Shown here one piece after another: positions 1 to 64,000 of a stretch of DNA of 64,000 nt; the stretch's first letter is position 1; every line of letters begins with the position of its first letter. This DNA is from Antedon bifida (Eukaryota > Echinodermata > Crinoidea > Comatulida > Antedonidae): the NCBI GenBank assembly GCA_963402885.1, contig OY727094.1, positions 11,906,501-11,970,500 of the forward strand. Direction: 5' to 3'. The notes under the pieces were generated by a model. The model was not told the origin of the DNA. It saw only the letters and a program-made list of their open reading frames with translations, and did no database searches. The translations under genes and the position numbers were made by a program.

Positions 1-252
1 CAGACCGCGGACCGCCCACAATGTTACAGTTTAATTAACCGCATGGTAACAACGAAACGGTCGCGTGCCTAATATATTGTTTACTGCACATGTGCAACTT
101 CTTTCGCGCGTTCTTTGGTTTCCGGTCCTTCATAGAAACTTTACTGCTACCACAAATCGTTTGCAGACACAACTGGTGATTGCTCATTTTCTATCTAGAA
201 AATAGAAAATATTGTTGCAACTATGTATTCATACATATTTGAACAGTATAAT
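1..252. other. Left edge, no gene recognised
   Basis: Non-coding sequence with no recognised exon. Its last eight bases (245-252, AGTATAAT) form the left target-site duplication of the adjacent hAT-type MITE. Confidence 0.4.
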
Positions 253-449
253 CAGTGGCGTAACGACTATGTGCGCTCACTGGCTAAACCCAGGGGCCCT
301 GAAGCTTGGGGCCCATGAGCAGTGCCCAGAGGAACAGGCATAAAATATGTCGAAAATGCTAAAAACGTCCCAGGCCTCGATCTTTGAAACTTGGAGGGCC
401 ACTTAGGTTTCATAAACAAGTGGCTTCAGGCCTCTGCCTCACGCCACTG
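253..449. mobile_element. hAT-type MITE, 197 bp
   Basis: Seen: the left end begins CAGTGGCGT and the right end is its complement ACGCCACTG. The element is flanked by an exact 8-bp direct repeat, AGTATAAT, at 245-252 and 450-457. Known: an 8-bp duplication with a CAG-initial inverted repeat is the hallmark of hAT transposons. The element is far too short for a transposase and has no ORF, so it is non-autonomous. The interior is rich in GGCCC/GGGCC motifs. Confidence 0.8.
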
Positions 450-457
450 AGTATAAT

Positions 458-1378
458 TTTTATTGAAAACAGTTATTAAATTACATTGTATGTTATTGTG
501 AAGACCCTAGTGTAGGCCTACTTCATCAATATACCAGATAAAAACAATACTATATTGTTATTGGCTTAGAATTGTAGATGCTATAATTGTAATTAGTATA
601 AGTTTCTGCCGCGATTGATCTTCGCTAATGTTTTTATGACATTAAAGTAGCATTTTATGACCTGTAGTAGCCCTACATCTGAGACAATGTTTTCTCAGCC
701 TACATGTAAAATTACAAAATCAGCAAGAATACTAGGCATAGGCCTTCTAGGCTTACTAGTAAACCATATGATTTGCCGACATTGATACTGTTAATCTTAA
801 GTGTAGTAGATACAACATTTAATCATGATCTATATACTCACCGTTGTCTTACTTCTTGTGTGAATAATAATAGGTACTTCGTTTGTTCGTGATTAAGTTT
901 GCCCTGCGTGTACTTTTCAAAACGACCGCTAGGTAACGTATCGCAACTATACATAGCCAGCCAATCCCGGATCAGGGATCGCTGTTTTCATTCAATTAGG
1001 CCCGGTGATTGGATGTGATGTGGATGACATAACCACTAGCCAATCACTAGGCACTACAATTTAAATATAATCACATCGATAATTTAGGAGATTTATGAAG
1101 AAACCACTGCTTAGCCATATATTAAAAACACGATTGTTGTATGTGTGAACACCGGCCACGCTAATAACATACATGGTCAAATGCATAATTTAATATTCTA
1201 TAGATTAACGCAATTTTTAATGACAGAAGATGGCAGGCAAATAATGATAATTCAAATATAAAAATTGCATATTTTATTAATATTACCAACAACTTAAAAT
1301 TACCAGTCGTAAGAAAGTGAACTTTTCGTAGTCCGATTGTGATGAAACTAAAACAGAATTGTTCAGCAATATATTTTT
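458..1378. other. Non-coding flank
   Basis: AT-rich sequence between the MITE and the LTR retrotransposon. I see no exon with convincing splice sites, and no repeat I can delimit. Confidence 0.4.
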
Positions 1379-1383
1379 GTTGT

Positions 1384-1787
1384 TGTAGTGAACATATGGA
1401 GTTGGTTCCGAGCGTTCTCAGGCGTATATATATTCACGCGACGTACACTGACACTGAATAATTTCTCATACAAAAAGTATACTGTATTCAACTAAAACTT
1501 TTATTTCTTGCAACTCGATTAATACATCTTTCTACCAGTCTAGACCTTTCTTCTCTATAATCTATACGTCTATCTACTTTGATCTTATTCTCTCTTCTCC
1601 ACTAATATCTATTACATTCTACTCTTATACTGGACATGCAAATTAGGGGCTTCAGAGGAGGATAACATTTTCCCTCCAAAGTTTCCCTCCAAAATTTTAC
1701 GATTTTGATTGGCTAATAAAATAAAGCAGACCTAGTCTAAAGCATCCTTATCTAAACACAGGGAATCAGAACATAAATATTATGACA
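1384..1787 (-). repeat. 3' LTR of the Gmr1-like element
   Basis: The 404-bp copy downstream in element orientation. It matches 7098-7501 except for a C/T difference at position 1393 versus 7107. It starts TGTAGTGAA and ends TTATGACA on the plus strand. Confidence 0.95.
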
Positions 1788-1799
1788 TTCCCCTTCTTG
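1788..1799 (-). promoter_or_regulatory. Polypurine tract
   Basis: Read on the minus strand this is CAAGAAGGGGAA, lying directly against the 3' LTR. That is the expected place and composition for the primer of plus-strand DNA synthesis. Confidence 0.75.
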
Positions 1800-1889
1800 G
1801 GAAAAAGATTGTGTCAATCTTTCCAAAAATTTAACATTTAAAACCATTTTACTTAAAACTATCTACTAATAACACCTCTATAATATTAT

Positions 1890-4800
1890 TTATGCACGGC
1901 TTAATCCATCTGCATTTCCATTTAATGATCCTTTCTTGTAAATAACTTTAAATTTATATCCTTGTAAAAACAGAGCCCATCTCATAAGTCTAACATTGGC
2001 ACCCTTCATTGAGTCCATCCATCTCAATGCCTGGTGGTCAGTATGAACTTGAAATTCACAACCATACAGATAATACTTAAGTTTATTGATAGCCCAAACA
2101 ATAGAGAGGCACTCTTTTTCTGGCACAGAATATCTCTGCTCATGTACAGATAACTTTCTACTTAAATACACAATGGGATAATCATTACCCTCACCATCTA
2201 TTTGGCTCAGCACTGCCCCTATGCCATAATTTGAGGCATCGGTTTGCAATATAAACATCTTATCAAAATTTGGGGCTTTTAATACATTATCATCAGTAAG
2301 TCGTTTCTTTAAAGTTACAAAGGCATTTTCACATTGTTCATTCCACTTAACGGTATTACTTTTACTCTTTAAAGTTAAATCAATCAATGGCTTAGCAATA
2401 TCGGCATAGTTTTGTACAAATTTTCTGTAATAGCCAGTTAATCCGAGAAATGATCGGACTTGTTTCTTAGACAGAGGTCTGGGGAACTTTTCCACAGCCT
2501 CAACCTTATCAACCATGGGTCTAATTTCTCCATTTCCAATCTTATGCCCCAGAAATTCTACCTGTGCATAGGCAATTTTACATTTCAAAGGCTTTGCTGT
2601 CAATCCAGCACTACTTAATCTTTCTAATACATCATTCAAATGAAAAATATGATCTTTCCAAGTTTGACTATAAATACATATGTCATCTATATATGCCTTA
2701 GCATATCCCTCAGTACCTTGTAATACCTTATCCATTAATCTTTGGAAAGTACTAGAGCTATTTTGCATACCAAATGGAAGTACATTGTAACAATACTGTC
2801 CAAATTGTGTAATAAATGCTGATTTGTCTTTGGTCTTAGGATCCAGAGGCACCTGGTAAAATCCTTTAGTTAGATCTAACGTAGTTATGTATATTGCGGA
2901 TGATACCTCATCCAACATTTCGTCTATGCGAGGCATAACATAAGGGTCAAATTGTGTAGTCTTATTCAGTGATCTAAAATCTGTCACCATTCTAATTTGA
3001 TTCTGGCCTTTCTTCAGGGCAATAATAGGTGCAGCATAGGCACTAACTGTAGGTTCTATTATACCCATAGCCAACATACTATCTAATTCCTCTTTCAATT
3101 TACCCTTTAATGATTGGGGCGTTCTATATGCCCTATGCCTTATAGGCATTTCACCATTAGTCTTAATTTCATGTGTCACTAAGTGAGTTCTACCTGGTAC
3201 ATCCGAGAATACATTCTGTTGGTACTTTAACAATTCTGTTAATTGTTTAGTTTGTGTATCATTTAAATTACTACTAATGTTAACATCTCTCCATGTTTGC
3301 GATTGATGATAAGACAATCCTATGTCTATTTCACTATCTAACTCATTGTCATGGACTGTTTCATTTAAGTCTACTTCTTCTATCGACTGGACATTTGTCA
3401 CTACATAATAACCATCTTTACTTATTTCTACTTTATCATACCACCTCTTTAACATATTAACATGTAGAATTTGTTTTTCTTTTCTTCTACCTCCTATGTA
3501 TATTTCATAATTTACATCATTGACCTTTTTAGTCACAGTGAAGGGGCCTTGCCATTTACTGTCTAACTTACTATTTCCTACTGGAAGGAATATCAACACT
3601 TTGTCCCCTTCTACAAATTCTCTATCAATAGCATTCTTGTTATAATTGTGGGACATAATTTCTTGTTGTTCAAGTTTGTTTACATTAGCATCTTTCATTA
3701 ATTCCTCCATTTTTTCTCTTATGTCTAACATGTATTTGATAACATCAGTAGATGTTTCTTCATCCTCTACCCAATTACTTTTGAGTAAACTCAAGGGTCC
3801 CCTCACCTCTCTACCATAAAGCAATTTAAAAGGTGAATGGCCCGTCGCTTTACTAGGAACTTCTCTGTATGCAAACAGAAAGGGGGGTATGTAGTCATCC
3901 CAATTTTTTCTTTGCTTAACTGTAAGTGTCCTTATCATATTCTTCAATGTACCGTGAAATCTTTCAACAAGCCCATTGCTTTGGGGGTGGTACACTGTAG
4001 TCTTTAATTGATTAATCCCCAACATACTACATATAGATTGCATAATTGAAGACATGAAATTAGTTCCTTGATCATGTACAATCTCTTCGGGTAATCCTAC
4101 TCTAGTAAAGACTTCTATTAGAGCCCTGGCTACTGTTTCAGCTCTAACATTGGGTAACGGGATAGCATCCGGATATCTCGTAGCATAGTCAATTATAGTA
4201 AGCATATATTTGTTATTACGGCTTGTTCTAGATAAGGGTCCAACAATGTCTATCGCTATACGTTTAAATGGTGTACTTATAATCGGTAATGGTATCAAAG
4301 TATGTTTCCTTTTACTTTTACCCTTATCTACCTTTTGGCATTCCTTACAGACTTTACAATAGACTACCACATCTTTAAATATACCTGGCCAATAGAATTG
4401 GTTCAGTACCCTACTTTTAGTTTTCTCAACACCCATGTGACCTGCAAATGGCACATTATGACCTAAGTGTAATACACCCTGTCTACACTGAGTGGGTAAT
4501 ACAATCTGTTCCACTTGGTTATTCTTATCTTTAATACTACTCCAATTTCTCATCAATATACCTTGTCTCATAAAGAAACATACCCTATGCTGACCTATTT
4601 CTTCTATAGGGACTACCCTATCAAACGCTCCTTTGAGTGAGTCATCATTAGTTTGTAATTTGATCAGTTCTTGTTTAGTTAGGTTCAGCTTGTGCTGTTG
4701 TTCATAAGTTTTACGTTTGACTGTTTTATCTTTAGCTTTTATATCCTCATTTTCGTCAAACAAATTATTCATTTCTGTTCCATTCATATCATCTAAACAC

Positions 4801-6509
4801 TTAGTTTTATTTACTTTGTTGTCATTTACTACTGTTTTCAACAATTGTACATTAGTTTCTTTAGGCGGCTCTTCTATCGGCTTAAAGTTACTATCTTTCC
4901 CTAACAATATCATTTCGTCTTGTATTCTAGCATCATTTTCTATTCTGGCTTGCTCTCTAGTTAGGACGAACATTTCTTTAGCCATTGTTTCCCCACAATT
5001 CTGGTCCAAATCATGACCCAATAACATGTCCCTCTGTAATCCTTCGATTACGGCTACAATCACTTTTCCTGTCACTATCTTACTTTCTATAGCTACCTCA
5101 GCTAAGGGAACTGTAATATCGCCTCCTATACCTCTTAACGTAACCCATTTTCCTGGCAAGTAACATTTGTTAGGCACTAGACTTTCCCTAACAGCTGACT
5201 GGGTACATCCCGAGTCTCTGAGCATAGTTATATCCTGTCCTTCTAATTTTCCTGGTAGTGTACACTTCTCCATTTTATTTTCTACACTATCCATAACTAC
5301 TTGGGGTCTATCTGATTTTATTCCTTCACATCTTAAGCCATCTTTCACATTCGGGCCCTTCTTAGCGTCACTAGTCTTTCCTTTTGCTACCATCTTAGGA
5401 CAATCCCCTATTTTATGTCCCTTCTCCTTGCAATTAAAGCATAGGCCATTAATCCATTCATTTGAAGGTTCTCTCTGTTGGAAATTTCTACCATAGTTAT
5501 GGAATTTGCCTCCCCTTCCGCGATACCTATTGTATCCTTGCTGCCTAGCTCCAGGGTTATTCTGAGTCGTACTATTCTTAGGTTTACTATTTTCTTGGCC
5601 CTTATAATACGTAGGCTTATTTTCAGAATTTACGGCATTCCAATAGCCACGGCCACCTCTATTAGCTATATAATCATCGGCTATCATAGCCATATCATAG
5701 CTCTTATTTACTTGTTTATCTCTAAGATAAAGCCTCAGATCTTCAGGCATTTTATCAAGTGCCTGTTCCATTATAATCATTTCAATAATGCCTGCAGCAT
5801 CATCTTCTTTTACATTAGCACATTTCATCCAACATTTTAAATAATGGGAGAGCTCATTCAGCCATTCCCTGATGGACATATCTTTAACTCTGTTTGAATT
5901 TCTGAATTTAAGTCTGTAGGTCTCTGCGGACACATCATACTTTTCTAAGATTGCCTTCTTTAAGGTATCATAATCTACACATTCTTGTACGGTTAAGGAT
6001 GCATAGGCTGTCCTGGCTTTACCAGACAGTTCAGGTGCTAACCTAGCGGCCCACGTATTCTTATCCCAACCTGTGGCTTCTGCCAAGTGTTCAAATGTTC
6101 TAAAATATATATCAATATCATCTGATTCCTTCAAAGTAGGAACCTTTACCTTCATTTCATCTACTATATTCCTAGCATTACTGTAGCTAGACCTATTTTC
6201 TAATTCCATCATTTTCACTCTTTCTTGTGATTCAATTTTTCTTTGCTCTATATCTGCTTCTAATCTTAATTGGTCTTGTTGGTACTGTAATTCTAACTTT
6301 TTGTTTTCGGCCTCGAACTTCATTCGAAAATATTCGAGCATCATATCTTTAGGCATACCTCCGGGTATTTCGGGCAAATCAATATCCCTAGCCATTTTAT
6401 CATACATTTCATTGACTTGGTCAACCTCTTCTTGGTCAACCATATCTTCCCTAGTATCTTTTTCTGACATAGTCTTATCTATATTTTTACCCGATCTTAA
6501 AGTTGTCAT
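1890..6509 (-). CDS. Gag-Pol polyprotein, integrase before reverse transcriptase
   Basis: One open frame of 1539 residues. Residues about 1-340 are Gag-like, with a coiled, charged N-terminus. A CX2CX4HX4C zinc knuckle lies at about 357-372. The aspartic protease motif near residue 432 is DSG, not the commoner DTG. An HHCC integrase zinc finger (about 680-727) and the DDE core follow, with acidic residues near 753, 811 and 848. Only then comes reverse transcriptase (about 1110-1330, active site YIDD near 1274), followed by RNase H (about 1415-1535) starting at a TDAS motif. The start is the first ATG of the open frame, downstream of the 5' LTR and primer site. Integrase upstream of reverse transcriptase is the copia-like order known from Gmr1-like Ty3/gypsy elements. 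There are no stops or frameshifts. Confidence 0.95.
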   Translation of the reverse strand: MTTLRSGKNIDKTMSEKDTREDMVDQEEVDQVNEMYDKMARDIDLPEIPGGMPKDMMLEYFRMKFEAENKKLELQYQQDQLRLEADIEQRKIESQERVKMMELENRSSYSNARNIVDEMKVKVPTLKESDDIDIYFRTFEHLAEATGWDKNTWAARLAPELSGKARTAYASLTVQECVDYDTLKKAILEKYDVSAETYRLKFRNSNRVKDMSIREWLNELSHYLKCWMKCANVKEDDAAGIIEMIIMEQALDKMPEDLRLYLRDKQVNKSYDMAMIADDYIANRGGRGYWNAVNSENKPTYYKGQENSKPKNSTTQNNPGARQQGYNRYRGRGGKFHNYGRNFQQREPSNEWINGLCFNCKEKGHKIGDCPKMVAKGKTSDAKKGPNVKDGLRCEGIKSDRPQVVMDSVENKMEKCTLPGKLEGQDITMLRDSGCTQSAVRESLVPNKCYLPGKWVTLRGIGGDITVPLAEVAIESKIVTGKVIVAVIEGLQRDMLLGHDLDQNCGETMAKEMFVLTREQARIENDARIQDEMILLGKDSNFKPIEEPPKETNVQLLKTVVNDNKVNKTKCLDDMNGTEMNNLFDENEDIKAKDKTVKRKTYEQQHKLNLTKQELIKLQTNDDSLKGAFDRVVPIEEIGQHRVCFFMRQGILMRNWSSIKDKNNQVEQIVLPTQCRQGVLHLGHNVPFAGHMGVEKTKSRVLNQFYWPGIFKDVVVYCKVCKECQKVDKGKSKRKHTLIPLPIISTPFKRIAIDIVGPLSRTSRNNKYMLTIIDYATRYPDAIPLPNVRAETVARALIEVFTRVGLPEEIVHDQGTNFMSSIMQSICSMLGINQLKTTVYHPQSNGLVERFHGTLKNMIRTLTVKQRKNWDDYIPPFLFAYREVPSKATGHSPFKLLYGREVRGPLSLLKSNWVEDEETSTDVIKYMLDIREKMEELMKDANVNKLEQQEIMSHNYNKNAIDREFVEGDKVLIFLPVGNSKLDSKWQGPFTVTKKVNDVNYEIYIGGRRKEKQILHVNMLKRWYDKVEISKDGYYVVTNVQSIEEVDLNETVHDNELDSEIDIGLSYHQSQTWRDVNISSNLNDTQTKQLTELLKYQQNVFSDVPGRTHLVTHEIKTNGEMPIRHRAYRTPQSLKGKLKEELDSMLAMGIIEPTVSAYAAPIIALKKGQNQIRMVTDFRSLNKTTQFDPYVMPRIDEMLDEVSSAIYITTLDLTKGFYQVPLDPKTKDKSAFITQFGQYCYNVLPFGMQNSSSTFQRLMDKVLQGTEGYAKAYIDDICIYSQTWKDHIFHLNDVLERLSSAGLTAKPLKCKIAYAQVEFLGHKIGNGEIRPMVDKVEAVEKFPRPLSKKQVRSFLGLTGYYRKFVQNYADIAKPLIDLTLKSKSNTVKWNEQCENAFVTLKKRLTDDNVLKAPNFDKMFILQTDASNYGIGAVLSQIDGEGNDYPIVYLSRKLSVHEQRYSVPEKECLSIVWAINKLKYYLYGCEFQVHTDHQALRWMDSMKGANVRLMRWALFLQGYKFKVIYKKGSLNGNADGLSRA

Positions 6510-7039
6510 GCTAATAACAATTTTACTAATGAAATTTGTAAACTTATGTATACAAAATATGTTATAAAAGTATTTGTATTACCTTGATTCCATTCAGATA
6601 TGTAAAAATATGAAATCCACATAAATTTTTAAATGCAATACAATATAAGAAATTAATTTACTTCAGAGTCACAAACAACGTTCCTTTCAAAATACAAAAT
6701 CCAACATGCAATATCCAAAAGCAAAGTACAAATCACAAAATCAATCGTTCCAAGTTCGCTCCGTACAAAAATTTACTTTCGAAATAAAAATAGTTTACAA
6801 AGTCAACTTTGCAAATCTTCTCAAAATTTACTGGGCTTCCTTCTGTTACTTCAGTCTTCTTCTTTCAGATCTCGGTGAATATATATCTCCGATGAATATC
6901 CAGCAGTCTTGAGCTCAACAGTACTTCTTCTTCGTTGTAATATCCAAACAACGGTATAAAAACTGTCAGGAATCCAGATCTTCGTAACCATTTAACTTTT
7001 TGGTTACCGATTTAACAGGCCCGTAGAGTAGGCACTGTC

Positions 7040-7040
<1 letters not shown>

Positions 7041-7070
<30 letters not shown>
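7041..7070. repeat. (CTT)n microsatellite in the 5' leader
   Basis: About nine uninterrupted CTT units (GAA on the element's coding strand) between the primer binding site and gag. A purine-rich leader tract of this kind is variable and may differ between copies of the element. Confidence 0.85.
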
Positions 7071-7071
<1 letters not shown>

Positions 7072-7080
7072 AACAAAAAT

Positions 7081-7097
7081 TTTTACCGCTGCCACCA
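7081..7097 (-). promoter_or_regulatory. tRNA primer binding site
   Basis: Directly inside the 5' LTR the minus strand reads TGGTGGCAGCGGTAAAA. It begins with the TGG that pairs with the CCA end of a tRNA. I do not assign the primer tRNA. Confidence 0.7.
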
Positions 7098-7501
7098 TGT
7101 AGTGAATATATGGAGTTGGTTCCGAGCGTTCTCAGGCGTATATATATTCACGCGACGTACACTGACACTGAATAATTTCTCATACAAAAAGTATACTGTA
7201 TTCAACTAAAACTTTTATTTCTTGCAACTCGATTAATACATCTTTCTACCAGTCTAGACCTTTCTTCTCTATAATCTATACGTCTATCTACTTTGATCTT
7301 ATTCTCTCTTCTCCACTAATATCTATTACATTCTACTCTTATACTGGACATGCAAATTAGGGGCTTCAGAGGAGGATAACATTTTCCCTCCAAAGTTTCC
7401 CTCCAAAATTTTACGATTTTGATTGGCTAATAAAATAAAGCAGACCTAGTCTAAAGCATCCTTATCTAAACACAGGGAATCAGAACATAAATATTATGAC
7501 A
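7098..7501 (-). repeat. 5' LTR of the Gmr1-like element
   Basis: The 404-bp upstream LTR in element orientation, with TG...CA ends. The GTTGT target duplication follows at 7502-7506. Confidence 0.95.
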
Positions 7502-7506
7502 GTTGT

Positions 7507-10182
7507 CAATTAATCATCGACGCAGACATGTCAATAGAACATTCAGACTGCGCATACGATTTCTACATGGTTACGTTTTGGTCTTAAAAAATGTAACAGT
7601 TGATTCGCAGCGTTTTACAGAGGGCCGCGGTTAGAGACACGGAGTTCAATGAGCGTGTTTGTTTGATTGGCAGCAGTGCTTTAGTATAGGCAAGCGCGTT
7701 GTAAAATCGTTTGATGTCACCGTCAATGCATATCCTTCTATTCTTTAATCCATGGTTTAATTCAACCTAAACCCCATTGACTGGCAGCCAATTTGACTAT
7801 TTTTTGCTTTAAATTACTTTAAAATGACTTACTCAACAAAGAACTGTTTAAGAATTATTTATTAAGGAAGACAATATATCTTTCAGAGAAAATCAGTTTT
7901 GTGTCCCGATAGTCATCATCGGTCGGTGGGTTACGATAGCTGTGTAAAATAATAACACAGTGTTCTCTTAAAAATTAGAATACTATATCCGTCAGACGTC
8001 TTCTAACTTTATATAAAAAATCTTTGGGGGAGGATTACATTTTCTAAAACACGAAATTGTCTCACACATTATACGATATGGATGTCAATAGACAATTCAA
8101 AGAAAATTTAACAAAAATGAGAAAATATTTCAGACGACTTTATTCATTTCATCTTTATATATCGGAAATGGATTGTCATTTAAATGATTCTTACTCTAAT
8201 TAACATTGATTATAATCACGAATGACAGTTCAAAATATGCAATGCATTGTGATATTCATGCAAGTAATGCAGTAAAAAAAAAGAGAATGTCCCGAATAAA
8301 ACCAGATATTAGAGATCATTACGTGTTAGCAGATATTCAATATGCAGATAATCCATCATGATGGTATACTGGAGGTTGTAATGTGTTTAAATATATAAAA
8401 TCCTTATTTTCCATGATAAAAATTAGAAATAAATTAGAAAAGTATATTCTGCCACTTGCGTTTAAAAAAAAGAGGCAATAAACTAACAAACCGCATCAGG
8501 TTTCGTATTATAATCTTATATTTAATTCATTGAGGTACAGTTAAAATTGTTCGATAAAAATATGACGGGTGAGGGCGCACTTTATTATATGGAATATTGT
8601 ATTTGAACATTTTTAAACATATATCTGTAAATATTTTAGTTTATACTTTGGTTTTCTTTATATGTTATGTATTTTATTATATAATTTATTGTAAACTATA
8701 CTTAAATTATTGTAGAAACTGTTAATGTCGTAGGTTTTATAGCTTTGTTATTGTATTTTTCAACTGGCGGTAACGGCATCTCGTAATGTCAGTCACGCTT
8801 CGTACGCATTTGCTGTATACAATAATACGACATGAGGCGACATGGTTATAAAAAAGTCTAATTTTCTCAAGACGCAACATCAAGAAATGTTATTACCAAT
8901 ATACATAGGACCTACGGATGAAATTTTGTTAGGGTAAGTTCTTATACCACGGTGAGGGTGATTTTTGACCAGACTAATATCAGTTGTATAAAAACACAAG
9001 AAACGTTTTATTACATATATGTAGTCATAAATATATATTTATTTAGTCATAATAAATATAATATAGAAAATAGAATATCGCAAATGAATAATCAACAATT
9101 GTAATTAATCATTCAATATATCTGAAGAAAGAACAATGATTAATTTTTAAATGTCGAGCAGCGTTTTTTGTAAGAAATATTTCTTGTTTAATGTAACTTA
9201 AAATATAAAATCAAAAGAGCAATGGATTAGAATGTTACAAACTGTGTAGATCTACTCTCCTTGAATTGTACAATAGAAATGAGTTCTGTATTTTAGCATT
9301 AAGTAGCTGAATGAACTTAATGATCCACACGGTGAATACAGGCATACTGCAATTATACTGATTTTACATGTGTGACAATCATGATTACAATGTTGTTGTG
9401 ATGACTAACCTATCTAGAAGAACCTTGTGAATTCATTTTGAGAAGAGTTTTAACAAACTATAGACAAGATAGATGGAGGTTAAGATACTTCAGTTCAGTA
9501 GAATAAATAATACACCTATAAGGTTGTATCAATGATTATAGGTCTATGCCCCTGGAAATTAAAAATCAAGAACATTTAACTGATACATTCAATCAACTGC
9601 AGGTGGTGCCACCATTCACCTGATATTAAGCACCAAAATGGCAAAATGTATGTAAGCTAAAAAGGAAGAAGAGCAACATTTTAGGTTCAAGTAGTAATTA
9701 GTGGTTCAGTCTATAATACTACACTATATTATTTAGTAGCAACTTCAATAGCAATGCCTCTATTAAAACAAAAACCATCTCCGACGACCCAAATAGTTTG
9801 ATGTAGCCTGCCATACAGTATTGCCTTAAATTTAGTAATCGCTTTTTTAAATTGCCAGTTTGACTGTCCGATGCACTCAGTCACAGGTTGTCTAATTAAT
9901 AAGTAGTTTATTGCACTTGTTTATCAAAAAAGAGAAACAGAAATATTGCTTATTAAATTAAATAAATTCAAAAATCAATATGAAACAACGTTAAATGATT
10001 CAAAACGACAGAAACACATCCAAACGTGTTATATGGCAATCCGCTGAAACGCATTTGAGAAAGGCTGGTTGGAAGCTGGCCGTTTCAGACTGTATATTCC
10101 GTTTGGTAGTTGACTGTATGACTGCAGTACATACATTATGATCGCGATATAAATAAAATTAATTTTATTTATTTATTTAAAA
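7507..10182. other. Long non-coding stretch
   Basis: AT-rich sequence with short homopolymer runs and many stops in all frames. I see no exon, terminal inverted repeat or tandem array that I could defend. Confidence 0.4.
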
Positions 10183-10492
10183 ATTGGTATCAAATATACA
10201 AATATTTTGTTCACGTAATCCTGGGGATTCTCCACCACAACAACATCCCGGATTACATGAACAATGCTTTGTATTTTGATATAAATTTTTACAGTTTGTG
10301 ATTAATTAAATATATTTTATTCAAATCGCGAAATCAAATTGCATGTGTTCAATACTGGCCATTACTCAAGCTTCCAAGAGACGGTACTGTGTCGAGCGCA
10401 TGTTTTCTCGCTCAACTTCAGCCATTTTTTTAAAATGGTGGGAAATTCCAAGAATTACGTGAACAAAATGTTTGTATATTTTGATATCGAAT
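10183..10492. mobile_element. Foldback/MITE-like element, about 310 bp
   Basis: Arms of roughly 55 bp at 10183-10237 and 10436-10492 are inverted copies with several mismatches. Both contain ACAAA(T/C)ATTTTGTTCACG read outward to inward. A further copy of the right-arm sequence occurs internally at about 10246-10290. It creates a smaller nested inverted repeat with the left arm, as if a 108-bp element had been extended or duplicated. No coding capacity. The target duplication was not resolved. Confidence 0.55.
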
Positions 10493-11340
10493 TTTAAATA
10501 AATTCAAACTGCGAACATAATGTGCATACTGTAAAAAAGAAAGCCAAATGAAGGTAAGTTATTATGATACAAGATGCATTTTTGGATTAAAAAACAGTTA
10601 TAGGACAAGCCAATTGTCTGCAGATAACAACAAGCAAAAGCAAAGCTGTGATATTATTGTGTTAGTTAGTGATTAGGGGGACCTATTTGGCTGTATAATT
10701 GTGCCATTTCTTATAAAGTATCATGCATCATGCTAATAAGTTACAATACAAATCCGAGTGAATATTCCACTTGTTATGTACATGGATGATGCTTTATTGT
10801 CTGATAGAATTACTAAAAAGAAAGTCCAAATGTTTACCAATTCTATTTGCGAATAAGGACCATGGGTTATTCCTTAGGCCAGCTACTTCAAACACATGAT
10901 TCATACGTTAATGTTTATTAAGCAAAGGGAAACTGTCTGAATACTTCCACTATCGTAATAAGGTTAACTGTATAGGCTAAATCTCTTTGCAATTTCTACC
11001 CCAGAAATGTTGGTCAGCTTTTCCAAAGTGACAAGTGTTCCATGGTGACGTCGTACCAAACACCTATCAACCTTGATGGTGCTCACTCATCGTTTACAAA
11101 TATCGGCAATAACTTCTGCAAAGGTGACAAGCAGGAATTGAATGTATGAGTGTATAAACCTGTGTCTGTGTTTGAAGATCTCAATCCTGTGTGTCACTAT
11201 GGTCATGAAAGCCATGTTACAGATTCATTCATTATTTCACCTACTGTAAAGTAGAACCAAAATAAAACCGAAAGCAATTCGGATGCACCAAAGGTGTATT
11301 AACAATCGATGCTCTTAAGTTTCATTATTGAACAAATGGT
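10493..11340. other. Non-coding, possible old LINE sequence
   Basis: No intact frame. Some of this stretch may be eroded LINE sequence upstream of the reverse-transcriptase motif at 11365-11430, but I see no motif here that proves it. Confidence 0.3.
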
Positions 11341-11364
11341 TTGAAGACACTGCTTATGGAGAGC

Positions 11365-11430
11365 CGTGTCATGCTGCTTGATTATAAAAAGATTTTCAAC
11401 CTAATTGATCACAACGTCTTAGTCGACATG
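11365..11430 (+). pseudogene. LINE reverse-transcriptase relic
   Basis: The plus-strand frame reads VMLLDYKKIFNLIDHNVLVD. This matches the conserved LINE motif that contains the first catalytic aspartate, usually of the form LDxSKAFDxxDHxxLL. The surrounding frame is broken on both sides, so only a short fossil can be claimed. Confidence 0.5.
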
Positions 11431-11689
11431 TCTAACAATCCCATGTGAATAATTGTAGTCAGCAAAATATGAAAATATTTTAAAAAATACACAAATCGGA
11501 CTATCGCAAAGGTTCAAAATTTGATGTTAACAAAGATGGCAGCCATTTTTTTTAAATACTAGTAACCGCTTGTCATAGACAGCTGTATTTGGTGTCAAAT
11601 TATTCAAAATATGTTTGTTAAGTATCAGCTGCTGCTTTTACGGATTTTTTCGAGATCTTTTTCAACTTTCGTAAGTCCTTGATTGTGTG

Positions 11690-12420
11690 TCGATAATTTT
11701 GAAATTTTCTTTGCTGCATTGATCTAGGCAATTCCTATTGTTGATAATATGTTTGTATTTATGTGAATTTTTATCCCTACCCATATGTTCTTGAATCCTT
11801 GTCTTTAGATAGACGATCAAAAGGAATGAATAAATTAGATAATATTGGTGCTAGTGGCGAACCCATACTTACACCATAGATTTGTTGATAATATGCATTA
11901 TCATTGTAAACGAAATGAGTGGTTGAATTAATTTGCTTAAATGCTTTGTTATTATAGTTATATGTTCCTATTCAAGAGATGATTGGTCTTGTTTTTGGTG
12001 ATCCATCACTGTCAAAGTCCATGTGAGTTTTGGTAAACCATAATAATCTTGCGGGTGCGAACATTTTGGGTAGATATCTTTTTAGGTCGCTTCATCTAAC
12101 TCGCCTGTTTTGTACTAGTTTTGTAAGAATTGTTGTAAAGATCCCTCTCTTTTGATTCTAGAGTCTAATACATGGAGTTTTGTAAATTTTGTTGGGTCGT
12201 TAATAATTCTGTACATTGCTTGATAATCATAATGTTAACTTTGGCGCCTTTATTCGTTCTAATTATAATAATATCTTTGTTTTTCTTTAAACCAATTGAG
12301 GTCTTAATCGTGTCCATGTCCTTTCTTGATGGTTTGTAGGTATTATTAAACATGTGTGTGCAATCTTCTGCCTTGTTGTTATCAATAATTTCTTGTAGCA
12401 TTTTATAACCGATCAATTTA
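11690..12420 (-). pseudogene. Penelope-like element reverse-transcriptase relic
   Basis: Three ordered motifs appear on the minus strand. An N-terminal KKNKDIIIIRTNKG (about 12245-12290) resembles the KxxDKG region of Penelope-like enzymes. A region ending SPKTRPIIS follows at about 12000-12060. Then YQQIYGVSMGSPLAPILSNL at about 11840-11900 is the MGSPL signature block preceding the catalytic region. Stops and frame changes separate the blocks, and the catalytic and GIY-YIG endonuclease parts are not recognisable. The order and spacing fit the family, so I regard the call as good although the gene is dead. Confidence 0.7.
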
Positions 12421-12748
12421 AAGCAAGCAAATTACTGTTTTGTTTTAAGATAGTAGGCCTATTGTACATTGTATTGTATATTGTATGGAAAAAAAATGCA
12501 TTTTGAAAAACAATTGTTTTTTTCCTGCCAAATTGCAGGCCATATTGGATTCTGTCATGACGATGTCATTGTATTGACTTGATTCATCAACTACTATGAG
12601 ATGTAAAAAGTAAACCTCTGCTAATTTTAATCATCATAACACAACTCCAAGTAACAAACCGTGAATTGGTTTTCCATATCTCCTATATATAGGAGTGAGT
12701 GAGTGGACATTTGTATATTGTAAACAATGTACTAATACAGTAATGGAT
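12421..12748. other. Non-coding gap
   Basis: AT-rich. It contains a short palindrome around TCCTATATATAGGA near 12680-12695 and nothing else recognised. Confidence 0.4.
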
Positions 12749-12752
12749 TTAA

Positions 12753-13356
12753 CACATTGACTGCCAAGGCATTTTCCGTAATTTCTGTCCCAGTGCCAAG
12801 TCCCGTTTACATATTAAATTACAGTTTGAAAGTGTAACATCTGGTCACAGACTATCATGATGTCATTCAAAATACGATGGCGGGAAAAACCGTTGAGACG
12901 TATAAATACGTCACTGGCAATGGTCCAACAATTTTATTGACTTTGCCAGGAACGTAAATATACGTCGGGGATTTTCCGCGCTAAAATCGGTCAAACTGTT
13001 CATATACGTCATTGTCCACGCTCATACGTCATTGTCCACGTGCATTATTATTTTTATTTACTATTAGCGCAATTTATGACATGTTTGAGATGATTATATT
13101 GAGTGTGAGGGCGCCATCGTATCAACCATATTCAATGCATGAGGGAATAAACACAAACAAACATATGACATTTATTTTTAGATTATCGTTTACGTACATC
13201 ATTCATAAACTGCCATGCGATAATTCCTGTTCCAATCACCACTGCCAGCGATTCTACATACAATACAAAAGTGCTACGATTTTGACGTAGTATTACGTCT
13301 TGGCAAGTAGCGACACGCAATTTTTGACGTATAAATACGCCGTGGCAGTGAACGTG
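12753..13356. mobile_element. piggyBac-type MITE, 604 bp
   Basis: TTAA flanks both ends (12749-12752 and 13357-13360). The ends are CACATTGACTGCCA and the complement of CACGTTCACTGCCA, matching at 12 of 14 positions. Known: TTAA duplication with such ends is diagnostic of piggyBac-like transposons. The interior carries repeated GACGTATAAATACG palindromes near both ends and a short tandem of CATACGTCATTGTCCACG. No transposase frame, so it is non-autonomous. Confidence 0.8.
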
Positions 13357-13360
13357 TTAA

Positions 13361-13941
13361 TATTTCATATGAAAGAAACAAAAAACATGCAGTGCAACCT
13401 ACTACTACAAGAAATACTTTGCCTTATCAACGACCAAATAACCTACAATTCAAATACTAAATAGAAATGTTATAGTTGATATGTAAAAAGTCAAGAAAAA
13501 TATGCATTATGCCTGCATTATGCCTGCAATTCAAATACTAAAATGGTGCTATCCTAAATGCACAAGTCAGATTTAATAATTTAACAAATTTATAAAAAAA
13601 GAGACAGCAGGTACCAATCCTCTGGTCATGTTGATATCTTTACCCCAACCCCATCATTCATAGACACAGTATCATGAATGCTGATAATACTATCGATTGA
13701 CAGTAAGTAAATTTATGTGAACCAAAAGATTATTTCTTAATAGGTGTTACTGCCGAAAATAAGAAAAAATATGAAGGTATTATTCAAGTAGCCTCTATAC
13801 CGTAATAAAATATATACATTCTTTAGGAATGCATTTTGTGCAATTCTGTTTCAGGAACAAGCATTTTAATCTAAAATTAATAAGTACAAAATTTAGGATT
13901 CTGATCATGAATGCGATTACAAAAATTAATTTATGACTTAC
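13361..13941. other. Intron-like sequence
   Basis: No further exon recognised between the piggyBac-type MITE and the ankyrin exon. Confidence 0.4.
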
Positions 13942-14040
13942 ATTATTTTGTTGGTCCACTGCTGCTGCCATGTCTACCAATGTTTGGCAGACATTGACAT
14001 GACCACGTAATGCACCCCAATGCAATGCTGTATCGCCATT
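13942..14040 (-). CDS. Ankyrin-repeat exon (one 33-residue repeat)
   Basis: On the minus strand an AG acceptor and a GTAAGT donor bound exactly 99 bp in phase 0. The translation contains TALHWGALRGHVNVCQTLVD, a textbook ankyrin repeat (TxLHxAxxxGHxxxxxxLL). The exon therefore encodes one whole repeat of a protein-interaction solenoid. Two other 99-bp minus-strand exons, at 21924-22022 and 54313-54411, share phase and size and probably belong to the same gene, with this one the most 3' of the three. The parent gene cannot be named from one repeat. Confidence 0.85.
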
Positions 14041-14892
14041 CTATTTAACATTTAAAAAATAAATATGTTAGAAATATGCACATTTTTGTTAATAAAAAAA
14101 ACAAAACAACAAGAATCTTTTTACAATAATATATCACAGTTGAATAAAAGTATATCTCAAATTAGTAAGTGTACTTGCCCAAGGGCAAGTTTCAATTATA
14201 GTTTAAAACACAGTACAATTGCAATCAAGTAAAGTTTGATACCTCATTAATACCCCATGCTCTCCCTAATTGTGGCCATTTTATTCACCATATGTATGGA
14301 TGCATGCAATAACAAAAAACAGACAAACATACAAAAAGTGGTGAATTTCCATCCCCATTGACCACAATATTGGATCAAAGATGTTGGATAATGTTGAAGC
14401 TACATATAACATTCCTAGTACAATTGAGTTATATTTGATACCCTGTATGTATAGATGCATGCAATGGGAAAAATGTATAATTATAAACAAACTCTCTATT
14501 AGGCCTATAGGCCTAATAAAGATGTTATGATTATATGGTATTAAAGTCCCTTTGAACATGATGCATTTGACAACAATTCAGATAAAATTAAAAAGGAGTA
14601 CTAGAAGAGCAAATGTTAAAATTAGTTGTATCAAGTTAGAAAATGAAATTGAAAAAGTTTCCAAACAATTATATAGAGGGTACAAACCATCAGATAGGAG
14701 GCCTGACATTTAGAAAAAAATCTGGGTATCAGCATCTTTTTCATTTGCAATGCAATTATTGTTTTAAGAAATCTTTAGTATTATTTCAAATATTTAAATG
14801 TTAACATAATGAAGAATCAAGTTCAATAACTTTGTCACCTTGACTAAAAGCAGGTCACATATACTACCATACTTTTAATTTCCAGCCCTATG
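14041..14892. other. Intron-like sequence
   Basis: AT-rich, with no supported exon. Confidence 0.4.
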
Positions 14893-15215
14893 TGAGTATG
14901 ATCATACTGATGCAGCCATACTACTGTACCCACTGCACCACAAAATATAAACAGTGTGTATATTTGAATGATTTCCAGCCCTATAAGTGATTATGACCAT
15001 ACTGCTGTAGTATAGGAACCCCTACCACTGTACCTACTACACCACATAAAATATAAACAGTGATTATGATCATACTGCTGTAGTATAGGACTACCACTGT
15101 ATCTACTACACCACATAAAATATAAATAGTGATTATGACCTACTGCTGTAGCTATAGGCCTACCCCTGTACGTACTACACCACACAAAATATAAACAGTG
15201 TGTATGATCATACTG
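14893..15215. repeat. Tandem repeat, units of about 70-105 bp
   Basis: Four diverged units each contain GATCATACTG-like and CTACTACACCACA(T)AAAATAT-like cores. They start near 14893, 14991, 15061 and 15129. The first unit is longest. The ORFs through it are a by-product of the repetition. Confidence 0.75.
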
Positions 15216-15721
15216 TTGTTACGCATACTCTAATAATCTTAAGATAATGAAGCCTAATGTATAGCTACAAATGAATATCAATATATTATCTACAATTGTA
15301 ACTCAAAGTATTGATATGGATTGGCATGGTAAGGTCCTGGTCAAATTAATTTACACAATTATTATTTAAAGATTATTTTAAGGCACTGTAATCAATAACT
15401 ATTTAAAAGAGTACCCATGGGACTACAGAGGTGATTACTGAGTAATAATTGCATGTAATAAGTTTGTTTTTCCCAATATTTAGTCTGTCCATTTGTCTGT
15501 AGTCTATCCAATTTTTTTGTAAATTAAATCAAGCAAATTGACCAATCACAATGTGATGGATTATCTGAACTGTTGCTTGTTATTGGTCAACTCACTTGCG
15601 TAGCGCCTACATTGTGTTGACAACCAAAGCTTTAGTAAACCAAGTTTTATTTCTGGTTGACTTACTACTGTATGTTTGATAGGCTTTATAACAGTTTCAT
15701 GTATCATCATCTACTTCAAAG
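15216..15721. other. Non-coding gap
   Basis: No gene or repeat recognised. Confidence 0.4.
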
Positions 15722-15884
15722 CAAAGAACTGATAACACAAGAATCTCCTGTTCTTCAATTTGCATTTAAAACACAGTATGGGTGGCTCACAATGGCGCCA
15801 CCCATTAGCTTCTATCCCACAATGCCTTTCGAAATTGTTACGCACTTCGGACGAACAGGAGATTCTTGTGTTATAAGTTCTTTG
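15722..15884. mobile_element. Short foldback element (163 bp)
   Basis: Arms of 32 bp at 15722-15753 and 15853-15884 are inverted copies with one mismatch; the left arm starts CAAAGAACTGATAACACAAG. The core includes TGGCGCCA. A clean target duplication could not be assigned. The length and near-perfect arms suggest a MITE. Confidence 0.7.
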
Positions 15885-16720
15885 ATCAAATGTACAATAG
15901 TATAGAAATATACCAATTTATTTGTATTTTAGTTATTCTGGTTTTTTTTAGGCTTCATCATTCAAATGTATTTATTCTGAATTAATTTGAATGTTAATGT
16001 AAGAGGCTGAATGTAATGACAAAGAGAGTATTATTGTTTTACAGTAGAATACTATAAGTATAAAATTGTTAGTCATAAATGAATATATATGATGGAAAGA
16101 AAGACATTTTAAAAATCCTAAATTTTTGGTAAAGGGTGGATGAGTAGAATGTATGACTGACCGATTCTAAGAGGTCTCTGTTGACTATTAATTTACAATA
16201 GAAATGAAAATACTGACAATGATTAGTACTACTATTTAGTATTAGTAGGTATCCCAATGAAAGCGCACAGAGGGGTATCACTTTTGAAATATTAACAAAA
16301 TTTGAATAAGTAGTATGACTTTGATGGTAAATAAATCGTATTCACTCTTAATTAATACTTACAAAATTCATATTGTTTGAAAGTACTTGTTTTAATCTAT
16401 GTATAAGTGTGTTTACAATTAAAATTAATGAAGTAGTTGCCGAGAAAATGTGATTTTAAAACGGTTCTAAAATCCCGTCGAGCCGATTTCCGCGCGTTGA
16501 TCGCACGATTACCATTGAAGCTAGCGGATTAATTTTTGTTGTATGTTATCAGGCTTTAAATGAGCTTTAATTTCATATGAAAATCGTCTTTTATAAATAA
16601 ATTTTTAGTAACGAAAAGTCAATTTTTGTGACAAAAATCCAATTTTGAATCACCGTTTATGGAAAAATATTATGGATTTTGGTATTAAATTATAGTAGGT
16701 ATCCCAATGAAAAAATTTAA
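15885..16720. other. Non-coding; contains a 20-bp dispersed direct repeat
   Basis: TAGTAGGTATCCCAATGAAA occurs at about 16242-16261 and again at about 16694-16713, so this stretch contains at least one duplicated segment. No exon recognised. Confidence 0.5.
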
Positions 16721-16721
16721 A

Positions 16722-17375
16722 TTAATCCGTTCGAATTACTAATTCGTTCAAACGAATTAGTAATCCGTTCAAACCATTTGCAACATATACAACAAGTGCC
16801 ATTTAAAGTATATGTTGTAATTTGTTTGAACGGATTACTAATCCGTTCAAACGAATTACTAATTTGTTTAAACAGATTAATAATCTGTTAAAACGAATTT
16901 ATGGATCCGTTCAAACGGATTAGTAATTTGTTTAAACGGATTAGTAATTCGTTCAAACAGATTAATAATCCGTTTTAATTATTAATTAATTATTATTAAT
17001 TTAATTATTATTAATTTTAATTATTAATTTGTTTAAACAAAACGAATTACAACATATACTTTAAATGGCACTTGTTGTATATGTTGCAATTCATTTGAAC
17101 GGATTACTAATTCGTTTGAACAGATTATTAATCCGTTCAAACGAATTGCTTGTGAAACTGGGTGAGTGGGGAACACAGGCTTTAAGTCATAGTGGTTAGG
17201 TTCGCTGTTGTGTCCCATGCCAGCTCACTCAGTTGGTTCTATTGTTTTTTTTTTTTGTATGTCGTGTTTTTCATGTATTTTATATTTGGCAATAAAAAGA
17301 ATAAGAATAAGAATTACTAATTCGTTAGAACGGATTACGTTCGAAAAACATATACTTAAAATGGCATTAATGGGC
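16722..17375. mobile_element. Palindromic array element, interrupted
   Basis: An array of roughly 20-22-bp units alternating AATCCGTTCAAACGAATTAG with its complement covers 16722-17147 and resumes at 17313-17345. Within it, one segment of about 37 bp (containing ACATATACAACAAGTGCCAT) at about 16782-16818 is present in inverted orientation at about 17050-17088. A truncated version of the same segment follows the resumed array near 17350-17370. The symmetry suggests a non-autonomous DNA element made mostly of binding-site-like palindromes. It is split by the insertion at about 17150-17312. Confidence 0.6.
17150..17312 (+). mobile_element. 3' end of a truncated LINE-type retroposon
   Basis: A short segment ends in AATAAAAAGAATAAGAATAAGAA, a microsatellite tail typical of CR1/L2-like LINE 3' ends. 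It separates two parts of the palindromic array, so it inserted after the array formed. No coding motif remains; the assignment rests on the tail and the nested position. Confidence 0.4.
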
Positions 17376-18203
17376 TTTCGTAACTTTCAAATAATCAATA
17401 ATCAGTATTTTGTTTCACATGCTTAGAATTATTTACAGGGGCGATAGCAGGACTATCTTAAGGGGATTGCCCAAATGTCCAGGACCTTAGCCAGGATCTG
17501 AAAAGGGAGCGGGATTTAAAGCAAATTTTGTTAAATGACACCTCTAGATGGCCGGAAATGCTCTCGCACATGAAATTCATAATAAATGGCACCTCTAGTT
17601 TTTTTAACTTCTAATTTTATAGGCCGATTGTGTTTCGTTTAAATTATTATTCAGTAGAAACAATTTAACTACAACTAGAATAGAAGTAGGTAACTTCGAA
17701 ACTGGCTTATACGTTTGTTGATATCAAAGGTTTCTTAATTAAATGATTGATTGCTGCTACTGTATATCAATTCAGATGGAAAATCCACAGACATACAATA
17801 CTGGCAATAAAACTATTCCATTGGATGGCACACTTTTTCAACAGCCATGTTGGAAAAGGGTGGATTTAGGGGGTAATTTGCTAATAATGTAGTGAATACC
17901 CTCAAAAAACGAATTGCATGTTGGAAAAGGGTTAAGACTGAGGGCTGGATTTAGGTGTAAATTGCTAATAATGTAGCATATCTTTAAAAAACTTTTAAGT
18001 GAAGAAGAATTTTCATTGATATTTCTGTTTACATAATAAGGTTTACAATATAAATTATTAATAGAGAGATCATATATATCTGCTCAGTCAGTCAGGGAAG
18101 AGGACAAAAGGCTTCCTACTTTCTAGGAGTTTTATGTGGAGTTATCAGCTGGAGTCTTTGATTAATCACCTTTATTTTTAAACATAGTACTGTTCAGTGT
18201 CCT
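17376..18203. other. Non-coding gap
   Basis: No exon recognised. Two phrases of the form TGTTGGAAAAGGGT...GGATTTAGG (about 17848-17876 and 17919-17962) are a short diverged direct duplication. Confidence 0.45.
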
Positions 18204-18380
18204 AGGGTATGTTCAGACTCACGGTGGCGTTATGTAAGCAGTGTACATATTTTTGTATATGAACTAAGCTGCAGGTTAGCGTTAGGAAGCTGTTACGCCT
18301 CGCCAGTGGCGTTAATAACCCTAGCAAGAGAGGATTACCTTGTGTTGGATAACAAACCTGACGCTGTGAGTCTAACCTTA
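18204..18380. mobile_element. Short MITE related to the 34702-35760 element
   Basis: The left end reads TATGTTCAGACTCACGGTGG. The right end complement reads GGTTAGACTCACAGCGTC, an imperfect inverted repeat. CCTAGG on the left and CCTTAGG on the right could be a decayed target duplication. The TATGTTCAGAC start is shared with the element at 34702. Confidence 0.45.
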
Positions 18381-18435
18381 GGTATTACTATTAATACCAA
18401 CCTTTAGTCATCCCAATGAGCCATTAATGTAAGAT

Positions 18436-19083
18436 AGGCCCTGTTTCTGCTACAATATGTACGGCATAAACATACCGTAATAATATATTAGAATTATAAT
18501 TCGGTGACTCGTTTCTTTTGAAAACTACTTTGTGGGATTGTATGGATTGAGGAATAGATAGCTATGGTTCGATCCCTCAAAATCCCCTATGGGACCGGAA
18601 AACCCTGTGTCTACCCAACTTGCAGTCATTGTCCATGGTCAGTTTGCTGTTTTGTACTGCTTACTGTTCACTTGTTTTGACGATAACCAAACTCCACATC
18701 TCCTGTTATTACCCTGAAACCTCGGTTCTATCACATTTAAATAGAGCAAATATCTTAACATTTTCAGTCCACTGTGACATTTTAGTAATTGTTCTAAGTA
18801 GGGTATGTTTAACAAACCTTGTGTTATGGGTGAACAATATAGATGGTATATTCATAAGGCAGCAGAAAGGTGCAAGAAATATATGATAAAATATCAGAGA
18901 TAACGATATCGATAATGATCAAGATAAATATGCGGTATATTTATACCATGGAGCTATAAAATCTAATTTTATAGCTCCATGTTTATACAGTATATTTTTT
19001 ATGAGACCCATTTCTGCTGCCACAAAAAATACCATATAAAATAATATACAGTGTGTATATTCTTGGCAGCAGAAACAGGGCCA
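18436..19083. repeat. Inverted repeat pair, possible MITE of about 650 bp
   Basis: GGCCCTGTTTCTGCT at about 18436-18450 recurs inverted as AGCAGAAACAGGGCC at about 19069-19083. Partial copies (GCAGCAGAAA, TTTCTGCTGC) lie between, near 18860 and 19010. A perfect 16-bp hairpin with a 3-nt loop sits inside at 18947-18981. No ORF of note; the boundaries are tentative. Confidence 0.4.
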
Positions 19084-21923
19084 TAGTATATAATATTTAA
19101 AAACTTCCATGTGATAGTTTAATGCAATGCTGATTTTGACATAAGTCTGTAACAAATAAATTCTCTAGCATTAGTGGTTTTACATTTTGCCATGAGCAAC
19201 AAATATGAAAATTGGTGAGTACCGCCCATGTTTTGCTATGATTTTAAAGTTATTTGTCATTTATTTATCCATTATTATTATTATTTTTCCATTCTTTGTG
19301 AGGGACATATCGGGACCACAATTAATTGGATTGACCATTGTTTCTAGCAGTGTGATTGTATTAAAATTTCTTGATTTGATGTAATGCAGCTGACATTATT
19401 ATCCCTGTCTAACTACATAATTTGCTTAAATTCAAATTATATAGTAGTATAATGATTGCAATAATAATAATGCAGGATATAATTGCAATGAATTAACTGA
19501 AAATACTGGTAAGTTAAAGAAAGCTATTGCATGTATTGTGCTCCTTCTCTTATAGAATTGTTAAATGGAAATTATTATAAACTGAAGTATGATCATAACT
19601 GTAATATACCATATACACTTAAAAATACAATTTAAAATCAATTATGAATGATTTAGCCTAAGAATATATTGGTTTTTTGTTTTTAAGAGAATAGCAAATC
19701 TCAATTTAACTTAAAAATTTGGCACATTATCAATATTATTAAATTACAGTATTTGATTAATAAAATTTAAATAAGTGTGAGTAGTATTATTGATTAATCA
19801 ATAACTTTATTGTTCCGCATGTAATTTTGAAATAACATAGTACTTTAAATATTATAATTTACATTGCAGAAAGTAAGTATATCAAAGTGTAAACAAACTA
19901 TATTTATGATTTTACCGGCGTTTGTAAATAAGAAAGTTTGTAATTAGGAATTACAGTGCGTAGGTGGAAAGGTTAACTGTATTATAATTATTATTTTTGA
20001 CAATTATGTTTAGCTTGATCATTTGACATTGCTGCAAAAGGGCATTTTTGAATTAAAAAAGAGAAGAAAGAACACTGAGAGATACACAAGCTGTAGTATA
20101 TATAAATCATAGAGTAATATCATATGAAAGATAAAATAAATAAAAACAAAATGTAATAATTAGTTTCACATTTCCTTTATAATCAAATTTTGGAGATGGA
20201 TGACTATTTAATCTATTAGCTACATTGTATATTTTAATGGTAATAAAAAAAATAAAAATGAAGCATTTATTACGCACTCTATTAAAGGTATGTAAACACA
20301 ACTGAACTGTAAGACCATCTTTCACATATTTCTCAAATAAAATATTAAAAATTCAAATCCTGGACATGAAACGTAACAAAACAAATTTGGCCTATTCAGT
20401 TTTCTTTAAAACCTTAACCATGGTGATATAAACAAGGGTTTGCAATGACAGTACCTTTGTTTTACTGTCAAATTCATCAGAAAGGAATTCAAACAATGTT
20501 TTATCTCAGAAAGATGAAGAAAACTAAGTTTTAGATTTAGCAGACAAGTTTTATTTAGCACTCAAATTTAAAATGGATCATGACAAATTGTTATAGTAGG
20601 ACATGTTTTATAGTCTAGAAAATTTGAGGAACATTATTTCTTTTAAAAACTTGCTGATAGTAATACACCGTTATCCTCTCGCGACAAACAAATCATCATG
20701 TCAATCTTGTCTTTAGTTTTAATAAAGTTACTAAGTATGAGACTGATTAGAGCCCTCAAATTTAATGATTTTCACATAATTAATAGCTAAAATTAGAATA
20801 TTATTTACTTATTTCCCAATATTGGATCATTTTATTGACAAAGTTGGGTAAATTTTGAAAAACCTGACTTTAAAATAAATTAAAAGGCCTGCAGCCAGTT
20901 ACCATTTGCGGTCATTGAAGAAATGCATAATTGTTTTCATTAATTCATTTTAAATACTGCATTAAATATTTCTTATTGTTTTTTTTTTTTAAACAGTGAT
21001 CATCAACTGAATTTTCTGAAAAATTTACATACAATTATATTCAATCAACTTTCTTTCTTTTTAAATAGCTAGCTGTTGTTGAAAATTGAAGAATATAATA
21101 ACATTGCATAAAATAAGATAAGAAAATATTTTCAAATAATGGCATGCTTAGAATGTTTCACAATTACATATAAATGAAAGATAATATATAAATGAAGTCA
21201 AAGAATAAAACAAATAACATATGTATGCCAGCACAACAGATGAGAAGTGAGAAAGGATTCTTCCAATGTACTTTACCCACATCTAGGATATTAAAAAGGT
21301 ACAATAAAGAAGACTACCTTTTAGATAGTTCATTATGTTCAAATATAATTATATGCTTGCAAATTATTCTCTGCATTTCTTTAAATTTAAAACAATCTAG
21401 CTATCCATTTTTTCATTTGAAACAGGTAAATATAATATGAATTAGACATGGATGCCTTTATATTTAACACAGACCGGGTAGTGGGATATTATACTACAAG
21501 CGATGGGGTACAGTAGGACGATAGAGCAAAGACCAAAGCTTTCAAGGCACATTCCGTAGAACGATAATGCTCTTTTGAGCAAATGTAATTTAAACAGGTT
21601 TTATCGACAGTAATTATATGCTGTAATTTGTTGAAATGTGCCACAATTATATTTGGCAAACCTGTCATTAAAAAATATAAACTAATGTATTGTATTTGTT
21701 GTATGTATTAATGTAAATCATTAAAATAATGTAAGGTTTAAGATGAGTGAAGATTTTGTATCTATAATTACAACATTAAATCAGACAAAATCTTTATTAC
21801 TCCAATTTATAGATTTTATGAAAAAATTAATCTAGACTTTTTAAATTGGAAAAAAAAGTTTAAATATTTTGTTAAAATTATACAATTACTTGAGACACTT
21901 AAATATAAGTGTGCATGACTTAC
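19084..21923. other. Long intron-like stretch
   Basis: Strongly AT-rich, with stops in all frames. No exon or delimited repeat that I can support. Confidence 0.4.
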
Positions 21924-22022
21924 CTCGTCTGCAATATTCAAGTCTGATCCTGCATTGATCAGGCACATACATGTGCTGCTATGACCATATAGGGCAGCAT
22001 AAGACAAAGGTGTTCTTTTATA
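21924..22022 (-). CDS. Ankyrin-repeat exon (one 33-residue repeat)
   Basis: Exactly 99 bp between an AG acceptor preceded by a T-rich tract and a GTAAGTC donor on the minus strand, in phase 0. The translation contains TPLSYAALYGHSSTCMCLIN followed by AGSDLNIADE, a good ankyrin repeat with the usual second-helix leucine and the D(V/L)N turn. It should splice directly to other phase-0 repeats such as 13942-14040, unless further exons lie between them. Confidence 0.85.
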
Positions 22023-25000
22023 CTAAAAATATTAAGCACATAGAGGTTATTATATTTCACATAATATAGATAATTATCATTATCAAAAATCAAACTCAAA
22101 GGTAACATTTATTTCTATTTTAAATTCCTAATAATAAAGTACAACAATTTGTACAGGTAATGATTATTGTGTTTGCATACCAGATGGTTATTTGCATACC
22201 AGATGGTATGCCAAGTCAAACAATTCAGAATTAAAACAAATTAGATTAACAATGGATATAAACCAGCTCTAAGTCTGTCTTGTGTTACAGAAGTTGTGTT
22301 AACGTACTATAATAAATATTACTGAGACTATAAGCAAGGGGCAATGAAATAACATGGAAACCTGTCAAATCAACCTGCTTCACCACCACTTTGATTACTT
22401 GTAAGCAAAGGATTCATTGGAGATGATGACCCAATTGTATTGTGCATGCTTAGAAGGAACCAGTGGCCTGAATAGTCTGAATAAATGATCTGTAGAAGCA
22501 GAGTCTAGGCCGTAATTGTTTTGTACTGTATGTATCCTATGAGGTGTGGGGTTAATCAAAGGGTTATAAACACAATCATCCATCCACATGATAAACAATA
22601 TTGTAATTATTTATAATCTATGCATTTAATTTATTTCGTCTTTTATAAATAATAAAAATCACACAATCAGGTACAGAGCACTTTAGGGGGTAGACGGGAT
22701 CGTCAAAAAATGAAACAAAACACTATCAAGTGACTATCTGACCCCCTAAAGTGTAAAAATTAAATAAACTTAAATACAGAAAAACAGTTTAAAATAACAT
22801 TTCACATTTCATTGAGTTCAGACAGGTATTTGAGGCAAGTTTTTCTTAAGTGAATATATAAATGAAGAAAGGGAAAAAACTAGACTATCTTTAACATTTA
22901 GAGGCAAGTTATGAACAGACGTGGAAATGAATTAAAAATATTATAATGAGCAGAATTCGTTCTTGAAATACTATGGACAAATACTACAGAATTAAGGTGT
23001 CGCAAATTTTGAGTAATGTAATTAATCTTTCGTGGCCAATTCATTTCTAACTGCCGAGAATGTTGGCCAAATTAGGGCGAGTAAACCTTGATATACATAG
23101 TGAAAGCCTCTATGATAGGGTCTACTTTACCAGAACAGAAGATCAATGTAAATATTGCAGTATAGTCATTTTGATAACAGCATAAAGAATTGTAGTACAA
23201 AACAGTCCCATATAAATGATAATATGTGACTATGAAAACAGTTAAGTGGAGAAACAATTAATGTAAAGTACATTTACATTTGTTTTGATGATAATGTGTC
23301 ATCATTGTGTAACTTTCATTTTCAAGTGCATGTAAAAATGTAAAATGAAATGTGTGAGCTCTCACTGTAAGTATGAGTTTAGGGATTTTGTACATTCCTA
23401 CTAATAAATGATATTCAAATTGTTGCAACTTCATTTTAATTATTGTTTTTTAAAAATTTCTGATCTACTGATTTTTCAAGAAAATACAACAATCCTTAAA
23501 CAAATTTCTGCCAAGAGCACCACCTTGGCATCATAGTTTTTGTTCACTATAATGCTTTTTTTAATTGTCGTACAAAAAGGTCATGTGTTTATTTATTGCA
23601 ATTCAAAAGATTTCTATGCATAGCTTTTATCTGAAATTGCTTTAAATAAAATTATAATAGTTCATCATAACAAAATACTATAATAATAATTATTGCTTTA
23701 ATGTAAGTGGAAATGGTGATGAATTGGTGGTTCTCAATTTTGTATGCATAAAATATGAACTGAAAAGATAAATGTACTACAGAAACCCAGAATGTGGGTA
23801 TTGAAGGTAAAAAAAAATGTTTTCTCTGTCTGTTTGAGTGCTCTATTCATTAAATTATAATTCCCATCTTTTTATATTTTTGGTATTGGTATTCCTATTT
23901 TTCATGGCTCTATACATAAACATTTTAAAATAAAGGCAAGTCCCTCTTTTCTCCATACTTGCTAATGATGATTTCTTTTGAATCTAATGTAACAGTAATG
24001 CAATTCATATTGTCAACTTGTCATGCTCATCAGATTCTTGAAAATATGAAATAGATTGAAAATTCAAATTCTCAAATTAAAAAATTTAAATTTTAAACTT
24101 TAATATGCTGTATCAGCAGTAATGCTATTAATATTATAGACAGAAACTAAGAAGGTTTATATTTACTAATACTAGTGAATTTCAAAACTGAATGTGTCAT
24201 ATGAACAATACACAGCAGCCTATCCCTCTTTTGGAATGATAGTGCAGGCATTCAAGCTTCTCTCTTCATAATATTTAAGTGTCTTACTATTGTTATCAAA
24301 GTATTTTAGGGATAACAACTAATTAGCATCCTGTTTCCACTGTAAAGTATATGTACAAGTAAAGCATCAGTGATTTAAAGATCTGAGTGCAGAATAATTT
24401 GAATTCTAACAATCATCAATGTTTACATGCAGTCAGTAGACAGTTAAATATGCCATAAAGCAGACAATTTAAAATCAACAAATGTGATGTTGTTTTAGAT
24501 CTCTATTTTAATTTTTCATTGATCTCTTTTAGATGAAATAAATTGACCATGTTTATGTTGGTATTACAAAAATCAGAAAATATTCATGAAAAAACTGTAG
24601 TATGGCTACAAAGCAGGGAGTTTGCTAACATTGTGACGTGGTACAATCTAGTATCAATTAGAATATAACAGTTGAAAAATGACTTATACACTAAAAAGTT
24701 GTTCAAACTCCACCCTATTTTGTTTAGCGTTATTATTACAAATTGGGCAAAGATTAATTAAAACCATAATTTTCAATAAATCTCTGAATACAATTTTAAA
24801 CTTGATTCTTTGATTCATTAAGAAGATTAAATATTCTCTATTTTCATTTTATAGTATTTGATTAAAAGCACAAGTCATATCTATGCTAGTTTTGCTACAG
24901 ATTCTACATAGCCTATAAAGATGTTGATATATGATGGCACCAAATAATATGGAGGTTTCGCAACCTTACGAATTCGATAACAAAAACGGATAGGTCATAC

Positions 25001-25240
25001 ATTTGTTAAACTTTTGAGCTGATATTCGTAAAGCGTATTTGTGTTGACGAATATCACCAGTCATAGTTTTTTTTATCTATTTTGCACACTTTGCATTGAA
25101 TCAAAAATGATTCATGATTATAATATAATTATAGATAATTTATTGAAAGTAATTTAGTAAAAATGCCACATCAATTTTGATAAATAGCAGTTTTTAAAGT
25201 CCTCTCTCCCTACACTATAGGCAACCATTGCAACATGTAC
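22023..25240. other. Intron-like; includes a segment paralogous to 51.65-52.13 kb
   Basis: No exon supported. The part at about 23575-24035 aligns by eye with about 51660-52110, sharing for example ATGAATTGGTGGTTCTCA and ATTCCCATCTTTTTATA. This is an old duplication, and both copies lie in what would be the same intron. Confidence 0.5.
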
Positions 25241-25384
25241 CTTTGCTTCATTCAAGTTTACAGCAGTCATATTTTGGACGGCACCCTCAATATTTCGTTG
25301 CCATGCAAAACAGATTTGTACTTGCTTACTTTGCACAACTACGTCCACTTTTATGCTTCTTTGCCAGGAGCCTGTATTTGCATG
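25241..25384 (-). CDS. Possible 144-bp exon, unknown domain
   Basis: On the minus strand an acceptor (TTTTATAG) and a donor (AAG followed by GTACAT) bound 48 codons in phase 0, with no stop. The peptide includes VDVVVQSKQVQICFAWQR and is not an ankyrin repeat. Its position and phase would let it join the ankyrin gene, but the donor is not strong and I recognise no domain. It could be a chance open stretch. Confidence 0.3.
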
Positions 25385-26267
25385 CTATAAAATGTTAAGG
25401 ACAGAATTGTTCTAAAAGAGTTACTCAATGCAGGGTGGGGTCTTTAATGTTTTGTAGAGATACATCATTTAGGTCCCTCACCATATTTCAGAAAAGTAGT
25501 AATTCAAAAAAATGTTGAATCCTGGAAGTGAACCCACAACTGAGACAGTTATGAAAACGAGTTGCACAAGTATTGCTATAGTTAAGTCACTGATGACAAC
25601 ATTTCTACATAGTATTTTTGATTAAAAAGTTTAAACTGTGAAATATGATTTTCACAATTTGACTACTTAATGATATAAAATCATAATTACAAAAAAGTCT
25701 TCAGAACTATTAATATTCTTCTTTGAGATGCTGTAGGGGTAGTTTCATCTATGATATCCAAACAAAATACCAGTCTAGAAATGGGTTTTAATACCTTTCA
25801 AATAATATTTGGCCGCACACACAATTTAAAGACCAGGTGCGGGCAAAAAATTTCTATTGATCATACATTCCAATAATTATTGATCTATAGTTTTCCCTAT
25901 GTTTCATAATTTTTGGAATTTCATTTGTGTTACATGAGCTTGTTGAAAATAAGCATTTTCTTATTAGTCCAGTAAAGATAAGTCAAAAATAGGGTGAACC
26001 TAGAACAAATTGCAACAGAATTTGTTTTTGTTTTTTCTGGTAAATATGGTTCAAATGAATATCATATCCAAAGTTTACCAAAATCGGACATCGGGAAGTG
26101 GGTTAATTAGCATAAATTCAAAATCGCCGCCATTTGCTATTTTGAAGCTCCATATCTCCTTAACGGTTGGATTTAGACCACCTGAGTGCATTACGAGTAG
26201 ATATAAATGTGATATTAAACATTCTAATTAGCATATTAAAATTCCCATATGACGTACCTATGACGTC
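25385..26267. other. Non-coding gap before a truncated element
   Basis: No exon recognised. The end carries TGACGTCATATGACGTCA-type palindromes at about 26250-26278, immediately before the broken gag. Confidence 0.4.
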
Positions 26268-26612
26268 ATATGACGTCAAAATCGTAACTCCAGTCCTTAC
26301 CGCCCCAATCGATATAGAAGTCCCAGCCCTTATAATCGCTCTTACCAGTTTCAAAGAAATAGACGCAGTCCTAGTCCTTATCGTCGTGATCAGCATTTCC
26401 AAAATTCTAGTCCCTATCACCAAAATCGTAATAGGAGACCCTCTAGCCCTTACCCTAATCGTCGACCATTCAGTCCAGGTCGTGATAGACATGTATCTTT
26501 TGCTGACCAGAAGGAAAACAAGCCCGAGCTGGGAAGATGGAGCAATTCCCAAGTCATGAAAAGTCCCTTCCTCATAATGTTTCACAGACGCTCCATGTTC
26601 AATTAAATTCCA
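26268..26612 (+). pseudogene. Gag C-terminal remnant
   Basis: A plus-strand frame has repeated arginine, serine, proline and tyrosine phrases such as RRSPSPYRRD and SSPYHQNRNRRPSSPYPN, then a charged tail ending at a stop. Basic low-complexity tails of this sort occur at the nucleic-acid-binding end of Gag. The upstream part is missing. Confidence 0.55.
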
Positions 26613-28743
26613 ATTCTGAAATCCCAATATCTATTGATACACATCCTACTATAGCCCTTATCGACACAGGTGCTCAAATATCTATTATCAATTATACGTT
26701 TTATGATAACTATCTTAAATCCAGCCATACCTTTAACTCTGATTAAGGGATAGGTTTGATCAGTCAACGGCTCACCATTGAACATAGTAGGCACCCTAGA
26801 CATCACATTTTTTATTAATGATTCTCCTTATTTACACACATTTCTAGTAACTAAGGCAGTAGTTAAGTCTGTTATACTAGGACTTGATTTTTTGGATAAA
26901 TACTCCGCAAATATTGATTTGAGTACCAAATTATTTTCTATTTCATTTCCTACCCACAATTGTATAGTCATGCCCACTAATCAGGAATTAGTATGCCCCA
27001 ATGTTTTCATAGATGAAGCCATTCATTCCCATGTTAATAGTTCTGTTAACGATAAGGATGCTTCTGAATTTACAGCTATTTGTATGAATATATCAGATGA
27101 CACTCGTAGTGATAAGAAATTTAGTATCACCCTGCCTAATGCTTTATCTCAACAGCAATCTGACAATGTTAATGATTTAATTGAAAAATTTGACTCTATT
27201 ATCAGTAAAGACAAATCTGATTATGGTCGCACAGATATTATTCAGCATTTTATTGATACCCAACATCCTAACCCAATTCGCCAAAGGGCATATCGAACAT
27301 CCCCAAAAATGAGAGATGAAATTAAATACCAAAATTAAAGAATTATTACATAAAGGTGTTATTGAACCCAGTAATAGTCCTTTGAGTTCCCCTGTAGTCA
27401 TGGTTAAAAAGAAAGACAAATCATACCGTTTCTGTGTTGATTATAGGAAGTTGAACCAAAATACTGTCCGTGATTCTCATCCATTACCTCGTATTGAGGA
27501 TATGTTAGATGCCCTAGCTGGAAATAAATACTTTACTACTGTACCCTTGATTTATCATCCGGTTATTGGCAAGTTGCTATGGACCCAGCTAGCAAACACA
27601 AAACTGCCTTTACAACAGGCGATGCCTTATACTATTTTAATGTTATGCCAATGGGTTTAACTAATGCACCATCCACATTCCAAAGATTAATGCAAAATGT
27701 ACTTAAAGGTCTTCTATGGAAAACAGTTATGGTATATTTGGACGATTTAATTATTTTTGGTAAAACCTTTGAGGAGAAATTTTCAAATATTAATGAAGTG
27801 TTCTCTCGCCCGACAAATGCAAATTCTTTCAGGAAAAGGTCACATACTTAGGACATGTTATTTCCCAAAATGGTATCGAACCTGACCCATTCAATTTGGA
27901 GAAGTTAGAGATTGGCCTGTTCCCAGAAATGTTAAACAAGTTCGTGGATTCATTGGCCTTTGTTCGTATTATCGACGTTTTATTAAAGACTTTGCTAATA
28001 ATATTATTAGTCCTGTACAGCAATTAACGAAGAAAAATGTCCCTTTCCGGTGGACCGCCGATTGCACCACTGCATTTAATGCACTTAAACAAGACTTACT
28101 AAACCCCCCAATTGTTGCATATCCAGATTTTTCAAAACCTTTTATTCTTTTAACTGATGCCTCAGATTTTGCTATTGGATCTGTTTTAACACAATTGCAA
28201 GATGGTTTAGAACGAGTTGTCGCTTATGCCAGCCACACTTTAACACAATCTGAGAGACGCTGGGCGACATACGACCGAGAATTATACGCAATTATGTGGA
28301 GTGTCCGTCATTTCCGCCATTATCTACGAGATGTCCCCTTTACGATTATAACCGATCACAAGCCTTTACTTAACTTTAAATCTCTTAATTTAGATACAGA
28401 CCTTACAGGTCGTCGCTGTAGATGGGCTCTTGAGCTTGATACGTTTGATTGGACATTAGAACACAAATTAGGAAAAAAACATCAGAATGCAGATGCTTTG
28501 TCCCGACTTTCTGAAACTCAGGAAGATACTTCTTATTTAGGTGCTCTATTATTTGATTTCACATTAGCAAATCATAACATTCAACATGCTCAGGAAAGTG
28601 ATCCAACTATTAGCAAGATAAAGCAGTATGTTGAGTTAGGCACAGTTCCATCTGACTTAGCCGGTACTTCCCCTTCAATTAACAAATTGCTAAAGGAGTT
28701 CCCAAATCTCCGTATTTTGAATGGTGTTTTAGTCAGAGAATGA
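26600..28743 (+). pseudogene. Broken protease-reverse transcriptase-RNase H
   Basis: The aspartic protease motif ALIDTGAQISII is near 26650-26690. Reverse transcriptase starts near 27310 (KGVIEPSNSPLSSPVVMVKK), and the active site YLDD is intact near 27730. RNase H starts at LTDASDF near 28150 and continues to ADALSR. Frame changes lie near 26750-26778, 27320-27340, 27545-27580 and 27840-27910, so no functional Pol can be made. The frame then stops at 28743 where an integrase should begin. Confidence 0.9.
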
Positions 28744-28744
28744 T

Positions 28745-29176
28745 TTTATGTATGAAGGTAATAATGATACAGTACACTATAGAAATGATATTCGTATGGA
28801 ATCTCTATATGCTAATCAACTAGCTCAGCGCCTTAAAACAGCGCAGGGGATAGCACAAACCAACACGCAATAGCAGAAGTACAGACGTAAGACACACTAT
28901 GACATTTCTGCACGTTTTACCCCTTATGAAATTGGAGATCAAGTTTGATTAAATGATCCAGCTAATTCCCGAGTTAAACTAGCACCAAAATGGATTGGCC
29001 CTTATCAAATTGTAAAGGTTGACGATAGTGGTAAAACATATAAATTGCACAATCAAAAGACAAACCTACCCTATGCTAGACGAGTACACTATAATAGATT
29101 AAAACCTTACATCAAACCTACAATCACTTCAAGATATGGCCGAATTATTAAAACCCCAGCAAAGTATGAAAATTAG
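28745..29176 (+). pseudogene. Integrase C-terminal remnant
   Basis: The sequence matches the end of a Ty3/gypsy integrase (KLAPKWIGPYQIVKV, then RRVHYNRLKPY), with an internal stop near 28947. The zinc finger and DDE core that should separate it from RNase H are absent. An internal deletion is therefore likely at about 28743. Confidence 0.75.
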
Positions 29177-30357
29177 TTTTAATTTGTTTTTTGTATATAC
29201 TGTACTTATTTTTTCTGCATAAGTAGTGTAGTTCAGTTTTTTTTCCCCTAGATATTACCACTATGCATGTTGTGTTTTATATAGATAGATTCTTATTACA
29301 CTATTTCTGACAGTTACTGTATATTGGATTAGCTGCTGTTTCACATTATTTAGTGATTATTTCACCTAAGAGCAAAAGTGAGAGATTTGCTCTCTTGTGA
29401 TCTGTAGTATGACTGCCACACTTGTTGTTTCCGATTTCTTCATCTTTCTTGACATTTTTCATGACCTACCAATTGGTTTACTGTTATGCTGATATTGAGT
29501 ATTACATTTGCACTGTGCCTGGTGACACTAGATTTCCATGGTGTTAATTTCCTTCATTGTATTTTTTTTTTTAATAATTTGTGTTTACATTAATGGCACA
29601 TCATGCCCAGTTGACATACGTTATTTCGCAAAGCGTCGTTCCTGATCATGACTTTTGTCTATGGGATTAAATAACCCGCGACTAGAGATATCGCATGTCT
29701 CCTATTTGGGTAGTATTATGTCCTGTGTTTGTAATTTTATGTGCACTGAATATTCATGTTATTTTCCACTTATTTGATGTATATTCCTAATATAATGTCG
29801 TACCTGATCATGGCCATATTGAGTCTATGGCTTTAAATAACCGGCGACAAGAGGAACAACTAACATTTTTGTGGTTGAACGTTCTTATTATTTAAATAAT
29901 TTTGTTTGTAGAATTCGTATATGTCACTTTATCCCTCATGGTATCCCTCGTGTTTATACCTATGAACATCATAGACATTGTGCCAATTTGTCTTACACCA
30001 GCATACATTACACATACTTCTATTTCGAACTTATTATTATTATCTTATTCTGAATTTCTATTCTGTGGTGGTTCACTATTTTTTTTTTACAACACATTGT
30101 ATTGCTATTTAAGTGATTCAAGGCTGATTAACATTTAGAATTTGAATGTGAATTTTTTTTTCTAGATATACAATATGAATTTGTTCATTTTAATATTTTA
30201 TGGATACTACATTAACTTTACAGGTTAATCATGGTTTTACATTTACAATTAAATCATTGACTGTATGATGATCTTGGTTTTTTAAATATTTACTTAAATT
30301 ATATTATCATATTAGTCAATTATTAATTATAGTTATTGTTTTAGTTTGGTAGTTAAT
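29177..30357. other. Non-coding; contains a diverged direct repeat
   Basis: Two related segments of about 60 bp (about 29632-29690 and 29797-29855) share CCTGATCATG, CTATGG, TTAAATAACC and GCGAC. They may be remains of the element's 3' region. No gene recognised. Confidence 0.45.
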
Positions 30358-30373
30358 ATTAACCATAATTTAT
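30358..30373. repeat. 16-bp direct repeat, left copy
   Basis: ATTAACCATAATTTAT here is repeated exactly at 34417-34432. Together they flank the block containing the 525-bp duplication and the LINE. They could be a long target duplication. Confidence 0.4.
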
Positions 30374-31209
30374 TATACTAGAGGGTGAGCTCGCTTCGCT
30401 CGCTCCCCCTCTAGGAAGTGTAGACGATGGTTCTCGAAATGATAATGACTCGGGTAAAAAGTTTTAGGACATTCTGGCCTGAACGATTTCGATCGGTTAC
30501 CATTATTTGACGGCGGAGTGGCGATAATTATTTTAATTAGGGAGGTGTTCCGGGCGTTTATTCAAATAAATACCATCCTAATTGGTATAATTAATACATT
30601 ATTCCGCGACACAGTGAGCCGTTTTGGCCTAAGAAGGAAGACGTTTTAGATGGCTTGCAACATGGGCAGAAGTATCCTAGGGTCCTGACGGGACTCAGAT
30701 AGCGCATAGTATATATACATAAAGTCCTGGCAGCTTACTCAACAACTCGGCTATCGGGGTTTCTTTCGATTTCAAACAAAAGCTCTTATAATCAATTCTC
30801 TCGATGTAATTTTATATAATTATTTCCAACAATTTACTCCTATGTTTTATGAATATATTTAATTTGATCTTTTGTAGATATAAAAAGTGGTAAAAAAGAA
30901 TAACAAATGCTTGGTAAATTGTAGGCCTAGATAACAGTCCAAAAATAGTATAATTGTGTTATAAATATAATATAATATTGTGTGTATAAATGTGGATTGG
31001 CGTTAATTAGATGGTATTTGGATGGGAGGGAGGGGTGGGGGAGTGGCGATAATTATTTTAATTGATGTTTTATTAGGGAGGTGTTCCGGGCGTTTATTCA
31101 AATAAATACCATCCTAATTGGTATATACTGTAATACATTATTCCGCGACACAGTGAGCCGTTTTGGCCTAAGAAGGAAGACGTTTTAAACGGCTTGCAAC
31201 ATGGGCAGA

Positions 31210-31625
31210 CTTTAATCTCGACCTTAACCTATACTATTCAAACTGTAATGTTCAATGTCATGTGGATGCCACTGTTTCCAATTCTTTCTTGCCCCTGATT
31301 AATAAACCGACTCGTGTAACAGAAAATACATCTTCTATCATTGATAATATATATAGTAATTCTACAAATAATCACAATATCAATACTGGAATTATTTACA
31401 CAGATATATCAGATCATTATCCTATATTTGCAATCACAAAATCTGAGAATCATAAAAAAAATACAAAACAGTCATTTATTTTAAAACGCACTTATTTCCA
31501 CCAGCAAGTTGAATCCTTTAAGGAAGACTTGGCAAATGAAAACTGGCAACCTGTCCTAAGCACAGAAGATGCAAACATTGCATATTCAACATTTGCTCAC
31601 AACTTCAAACATTTAATTGAAAAAA
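31210..31625 (+). pseudogene. LINE endonuclease C-terminal part
   Basis: The frame opens with DFNLDL and includes PLINKPTRVTENTSSIIDNI and DISDHYPIFAI, the late motifs of an apurinic-type LINE endonuclease. The SDH histidine motif is intact. The N-terminal catalytic part is missing. The frame stops at about 31628 and continues in another frame. Confidence 0.85.
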
Positions 31626-33582
31626 ATTAAGGCAAAAGCAAATAAAGATCGATCTCCATGGATCACCGAGGCAATAGCAAAGTCAATAACAACTAAGGGC
31701 AGGTTGTATAGTTCATACAGAAAAAATCCCACTCCTTCACACAAACTGAAATATACTAAATACAGAAACAAACTTATAGCACTTATTAAGAAACGAAAAG
31801 AACAATACTACTTTACTCAATTTGAAAATAATAAAAGTAATACCAAAAAGACATGGAAAACGATTAACACTATAATGGGAAGGACAAAAACACGACAACT
31901 ACCACCAACAATAAATCATAAGCAATTCAACACCCCCTCAGAAAAAGCAAATACGTTTAATACTTATTTTACAAGCATTGGAGAAACATTGGCAAAACGA
32001 ATTTCACAAGAACCACAAATAACAGAATCATCCTCGTATTTAACAGGAAACTATGTTAATTCTATGTTTCTAAGACCTGTTACTGAGGATGAAATTAAAT
32101 TTGGAAACTAATAAAACACCTGGGCACGATGACATTGGAGCACTATATCTAAAACCATACTCAAATTATCTTAAACGACCGATTACTCATTTGATCAACA
32201 TATCACTCGCTACCGGTTGTTTTCAAAAACAATACCTATCTTCAAGAACGGAGATAAATCAGAAATTAACAATTACCGTCCCATATCTATACTGCCATGT
32301 CTTTCGAAGGTTTATGAACGGGTTGTTTAGCAATCAAACTATTTCATTCCTAAACAAGAACAATGTACTTAATAAATCACAATATGGTTTCCGACAACAA
32401 CATTCTCCTATTCACGCATTATTAGATGCATTTGAAAAAATTACCTCTGCAATCGAACAAAAACGCTTTATGATAGGAATATTTTTAGATTTATCAAAAG
32501 CGTTCGATTCAATGGATCATCACATTTTATTACAGAAGATGAGACATTACGGTATTAGAGGTGTCGTTTTAGATTGGTTTAAGAGTTACTTATCAACTAG
32601 AAAACAATTTGTAAACGTAGAAGGTAAAACATCACAAACCAAATACATTAAGTACGGTGTTCCACAGGGGTCCATTCTTGGACCCTTACTATTCCTGATT
32701 TTTATAAATGATATGTCATTTGCCTGTAGAAACACAAACGTTATTATGTATGCAAATGACACTAATGTGTTCCTGCAACACAATGATATTACAAGAGCAT
32801 TCGATATTTTAAACTATGAAATGGCATGTCTTTCTAACTGGTTTATTGCAAATAGATTAACGGTGAACACCAAAAAAACGAATTATATTGTATTTACTAG
32901 TAGAAATGTAAAAATTGACACGTCAAATCTAACTTTGCTAATTAATACTGATATTGTAGAACGAGTAAATCAAACAAAGTTTCTTGGTGTTCATCTAGAT
33001 GATAAATTATCATTTGCATATCATGTAAATTCAATCGCAAAGAAAGTTTCAACAGCTATAGGCACCATGAATAAAATAAAACGCGTACTCCCATACGAAA
33101 TCCTATTAAAAATATACAACTCTCTCATATTACCTTACCTAACATATGCCATAACACTATGGGGATCTACTAATCAAACTATTTTAAATTGTCTTTATAT
33201 TTTACAAAAGAAAGCACTAAGAATTGTTTGCAACGTTCCTTTTCATCATCCTTCTCTACCACTCTTTGCCCGCACACAAACATTAAAATTATCTGAGCTG
33301 TACCAAAAAAGTGTTGCGATACTCATGTTTAAGTTTCATCATAAAAAGTTGCCTATTACTTTTGATTCTTTCTTTGCTACAAACAATTCCAAACATAATT
33401 ATGAGACAAGGGCTAAATACAATTTAAGCACTGCTTTCAAAAGGACCCTATTGGGCCAACAAAGTGTCACATACAGAGGCACTAATGTGTGGAACTCACT
33501 ACCCAATGACATTAAAATGTCAACCAGTATTGGTATGTTCAAACATAAAATTCATGATATGTTTGTCACCAGTTATCTTTAA
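31617..33582 (+). pseudogene. LINE reverse transcriptase, broken
   Basis: A linker region (31617-32111) is followed by reverse transcriptase (32089-33582). Visible motifs are GIFLDLSKAFDSMDHHILLQ, GVPQGSILGPLLFLIFINDM and a C-terminal region typical of the Jockey/CR1 group. Frame changes lie near 32095 and between about 32220 and 32330, where the expected ENNYRPISILP-type motif is readable only in another frame. The active site reads YAND instead of YADD, removing a catalytic aspartate. The copy is dead. Confidence 0.9.
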
Positions 33583-34066
33583 TTTTAAGCTACTGGTTAA
33601 TTCATTTTCTCTCGACATTTGATTTGTTATTATCACTGCATTATTTCTATTGTTAGTATTTTTATCATTACAATTAATATGGTACATTATACTGTTTTTA
33701 TTTATTTATTTATTTAATTATTTATCTATTTCAAATTTTTTTGTTTTAAGGGGCTTTGCGTCTAAAGCATTAGCTTACAGCTTAACCCCATTCACAACTT
33801 CAATTAATTTTGCATGTACTTTGTATTATCTGAGATTGTGAATAAAGTTATATATATAAGTATCCCAGGGTCCTGACGGGACACAGATAGCGCATAGTAT
33901 ACATAGTCCTGGCAGCTTACTCAACAACTCGGCTATCGGGGTTTCATTCGATTTCAAACAAAAGCTCTTATCATCAATTCTCTCAATGTAATTTTATATA
34001 ATTATTTCCCACAATTTACTCCTATGTTTTATGAATATATTTAATTTGATCTTTATGTACTACACT

Positions 34067-34701
34067 ACTTCACACGCGCGGTCCGAAAATAAACAAAAAA
34101 CCAAACGGCCAACTTAGTTGAAACAGGTTACAACTCCCTGGTTGAAACCAAACATGCAGGGAACTTGCTAGGTGATTGACACACCTTACCTTACCGTGAA
34201 CCCGGAAATTACCCGGTAAAATTTACCGATTGAAATCAGAAAATTTCTTATAAAACCCTTTATAATATCTTCCTAAGATAGAAATATAAAATAGCGTCGA
34301 TGTGAAAACTAATGTTATCAAATCTACGCTTCGCGGTACATCTGAGATAGATAAAGGTAGGTATCCATGGCGGAGATTTGTACCGAAGTTTTTGCCTTGT
34401 GCTCGCCTATGTCAGAATTAACCATAATTTATATATAGATGAATCCTTGTGTTTTCAATGTTAATTTTATGTTATCAATATTAGTATTTTTTTTTTATTT
34501 AATTCTCTTAAAGATTGAGAAGTGGGACACTTCTTTGATAGGTGGGGAATGATGTAACACACGAGAGAATATAAATCTATTAACTGTTCACTAAGTTGGT
34601 ATATTGTGGAATTTATAATTGCTCTAATGGGATTTCTAATGGGAGTTACTATAAACACTTGTTGATGTCCAGTGGTCCAATTTGCCCTAGCTTTCACTGA
34701 G
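34067..34701. other. Non-coding gap
   Basis: Nothing recognised apart from the right copy of the 16-bp direct repeat at 34417-34432. Confidence 0.4.
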
Positions 34702-35760
34702 GCTATGTTCAGACCCATGGCGTTAGACCGTTTTAGCGTACAACGTTACTAGCAAGGTCACATTACAAACCGCAGAGAAAAAAATGAGGTGTTCAGACCC
34801 ATAGCGTACGATTATCGTTACAACGGAAGTGCGTCATTCAGGTTGGTTCTAGTTGCATATTCATGTGCTCTTACCCACGTGTTTTCATCATTATTTCCAC
34901 TGTATATAGGCCTAGATCTCAGCCCTACAATTATGACAAAATTTGCCGTAAATAAAACATACCTCAGCATTTATTTAAGAAAAATATAGTAAAGCCAAAT
35001 TTCTGTTTCTATTGTTTTATTTTGTAGTAAAAAAAACATTTTCCCCAGGCTCTTGTGTTACGAAAATAAAGCAGGCCTCCTAATAATGAAGATGGAGATT
35101 GTGTTAACCACATGGGTAGAAAAAATTGATTGTGATTAGTCCAGACCAGTCAGTTAAAAAAACACCCTTAACTTGCTAATAAAAAAGACACAGCTCCCCT
35201 TGTTTGTTTACTTATTTTTTTAGGAGTTAGGGGGGTTTTCAGCATTAAACTTGTCCAGTCTAGTCTGCCTTGTATATATTTAACGAATGACTTGCGCTAG
35301 TTTTTAGCTTGAATGAAATGCGTGAATGGCTCTTTAATTAGCTAGGCCTACCTAAGGGGAAGGGATCGTAGTCACTGTTTAAATACAAGGTGCATTTATT
35401 TATGTCATTTGTTAGAAAATATAATGGTAATCAGTTGATACATGTAGTTTGTAGCCTACAGTGGTATTTGTAGCCTAGTTAGGCCTTATTTATTCTGGCC
35501 TCTTTGTTGTTGAAATCCATCTCTCACACATTGACGATACAAGATGTCAGCCTAGGTCAAACCTTGTTTCGCGTCATAACAGGAAACGTTCTGATTGGAT
35601 ACAACGTTGACTTACAGTAGCGTCGTACGCTAAAACGGTACTATCAACCGTTTTCCACTACAACGTTACAACCGTTGTACGCTAATCCCCAACTGTTCAG
35701 ACACACATTCTTTTAGCGTCGTACGCTAAAACGGTCTAACGCCATGGGTCTGAACAGGGC
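34702..35760. mobile_element. Non-autonomous DNA transposon, 1059 bp
   Basis: The ends GCTATGTTCAGACCCATGGC and the complement of the right end GCCCTGTTCAGACCCATGGC continue to match for about 40 bp with two differences. CTGAG flanks both sides (34697-34701 and 35761-35765). Internal copies of GTTCAGACCCATAGCGTACG (near 34792) and CGTCGTACGCTAAAACGG (near 35620) show extra subterminal repeats. The longest ORF inside is short and unconvincing. Confidence 0.8.
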
Positions 35761-35902
35761 CTGAGGTGAAGGTGATGTGACATCCCTCCCTTAATGACTA
35801 TTCCTCATCATCAAAGAATGTTCCTTTGTTCCAAATAGTCCCCTCCCAGTACATGCATATTAATTAGGACCGTTCCTTAAATATGGATGTACTGGTAAGA
35901 GG

Positions 35903-38900
35903 ACCCTTTGCAAAAAAGCCGTATACGAACGTATACGATTTACATACGTTTCGTATATGTTTCATATAGGAAGTCCATTTCGTATACGAAACGTATACGT
36001 CAATTCGGAAGTTCCTGCCCGCATAATAAACATATACGAACCGTATACGATCATTTATAAACAATTTCCTAATTATACGATCCGTATACGATCCGTATAC
36101 GATCCGTATACGATACGAGTACGCGTGTATACAAACTGCATCATATTACAAACCGAAAAGGGACTGTCCCTCTTTTTACAAGACGACGATAGCATACGTT
36201 TACGATGGCAGGAGCATCTTGACTTCAATAATTAGTGTACAATTTGTTTGTTTTTTTTTTAGTCGGTATATGTACATTAAATTCCCTATGATGATTTAGT
36301 TCATAGTTTTCGCTAATGAAAAAAATTGGTGCTGTATTTTACAAGACGTTATTTTTCTATCAAGCATAAAAACCCACCCAGACTGTTCCGTCTTGTTTAT
36401 CCCCTCTGCTATTTCTTTACCTTTGGTACGTTCCATTAATAAGTAAATCATACAAAATGTGCTGTTATTAATTTAGAAAGTGCTTTAATTAATATTAATG
36501 TACTTGGAAATAAATAAATAAATATTAAATTGGACCCGCAGTATATTAAATTTAAAACAAGTAAGTAAAATACATAAATTACGATGTAATAAAAATGTAG
36601 AATACATGTGGCTCCCTATAATATATATGGAATGATCCAAATAAATTCGCCCAAAACGTGCCTGTGTTGTGTGTTCTGCATGCATGCATCACATGGATCA
36701 GATTTCATTCATTTTCAATCATCATTGCTGTTGTCCAACAGGATTTTTTTTTGCTACGGGTTTTAACTCGCCATAAAAAAAATAAAAAATGGGATGTAGG
36801 CCTAGTTACAGTAGGCCAAAGTAGATAGTAAATTCGATGACTTCTAGCTAGCTAGGCTATAGGCATATTGTAATTGTATAGATCGAACATGCAGTAACTA
36901 GCTACTGCAGCAGCTCTAGTAAACTAAGAGTAACTAGGCCTGGGAAAAATACGCCAAGGAAAAGAGTCTGTGGTACACTCATTGTGAAAATAAGCTTGCT
37001 AGCTTTCCCCCATATATTAGATTTGGTTATATTGGTTGTATTATTATAATAACCTACTCTAGCTAGTAGTAAATCAACAACGGTGAAATAAAAATTACAT
37101 CTCCCTGGTAAAAAGGTACCCCACGCCCCCATTTTTATGCCTCCATCATTGACAGGCCAAGCGGTATTTAATTATATTTTTATTTATTTAATTCGTAAAT
37201 TTAAAAAAAATCGTTAATATAAATATGTGAACCTTTGTAACTTTTTGTTGTATATGCGCGGGCGCGAGATACTATTTAATAAGATAGGCTTTATTCATAT
37301 CATATGTGTTGGAGTGGTAAACAACTATGAGCCTAGTTGCGAGGATACCGCCTCGTAACTACGTATTGACGTATAGACGTTTTACTATAATATTGAATAT
37401 GTGTTACTTAAAAAAAGGAAGTAATACATTGTGTACAATATTAGTAGCTAATAGTTTTGTTGTGCCCCCTCTGTACACACGGCTGCGGGCTGCTGGATAT
37501 TTGTTTATCATTTTAATGAATGTAGTACGAGTCTAACGCCAAATAAAGATATAGAACACATTTTGAGAATTCAAAGTTTTGATCTTTTTCAAGAATCTGA
37601 TAAACATGACTCATCTTTTTACATAATATACAGCATCAGCATGTACAATCTAATTTAATTGTCACACAATTGAATTAACAAAGGACAAGGATTTCAAATA
37701 AACTGTTACAAATAAACAATTATGAATGAAATAGTTGGGGTATTGTCGGGTCCATGGGAAATCAACAATGTTTAGTAGACTTATTTAATTTGTTATTTAC
37801 AGTTGAGGGTGGTTATTTTTTAAAGACATGTTTTATGATTTCTTAATCACCAAGCAGAAATACCGCTGAGATAAATGAAAGCAATTCAATCTGTTCGCTT
37901 AACCGGGAAAAAATTGAAATTCGATATAATTGTATTTACTATAACCACTAATTTTGTTTTTTAATTTTTTTCTACGGAAGTGATCAACTTATTCAAAATC
38001 CGATTGTATTCATTGTTAGATAATTATTATTATTATTATATAATGTTAATGTACATATCAACACATCCCACTTCTGTTTTGGATCATGGTTTTCCTCTTC
38101 GGCATTATTTGCCAAATTATTGTTACTCCATCTCCATGCTGTACTACAACACATGTCGCGGAATAATATCGCTTAACATAAACGATGTAATTTGACCACC
38201 CAAAGCTCGCACGTGGTGTGACGAATTGAGAAGATTGAACGACGTACCCGATGATATGCATGATTGGCCACCAGAGAACCGAGTCGACCACGAGTTGCAA
38301 TTGTAGGCAACCGAGCGACGCTCGGTCGTCGTCGGCGGCTGAACTTACTGACCTCTGCCATATTTTATAAAGGAAAACTGCAAACAACATCGTGAAAATG
38401 GCCCCTTGTCTTGTCCTTTCTAAGCCTACCTAGTAGTAGTATACCTGTTTAGCCTGTTTGACTTGCGAAAAACGTTGTTTGAATTTTATCGGTAGCCTAG
38501 GCTATCTAATAAATAGAAATAAATATGGTCTTATGTCCTAGCTCCTAATACTACTAGGCTATACTAATAATACTGTACTAGACTAGTGGCTGGTGCTAGC
38601 TAGGCCAGAGAGCCAGCCTACGTACGTACGTATTTGTTGTAATGACAATTTAAATGTTTTATTTAGCTCTATTCTACTCATTACTACTATTATAATTTAT
38701 AAAATGGCCTAGTTTGTTCGTATATGATTCGTATACGTCCCGTATACGATATTCTTATCATGAATAAACAACGTATACGTTACGTATGCTAAACGTATAC
38801 GACGCCAACTCTTTGTGGAGCAACAGAGTGGAAATAATGTAAACAGTGAAATCGTATACGATCCGTATACGTCGTATACGTTTTCAGCGTATACGGATCG

Positions 38901-38921
38901 TATACGGCTTTTTTGCAAAGG
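35903..38921. mobile_element. 3.0-kb DNA element with CGTATACG arrays at both ends
   Basis: The left end reads CCCTTTGCAAAAAAGCCGTA; the complement of the right end is the same and continues TACGA before diverging. About 200 bp at each end (35918-36135 and 38715-38910) is packed with the palindrome CGTATACG, probable transposase-binding sites. The interior has no convincing gene. A block near its left end (about 36285-36640) is homologous to the 5' region of the neighbouring 12.4-kb transposon. Target duplication not resolved. Confidence 0.75.
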
Positions 38922-38945
38922 GTTGGAATGAGTGGGTTTAGAGTG
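38922..38945. repeat. Left remnant of the 84-bp minisatellite
   Basis: TTGGAATGAGTGGGTTTAGA followed by GTG is the same as part of the repeat unit at 51316-51585. The 12.4-kb element therefore split this minisatellite. Confidence 0.8.
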
Positions 38946-38978
38946 CATGGGAAACTGAGATACAGTCCGTTGTGGAAA
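38946..38978 (+). repeat. Left terminal inverted repeat (33 bp)
   Basis: Perfect inverse complement of 51284-51316. A small hairpin, GGCGCTATGCGCC, follows at about 38986-38998. Confidence 0.95.
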
Positions 38979-40025
38979 TAATTATGGCGCTATGCGCCTA
39001 AAATTTCGTGCACCCTGTGGTTTAATGTGTTTACACACACAGTAGGGATTCAATTAACAAGGTCATGCATCTGTACTGTAACTAACTTGAACTCAATTTT
39101 GGTAAATTATTCAGTCATGATTTTTACTTTAAATGCCTTATGATGATTTAGTTCATTAAAATAATGTTTGAATGAAGAAAATCGATGCCGTATTAATCAA
39201 ATTATGAATTGTAGAACGTTTTTTTCTATCTAGCATTAAAAACACGGGCTGTTCTGTCTTAGTTGACTACCCCCTGCTCTTGTTTTCTTTGTTTACTTTA
39301 TTACTCTTGGTTTGGTATGTTCCATAAGTGAGTGAATAACACAACATATTCTGTTATTTTTTAAAAATTGTTTCAGATGGTAATCTAAAACAAGTTGTAT
39401 AGTGGGTGTTTTAATATTAAATTGTAATGCTACATACTTCGGTAGAAGTGGTAAAAACGATATATTTATAATGTAATAAAAATGTAGTTTACTTGAATCT
39501 CCCTATTATTTAAATGGAGCGATCCAATGAGATCGGTTGAAAGGTCAATTATCAACATGTGGTGGAATTGCATCGCGATTCGCGGCAAACGGAACTACCG
39601 GCAAAAAACAGCATTGTATTGTATTGTGTTTTTTTTTTAGTTATCAAAAAGGATCGTGTTTAAATTTTGCTTTTGTAAATTAGGCCTAGGCCTAGGCTAT
39701 TACTTGTTTTGTGTATCTGTGGGAATTTTAATTCGTCTGCATATACGTCTGGTGCCAAGAGAATTAACATTATGATTGTTTAGGAAACAGTTGTCTATGC
39801 TTCTTTCTGCTAAGAATGTATTATTAATATTAAAGGTAAGTACTTTTATTAATATTGTATATTCCATTGTATTTAGGCTAGGCCTGAACTGTAAGAATCT
39901 TAAGCCCAGGCCTACTTATCAATTACTTATAATTATAACAATCGTTTATTATGAACATTGCAAGCTATTTTACATTCTTCAGTGTAATTGTAGTTGAAGC
40001 TGGTAGCGGGGCGATTCGGCTCTGA
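38979..40025 (+). promoter_or_regulatory. Probable 5' region and untranslated exon of the transposase unit
   Basis: No coding exon. A strong donor (AAAG then GTAAGTAC at about 39836) and a good acceptor at about 41298, ahead of the first ORF, suggest a 5' untranslated exon and an intron of about 1.46 kb. Part of this region (about 39132-39530) is related to 36285-36640 in the neighbouring element. The transcription start is not located. Confidence 0.4.
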
Positions 40026-40484
40026 GACGATTCGGCCCACTTATATTTATCGGCTTTGATGCATTTTATAAGCATAAATAAGCCCTTTTCCCAAAAAAAA
40101 CTTTCTTTTCAGAGAGACTAGTATGGGGTAGTAATACTAGGAATAATGATGCAATAGAAAATTAAAAAATATAGGGCCACCGAAAATGATCATTTTGTAT
40201 AGCCACGCGAACGATGTAAACAAATTAATTATGCCCCATGTTGGCCGTTTGGCGAATTATCGAATAATAATTGCATATAAAAATATTATTTTTTTGTTAT
40301 TTATTTTATATAATATATCAACATTGGCAATATCAATAAAATATGTTACTAAATGGTAGTTTAAACACCTTTAAAATCTAATAAATACCAAAAAAAACCC
40401 ATTGGTTTGGACTACTGTAAAGTGAGACGTTTCGACCCACAAAGTGGAATGAAACGTTTCCCACCAAAAGTGGGCCGAATCGTC
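40026..40484. repeat. 459-bp inverted-repeat insert inside the transposon
   Basis: GACGATTCGGCCCACTT at 40026-40042 is perfectly inverted at 40468-40484. Variant copies lie just outside on the left (GGGGCGATTCGGC, 40009-40021) and inside on the right (AGACGTTTCGACCCAC). It is either a nested MITE or a regulatory inverted repeat, inside the presumed 5' intron. Confidence 0.6.
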
Positions 40485-40805
40485 CCGGATTCTTTAAGCT
40501 AGGCCTACTTTAGTAGTGTAGGCCACAGGTTGTTTTGTCTAAGGTCTGTTTATTTAAATTTAAAAATGTCTATAATAATTTTATTGAAACTTTCTGTTTA
40601 TGTATACCAGCACAATTTATGTTAAAGTACATTAAACATAAGACAAATCCCATTTTTGAGAATTTTACATTTCAATAGACTGTACATACTACTACTTAGT
40701 ACTATAGGCTAGTATTTGATAGATTTCAAAAATATGATATTGATAAGCACCTCTACTTTGTCTTCAATTTTTTAAATAAAGTACTTACTGGATAGCACTA
40801 ATTAT

Positions 40806-41240
40806 TTCAATTGGATAGCTCCCTATTTCAAATGGATAGCACCCTATTTCAAATGGATAGCTCCCCATTTCAAATGAGTAGCACCTTATTTCAAATGGGT
40901 AGCGCCTTATTTCTAATGGATAGCGCCTTATTTCTAATGGATAGCACCTTATTTCTAATGGATAGCACCTTATTTCTAATGGATAGCACCCTATTTCAAA
41001 TGGGTAGCACCTTATTTCAAATGGGTAGCACCTTATTTCTAATGGATAGCACCCTATTTCAAATGGGTAGCACCTTATTTCTAATGGATAGCACCTTATT
41101 TCTAATGGATAGCACCCTATTTCTAATGGGTAGCACCTTATTTCTAATGGATAGCACCTTATTTCTAATGGATAGCACCCTATTTCTAATGGATAGCACC
41201 TTATTTCTAATGGATAGCACCCTATTTCAATATGATAGTG
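40806..41240. repeat. 21-bp tandem array (about 20 copies)
   Basis: Units of the form AATGGATAGCACCTTATTTCT vary mainly at CTT/CCT and CTAAT/CAAAT. Because 21 is a multiple of three and the unit lacks stops, both strands stay open for about 145-152 codons. These are not considered genes. The array sits in the presumed 5' intron about 180 bp before the first ORF of the transposon. Confidence 0.95.
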
Positions 41241-41417
41241 CAAAATAAAAAACCAATATAAATCACTGATTGCATTTTACTTTTGATTCTATTTTTAGAT
41301 ACAATGATTGTGACGAGGATCTCGAAATACCAACTTGCAAGATCTTAATTCGACTGTACGGAAATTTGTATCAATAATCAAGCAATTACTCATTCATTTT
41401 CACGAATTTCATTAATC

Positions 41418-43451
41418 ATGGCTTTGAATCATTTTTTAAACTATAAGAACTCTTGTGCCATTGATTCATTTTTGGAATTGTCCTACTTCTGTTTTTTTGC
41501 GAAATTAATTCAAAATAATGCACAGCAAAGCGAGTTTATGAATATAGTGTATGCAGCATGCATTCAGAGACAACATGCCGCAACATATTCAGTAAATAAT
41601 ATGAGAGAGATCAGAGACCCTGCCTGGAATTGGCTTGTGAATAAAGGAAGAAGTTTTTATCCAAAGGGAAACATTGATACTTCGTTTGAAGAAATTCTCG
41701 ACTATATTACGGTACCAAATGATGAACTGTTTTCAGTAACCTTAAAAAGTAATTGTATCTGCGGTTCAAATCATCTGCGGTCGATGTGCCCTATATACCT
41801 AGACAAAGATAGTTGTGTTAGCAATGACCTATGCCTTCAAAAAACAGTCAATCATTTTCTAAAGAATATAAGAGTGAAAACATGCCAAGAAAACAAAAGA
41901 GATAACAGTGTAGTCTTCCCACACTTTCTGATTATTGTTGCCCCTGTTGTTCCTGAATCTGATAGTCAAGAGACAGGTGTGCTCAAAGGTTTAACCATAA
42001 AAAAAACAATGAAATTAGGTACCGACTCAGAATACAGCTTCATTGCTGCGGTTCAGCATCGCAGAAATCATTTCACTATCGCATTGCGATACCTTGATCA
42101 CTTTGTCCATATTGATGATCAGAGCTTACAAATTCCACGAGTAGGAAAACTTGATCAAAGTATTTACACTACTAGTCCAGATGATGGTTTTTTTATTTTC
42201 ATATTTGAAAAGCAAACAAACAAATTGTTCATGCCGAGAGAAATAGACACAGCTGCTCATCTCTATGAAGGCGACAAAGTTGAAGACTATGATGCCGCAA
42301 GAGAAGTAAACACAATTGATCATGAAGTCAAGAAAGTTGAAGAAGAGCTTAATTCCGCAAGAGATATAGATACAAGTACTCGTGAAGACAAGAACGTTGC
42401 AGAAGAGTCTAATGCAGCAAAAGAAATAGACACCAGTGATCATTTCTACGAAGGAAACAAAGTAAAGAAGCCTGATGTCCAAAGAGAAATAGATCCAAGT
42501 ACTCATGAAGTTGACAAAGTAGAAGAAAAGTATAATGCCGCAAGTGAATTAGATAAAAGTGCACAAAACATTGCCAATACAGGAGAAGATAATGTTACCT
42601 TAGTTGCTGGTTGCAAAATATGTATGTTTGGAGAGTCTCCATTTATAAAGGCAAAAGAAATTCAATCTTTGGTGAAGCTTAATAATTACTGTACAACCTT
42701 TAAAGTATTGGGAAATGCCAGATGTTTAAATATGTCGAAAGAGATTTATGTTACCAGTGAGAAATTTATATCTCTTAAATTATTTATCCTGCTTTCTATT
42801 ACATCATCAGTAACAACTGTTCGAGATAATTCAGAAATCCAAGCATTTAGATCAAGAATGCTTCAGCTCTTAGAAGCAAAATATGAAAGTCTTCCTGTTA
42901 AATGTGAAACCATTAACCAACGTCCATTCATTAGGATTGATGATTTCTTAACCAACTTCAACTTTCCAAAAAAAAAGAGCTTTGTGAAATTGGAACAAAA
43001 AATGTCTGATTTTGACCTAAAACCTGAAAATGAAATCTTACGGAATAAGTTCCATAAACCGTCACATATTTCATTGTCGGCAGCTGTGCTGTACTTAGCA
43101 AGCAAGAAACATTTGAAAACAGATAATAATAGCCGTGAACTGTTACATAACCTACTAAACATGATGGAAATAACAGCATTAACTGACTACACCACTGATA
43201 CTATAGATGAAAGTAAAGACGTAGAGGTATCGTGTTCTGGACCTGGAAGACCAACTGTGGCAAGTGACAAGTTATGCAGGGAAGGGAAGTACAACAGAAC
43301 CTTATCAAAACGGGTATCTTTACTGAGGGAGTCTAGGAAAAGCCAAGTTGCAGAAATACACAAAGGAGGAAAGAGAGCATTCATTGAGAGTTTAAAGTAT
43401 GACATTAATAAGAAGCAGAGGAAGACTAAATTAGAGGATGGAAGTTGGTAA
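41418..43451 (+). CDS. Ubiquitin-peptidase-like cysteine protease of the transposon
   Basis: 677 residues. A catalytic-cysteine box NSCAIDSFLEL (Cys13) opens the protein. A CxC...C zinc-type cluster lies at residues 113-133. A histidine box HRRNHFTIALRYLDHFVHID (His218, Asp233/234) closes the domain. This order is that of C19/C98 ubiquitin or SUMO peptidases. Residues about 273-390 are five acidic repeats built on EID(T/P)S...H...KVEE. A poorly known region follows (400-590), then an AT-hook-like GPGRPT and a basic tail. The start ATG follows a clear acceptor at 41298. The frame ends 14 nt inside the next gene. Likely role, inferred only: removing ubiquitin-like marks from host or transposition proteins. 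Confidence 0.85.
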   Translation: MALNHFLNYKNSCAIDSFLELSYFCFFAKLIQNNAQQSEFMNIVYAACIQRQHAATYSVNNMREIRDPAWNWLVNKGRSFYPKGNIDTSFEEILDYITVPNDELFSVTLKSNCICGSNHLRSMCPIYLDKDSCVSNDLCLQKTVNHFLKNIRVKTCQENKRDNSVVFPHFLIIVAPVVPESDSQETGVLKGLTIKKTMKLGTDSEYSFIAAVQHRRNHFTIALRYLDHFVHIDDQSLQIPRVGKLDQSIYTTSPDDGFFIFIFEKQTNKLFMPREIDTAAHLYEGDKVEDYDAAREVNTIDHEVKKVEEELNSARDIDTSTREDKNVAEESNAAKEIDTSDHFYEGNKVKKPDVQREIDPSTHEVDKVEEKYNAASELDKSAQNIANTGEDNVTLVAGCKICMFGESPFIKAKEIQSLVKLNNYCTTFKVLGNARCLNMSKEIYVTSEKFISLKLFILLSITSSVTTVRDNSEIQAFRSRMLQLLEAKYESLPVKCETINQRPFIRIDDFLTNFNFPKKKSFVKLEQKMSDFDLKPENEILRNKFHKPSHISLSAAVLYLASKKHLKTDNNSRELLHNLLNMMEITALTDYTTDTIDESKDVEVSCSGPGRPTVASDKLCREGKYNRTLSKRVSLLRESRKSQVAEIHKGGKRAFIESLKYDINKKQRKTKLEDGSW

Positions 43452-45963
43452 CCTTACAAGCCATGACCTTGTAGAGGTTCTAAATGGTGTGCCGTCAAAG
43501 CGTGGTCGAAATTCATTTTTGGATGACATATCTATTGAAAGGGCTGCAAAACTAACAAAACTTAACAGCTGTGAGGTTATTGATATTGTTGACAAGAACA
43601 ATGGCTTTGCAATATTTAGTGAATTGCGAAGCAAAATACCACAAGTATTTCCTTCAAGATACAGTATTGCACGTTCAATGAAATTGTTAGAAGGTGAATT
43701 TAGGGCGATTCTTCGACCCAGGAGGACATCAACAGGGTACAGGATTGATGTCCTACGTTTATTACATTGTTTGCGTTATTTATACTTTTATATCAAGGAT
43801 GAAGAGCTTTGGAGGTTATGGGGTGATGGCCGAAACATTGGAAACAATCAAAGTGTATGTTTCACAATTTCATGTGTGAACAATGAACAAGCATTAAATG
43901 GGATCAAATACCACGGGACAGAAGATATTTGGCCAATTGCAATCTTTTATGGGAGTGACAAACGTTACAATTTAGAAGCTAATATTGGTGGACAATGTGG
44001 TAGTCCAGGATGGATGAATGAGTGGATAGAATCTGTTCAGACACAAACTCAGGCCAAGGTGATTCTTTCGGGCGACTCCATGTTCCTTGATGCTATGCTT
44101 GGAAAAAGTGGTGAATTTGGGCCTTTGTGCAAGGATGGATACAGCATATACTTTGATGAAGATATAGCCACAAAAGGGAATATTGATCCATCAACTGGAT
44201 TTCGATCGGGTCTAAATAAGCCCTTCAACAGAATTTTCCAAAATTCACTTGTTCCTGCAATACCCATCCAACATATCGTATACTGTATCGACCATGCCGC
44301 AACAAGAATAGTTGAAAAACTTGTCCAAATGCGCCTAAAGTCTATCGCCAAAATTGGAATAGATATCAAACCAGAAGCTGTGGGCAAACAAATTATGAGT
44401 AATAAACTTGAATGTTTTAGGCGCAATATGCTAGAAAGAAAAGTCAAGAAGGCTGAACGCATGGACATTAATCGAGACGGATCATTAAAAGATCAAATAA
44501 AACTAAACAAAACTGAAGCACATGCACTTCTACAATCACCATCGAAGTTTATAACCAAGTACAGATCATTGTTGGAAGGTGTAGCATATAAAACAAATGA
44601 GGAGATGACTTTCAAATTGGATGAATTTACGATGAAAAGAATGAAACGGACAAGTCCGGAAATAACAGAGTTTGACTTGGAAACAGAGATGTGGGTCAGT
44701 TTGGAGGAAACAATTTCTATTCTCAGAAAATCGGATCCAGAACCTGTACTTAAAGAAGGATCATCTGTAAATTCTAAAGATCCAAATGATTATCACTGGG
44801 GAATCAATGCCACAGCTGAAGAAAATCTAAAATGTCACCTTGACATGTTCCATAAGTTATATGTGATTAGGTATGGATCAAAAGAAGTAACACCATACAT
44901 GCTCAAATTAGTGGATGCTACAAGAGTACTTTTCCAATCATTGCCTGTGAAATCATTAATGCGATTTTCGACTGAAGGTGGTGAGCATAGAAATGGGGTC
45001 GATGGCACATATTATATGACACATACTCAAAGAGGTGGGGCTTCCAAATCAACAGACCCAACCTATTCCATTCTCTTTTGGATGTATAGGAAGTTGAGGT
45101 CAAGACTGTCTGCATACACATCAGATGAGGATTTACAAAAGAAAACAGCGGGTGAAGATTTTATACAATGGTCAAGAAGGGAGTGGGCAGCAACCAAATT
45201 GCAATCAGTTTACCGCGCTTATCGTTACAGGGCTAAATTGGACAGTAAGTCAAATATTATTGGGAAACACTCCAGCTCAGCAAAAGTATATAATATTATT
45301 CTTGTTGGACACATACCTGGTAAAATAAAAAACTTACATGGCAATGTTGAAGACCTCACGACTAAGTTGAATGCAGCAGGATCAAGAGTGGTAAAGAGCG
45401 ACAAAATACCAAATTCAATGATTAAATTTCACGCTCTAGTTGTAACAACTTTGAATTCAGTCAGATCGCAGAGACCTCCTAGTGCAGTGGTTGAAGCATG
45501 CCGAAGAGGCTGGCCCATTGTTGATTACAGTTTTGTAACAGCTTACCTGTCAGACACTAATGCTTCTATTAAAGATTACACACTTAATACAGATGAATTA
45601 AAACGAAATGATGTAATGGCCAATCATAAAATTGTCAGTCCAGAGGAATTTTTCTTTAGTAAGCCTGGAAAATTAAACCCCATGACAGAAGTGAAGAATA
45701 AAGAACGTATGTTAAAAGAAAGACCAATAAATGTAGCTGTAGCAAAAGAGAAAGAAAAGAAAAAACAACCTTCAGGTTACCTAAAGTACTATAACAAGTT
45801 CAGTGCTGAAGCATCAAAAGCTGTTAAATATATTCCAGACTATAAAGAACGACTACGAGCAAAGCATAAACTGGTCAAAGATATGTGGAGTAAGTTGTCA
45901 GATAAACAACGGCTAGAGTGGGAACACAAACAATCTGGTGACAAAGAAAACAACTGTAAATAA
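43438..45963 (+). CDS. DDE-type transposase-like protein with IQ, BRCT and HMG regions
   Basis: 841 residues. Candidate catalytic acids are D130 (LWGDGRNIG), D213 (LSGDSMFLD) and E513 or E516 (FSTEGGEHRNG, followed by THTQRGG). A large helical insertion between the second and third contains YCIDHAATRIVEKL. This resembles RNase H-fold transposases with an insertion domain. An IQ-type motif (LQSVYRAYRYR) lies at about 588-598. A BRCT-like fold (VGHIPGKIKNLHG to GWPIVDYSFVTAYL) spans about 614-712, and an HMG-box-like tail (SGYLKYYNKF to WSKLSDKQRLEW) about 770-835. The ATG overlaps the previous stop; an in-frame stop at 43432 shows the frame cannot open earlier. BRCT and HMG would suit DNA-break and DNA-bending roles, by inference. 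Confidence 0.85.
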   Translation: MEVGNLTSHDLVEVLNGVPSKRGRNSFLDDISIERAAKLTKLNSCEVIDIVDKNNGFAIFSELRSKIPQVFPSRYSIARSMKLLEGEFRAILRPRRTSTGYRIDVLRLLHCLRYLYFYIKDEELWRLWGDGRNIGNNQSVCFTISCVNNEQALNGIKYHGTEDIWPIAIFYGSDKRYNLEANIGGQCGSPGWMNEWIESVQTQTQAKVILSGDSMFLDAMLGKSGEFGPLCKDGYSIYFDEDIATKGNIDPSTGFRSGLNKPFNRIFQNSLVPAIPIQHIVYCIDHAATRIVEKLVQMRLKSIAKIGIDIKPEAVGKQIMSNKLECFRRNMLERKVKKAERMDINRDGSLKDQIKLNKTEAHALLQSPSKFITKYRSLLEGVAYKTNEEMTFKLDEFTMKRMKRTSPEITEFDLETEMWVSLEETISILRKSDPEPVLKEGSSVNSKDPNDYHWGINATAEENLKCHLDMFHKLYVIRYGSKEVTPYMLKLVDATRVLFQSLPVKSLMRFSTEGGEHRNGVDGTYYMTHTQRGGASKSTDPTYSILFWMYRKLRSRLSAYTSDEDLQKKTAGEDFIQWSRREWAATKLQSVYRAYRYRAKLDSKSNIIGKHSSSAKVYNIILVGHIPGKIKNLHGNVEDLTTKLNAAGSRVVKSDKIPNSMIKFHALVVTTLNSVRSQRPPSAVVEACRRGWPIVDYSFVTAYLSDTNASIKDYTLNTDELKRNDVMANHKIVSPEEFFFSKPGKLNPMTEVKNKERMLKERPINVAVAKEKEKKKQPSGYLKYYNKFSAEASKAVKYIPDYKERLRAKHKLVKDMWSKLSDKQRLEWEHKQSGDKENNCK

Positions 45964-47124
45964 ATTATACAAATTGTTGTAATTGATGAGCAGAAACATT
46001 TTTTAATAATTTGAATTACAGAATCATTTTGAATTTCTAGTGTAATGCTGTGTTTATATTGTTCTCATGATACAAAACATTGTTCAGATCTTTTAAAATA
46101 TTTCCTTTTATTTTATAAAGTTACTCAAATTCATATTTTAAGTACAGAATTATTTTGAATTTCTAGTGTAATGCTATGTGTATGTGTATGTGTGTGTGTT
46201 CAGATCTGTTAACTGTACTGTATTTCCCATTATTTATAAATTTAATCAAATTCATATTTGAAAGAATTATTTTGAGTTACTACAGTATTATAGTGTAGAG
46301 TTTTTACGTTTATGAACATACTGTACTAATGATATATTATTGATAAGCATAGTGTACATTGAGTATAATATTTTTACTTAATCATTTTACAGATCAACTT
46401 AAATTTCTTATTTTTTTATTGTGTATTTATGGTTTCTAAAAGCCTATTTAGTGATGAATGTGACTACTCTACAGTACTGCTGGTATAGACATCTTAAAAT
46501 AATAGATTAAGGCATATACAGTACACTAGAACTGTTTTAATAAAATTGAGATCATGAATAATGTACGGATACTTTAATACTACTGTTGTATTTTACTACA
46601 AATAAACAACTTGATGTGCATTCAGCCCTTGTATCCAGTAGCACATTAGTTACATACATGCTCTGCTGTAATAAATTATTACTGTAAATATTTCATACCG
46701 TAGTTGATAAACTATTTTTATTTTATTGTACTTTTCAAACCCTGAACAGTGTAACCATCATCAATGGGCAAACATTTTTTGCAAAATTTATTACATTAAC
46801 TGATTTACTGAAACCAAAATAGGCTTTATTGTTTATAACTAAACAAATAAGAGTATTATTGGGAAGTGACACTAATTTAAGCCGTGTTCATAAATAAAAT
46901 GCAGGGCTTGATGATGTGCTTGCTTCTTATCAGCAAGAGAATGATGAACAATTTCCATTCCTTTATATTTATATAAAACAAGTTTGAAACAGGATTTATA
47001 CAAATTCAGCCTACTGTGTTCTGGAAACTAAACAGTCCCTTAAATTCTACATTTTGAATGATGCTCCTTAGTCCGGTGAATATCTGTATGTCAATTGTCA
47101 TGATGGTTATTCTTTATCTTATTA
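45964..47124. repeat. 3' intergenic region with a diverged tandem duplication
   Basis: Units of about 125 bp starting near 46018 and 46143, with a partial third from about 46265, share GAATTATTTTGAATTTCTAG. The rest is AT-rich with no gene. This is the tail side of both convergent genes in the transposon. Confidence 0.6.
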
Positions 47125-47187
47125 TTACACGCCCAATCATAAATCTCTAGTTATAATATAACTAGAGATTTATGATTGGGCGTGTAA
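47125..47187. terminator. 31-bp-arm perfect palindrome between convergent genes
   Basis: Left arm 47125-47155 starts TTACACGCCCAATCATAAAT. The right arm 47157-47187 is its exact complement around a single central base (47156). In RNA from either strand it would form a long hairpin between the 3' ends of two converging genes. It could act in transcript ending, or it could be a tiny palindromic insertion. Function is inference. Confidence 0.6.
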
Positions 47188-47594
47188 AATGTTTAGTGAT
47201 AAAAATCGTCCTAAACATCTGTCACCTGTCAAGAATCATCCATCTTTCAAACATACTAGGAGATATGGATGGCTAAATCAATCATCAACAACAAAACTGT
47301 TTAAAGTCTTCCAGTTATTTGCTGGTGTTTTTTTTATTAATACAATAACATTTGTTATAACAATCCATAACAATGTGCATTAAACAGTTCTAAAATGTTT
47401 ATTTAAAAAAAAGTTTTAAAAAAAATTAATAGTGCAAATAAAAATACTTGACATGACTCAATTTTTAATACAAATTGTTTACAGGCACAATTTATTTTTT
47501 TTGGATAGTTAATATGAAACTAAACATGGTTATGCTTTAAGAGTTTAAACGTAATGAGTCCGAGCATGAAGCTATAGTTATAGGGTCTGAGAAT

Positions 47595-50500
47595 TCAGCA
47601 CAATTTATATAAACTGGCATTTGCAATTTGTCTGTATGTGTCATTATTGTATGGTTGAGTAGATGTGGACTTGCAGACGATACACTCGATCACTGATCCC
47701 TTCAAACAGAATGATAATGATCGTATAAATACAAATATATCCGCACTTTTTCTCACATCCCAAAAAGGCCCAAGAAAGTCATCGAGATAATGGAAGTTTT
47801 GTTCTATAAGAAAAGAGTTCTTAAAATTGTTGTCTTTAGTTAAGCCAAATAATGCGAACACTCTTTCATCTACTAAAATCTGGAAGCTTGTTCTCAAATA
47901 TTTTGACTTCATGATTGCATTTAACTTATTGTACATGAAATGACCCAGCCTGTATTTATGGACATCAGATAAATAGTGTGCATTATGCACAGCCACAGAC
48001 GCAACAGCCTCAAAAGCCTGGAACCTCCATTCCTCACAGACTTTCTGCAAGGAACAACTTAAACGTTGAGTGGTAGTTATTAATTTAGCAGTGGGACAGT
48101 TTAAGTTACACAAATGTTCTAAGTTCCACACATCTTTCGTTGCAATGCATACACCACACTTTGCTTGTGGCATTCCCTCTGACCAGATTATTTCTTGGAT
48201 AACCACAATTAACCCACATGAAAATGTGCACACATCACCCACAGACACAAAGCCATGCTTGCCAGGAGCTACTGATAATAGAAGAGCGTTTTCTTCTCCA
48301 GCTTCCTTTTCTGATGTTGCATTACTTGGCTAAAAAAAAGTAGATACAATATTGTGCTTCATTAATTCAACATAATAAAAAAAAACAATGTTAACCTTGG
48401 GGTAGACTTCACAAAAGAACAATGTCTGTCAATCCTAAGTGTTCATTACATATTTTGAAATCGCATTCACAATAAAGTCAAATATATTTTATGATAGTAC
48501 AGTACATACCATTTTGTTGTTTGTTGAAAGCCTTTTAAATTCCACGTCCTGGTTGCCTCGTTGATTTTTTTTGACAGTATTCCCATCAGATGTTTTAGAA
48601 GTCTATAACAAAATATATAGTATAATTCAACTATTTATCAGGGTTTTCATAATTTACAAAATATTTTAACTTTTGTTGTTGCAAATTGGTGCACACAAGT
48701 TGGCTATAGTAACCAATTCTTTGTATTGGCTTGTTATTGTATAGGTGCTACTGACAGTATACATGATGATACTACTGCAAACTAAACCTAGCAAAAAAGT
48801 AAACATAATAATTGTATACCTTTCGTCTTGAGGGTTTTGGAACTTCTATACTAGGTTGAACAAAGACTTGGTACTTTAGTGAAGCATTTCCACTGTCTTC
48901 TAGCTTTGCAACAATGACATTATTCATGGGATCAACTTCCAATACATGGGCGGTTGATTGTCTTCCATTAAGCCAAACATTAAAGCCCCCTTCCCTACGT
49001 TTTTTAGATCTAATTTAAGATCACAAACTATATTTAATGTAAAAATAATACTATATGGTCCTATTGCGATAACTCTTTTCGTCTTTAAAAGGTTTAAAAT
49101 GTGAAAAATAAGTCGATTCTAATAATTATAGCGGCCCGCTATAAATCCCAAAATGCATTGCGCGCGGATTGATATTTTTGTTTTTCACCTGTAATTCGCC
49201 CACTTTTCGATCGATCGTGAGGCCAAAACAAATGGAAGACTCCTAACTTTTCAGCGAAAATACCGGGTTTTCCCCAATTTGTATCAACGGAGTCTGGCAA
49301 AAATAGAAAGACAATTAATGCAGCAACTATACAACGTCAGGCTAGGTATATAGCTAGCGTACGATGTTCGTACGTTACCGATGTTTACCAGCTAGGCCTA
49401 CAAAACTAAGCCTAGCTAGGCTAGGCCTAAGACCGTCCACTAGAGGTCGATCGCCGCGAGCTACTTAGGTAGTGCATTGTTTCTCACTTTTTATCATAAT
49501 TTACCATAAAACGTACATTTAAGACAAGGAATGACATGGTTTAATGTTTTTAAAGTGATATATATGTATTATTTTCCAAAAAACGTCCAAAATTGCAGGG
49601 AAGGGGTCTTTAACTTTATCCTCGGACACAAACTTCAGCTTCTTGACACTAGGCACTTTGGTCAAAGACCTCTTTCTTTTTCTAATCTAGAAAATGAAAA
49701 TTATTCCAATTCACATTAAGTTACAGTATTTATCAAAAAACAATGGTCGTCAACACCCTAGACACTGCACTACTAAGATGATGACTTTAATTTGAAAACA
49801 TTGTAATACATCTCCATTTTGTCCATGAAACTATACAACATTGATTGCCTACAGCAGAGATATTCCCCTACAGTATGAAAGTACTGTAATTACTTTATTT
49901 ATGTATTTAATTGCATTTTTTAAATTATTCATTAAGTTCAAAAGTTTAAATACTAAAAAGGAAATCGTATTGTATTTACTATTGATTACACTCAAATTTA
50001 GTGGAAATAAACAGGACACATTTGAAACTTCCTGCCAACTTCATACGAATAAACAAATCAAAACTAAATTGATTGAAATCCTTTGTTTATTAAAAAATAC
50101 AATAGAAATAAATTATGATTAGCTGGTATGGTATCGTATTTGTGTGGACTAATTTAAATGCAAGTTAATTTTGGAGTACTCTAGACCTATCCTGCTGTTT
50201 ATTAACTTATTCATTTACATTGACAGCCAACTGGGAAAATATATTATATACTTGAATAAAATTAATTTCCTAGGCCCTATTATGTTATTAAAAGTAAGGA
50301 AATATTTATTTGGCTGCATCTGCTTAAATCATGGAACAGTGGCCTAGGCTAGGGCCTTATCTAAATGCCTAATCAAGAATAAATATCTCTAGGCCTACTA
50401 CTAGGCTAGTAACTTTGCTAGCTAGGCCAGTAAGCTTAGCCTGTCGGTTTAAAGTATAGCCTACTATCGGCTATAATATATATTAATAATAAACATGTTG

Positions 50501-50813
50501 GCGGCCGAATCTAGAGGCCTAGCCTAGGGAGGGAATAGAGATAGGATAGAGAGGCCTACTCTCTAAAGGCTAGGCTAGCCTGGTCCTATTTATTAACTTA
50601 AGTATTATTGGCTTGTGGATTCCTTCTTACCTTGGTTTGTTCACGAATTTCTGATAGCGAAACTGTCTTTTCCCATCTAGCACTCCATCCATCGAATTTA
50701 ACATTGTATTGTGGATTGAAATCATCAATATCTTGAACACAGGATACTACATGTGCTGATGCCCAATAACCTTCATCGTCAAGTGCCTCACAATTATCGC
50801 CCACCGAAAACAT
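47595..50813 (-). CDS. Spliced transposon gene with Tudor-knot-like N-terminus
   Basis: Five exons fit in phase: 50631-50813, a 17-nt microexon 49670-49686, 48820-49009, 48510-48602 and 47595-48329, totalling about 405 residues. The first exon (61 residues) reads MFSVGDNCEALDDEGYWASA then VKFDGWSARWEKTV, the pattern of Tudor-knot/chromo-barrel modules that bind modified chromatin proteins. A basic stretch follows. The last exon (244 residues) has a Cys-rich part (AKCGVCIATKDVWNLEHLC) and helices I do not recognise. The second exon is the weak point: a longer version (49585-49686) is open but breaks phase. The gene starts about 470 bp inside the right terminal repeat. Confidence 0.7.
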
Positions 50814-51283
50814 TTTAAATGTTTAGATTTACTGCACTGTACTTGCTTTGGGTTTTTTCCTTTGTTTTAGTGCTGCAAATGTAACGATTGTCAACAACAA
50901 ACTAGAAAGAAGACTTAGCTTTTTGTAAAAACCGCGGCGTTAGGCAGCTAGCGTCATGCATGGGTGGGTCCGAGTATGAATCATCATTCAGAATACAGAG
51001 TGTGGTAGGGGTGCGAACAAAACATTCAACAGCCACAATAACTTGTACAAAATGCAAAGCTGAAATCGTAACTCTGTAAACACTGCATCGTTTTTTTCCA
51101 TTCAAAAACTAAAATTATTAGTTTCTTATTAGGAACATGTTTGTAAGGATGAATTTGTGTCCTAATATCTTTTTATATAAAATATATGATCATAGTCATA
51201 GTTATTTTATCTAACATATTACATAACATTATATAATCAATTAACTTAATGACTTAAACACATGTAATTTCCTTAATCCTTTT

Positions 51284-51316
51284 TTTCCACAACGGACTGT
51301 ATCTCAGTTTCCCATG
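51284..51316 (-). repeat. Right terminal inverted repeat (33 bp)
   Basis: Perfect complement of 38946-38978; marks the right end of the 12.37-kb transposon. Confidence 0.95.
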
Positions 51317-51585
51317 TGTATAATGTAATGTGTAATACTTGTTGATTACTGCTTCTATTATTATAGTGTCTTTAGTGTTTGGAATGAGTTGGTTTGGAGT
51401 GTATAATGTAATGTGTAATACTTGTTGATTACTGACTTCTATTATTATAGTGTCTTTAGTGTTTGGAATGAGTGGGTTTAGAGTGTATAATGTAATGTGT
51501 AATACTTGTTGATTACTGACTTCTATTATTATAGTGTCTTTAGTGTTTGGAAGTGGGTTTAGAGTGTATAATGTAATGTGTAATT
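51316..51585. repeat. Minisatellite, period about 84 bp
   Basis: GTGTATAATGTAATGTGTAA starts copies at 51316, 51399 and 51483, and a partial copy at 51564, with spacings of 83, 84 and 81 bp. The array is the target into which the 12.37-kb transposon inserted. Confidence 0.9.
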
Positions 51586-54312
51586 AACATGGCAGTGAAA
51601 TTATCATTATCAGATTTAATCATTCCATATCATTAATATTGCTTAATATAACAATTAAGATTTTATGTATTTTACTGAATTTGAAAGTGCTTTAAATAGA
51701 ATTATTGCTTCAAAGATTGAAAATTACAATAGTTCATCATAAAAATGAATGTAGTATTGCTTTTAATGTAAGTGGAAAAAGTGATGAATTGGTGGTTCTC
51801 AGTAGAAGAATGTTATTACATATGAACTCTGATGATATAAACTGAATGATAATACTATAGAAACCTAGAATATGGGTATTGAAGATAAAACAAACATTAT
51901 AAAGACATCAACAAATTTTCCTGCCAAGTCATTTTTACTGTTCTATTCAAAATTCCCATCTTTTTATAATTTTAGTATTTTTGTAATCCCCTTTCTTTCA
52001 GGGCTTAAAAATTAAGGTTCGGATTTCCCTCTTTACACTATAGGCCTACTAATAATTTTCTTTAAATCTAATAATACAATACATATCATCAACTTGTTTA
52101 TGGGAGAAAATACAATTTCTATTATTCCTTTGTACACCAACTAAATTGTACTGAGGTTTAAATATCATTTAAAACTGCGTTTTGCTAGAATAAAATCCAT
52201 TAAAAATAGTTTTATTTTAAATTTAATTAATTTATTTAAAGAAGTGTTACACTTGTATTGATGATGAATAAAATGTGGGTGTGATAACAATCTAAAAAAG
52301 CCTGGGAATTCATTATTGGCTGTTTGAACTGCCAGCCCTAATATTCTGGTACTAGTAGTAGTGCACGCTTGTGGTTGTTAAAACTGTAGAAGGAATATGT
52401 TGTTACTAGATCCATGTTACCGGTTGTTTAAACAACCCTTCACAGTTGTAGTGCATGTCATTGGTCATTCATAAGAAATGGAAAACACTTTAATAAGTAC
52501 AAATATAGTGTAGTGAGTGTGTCATGTTGTTTAAAAGTGCACAAATAAAAAAAACAACTGAGTCTGGGAGAACCTGTACTTGTGATTTGTTCAAGAGCAC
52601 AGAAGAGATAACTCCTTTCTTGTACATTCCAGAGTGCATGTTATTAGTCATTTTATATGTCAAAGACAGAGTATTCTATTTGTGCATGTTGTGATTATAT
52701 GCATAGACAGAATGTTCTTCATTAAGGCCCAATATTTGTCAAAAGCAGTATAAACCCAAAAAAAAAAAAATGTGAAAAATCTAATCACTAAATAAGTAGT
52801 GAAGATATATCAAAATATTTGTACGTTATTGGTCGTTTTATACGAAAACTTTAAAAAATATGGGCCAAGGGGCGCGTTATTGGTCGTCCAGAATTGGTCT
52901 TTATCTATTGGTAGACATTCTTCTCTTATTTTTTATTATTTCATTATCGTTTAGTTTAGTTATCTGTTATGCATCTTGAAATGTTTTGATAAGGCGCAAT
53001 ATAAATGGTTTATGTATGTAATATGCACCCTTAAAAAGTAATGATTGAAAATAAAAAAACAAATGAAAAAAAAATACTGTTAAAGTTTCAATTCAAAAAT
53101 TTCCAACCAACATTTAACACAAGGCTGTAGGAGCAACTCAAATAATTTTAATGATATGCTGCCATTGGTTAAATTTAAACAACTTAGGATCTTCAAAATT
53201 ATACAGAACAATATACTACAAAAAATATGAAATTTTGTATAATATATGTGTGTGTATATGTAATATATATTTTGTCATAATATTATTATGGTGTTATGGG
53301 CTTATGTATTTGCTTTAATTTTAGGTAAGAAGAGCCCTTCTATCAAAAGTAATCCTCACTACCTTTCATTTCAGCATAGATATATCATTTTAATCTAGAA
53401 ATATCCTCAAATTATAAGGAGCAAAGGAATCAAGGTGAAGGTTGATGATAGACGTGATTCATATTCACAACTTATTTTTTTTAAATGTACATACTTATAT
53501 CAACAAATGGTATTCCTGTTTTCTGACCAGCCTAATACTAAAATACAGTTAAATATTCAAAAGAAGTTTATGCTAAAAGTGTTATGAGTATTCTATTGAA
53601 TGTTATCAATTTATAAAAACATACTGACTTTGATACCATTTAACTTTACAAACTTTGATGATTGAGGTGTATGCTATACCAGCATTTTTTATTTTACAGA
53701 GTAGTTAAATTATAATAATCAATAGCAAAAATATTTAAAAACTGTGGTGTAAAATTCATTTCACACTTTATTTCTAAAAGCAGCATTCGGCAATGAATTA
53801 TGAAAAATAAATGTGTATATTATAATACACATATTAATGTTATGGTATAACAGTGTGTAAACAAGTAACTTGAAGTATACATGTTCTTAATAAAAAAAAT
53901 TTGATTGCAAATTTAAACAGAATAGTATGAGAATTTGTAAAAAAGAAGAAAATAAGTTATTACGCATGTGTTTATAACTTATAATATTCATCATTTCTAT
54001 TGACCTATATACACACACACCAGTATTGTGTTATTCTATTCATTTTAAGAATGTACAAGATATATTTAAAATATGTTTGTTACGAGAATTGGTATTATTA
54101 TAATATAACTACAATAGTATAATAACATGGATACTACAGTAGTGTATTGTCAACTAAATTAATCTTCCCATAGAGATATTATATAATATCTATGATTTTC
54201 CTAAAGTCTTATAGTACTGGTAGTCATCTAAATTCTAAAAACAATAGTTTCAATTTATTGATTTGTTTCACTGAAGGTTAAATTAATGTTATAATCTGTG
54301 TGTATGACTTAC
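51586..54312. other. Intron-like; paralogous block near 51.66-52.11 kb
   Basis: No exon recognised. About 51660-52110 is related to 23575-24035. The remainder is AT-rich, with short homopolymers. Confidence 0.45.
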
Positions 54313-54411
54313 ATTATTCTGCATATTGACATCAGCTCCACCCTCTAAGACCAGTTGGCAGATGGTTGTATTACCTGCTGCAGCAGCAAACATTAATGCT
54401 GTAGTGCCATC
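54313..54411 (-). CDS. Ankyrin-repeat exon (one 33-residue repeat)
   Basis: 99 bp in phase 0 between an AG acceptor and a GTAAGTC donor on the minus strand. It contains TTALMFAAAAGNTTICQLVL and EGGADVNMQNN, a canonical ankyrin repeat. It is the most upstream of three matching exons. About 32 kb of intron, including the 12.4-kb transposon and several other elements, separates it from 21924-22022 unless unseen exons intervene. Confidence 0.88.
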
Positions 54412-55950
54412 CTATTGAAAATATTAAATAATAAACAAAGTTACAAAACATGTACATCATATTCCTTAATATCTAACACACAAAATGACTAATATTAATA
54501 ATCTTATAAATATCCTTAATTTAATAAAAGTTAATATTTTTTCAATGTTGAAAATAATTTTTCTAATTAACAATAATCAATTTTAAATGATTATTTCTAC
54601 AAAGCATTGTAAAATGTAATGTTATAATGTATAGTTTTGTGTAAACTATTCTTATGATCAAGGTATACTTAAATTCTGAAATATAAAACAGATTATACTA
54701 ACTATATCATCTATAATCAATTTTATTTTGAAATACTTGGATTGAATGCAAACTATTGTGTAAAGAAAAGGTATCCTACATGTTTTAAACAATTTCATTT
54801 ATAGGATTATTTTACAGTGCAATTATAAAACTGGACAATTTATTTTCAATTTCAAATTGGGTTGTAGTTTTTTTAAGACATTTTTTCACTATTCAATTGC
54901 ACCACTCCAACTTGTTGTAATAGCCGTACTTGTTGATAATCATTTAGGCCTACTGTTATTAGTGTGTTTTGTGTGTAGGCATTTCTATTTTGTACACAAT
55001 GTTGAAAGAGTAATCATCATTATTAATCACAATTGTTTAGTATTTTCTATCATTTTATTTTGCCGTGTAAAAAATATATAATAAAATTATGAAATCAATC
55101 AAATTAATCAATTAAAACTTAATGTCTTTATAACGAAAAATTATATAATATACTAATTTTCAGCATTAACTTGATATACATTTGGCATCTATGAAATAAT
55201 AACAGACAGTATGTTATCATAATCATTGAAAGAATAACAATTATTATTGCTATTATACTATGTTATACCGACTGTAGTCAAGTACTAAAGAAAAATAGAT
55301 AAATTAGGCCTGAACATAACATACTAATTATGTGCCAGTTAAATGAGCAAACATTTTTTAAGCTTTTAATGTGATTATTTTCCATCCTTTATACAGTACA
55401 AGTTTAATTTGTTGATTCAGTTAACTATTTATTAGTGTATATAGTGATAGTGTGTCTTAATTATATTATCACAATTATTATGAATTTGATAGTATACATT
55501 AAATATAACCCAAATCTAATCTTAATGATTTCATTCACAACATTTTCTTCTTGTGAACTTGGTTTGTTTCTGATATTTTTAAAATTATCCCATAATGAGG
55601 ATTATTGAGAACATCCATCTTGAAATAAATGAATCCACAAAATCCTACTATGTAGAGTTCACCAATAACTTTAAATATTTCAGAATCTGAAAGAGTTTCT
55701 CATACATTTCAAAAACACAACAAAGACACAACAAAGACACTGCAGTACAATAATAGAACAAAGTGATAAAACATTAAAACATTAATCCTCTCAACATTTT
55801 AAAAATTGTTGTTTTACTCTTTTAAGATTTAGAGTGTCATAATATCAATATCAATTCTTTATTTATTTGTAATTTAAATATTCTTATGTTTCCTCATCTT
55901 TATTGTTTCAAATTAATTAATCAAATTTCAGCATATCACCGGGCGCTTTC
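54412..55950. other. Intron-like or intergenic
   Basis: AT-rich; no exon or delimited repeat supported. Confidence 0.4.
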
Positions 55951-56102
55951 AAATTCATGTTCTGTGCCTGTTGTGTTTATATGGTAAAAACAGTTCTTTC
56001 TGTCATGTTGCTCAATCTTAAGCTATAAATTCATGTTCTGTGCCTGTTGTGTTTATATGGTAAAAACAGTTCTTTCTGTCATGTTGCTCAATCTTAAGCT
56101 AT
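55951..56102. repeat. Perfect 76-bp tandem duplication
   Basis: AAATTCATGTTCTGTGCCTG starts both copies, at 55951 and 56027. I see no difference between them, so the duplication is recent or is an assembly artefact. Confidence 0.85.
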
Positions 56103-56185
56103 GTCTACACTATCACTACACCAGTTTGAAAAAAAAAGTGTGCTATGCCCAAATATGGTTGGTACCCGCTGGAAAAAAGCTCGAC

Positions 56186-57821
56186 GTCGAACTTGCAGTT
56201 AGTTACCGACAGTAATTCAATAGTATTTAGACAATGCGTCGATACTAAATCGACAGTATTTTGAGGATCTTTAAACAATAGAAGCAAGCAAAAACTAATT
56301 GGATTTACTATAAATAAACAGTTGACACGCGCTATCCTAATTAAGGCGGTTTATTCAAAAGAAGCGTTTTCTTTGAAGAATGACAATTTGCCGTCACATC
56401 GGTGACTTCCCTTACCCGCCTGATAAGGTGATCCGCCCACACCATGTGCCGCGTGTTGACCGACTATTAGTGTCCGATGTTTACAATTACAATCTTTGCC
56501 CGAGAAAAAAAAAACTTGACGTTTTTTTTTGTATATACAATACACGTAGGCCTAGCTTGCCGAGTGCCTAGCCTAGCCTACACTAGTATTAATAATATAT
56601 TGATAATAATGTATATTAATAAAAAATAAAAATTATAATCAAATACTGTATATCACATGACGTACAGAATTCCATTACGTTCTGTATAACTCTCTACCCA
56701 ACACGTTTTATTAGCGAGGTCATGTCACGTTCGCATTAGCCTATCTATTTGCATGCTTTCCTCGAGTTTCAACTTAACCACTGGCAATTACAGTATTGTG
56801 AAAAAAAAAATATACCCGATAACGTACACATAGTCTTACGGTTTTTTAAAAATGTATTCATAAACACGCCCCATATCATAGCAACCCATCCTATGTTTAT
56901 AGATTCGTAAAATGGTAAAATAGTATAGTCCATTTTTATAGACCTAACATGTTCCCAGCGCATAAGAGCCATTAGCAGCACATGGTTTAACAGCGACGCA
57001 GACTTCTCCCTTGTTAGCGGCGGCGTGTTAAAGACATTTTTGGCATTCCATTTCTCTTTGAAATACTACTTAGCACCCACTCCACTACTGCAACGTACGT
57101 ACGTTAACAACAAACAGTAACCTATGTATGATTATGAAAACTAATTTGAAATACATTTTGGTAATTAAACATTTATTAATTAAGTCATAAATATACATTC
57201 AAGCATAATTTAAAATTTAATTTTAAAATGTATTTTCGTTAGCCAAGGAAGTAAATTATACAACAATAGGTCCAATACACTACCAGCAAAATTAATCACA
57301 AACATTTCGCAAACTTCACGCATCGTTAAGCTCTTCATAAATCCAAATTGTATTTTAGGATGTCACAATCAAAGTGTTAAAATGATAACATTGTTGCTCG
57401 CTCAAGTGGATTGCCTGCAGATTACTGAAGCCGGCTCGGGATCGTTATATATAATTATATAGAAAAGGTTTCGCAAAAAATGTGTATCAAATACAGTGGT
57501 AAATGTTTCGATTCAAGATTATAGGGTGGTGCGCGGATCGATGATTAGCCTTCAAAAGATTTTGAAGTATTGCACACTATATATTAATAGTGTGCAATCG
57601 GACCACAAGACCCCGACCAAGCGCTAACGTCTATTGTGATTCACCGATTAATTCCACCCAATTGCTACAGTATTACAAATGATCAAATTAATATAGGCCT
57701 ACAGATTATTGTATAGTTTATTATTTACGGTTTACTAAAACATTAAGACTCTATTAAAACAAAATTTCAATAAATTCTTTTATTTAAAAACTTAATTATT
57801 TACAAACATTGCTGATAAAAG
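56186..57821. other. Non-coding, with a hairpin
   Basis: No exon I can defend. A palindrome TTGCACACTATATATTAATA then GTGTGCAA lies at about 57574-57601. An early relative of the 445-bp satellite appears near 57294-57345. Confidence 0.4.
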
Positions 57822-58199
57822 TTTGCGGTACACCACGTGTATTAATGTGGCTGGCATCATCCCCGCCAATATTGTTTATGAGAATGGAATCGTCGGAGAC
57901 GGATTGCCACTTATACATGGGCTCAATGCCGGTGGCCACACAAAAACCATTCAATTTGACAGGTCAGTTTATATTTTATATAAACTTTTTTTATTTAAAT
58001 AAAAGTGATGAATGATTTATTAAAGCGTTATTAATTAATAATAAGAATTAGTTATTATGAAATTTGTTTTTATTTACTTCTTAGATCACAGACACTCTAC
58101 GTTGATATCAAAGACATCGTGATGCGCATGGTGATGCTTAACGAAGGTGCTGAGACTGGCCTTATAATATCCATTGCGAATAGATCAGACCACGACTAA
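57822..58199 (+). CDS. Last two exons of an unrecognised gene
   Basis: Exon 57822-57962 ends FDR across a GTCAGT donor. Exon 58085-58199 follows a TTCTTAG acceptor and ends at TAA. The joined frame contains ANIVYENGIVGDGLPLIHGL, then QTLYVDIKDIVMRMVMLNEG and TGLIISIANRSDHD before the stop. Splice phase and composition look like real coding sequence. I do not recognise the domain. The 5' boundary is uncertain because the acceptor before 57822 is weak and a stop lies shortly upstream. The gene may belong to the surrounding possible transposon. Confidence 0.55.
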
Positions 58200-58299
58200 A
58201 CTTCACCAATCAAACCATGGAGGATTTCAATTCAAACAAAACTGCTCTTTTCAGAGCAACTTATAAGACAAAGAGATTTGATAATGCATTTGTTTGTTT

Positions 58300-60115
58300 G
58301 TTTATTCATTTCCACTGAGCATTAGCGAATTTACACAAATGTCACACATCGTTAAGCTTACACCATTCATACAATTATTTCACTAAAAAGCTGATTCAAT
58401 ATTCAAATCGGCTTTCAATTTTCGATACAGATAATGATTAAAAACGTAATGAAGTCACATTACTACCGAGAGGGCAAACAGCGATCGCAAATCCATTCAC
58501 ATTTCTTATTCGCCTTCCTACCAGTACCAGCAACATTTGTAAATACAATTAATTGAATCACATAAACATTTTGCAAATGTCACGCATCGTTAAGTTCATT
58601 CATAAAACGAATGCAGTGTTTTATTTCAATCACTAAAAAGCTAATTCAACATTAAAGTTGGTTTTTCAATTTTCACTGCAGTAATGACTATTAAGTATTA
58701 ATTATTGATTTTTATATCGGTTTTTTTTTAAAGTATTTTATAAATATTGGAATTAAATTATATAGGCCTAGTATATTTCAACAAATTATTCTAAATTTGG
58801 ACAAATTGTTAAAATTTTCTGTTTAAAACAAAGTATGAGTAAAATTATTTTGACCCCCAAAAACCTGTTTGCGCTATGCATTAAGTCACACAGTGTTACG
58901 TCACATTACAACCGAGGGAGGACAAACAGCGATCGGAAATCCATTCAAATTTCTTATTCGCCTTCCTACCAGTACCAGCAACATTTGTAAATACAATTAA
59001 TTGAATCACATAAACATTTTGCAAATGTCACGCATCGTTAAGCTCATTCATAAAACGAATGCAGTGTTTTATTTCAATCACTAAAAAGCTAATTCAACAT
59101 TAAAGTTGGTTTTAAATTTTCACTGCAGTAATGACTATTAATTATTGATTTTTATATCGTTTTTTTTTTTTCGAAAAAGTATTTTTTAAATATTGGAATT
59201 AAATTATATCTATTTGAACAAATTCTTCAAAATTTTTGTAATTTTCTGTTTAAATAATATTAACGCGAGACCAATCGGTTAATTCGTTGTATTGGTTTTA
59301 TTATTGCTATTAATTATTAATTTTTATATCGGTTTTTTTTTTAAAGTATTTTATAAATATTGGAATAAAATTATATAGGCCTATATTTCAACAAATTATT
59401 CTAAAGTTGTACAAATTGTTTTAATTTTCTGTTTAAAACAAATATTAAGTATGAGTAAATTTATTTTGACCCCCAAAACCTGTTTGCGCTATGCATTAAG
59501 TCACACAGTGTTACGTCACATTACTACCGAGAGGGCAAACAGCGATCGGAAATCCATTCACATTTCTTATTCGCCTTCCTACCAGTACCAGCAACATTTG
59601 TAAATACAATTAATTGAATCACATAAACATGTTGCAAACGTCACGCATCGTTAAGCTCATTCATAAAACGAATGCAGTGTTTTATTTCAATCACTAAAAA
59701 GCTAATTTAACATTAAAGTTGGTTTTCAATTTTCACTGCAGTAATGACTAATAATTAATATTGATTTTTATATCGGTTTTTTTTAAAGTATTTTATAAAT
59801 ATTGGAATTAAATTATATAGGCCTATATTTTTACAAATTATTCTAAATTTGGACAAATTGTTTTAATTTTCTGTTTAAAACAAATATTAAGTATGAGTAA
59901 ATTTATTTTGACCCCCAAAAACCTGTTTGCGCTATGCATTAAGTCACACAGTGTTACGTCACATTACTACCGAGAGGGCAAACAACGATCGGAAATCCAT
60001 TCACATTTCTTATTCGCCTTCCTACCAGTACCAGCAGCATTTGTAAATACAATTGAATCACATAAACATTTTGCAAATGCCACGCATCGTTAAGCTCATG
60101 GCTATTACGATACCC
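58300..60115. repeat. Satellite of about 445 bp, four copies
   Basis: GTCACATTAC followed by ACCGAG marks copies at about 58454, 58900, 59515 and 59958 (spacings 446, 615 and 443). The long interval contains an extra internal duplication (about 59140-59420). Each unit carries CACGCATCGTTAAG and CACTAAAAAGCT. A diverged partial copy precedes the array at about 58320. Confidence 0.85.
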
Positions 60116-60512
60116 TTTCATGGTGACTTCATTAAAATATTTTCGTTTCACTATTCCAATTTTGTATTTTTGTATTATGTATTCATGTGAATAAATCGAT
60201 TGGTCAAACTTGCTTGATCAATATAATATAGCATCATGAGCGTTTTATTTCACTGAAAAGTTAGATTTATAAACACGAATAGTCAATAATGCAAAATAAA
60301 TTCTTTTCAAGCTCGATAAAGGTTAACGTTAACGTCATGGGGTTGTGTTTAAAATGTATTTAAAACATGTTTTAACATGACCAAAAAAATGTAAAAAATA
60401 AAACAACATTCAAAATGAATTAAAATGATAATTTAAAAACAACATTAAAAAGAAAATTAAAAAAATGTGAAACAAATTAATTAAGATTATTATCACATTG
60501 TACATGTGCCCC
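60116..60512. other. Non-coding spacer between satellites
   Basis: A-rich sequence; nothing recognised. Confidence 0.4.
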
Positions 60513-61480
60513 TACCATGGAGCAATCACTCCATGGTATAGAACACAATGTCGATAACATTTCGACATCGAATTGCTATCGTCTGGCTTACGTAGCAGAA
60601 TTAGCGATACACGTGTACAATACAAAAATAAGATCACTTGAATTTATTACCCAGGATGTCCACATTTCCTCAAAATACGTGTGGTGTAAAATTTTATAAC
60701 CAAAAAAAATGAAACAACAAGATTAATAACATTTAGTTAAAACTGTGGCCCTGTTCTGCCATGGAGTAATTACTCCATGGTAGAACACAATGTCGATAAC
60801 ATTTCGACATCGAAATGCTATCGTCTGGCTTACGTAACAGAATCCACGACGCTCATTCAGGGTGCAATAAAAATAAAAATGAGATCGCTTGCTTTTAATT
60901 AACTATCCTCGAAATGCGTGCCGTGTATAAAAAAAAACAATTATTAAGATTAATAATAATCTTCAGTTAACTTGTCGTCGAACTGTGACCTGTTCTACCA
61001 TGGAGTAATCACTCCATGGTAGAACACAATGTCGATAACATTTCGACATCGAATTGCTATCGTCTGGCTTACGTAACAGAATTAGCGATACACGTGTACA
61101 ATACAAAAATAAGATCACTTGAATTTATTACCCAGGATGTCCACTTTTCTTCCAAATTTCGTGTGGTGTAAAATTTTATAACCAAACAAAATGAAACAAC
61201 AATATTAATAATATTTAGTTAAAACTGTGGCCCTGTTCTACCATGGAGTAATCACTCCATGGTAGGACACAATGTCGATAACATTTCGACATCGAAATGC
61301 TATCGTCTGGCTTACGTAACAGAATCCACGACGCTCATTCAGGGTACAATAAAAATAAAAATGAGATCGCTTGCTTTTAATTAACTATCCTCGAAATGCG
61401 TGCCGTGTATAAAAAAAATAAAAACAATAATTACGAATAATAACCTTCAGTTAACTCGTAGTTATCGAAAAAAAAGAATC
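60513..61480. repeat. Hairpin satellite with dimeric higher-order unit
   Basis: Units of about 240 bp begin with the hairpin CCATGGAGTAATCACTCCAT and then GTCGATAACATTTCGACATC. Starts are near 60515, 60759, 60998 and 61241. Two unit types alternate (one with AGCGATACACGTGTACAATA, one with CCACGACGCTCATTCAGGGT), giving a 480-485-bp dimer present twice. Confidence 0.85.
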
Positions 61481-62020
61481 TTCTGTTAACTCGTCGTAGA
61501 ACTGTGACCCTGTTCTAGTATAAACATTCTATGGTAGAACACAATGTCGATAACTTTTCGACATCGAACTGCTATCTGAATCCTTATAGTACAATACAGA
61601 AATCAAAATTAATGAGATCGCTTGCTTTTATTATACCCAACTATCCTCGAAATACGTGGTGTATACATCGGAACGAAATGAAACAATCAGATTAATAATA
61701 TTCAGTTCACTTGTACAACTGCGACCGTGTTCTTCAATAAAGTCATCACTCCATTGTAGAACACATTGTCGATAACTTTTCGACATCGAACTGTTATCGT
61801 CTACTGAGGGTAAGGCCTACATAGGACTACACGTCAATAAGAGCGCATGTTTTATCACCATACTAGAAATGGATATGGGGTAAACTATACAAAAAAACTA
61901 TTACAATACATTTTAGGTTAACTCATCATGTTAGTTGCCATTAATAACTCAACAGTTCAACAACATTCAATGTCGATCAATTTCCGACATCGAATTGCTA
62001 TCGTTTATTAAATGGAGTAA
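61481..62020. repeat. Degenerate continuation of the hairpin satellite
   Basis: Copies near 61510, 61730 and 61955 keep the TGTCGATAAC...TCGACATCG hairpin but have lost most of the CCATGG hairpin. The array therefore decays towards its right side. Confidence 0.7.
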
Positions 62021-62760
62021 CAATAATATGGAAGGAGCTAATTTCGTATGTGTTTGTTATCGAAATGTGTAGTAATAGTATGTAATACACAAAATTAAAT
62101 TTTATTCAGCTGTTTCAGTGTGCGGTTAGGCCTACATTAAAAATGTTACTCATTTTCGGGGTACTGTAGGCGCGCCTATGTTACAGCAGCAGGTATGTCA
62201 CTAAACAACACCACCACCACGCGTCGATACGTACTTCGTAGACTACTGACTGCACTCTGGCCGCCGCCGTGGCGACATCGAACTGTCATCGTTTTGATAA
62301 CGAATCTGCTTACCAGTAAAATACTGTTTGTTTTCATTATTAAATTAACTATTTTGAACCACAAACATTTAAATAGCTAAAATCTAGTCTTAGGCCATGG
62401 TCAGGTTTATAATACACAGAGACCTAGGCCTAGCCTTGATTAAGTTTTCTTCCAAGCCTAACGTGGGCCTGTGGAGGAGGCCTAAAAGATAGCTTGATAT
62501 TATTTGCGTAGCCTATAATTTTCGTTGTTAAACAAATATAGGGGGCACAATTGATGGAAAATAACTATGTTTAAGTCTTGTAAATGCAAATCTGTCAATC
62601 AAAACATAACACACCCAACAATTCAAAGGGAGATAAACAACTTATCAGCTCTTATCGGGTGTGAAGTGTGCCTGTATCGGAGCTTCCTGGCAACATATAT
62701 TTGGTGATTTCCCTAATCTACAAATAGACGTCGACGCGGTAGCGCGTTTGTGTCTAAACT
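62021..62760. other. Non-coding gap
   Basis: No exon supported. A single GCGACATCGAACTG(T)CATCG phrase near 62271-62290 is a last trace of the hairpin satellite. Confidence 0.4.
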
Positions 62761-62900
62761 GTCGAACTTTTTTCCAGCGGGTAGTGATGTGCCCAAATAT
62801 CATCATCACCATATATGTGCACATCACATTTATTTCTCACATAAAGTTTGATAGTGGTAGACAGAGCTTTATAATGATCTACAGTAGTTCAACATTTTGA

Positions 62901-63235
62901 AAGTTATGTAATATTATATAATGGGTGTGGCTTAAGTAATGGCATCATTATATTGTTCAAATTATATTTTATATAGTTCCATGGTTTTGTACATGTCAGC
63001 TTTAATTTAATACCAAACATGCCATATTAATTTGATTTCTTAAATTTTCCCACGAAGTTATGTAATATATAATGGGTGTGGCTTTGATAACGTCATTATA
63101 TTGTGAAATTATATTTTTCTCGTCATAAGCTATGATTTGATACCAAACTTGACATATTTTTCTAATTTCTATTTTTTAGATATTTTTACATAGTTACATA
63201 ATATATTATGACGTCATTAAATTGTTCGAATTTTT
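62901..63235. repeat. Diverged tandem repeat, three units
   Basis: AGTTATGTAATAT...ATAATGGGTGTGGCT starts units near 62902 and 63056. A third, AGTTACATAATATATTATGACG, is at 63192. Spacings are about 154 and 136 bp. Confidence 0.7.
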
Positions 63236-64000
63236 GGGCACCCTTTCTAGAATTGTTAGTTAGGTCCTAAAGAAGGTTTCTGCCAAGTTTGGTGCTTTTG
63301 TCACGAAGTGCACAAAAAAAGTGCTAAGCGACCTGACAAAATTGTCTTTTTAGAAAACGCATGGACAATGCAAATTAACAATGTACTGTTCCTCAATTTA
63401 ATAAAAATCGGCGCCGCCTAAAAATCCTACCTAGGCTAGGCCTAGTAGGTGACGACACATGTTAGTGGTTAGCCTAATTTAGCCGGACGAGACGACAACG
63501 TGCGCCGAATAGACATCGGAGTGGAGTCTAGTTTCGGCAGCCTAGGCTTACTCTAAATTATTTAATCCTACCTTTGCTTAGCGAATTATAAATACGCCGA
63601 CATAAACATAAAAAAATATATGAAAAATCAATATATTCCATGTTAAGATTTAACATAGGCCTAGTCCTAGGCCCAATTATTACGACATGTCACTGTGTAA
63701 AGAAAATGGCCCTAGTATTCTGTAGCTAACCCCGACCATAATTAATTTTGAGTGAAAAAAACATGTGCTACATATGGGTACTGTTAATTTGGAGAGAGAG
63801 TATCGCGTTTCATGTCATAAGACACAAAATCTAGGTAAACGATCTTCGTCGCGTTTTCCAGGCCTGCCATAATATCACCAAAAAAAATTCTAGGTCTGTG
63901 CACAATCGATGATAACTATATTTAGAATGTTAACGATCTTTTGTTTCCTGCATCGTTTCTGGTTCGACTGGACGTTTTATTTTTAGAAGCTGGCCTAAGC
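63236..64000. other. Right edge, no gene recognised
   Basis: Mixed AT-rich and AGGCCTA-containing sequence. No exon or repeat boundary could be supported. Confidence 0.35.

Follow-up and report, generated by a model that had tools for sequence, protein, structure and literature searches.

Termini and insertion site

What kind of element occupies positions 38946..51316 of the window, the 64,000-nucleotide stretch of Antedon bifida DNA analyzed here, and have the genes inside it moved together? The unit is 12,371 bp long and is bounded by inverted termini that read CATGGGAAA...TTTCCCATG. In an inverted comparison, the left terminal inverted repeat (38946..38978, + strand; CATGGGAAACTGAGATACAGTCCGTTGTGGAAA) and the right one (51284..51316, − strand) were identical at 33/33 bp, as expected around a class II element, and arms of 36 bp still agreed at 97%. 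This measurement confirms the perfect 33-bp inverted termini of the initial annotation. A 21-bp piece of the terminus occurs at two places in the window (≤3 mismatches), both of them element ends, compared with a mean of 0.00 in 100 shuffles.

The empty-site sequence was taken from a minisatellite to the right of the element (84-bp unit, 3.2 copies, 51316-51584; right part proper, 51317..51584). On the left side, a 23-bp remnant (38923..38945) matches the unit at 51463 exactly. Uninterrupted units read GAG-TG-TATAATG, and the insertion reads GAG-TG-[CATG...CATG]-TG-TATAATG. Because of this comparison with intact units, we assigned TG as the target duplication, with its left copy at 38944..38945 and its right copy at 51317..51318. 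It is legible in one of the two copies with both ends, the other copy, on C15, showing no clear duplication, and the size of 2 bp rests on this one insertion. The initial annotation further held that the insertion splits a minisatellite and moved as a unit. The precise empty site and the relatives in the same genome support this view, and the insertion does lie inside the minisatellite, but its left remnant is just 23 bp and on its outer side abuts a repeat unrelated to it (about 35904-38922).

Relatives in the same genome

A genome-wide search with the terminus (≤3 mismatches) found five places, two of which are the window's own, and the reversed-pattern control gave 0. Additional copies with the same ends, as a class II element should have, are thus present. 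The sole other copy found with both ends is 455 bp long, lies on C15 and carries no genes. A decayed copy on C10 has kept the right end, and its two longest coding stretches are 91-92% identical to the window element; its left end was not found within the next 4 kb. At this second locus, a matching end and ORF2 remnants occur together. Further fragments of element ends are present in the same genome. The ends therefore recur elsewhere both with and without genes. The initial annotation had counted ends without genes against the novelty of the element; the C15 copy is of this kind, but such a copy is normal for a pair of autonomous and non-autonomous elements and leaves the novelty undecided.

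Partial relatives of ORF2 were found at 11 other loci (grouped from 18 non-self rows). At two loci on C8, ORF2-like frames are preceded by a protease-like one; the two have a duplicated block of ~17 kb in common and are therefore not independent, and element ends were not found at these C8 relatives. At a C10 relative (L060), stretches resembling exons 3 and 5 of gene 3 adjoin the ORF2 relative (the exon-3 query carried X at stops), on the same strand as ORF2 there, whereas gene 3 is convergent in the window. Judged by sequence, the element belongs to a family in its genome.

ORF2, a probable transposase

ORF2 (43438..45963, +) probably encodes the transposase. It is the longest frame, with 842 codons, whereas 200 first-order Markov simulations gave none above 160. 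Coding constraint acts on ORF2: across 368 codons aligned without gaps to the C10 copy, dN was 0.030 and dS 0.076 (Fisher p 0.006). Two database proteins outside the genome are related to it (P0001 and P0002). The same two were returned each time by searches with the single sequence, a 3-row and a 10-row alignment, each of which scored the 7993 candidates with most words in common. Viral contigs scanned for relatives yielded 39 pattern stretches, none of them a relative, and a sequence search of PDB with ORF2 gave no match. No Pfam transposase domain was detected in ORF2, P0001, P0002 or the scanned genome fragments; on ORF2, Pfam gave weak non-transposase matches, IQ (0.0039) and PLDc_3 (0.017), both below cut-off.

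We predicted the catalytic residues D131 in a GDGR motif (43825..43827, +; from the alignment), D214 in GDSMFLD (44074..44076, +) and E517 in GGEH upstream of HTQRGG (44983..44985, +). D214 and E517, spaced 303 residues apart, are invariant across window ORF2, P0001 and P0002, and D131 is found in 4/5 sequences examined there (window, P0002, L010 and L016). Since the decayed fragment L017 is without the D131 position, and D175 and E294 are further conserved acidic residues, the D131/D214/E517 triad is put forward as a proposal. AlphaFold models from three-sequence alignments were poor (mean pLDDT 40.1 for whole ORF2 and 45.7 for the core 85-560). Foldseek with the core model gave nothing significant (best E 0.26) and was not used as evidence. 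The RNase H fold of ORF2, like its catalytic residues, is thus a prediction.

Downstream of the putative core, an IQ-like motif (45184..45237, +) scores below the Pfam cut-off. A BRCT-like region (45283..45549, +, borders approximate) was recognized through relatives: in the homologous part, BRCT_2 matched L015 (1.1e-5) and L013 (0.0038), both below the Pfam cut-off, and in L013 RE_AlwI (0.0013) ranked above it. Searched by sequence against PDB, the single BRCT region gave only unrelated matches (E 0.59 or more), and a BRCT profile gave none. An HMG-box-like region (45760..45945, +, borders approximate) emerged from a two-sequence profile, which in PDB at E up to 10 returned two HMG proteins (0.0022 and 0.021) and nucleolar transcription factor 1 (1.0). 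HMG was not found in Pfam with the window piece or P0002, and the ORF2 tail has a weak competing Pfam match, DUF3027 (0.031). The domain matches for these accessory parts are weak to moderate, and the modules are putative. For the DDE/BRCT/HMG protein of the initial annotation, domain names could be recovered, mostly through relatives, while DDE is still a proposal.

ORF1 and gene 3

ORF1 (41418..43451, +) encodes 677 aa with a putative N-terminal USP/UCH-like cysteine-protease-like region, after which 60-bp repeats follow within the frame (42292-42560). A tandem repeat with a 21-bp unit in about 21 copies (40789..41228) lies between the left end and ORF1. An ORF1-like relative (L016:2007-2969) resembles UCH_1 (2.8e-4, below the Pfam cut-off), beside a competing weak match to DUF5352 (0.0018), and the SC..D and HF residues align between window ORF1 and this relative, in likeness to USP/UCH proteases. 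Unlike those proteases, window ORF1 has no match in Pfam, and the two-sequence protease profile has none in PDB. P0002 seems to run from an ORF1-like tail into ORF2 (9/18 residues, E 0.03, one comparison). Because ORF1 and ORF2 lie in different frames in the window copy and P0002 is seemingly continuous, the window copy may not yield the full product. We considered that the two frames might be joined by programmed frameshifting or by an unusually short intron; the C10 copy does not settle the matter, and we propose no particular frame-joining change.

Gene 3 (50813-47595, −) is spliced and convergent to ORF2. Its exon 1 (50631..50813, −) appears chromatin-reader-like, with Pfam matches to MSL3 chromo-like and Agenet domains (1.8e-5 and 4.3e-4, both below cut-off). 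The exon 2 region (49500..49686, −; downstream border approximate) is followed by exon 3 (48820..49009, −), to which the L060 stretch is similar, exon 4 (48510..48602, −) and exon 5 (47595..48329, −), the last encoding 244 aa without a Pfam match. Exons 3, 4 and 5 are joined in phase at GT-AG sites. A gene-3 exon searched by sequence against PDB gave only unrelated matches (E 0.59 or more). On C16, the C-terminal domain of gene 3 occurs as two open copies in tandem, and for two of the three further relatives of exon 5, the loci examined contained nothing that matches ORF1 or ORF2. A convergent, spliced chromatin-reader-like gene, as initially annotated, is supported and has gained strength from the relatives in the same genome.

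Comparison with known superfamilies and alternative explanations

According to the consulted part of PMC12730594, most members of the CMCT group (CACTA/EnSpm-Mirage-Chapaev-Transib, with Plavaka, ESTA and Lanisha) have 5'-CA..TG-3' ends, CAC in EnSpm, and CMCT duplications are 2-5 bp; PHIS (Harbinger/ISL2EU/Spy) duplications are 0, 2 or 3 bp, and hAT duplications 8 bp, or 5-7 in some lineages. The CATG..CATG ends of the window element fit CMCT, as would its 2-bp duplication, read at one insertion, the C15 copy being unclear. ORF2 also resembles CMCT in the long stretch, 303 residues, that precedes its last acidic candidate. A distant member of CMCT is an alternative to which we give less than an even chance. 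Against it, C(2)C is absent between D214 and E517 in 3/3 proteins, H(3-4)H occurs in 2/3 proteins at differing places and is not conserved, and the element starts with CAT, unlike EnSpm, and lacks a Pfam transposase match. The Pfam families that, by the portion of PMC3985635 consulted, exist for CACTA (PF02992), Mirage (PF06869) and Chapaev (PF06918) match neither ORF2, P0001, P0002 nor the scanned genome fragments.

It is rather unlikely, but worth weighing, that the element falls in another superfamily already named by Repbase or Dfam, whose transposase Pfam does not recognize. The element is set apart within the families that Pfam covers, Repbase counts 24 superfamilies in the part of PMC12730594 consulted, and the PHIS duplications given there include 2 bp, the size at the one legible insertion, which is unlike the sizes given for hAT. 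What speaks against this reading is the missing Pfam transposase match, and the same combination is not described in the open-access PMC literature, as covered by titles and abstract beginnings. Kolobok and PHIS are, like the window element, animal class II elements. Kolobok duplicates TTAA, whereas the window element duplicates TG. Harbinger transposases have closely spaced D and E, whereas the D2-E spacing of ORF2 is 303 residues without a Pfam match, unlike a Harbinger-type transposase. In RAGL elements, as far as the consulted part of PMC7204232 goes, ends start with CAC, duplications are 5 bp, and in RAG1L/RAG2L pairs the transposase gene converges with a gene that encodes a domain of the chromatin-reader type. 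The window element shares this arrangement with RAG-like (ProtoRAG, RAGL)/Transib elements, but begins with CAT, duplicates 2 bp rather than 5 bp at the one informative insertion, and has an MSL3/Agenet-like exon in gene 3, where the RAG2 kelch-PHD was not seen; Pfam and PDB sequence searches gave no RAG match. The earlier claim that the element fits no superfamily thus holds in that Pfam, PDB, protein searches and the open-access literature gave no named family, while the CMCT ends and duplication fit and the CMCT motifs do not.

Two further alternatives concern the genes. Gene 3 and ORF1 could be host genes trapped between two ends, as the tandem open C16 copies without an ORF1 or ORF2 match in the loci examined might suggest; we consider this improbable, since ORF1-like and ORF2-like parts stand together again at the pair of duplicated loci on C8, and exons like those of gene 3 are found again beside the C10 ORF2 relative. 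That ORF2 is cargo rather than a DDE transposase, with the ends mobilized in trans, would agree with the poor models, the Foldseek result and the weak IQ and PLDc_3 matches. We regard it as very improbable, because no other protein of the unit is as large as ORF2, which also has relatives outside the genome and co-occurs as remnants with a matching end on C10.

Proposed mechanism and implications

We read the unit as one inserted copy of a large class II cut-and-paste transposon of autonomous type, with a probability of about 0.8 for this reading as a whole, under which the lineage may also belong, distantly, to a group already named. By analogy, our best reading is that the element would work like RAG-like or CACTA elements. 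ORF2 would be the transposase that recognizes the 33-bp ends, cleaves these by means of D131/D214/E517, set within an RNase H-like core with a ~300-residue insertion, and joins them to the target with a 2-bp stagger, giving the TG duplication. The roles of all accessory parts are likewise what we infer. The HMG-like module of ORF2 might bend DNA, a task for which RAG-type recombinases depend on an HMGB protein of the host, and its BRCT-like module might contact repair or phospho-signalling proteins. ORF1 may act as a ubiquitin/SUMO-type protease, and gene 3 may anchor the complex to chromatin or set its timing there, like RAG2 for RAG1.

Tentatively, and at less than even odds, we suggest that the element represents an old, unnamed lineage of animal DNA transposons at superfamily level, marked by CATG ends, 2-bp duplications and a transposase with its own HMG-type bender and BRCT, and accompanied by a chromatin-reader gene and a protease resembling deubiquitinases. 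The RAG1/RAG2-type transposase-plus-reader design would then have been invented independently here, with a possible domesticated reader-related pair on C16. If the lineage is new, it would add one more branch to the DNA transposons of eukaryotes and, in nature, a second case of a transposase paired with a chromatin-reader gene, and the pairing as a means of steering integration or excision would become testable outside RAG. The window copy offers perfect ends, long open frames and an exact empty-site context, and the open C16 genes with the gene-3 domain would let one ask whether this domain passed from host to element or the other way.

The repeat on the left flank (about 35904-38922) was weighed as a possible relative and rejected: its inner part is ~65% like element positions 162-582, but it has other ends. 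We treat it as a separate element, inside which an old related insertion may lie.

Ends and insertion site of the unit

The genome searched has 27 contigs totalling 315.6 Mb, and the window is C7:11906501-11970500. In inverted orientation, the two ends of the unit (38946-38978 and 51284-51316) agree at 33/33 bp, and the 36-bp arms show 97% complementarity. Allowing up to 3 mismatches, a 21-bp end piece matched only these two sites in the window, with a mean of 0.00 for shuffled sequences (n = 100). The right side adjoins an 84-bp minisatellite of 3.2 copies. On the left, the 23 bp at 38923-38945 are an exact copy of part of the minisatellite unit, preceded by the end of another repeat. The target in intact minisatellite units reads GAG-TG-TATAATG, and the inserted unit has TG on both sides. 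Because the target is preserved in these intact units, the insertion, with a length of 12,371 bp plus 2, can be read without a second genome.

The element abutting the 23-bp remnant directly, named repeat R (~35904-38922), is a separate inverted-repeat element with ends CCCTTTGCAAAAAAGCCGTATACG and subterminal repeats CGTATACG. It is also present at 11 other loci examined, and its inner part is ~65% like positions 162-582 of the unit.

Genes and predicted domains

ORF1 (41418-43451, +), the cysteine-protease-like gene, encodes 677 aa counted from its first ATG, and ORF2 (43438-45963, +), the probable transposase gene, is open for 842 codons; the longest frame in first-order simulations (n = 200) of the element reached 160. 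Counted from the first ATG of ORF2, the two overlap by 14 nt in different frames. The start of P0002, a database protein related to ORF2, resembles the ORF1 tail (9/18 residues, E 0.03 in that single comparison), hinting weakly that the two ORFs may form one product. Gene 3 is convergent. Its exon 1 (50813-50631, −) has a GT-AG site, exon 2 has an acceptor and no clear donor, and exons 3-5 have GT-AG sites with in-phase joins across exons 3, 4 and 5. A 31-bp perfect inverted repeat with a 1-nt gap (47125-47187) lies in the interval from ORF2 to the convergent gene 3, and a 21-bp tandem repeat of ~21 copies (40789-41228), with one open frame on each strand, lies between the left end and ORF1.

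In Pfam, diverged relatives from the same genome were more informative than the window's own ORFs. Window ORF1 and gene 3 exon 5 gave no Pfam match, and ORF2 gave only IQ (0.0039) and PLDc_3 (0.017), both below cut-off. The matches of the relatives were likewise below cut-off: BRCT_2 for the ORF2-related loci L015 (1.1e-5) and L013 (0.0038, with a competing weak match to RE_AlwI at 0.0013), and UCH_1 for the ORF1-like frame of L016 (2.8e-4, with a competing DUF5352 at 0.0018). Gene 3 exon 1 of the window resembles MSL3 chromo-like (1.8e-5) and Agenet (4.3e-4) domains, again below cut-off. A profile built from two sequences of the ORF2 C-terminus retrieved three PDB sequences at E ≤10: two HMG proteins (0.0022 and 0.021) and, at 1.0, nucleolar transcription factor 1, itself an HMG-box protein. 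PDB gave no match to the protease-region or BRCT-region profiles.

Protein relatives and candidate catalytic core of ORF2

Two database proteins matched ORF2: P0001, with 43% identity over 71% of ORF2, and P0002, with 32% identity over 97%. Wider protein searches returned nothing beyond these two among the 7993 candidates scored in each, and a scan of viral contigs found no ORF2 relatives. From the alignment, we selected D131 (GDGR), D214 (GDSMFLD) and E517 (GGEH) as candidate catalytic residues. The window protein, P0001 and P0002 agree at D214 and E517; E517 is also kept in L015 and, judged by eye, in both L013 and L016. D131 is common to the window protein, P0002, L010 and L016; P0001 begins downstream of this position, and the decayed fragment L017 does not contain it. 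Since other acidic residues (D175 and E294) are conserved as well, the putative triad D131/D214/E517 is offered as a proposal from the alignment. Between D214 and E517, CxxC is absent from all three proteins, and two of them have H(3-4)H, at differing positions. Structure prediction gave no usable model for ORF2.

Copies of the family in the same genome

A protein search of the genome with ORF2 gave 19 match rows, one being the full-length self match and 18 partial, which we grouped into 11 other loci. Stops are present in 11/18 partial rows. C10 carries, near 17.008 Mb, the nearest other copy, whose two longest coding stretches are 91-92% identical and a shorter one 86%. This copy is broken; it keeps the right end, and no left end was found in the neighbouring sequence examined. 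Over 368 ungapped codons we counted 16 synonymous and 26 non-synonymous changes (dN 0.030, dS 0.076; Fisher p 0.006), and therefore ORF2 was under coding constraint.

Allowing up to 3 mismatches, we located the 33-bp end at five places genome-wide, two of which are the window's own (reversed control, 0). On C15, both ends stand 455 bp apart with subterminal sequence only in between; this is a non-autonomous copy. Its flanks show no clear target duplication, which either speaks against the 2-bp size or is an effect of age. Searched as DNA, the left 755 bp gave at least 46 match rows (40 scored of 59 candidates), mostly weak (64-69% over parts of 149-582). All 11 weak loci examined lie inside repeat R, and the other weak loci presumably do too. 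Stronger rows came from the window itself, C15 (82%), C1 (78%) and C11 (76%). For the right 617 bp there were at least 10 rows, including the window's own two ends.

On the 35.4-Mb contig C8, a stretch of ~3 Mb (20.18-23.19 Mb) contains seven of the 11 other ORF2-related loci and is perhaps an insertion-tolerant region; two of the seven have a duplicated block in common. In L016, a GIY-YIG-like stretch (7173-7703; Pfam E 0.056) is followed by an ORF2-like part and surrounded by two copies of a 728-bp repeat; it looks like a Penelope-type insertion.

Association of the three genes

At two C8 loci, a protease-like frame (29-31% over ~90 aa, E 0.001 and 0.004) lies upstream of ORF2-like frames; the two count once, because a duplicated block of ~17 kb is common to both. 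One C8 locus also has, upstream of the protease-like frame, an exon-1-like piece with an internal stop (34% over 41 aa, E 0.003). An ORF2 relative on C10 (near 23.79 Mb) has, downstream of it and on the same strand, stretches that match gene 3 exons 3 and 5 (for exon 3, 42% over 48 aa with E 8.7e-7 when three loci were searched). These partial co-occurrences indicate that the gene set recurs, with varying order and strand.

Genome-wide, three other exon 5 relatives were found, one beside an ORF2 relative and two not. The latter two, on C16, are tandem open frames, L058:1486-2247 (near 15.096 Mb) and L059:1477-2244 (near 15.101 Mb), with 37-40% identity to the gene 3 C-terminal domain. They had no Pfam match, and no ORF1 or ORF2 match lies beside them in the L058 and L059 sequence examined. 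Compared with each other, they give dN 0.41 and dS 0.82. They may be genes of the host or domesticated ones. Upstream of the frame in L059 there is, on the same strand, a long repetitive open frame.

Comparison with known groups and proposed mechanism

CACTA/Mirage/Chapaev/Transib (CMCT) elements are described as having CA..TG ends for the most part, target duplications of 2-5 bp, and two motifs, C(2)C and H(3-4)H (PMC12730594). The unit shares the CA..TG ends, and its 2-bp duplication, seen at one informative insertion, falls within that range, whereas ORF2 lacks the motif pair, so we did not file the unit as CMCT. It probably works like a CMCT element. Duplications of 2 bp are also allowed for PHIS elements (PMC12730594), but ORF2 has no Pfam transposase match. 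RAG-like elements have a transposase gene facing a reader gene, a CAC start and 5-bp duplications (PMC7204232). The unit shows the first and neither of the other two, so the parallel is one of design, not membership. Searches of open-access PMC returned no description of the ORF1/ORF2/gene 3 domain combination. On these comparisons with Pfam and the literature, a new superfamily is not proven.

The simplest account is that the unit moves by cut-and-paste transposition through ORF2, which would take the 33-bp ends as its substrate and act with a 2-bp stagger. The HMG-like module may bend DNA, the BRCT-like module may contact repair factors, and the gene 3 product may read chromatin, which suggests a putative self-equipped complex.

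Other elements in the window

By our reading, gypsy-like and LINE-like frames occur elsewhere in the window; together with the GT-AG introns of gene 3, they point to a probable animal source. A 1562-codon gypsy-like retrotransposon frame (1890-6578, −) appears to have integrase-like sequence before reverse-transcriptase-like sequence, an order known from Gmr1-type elements.
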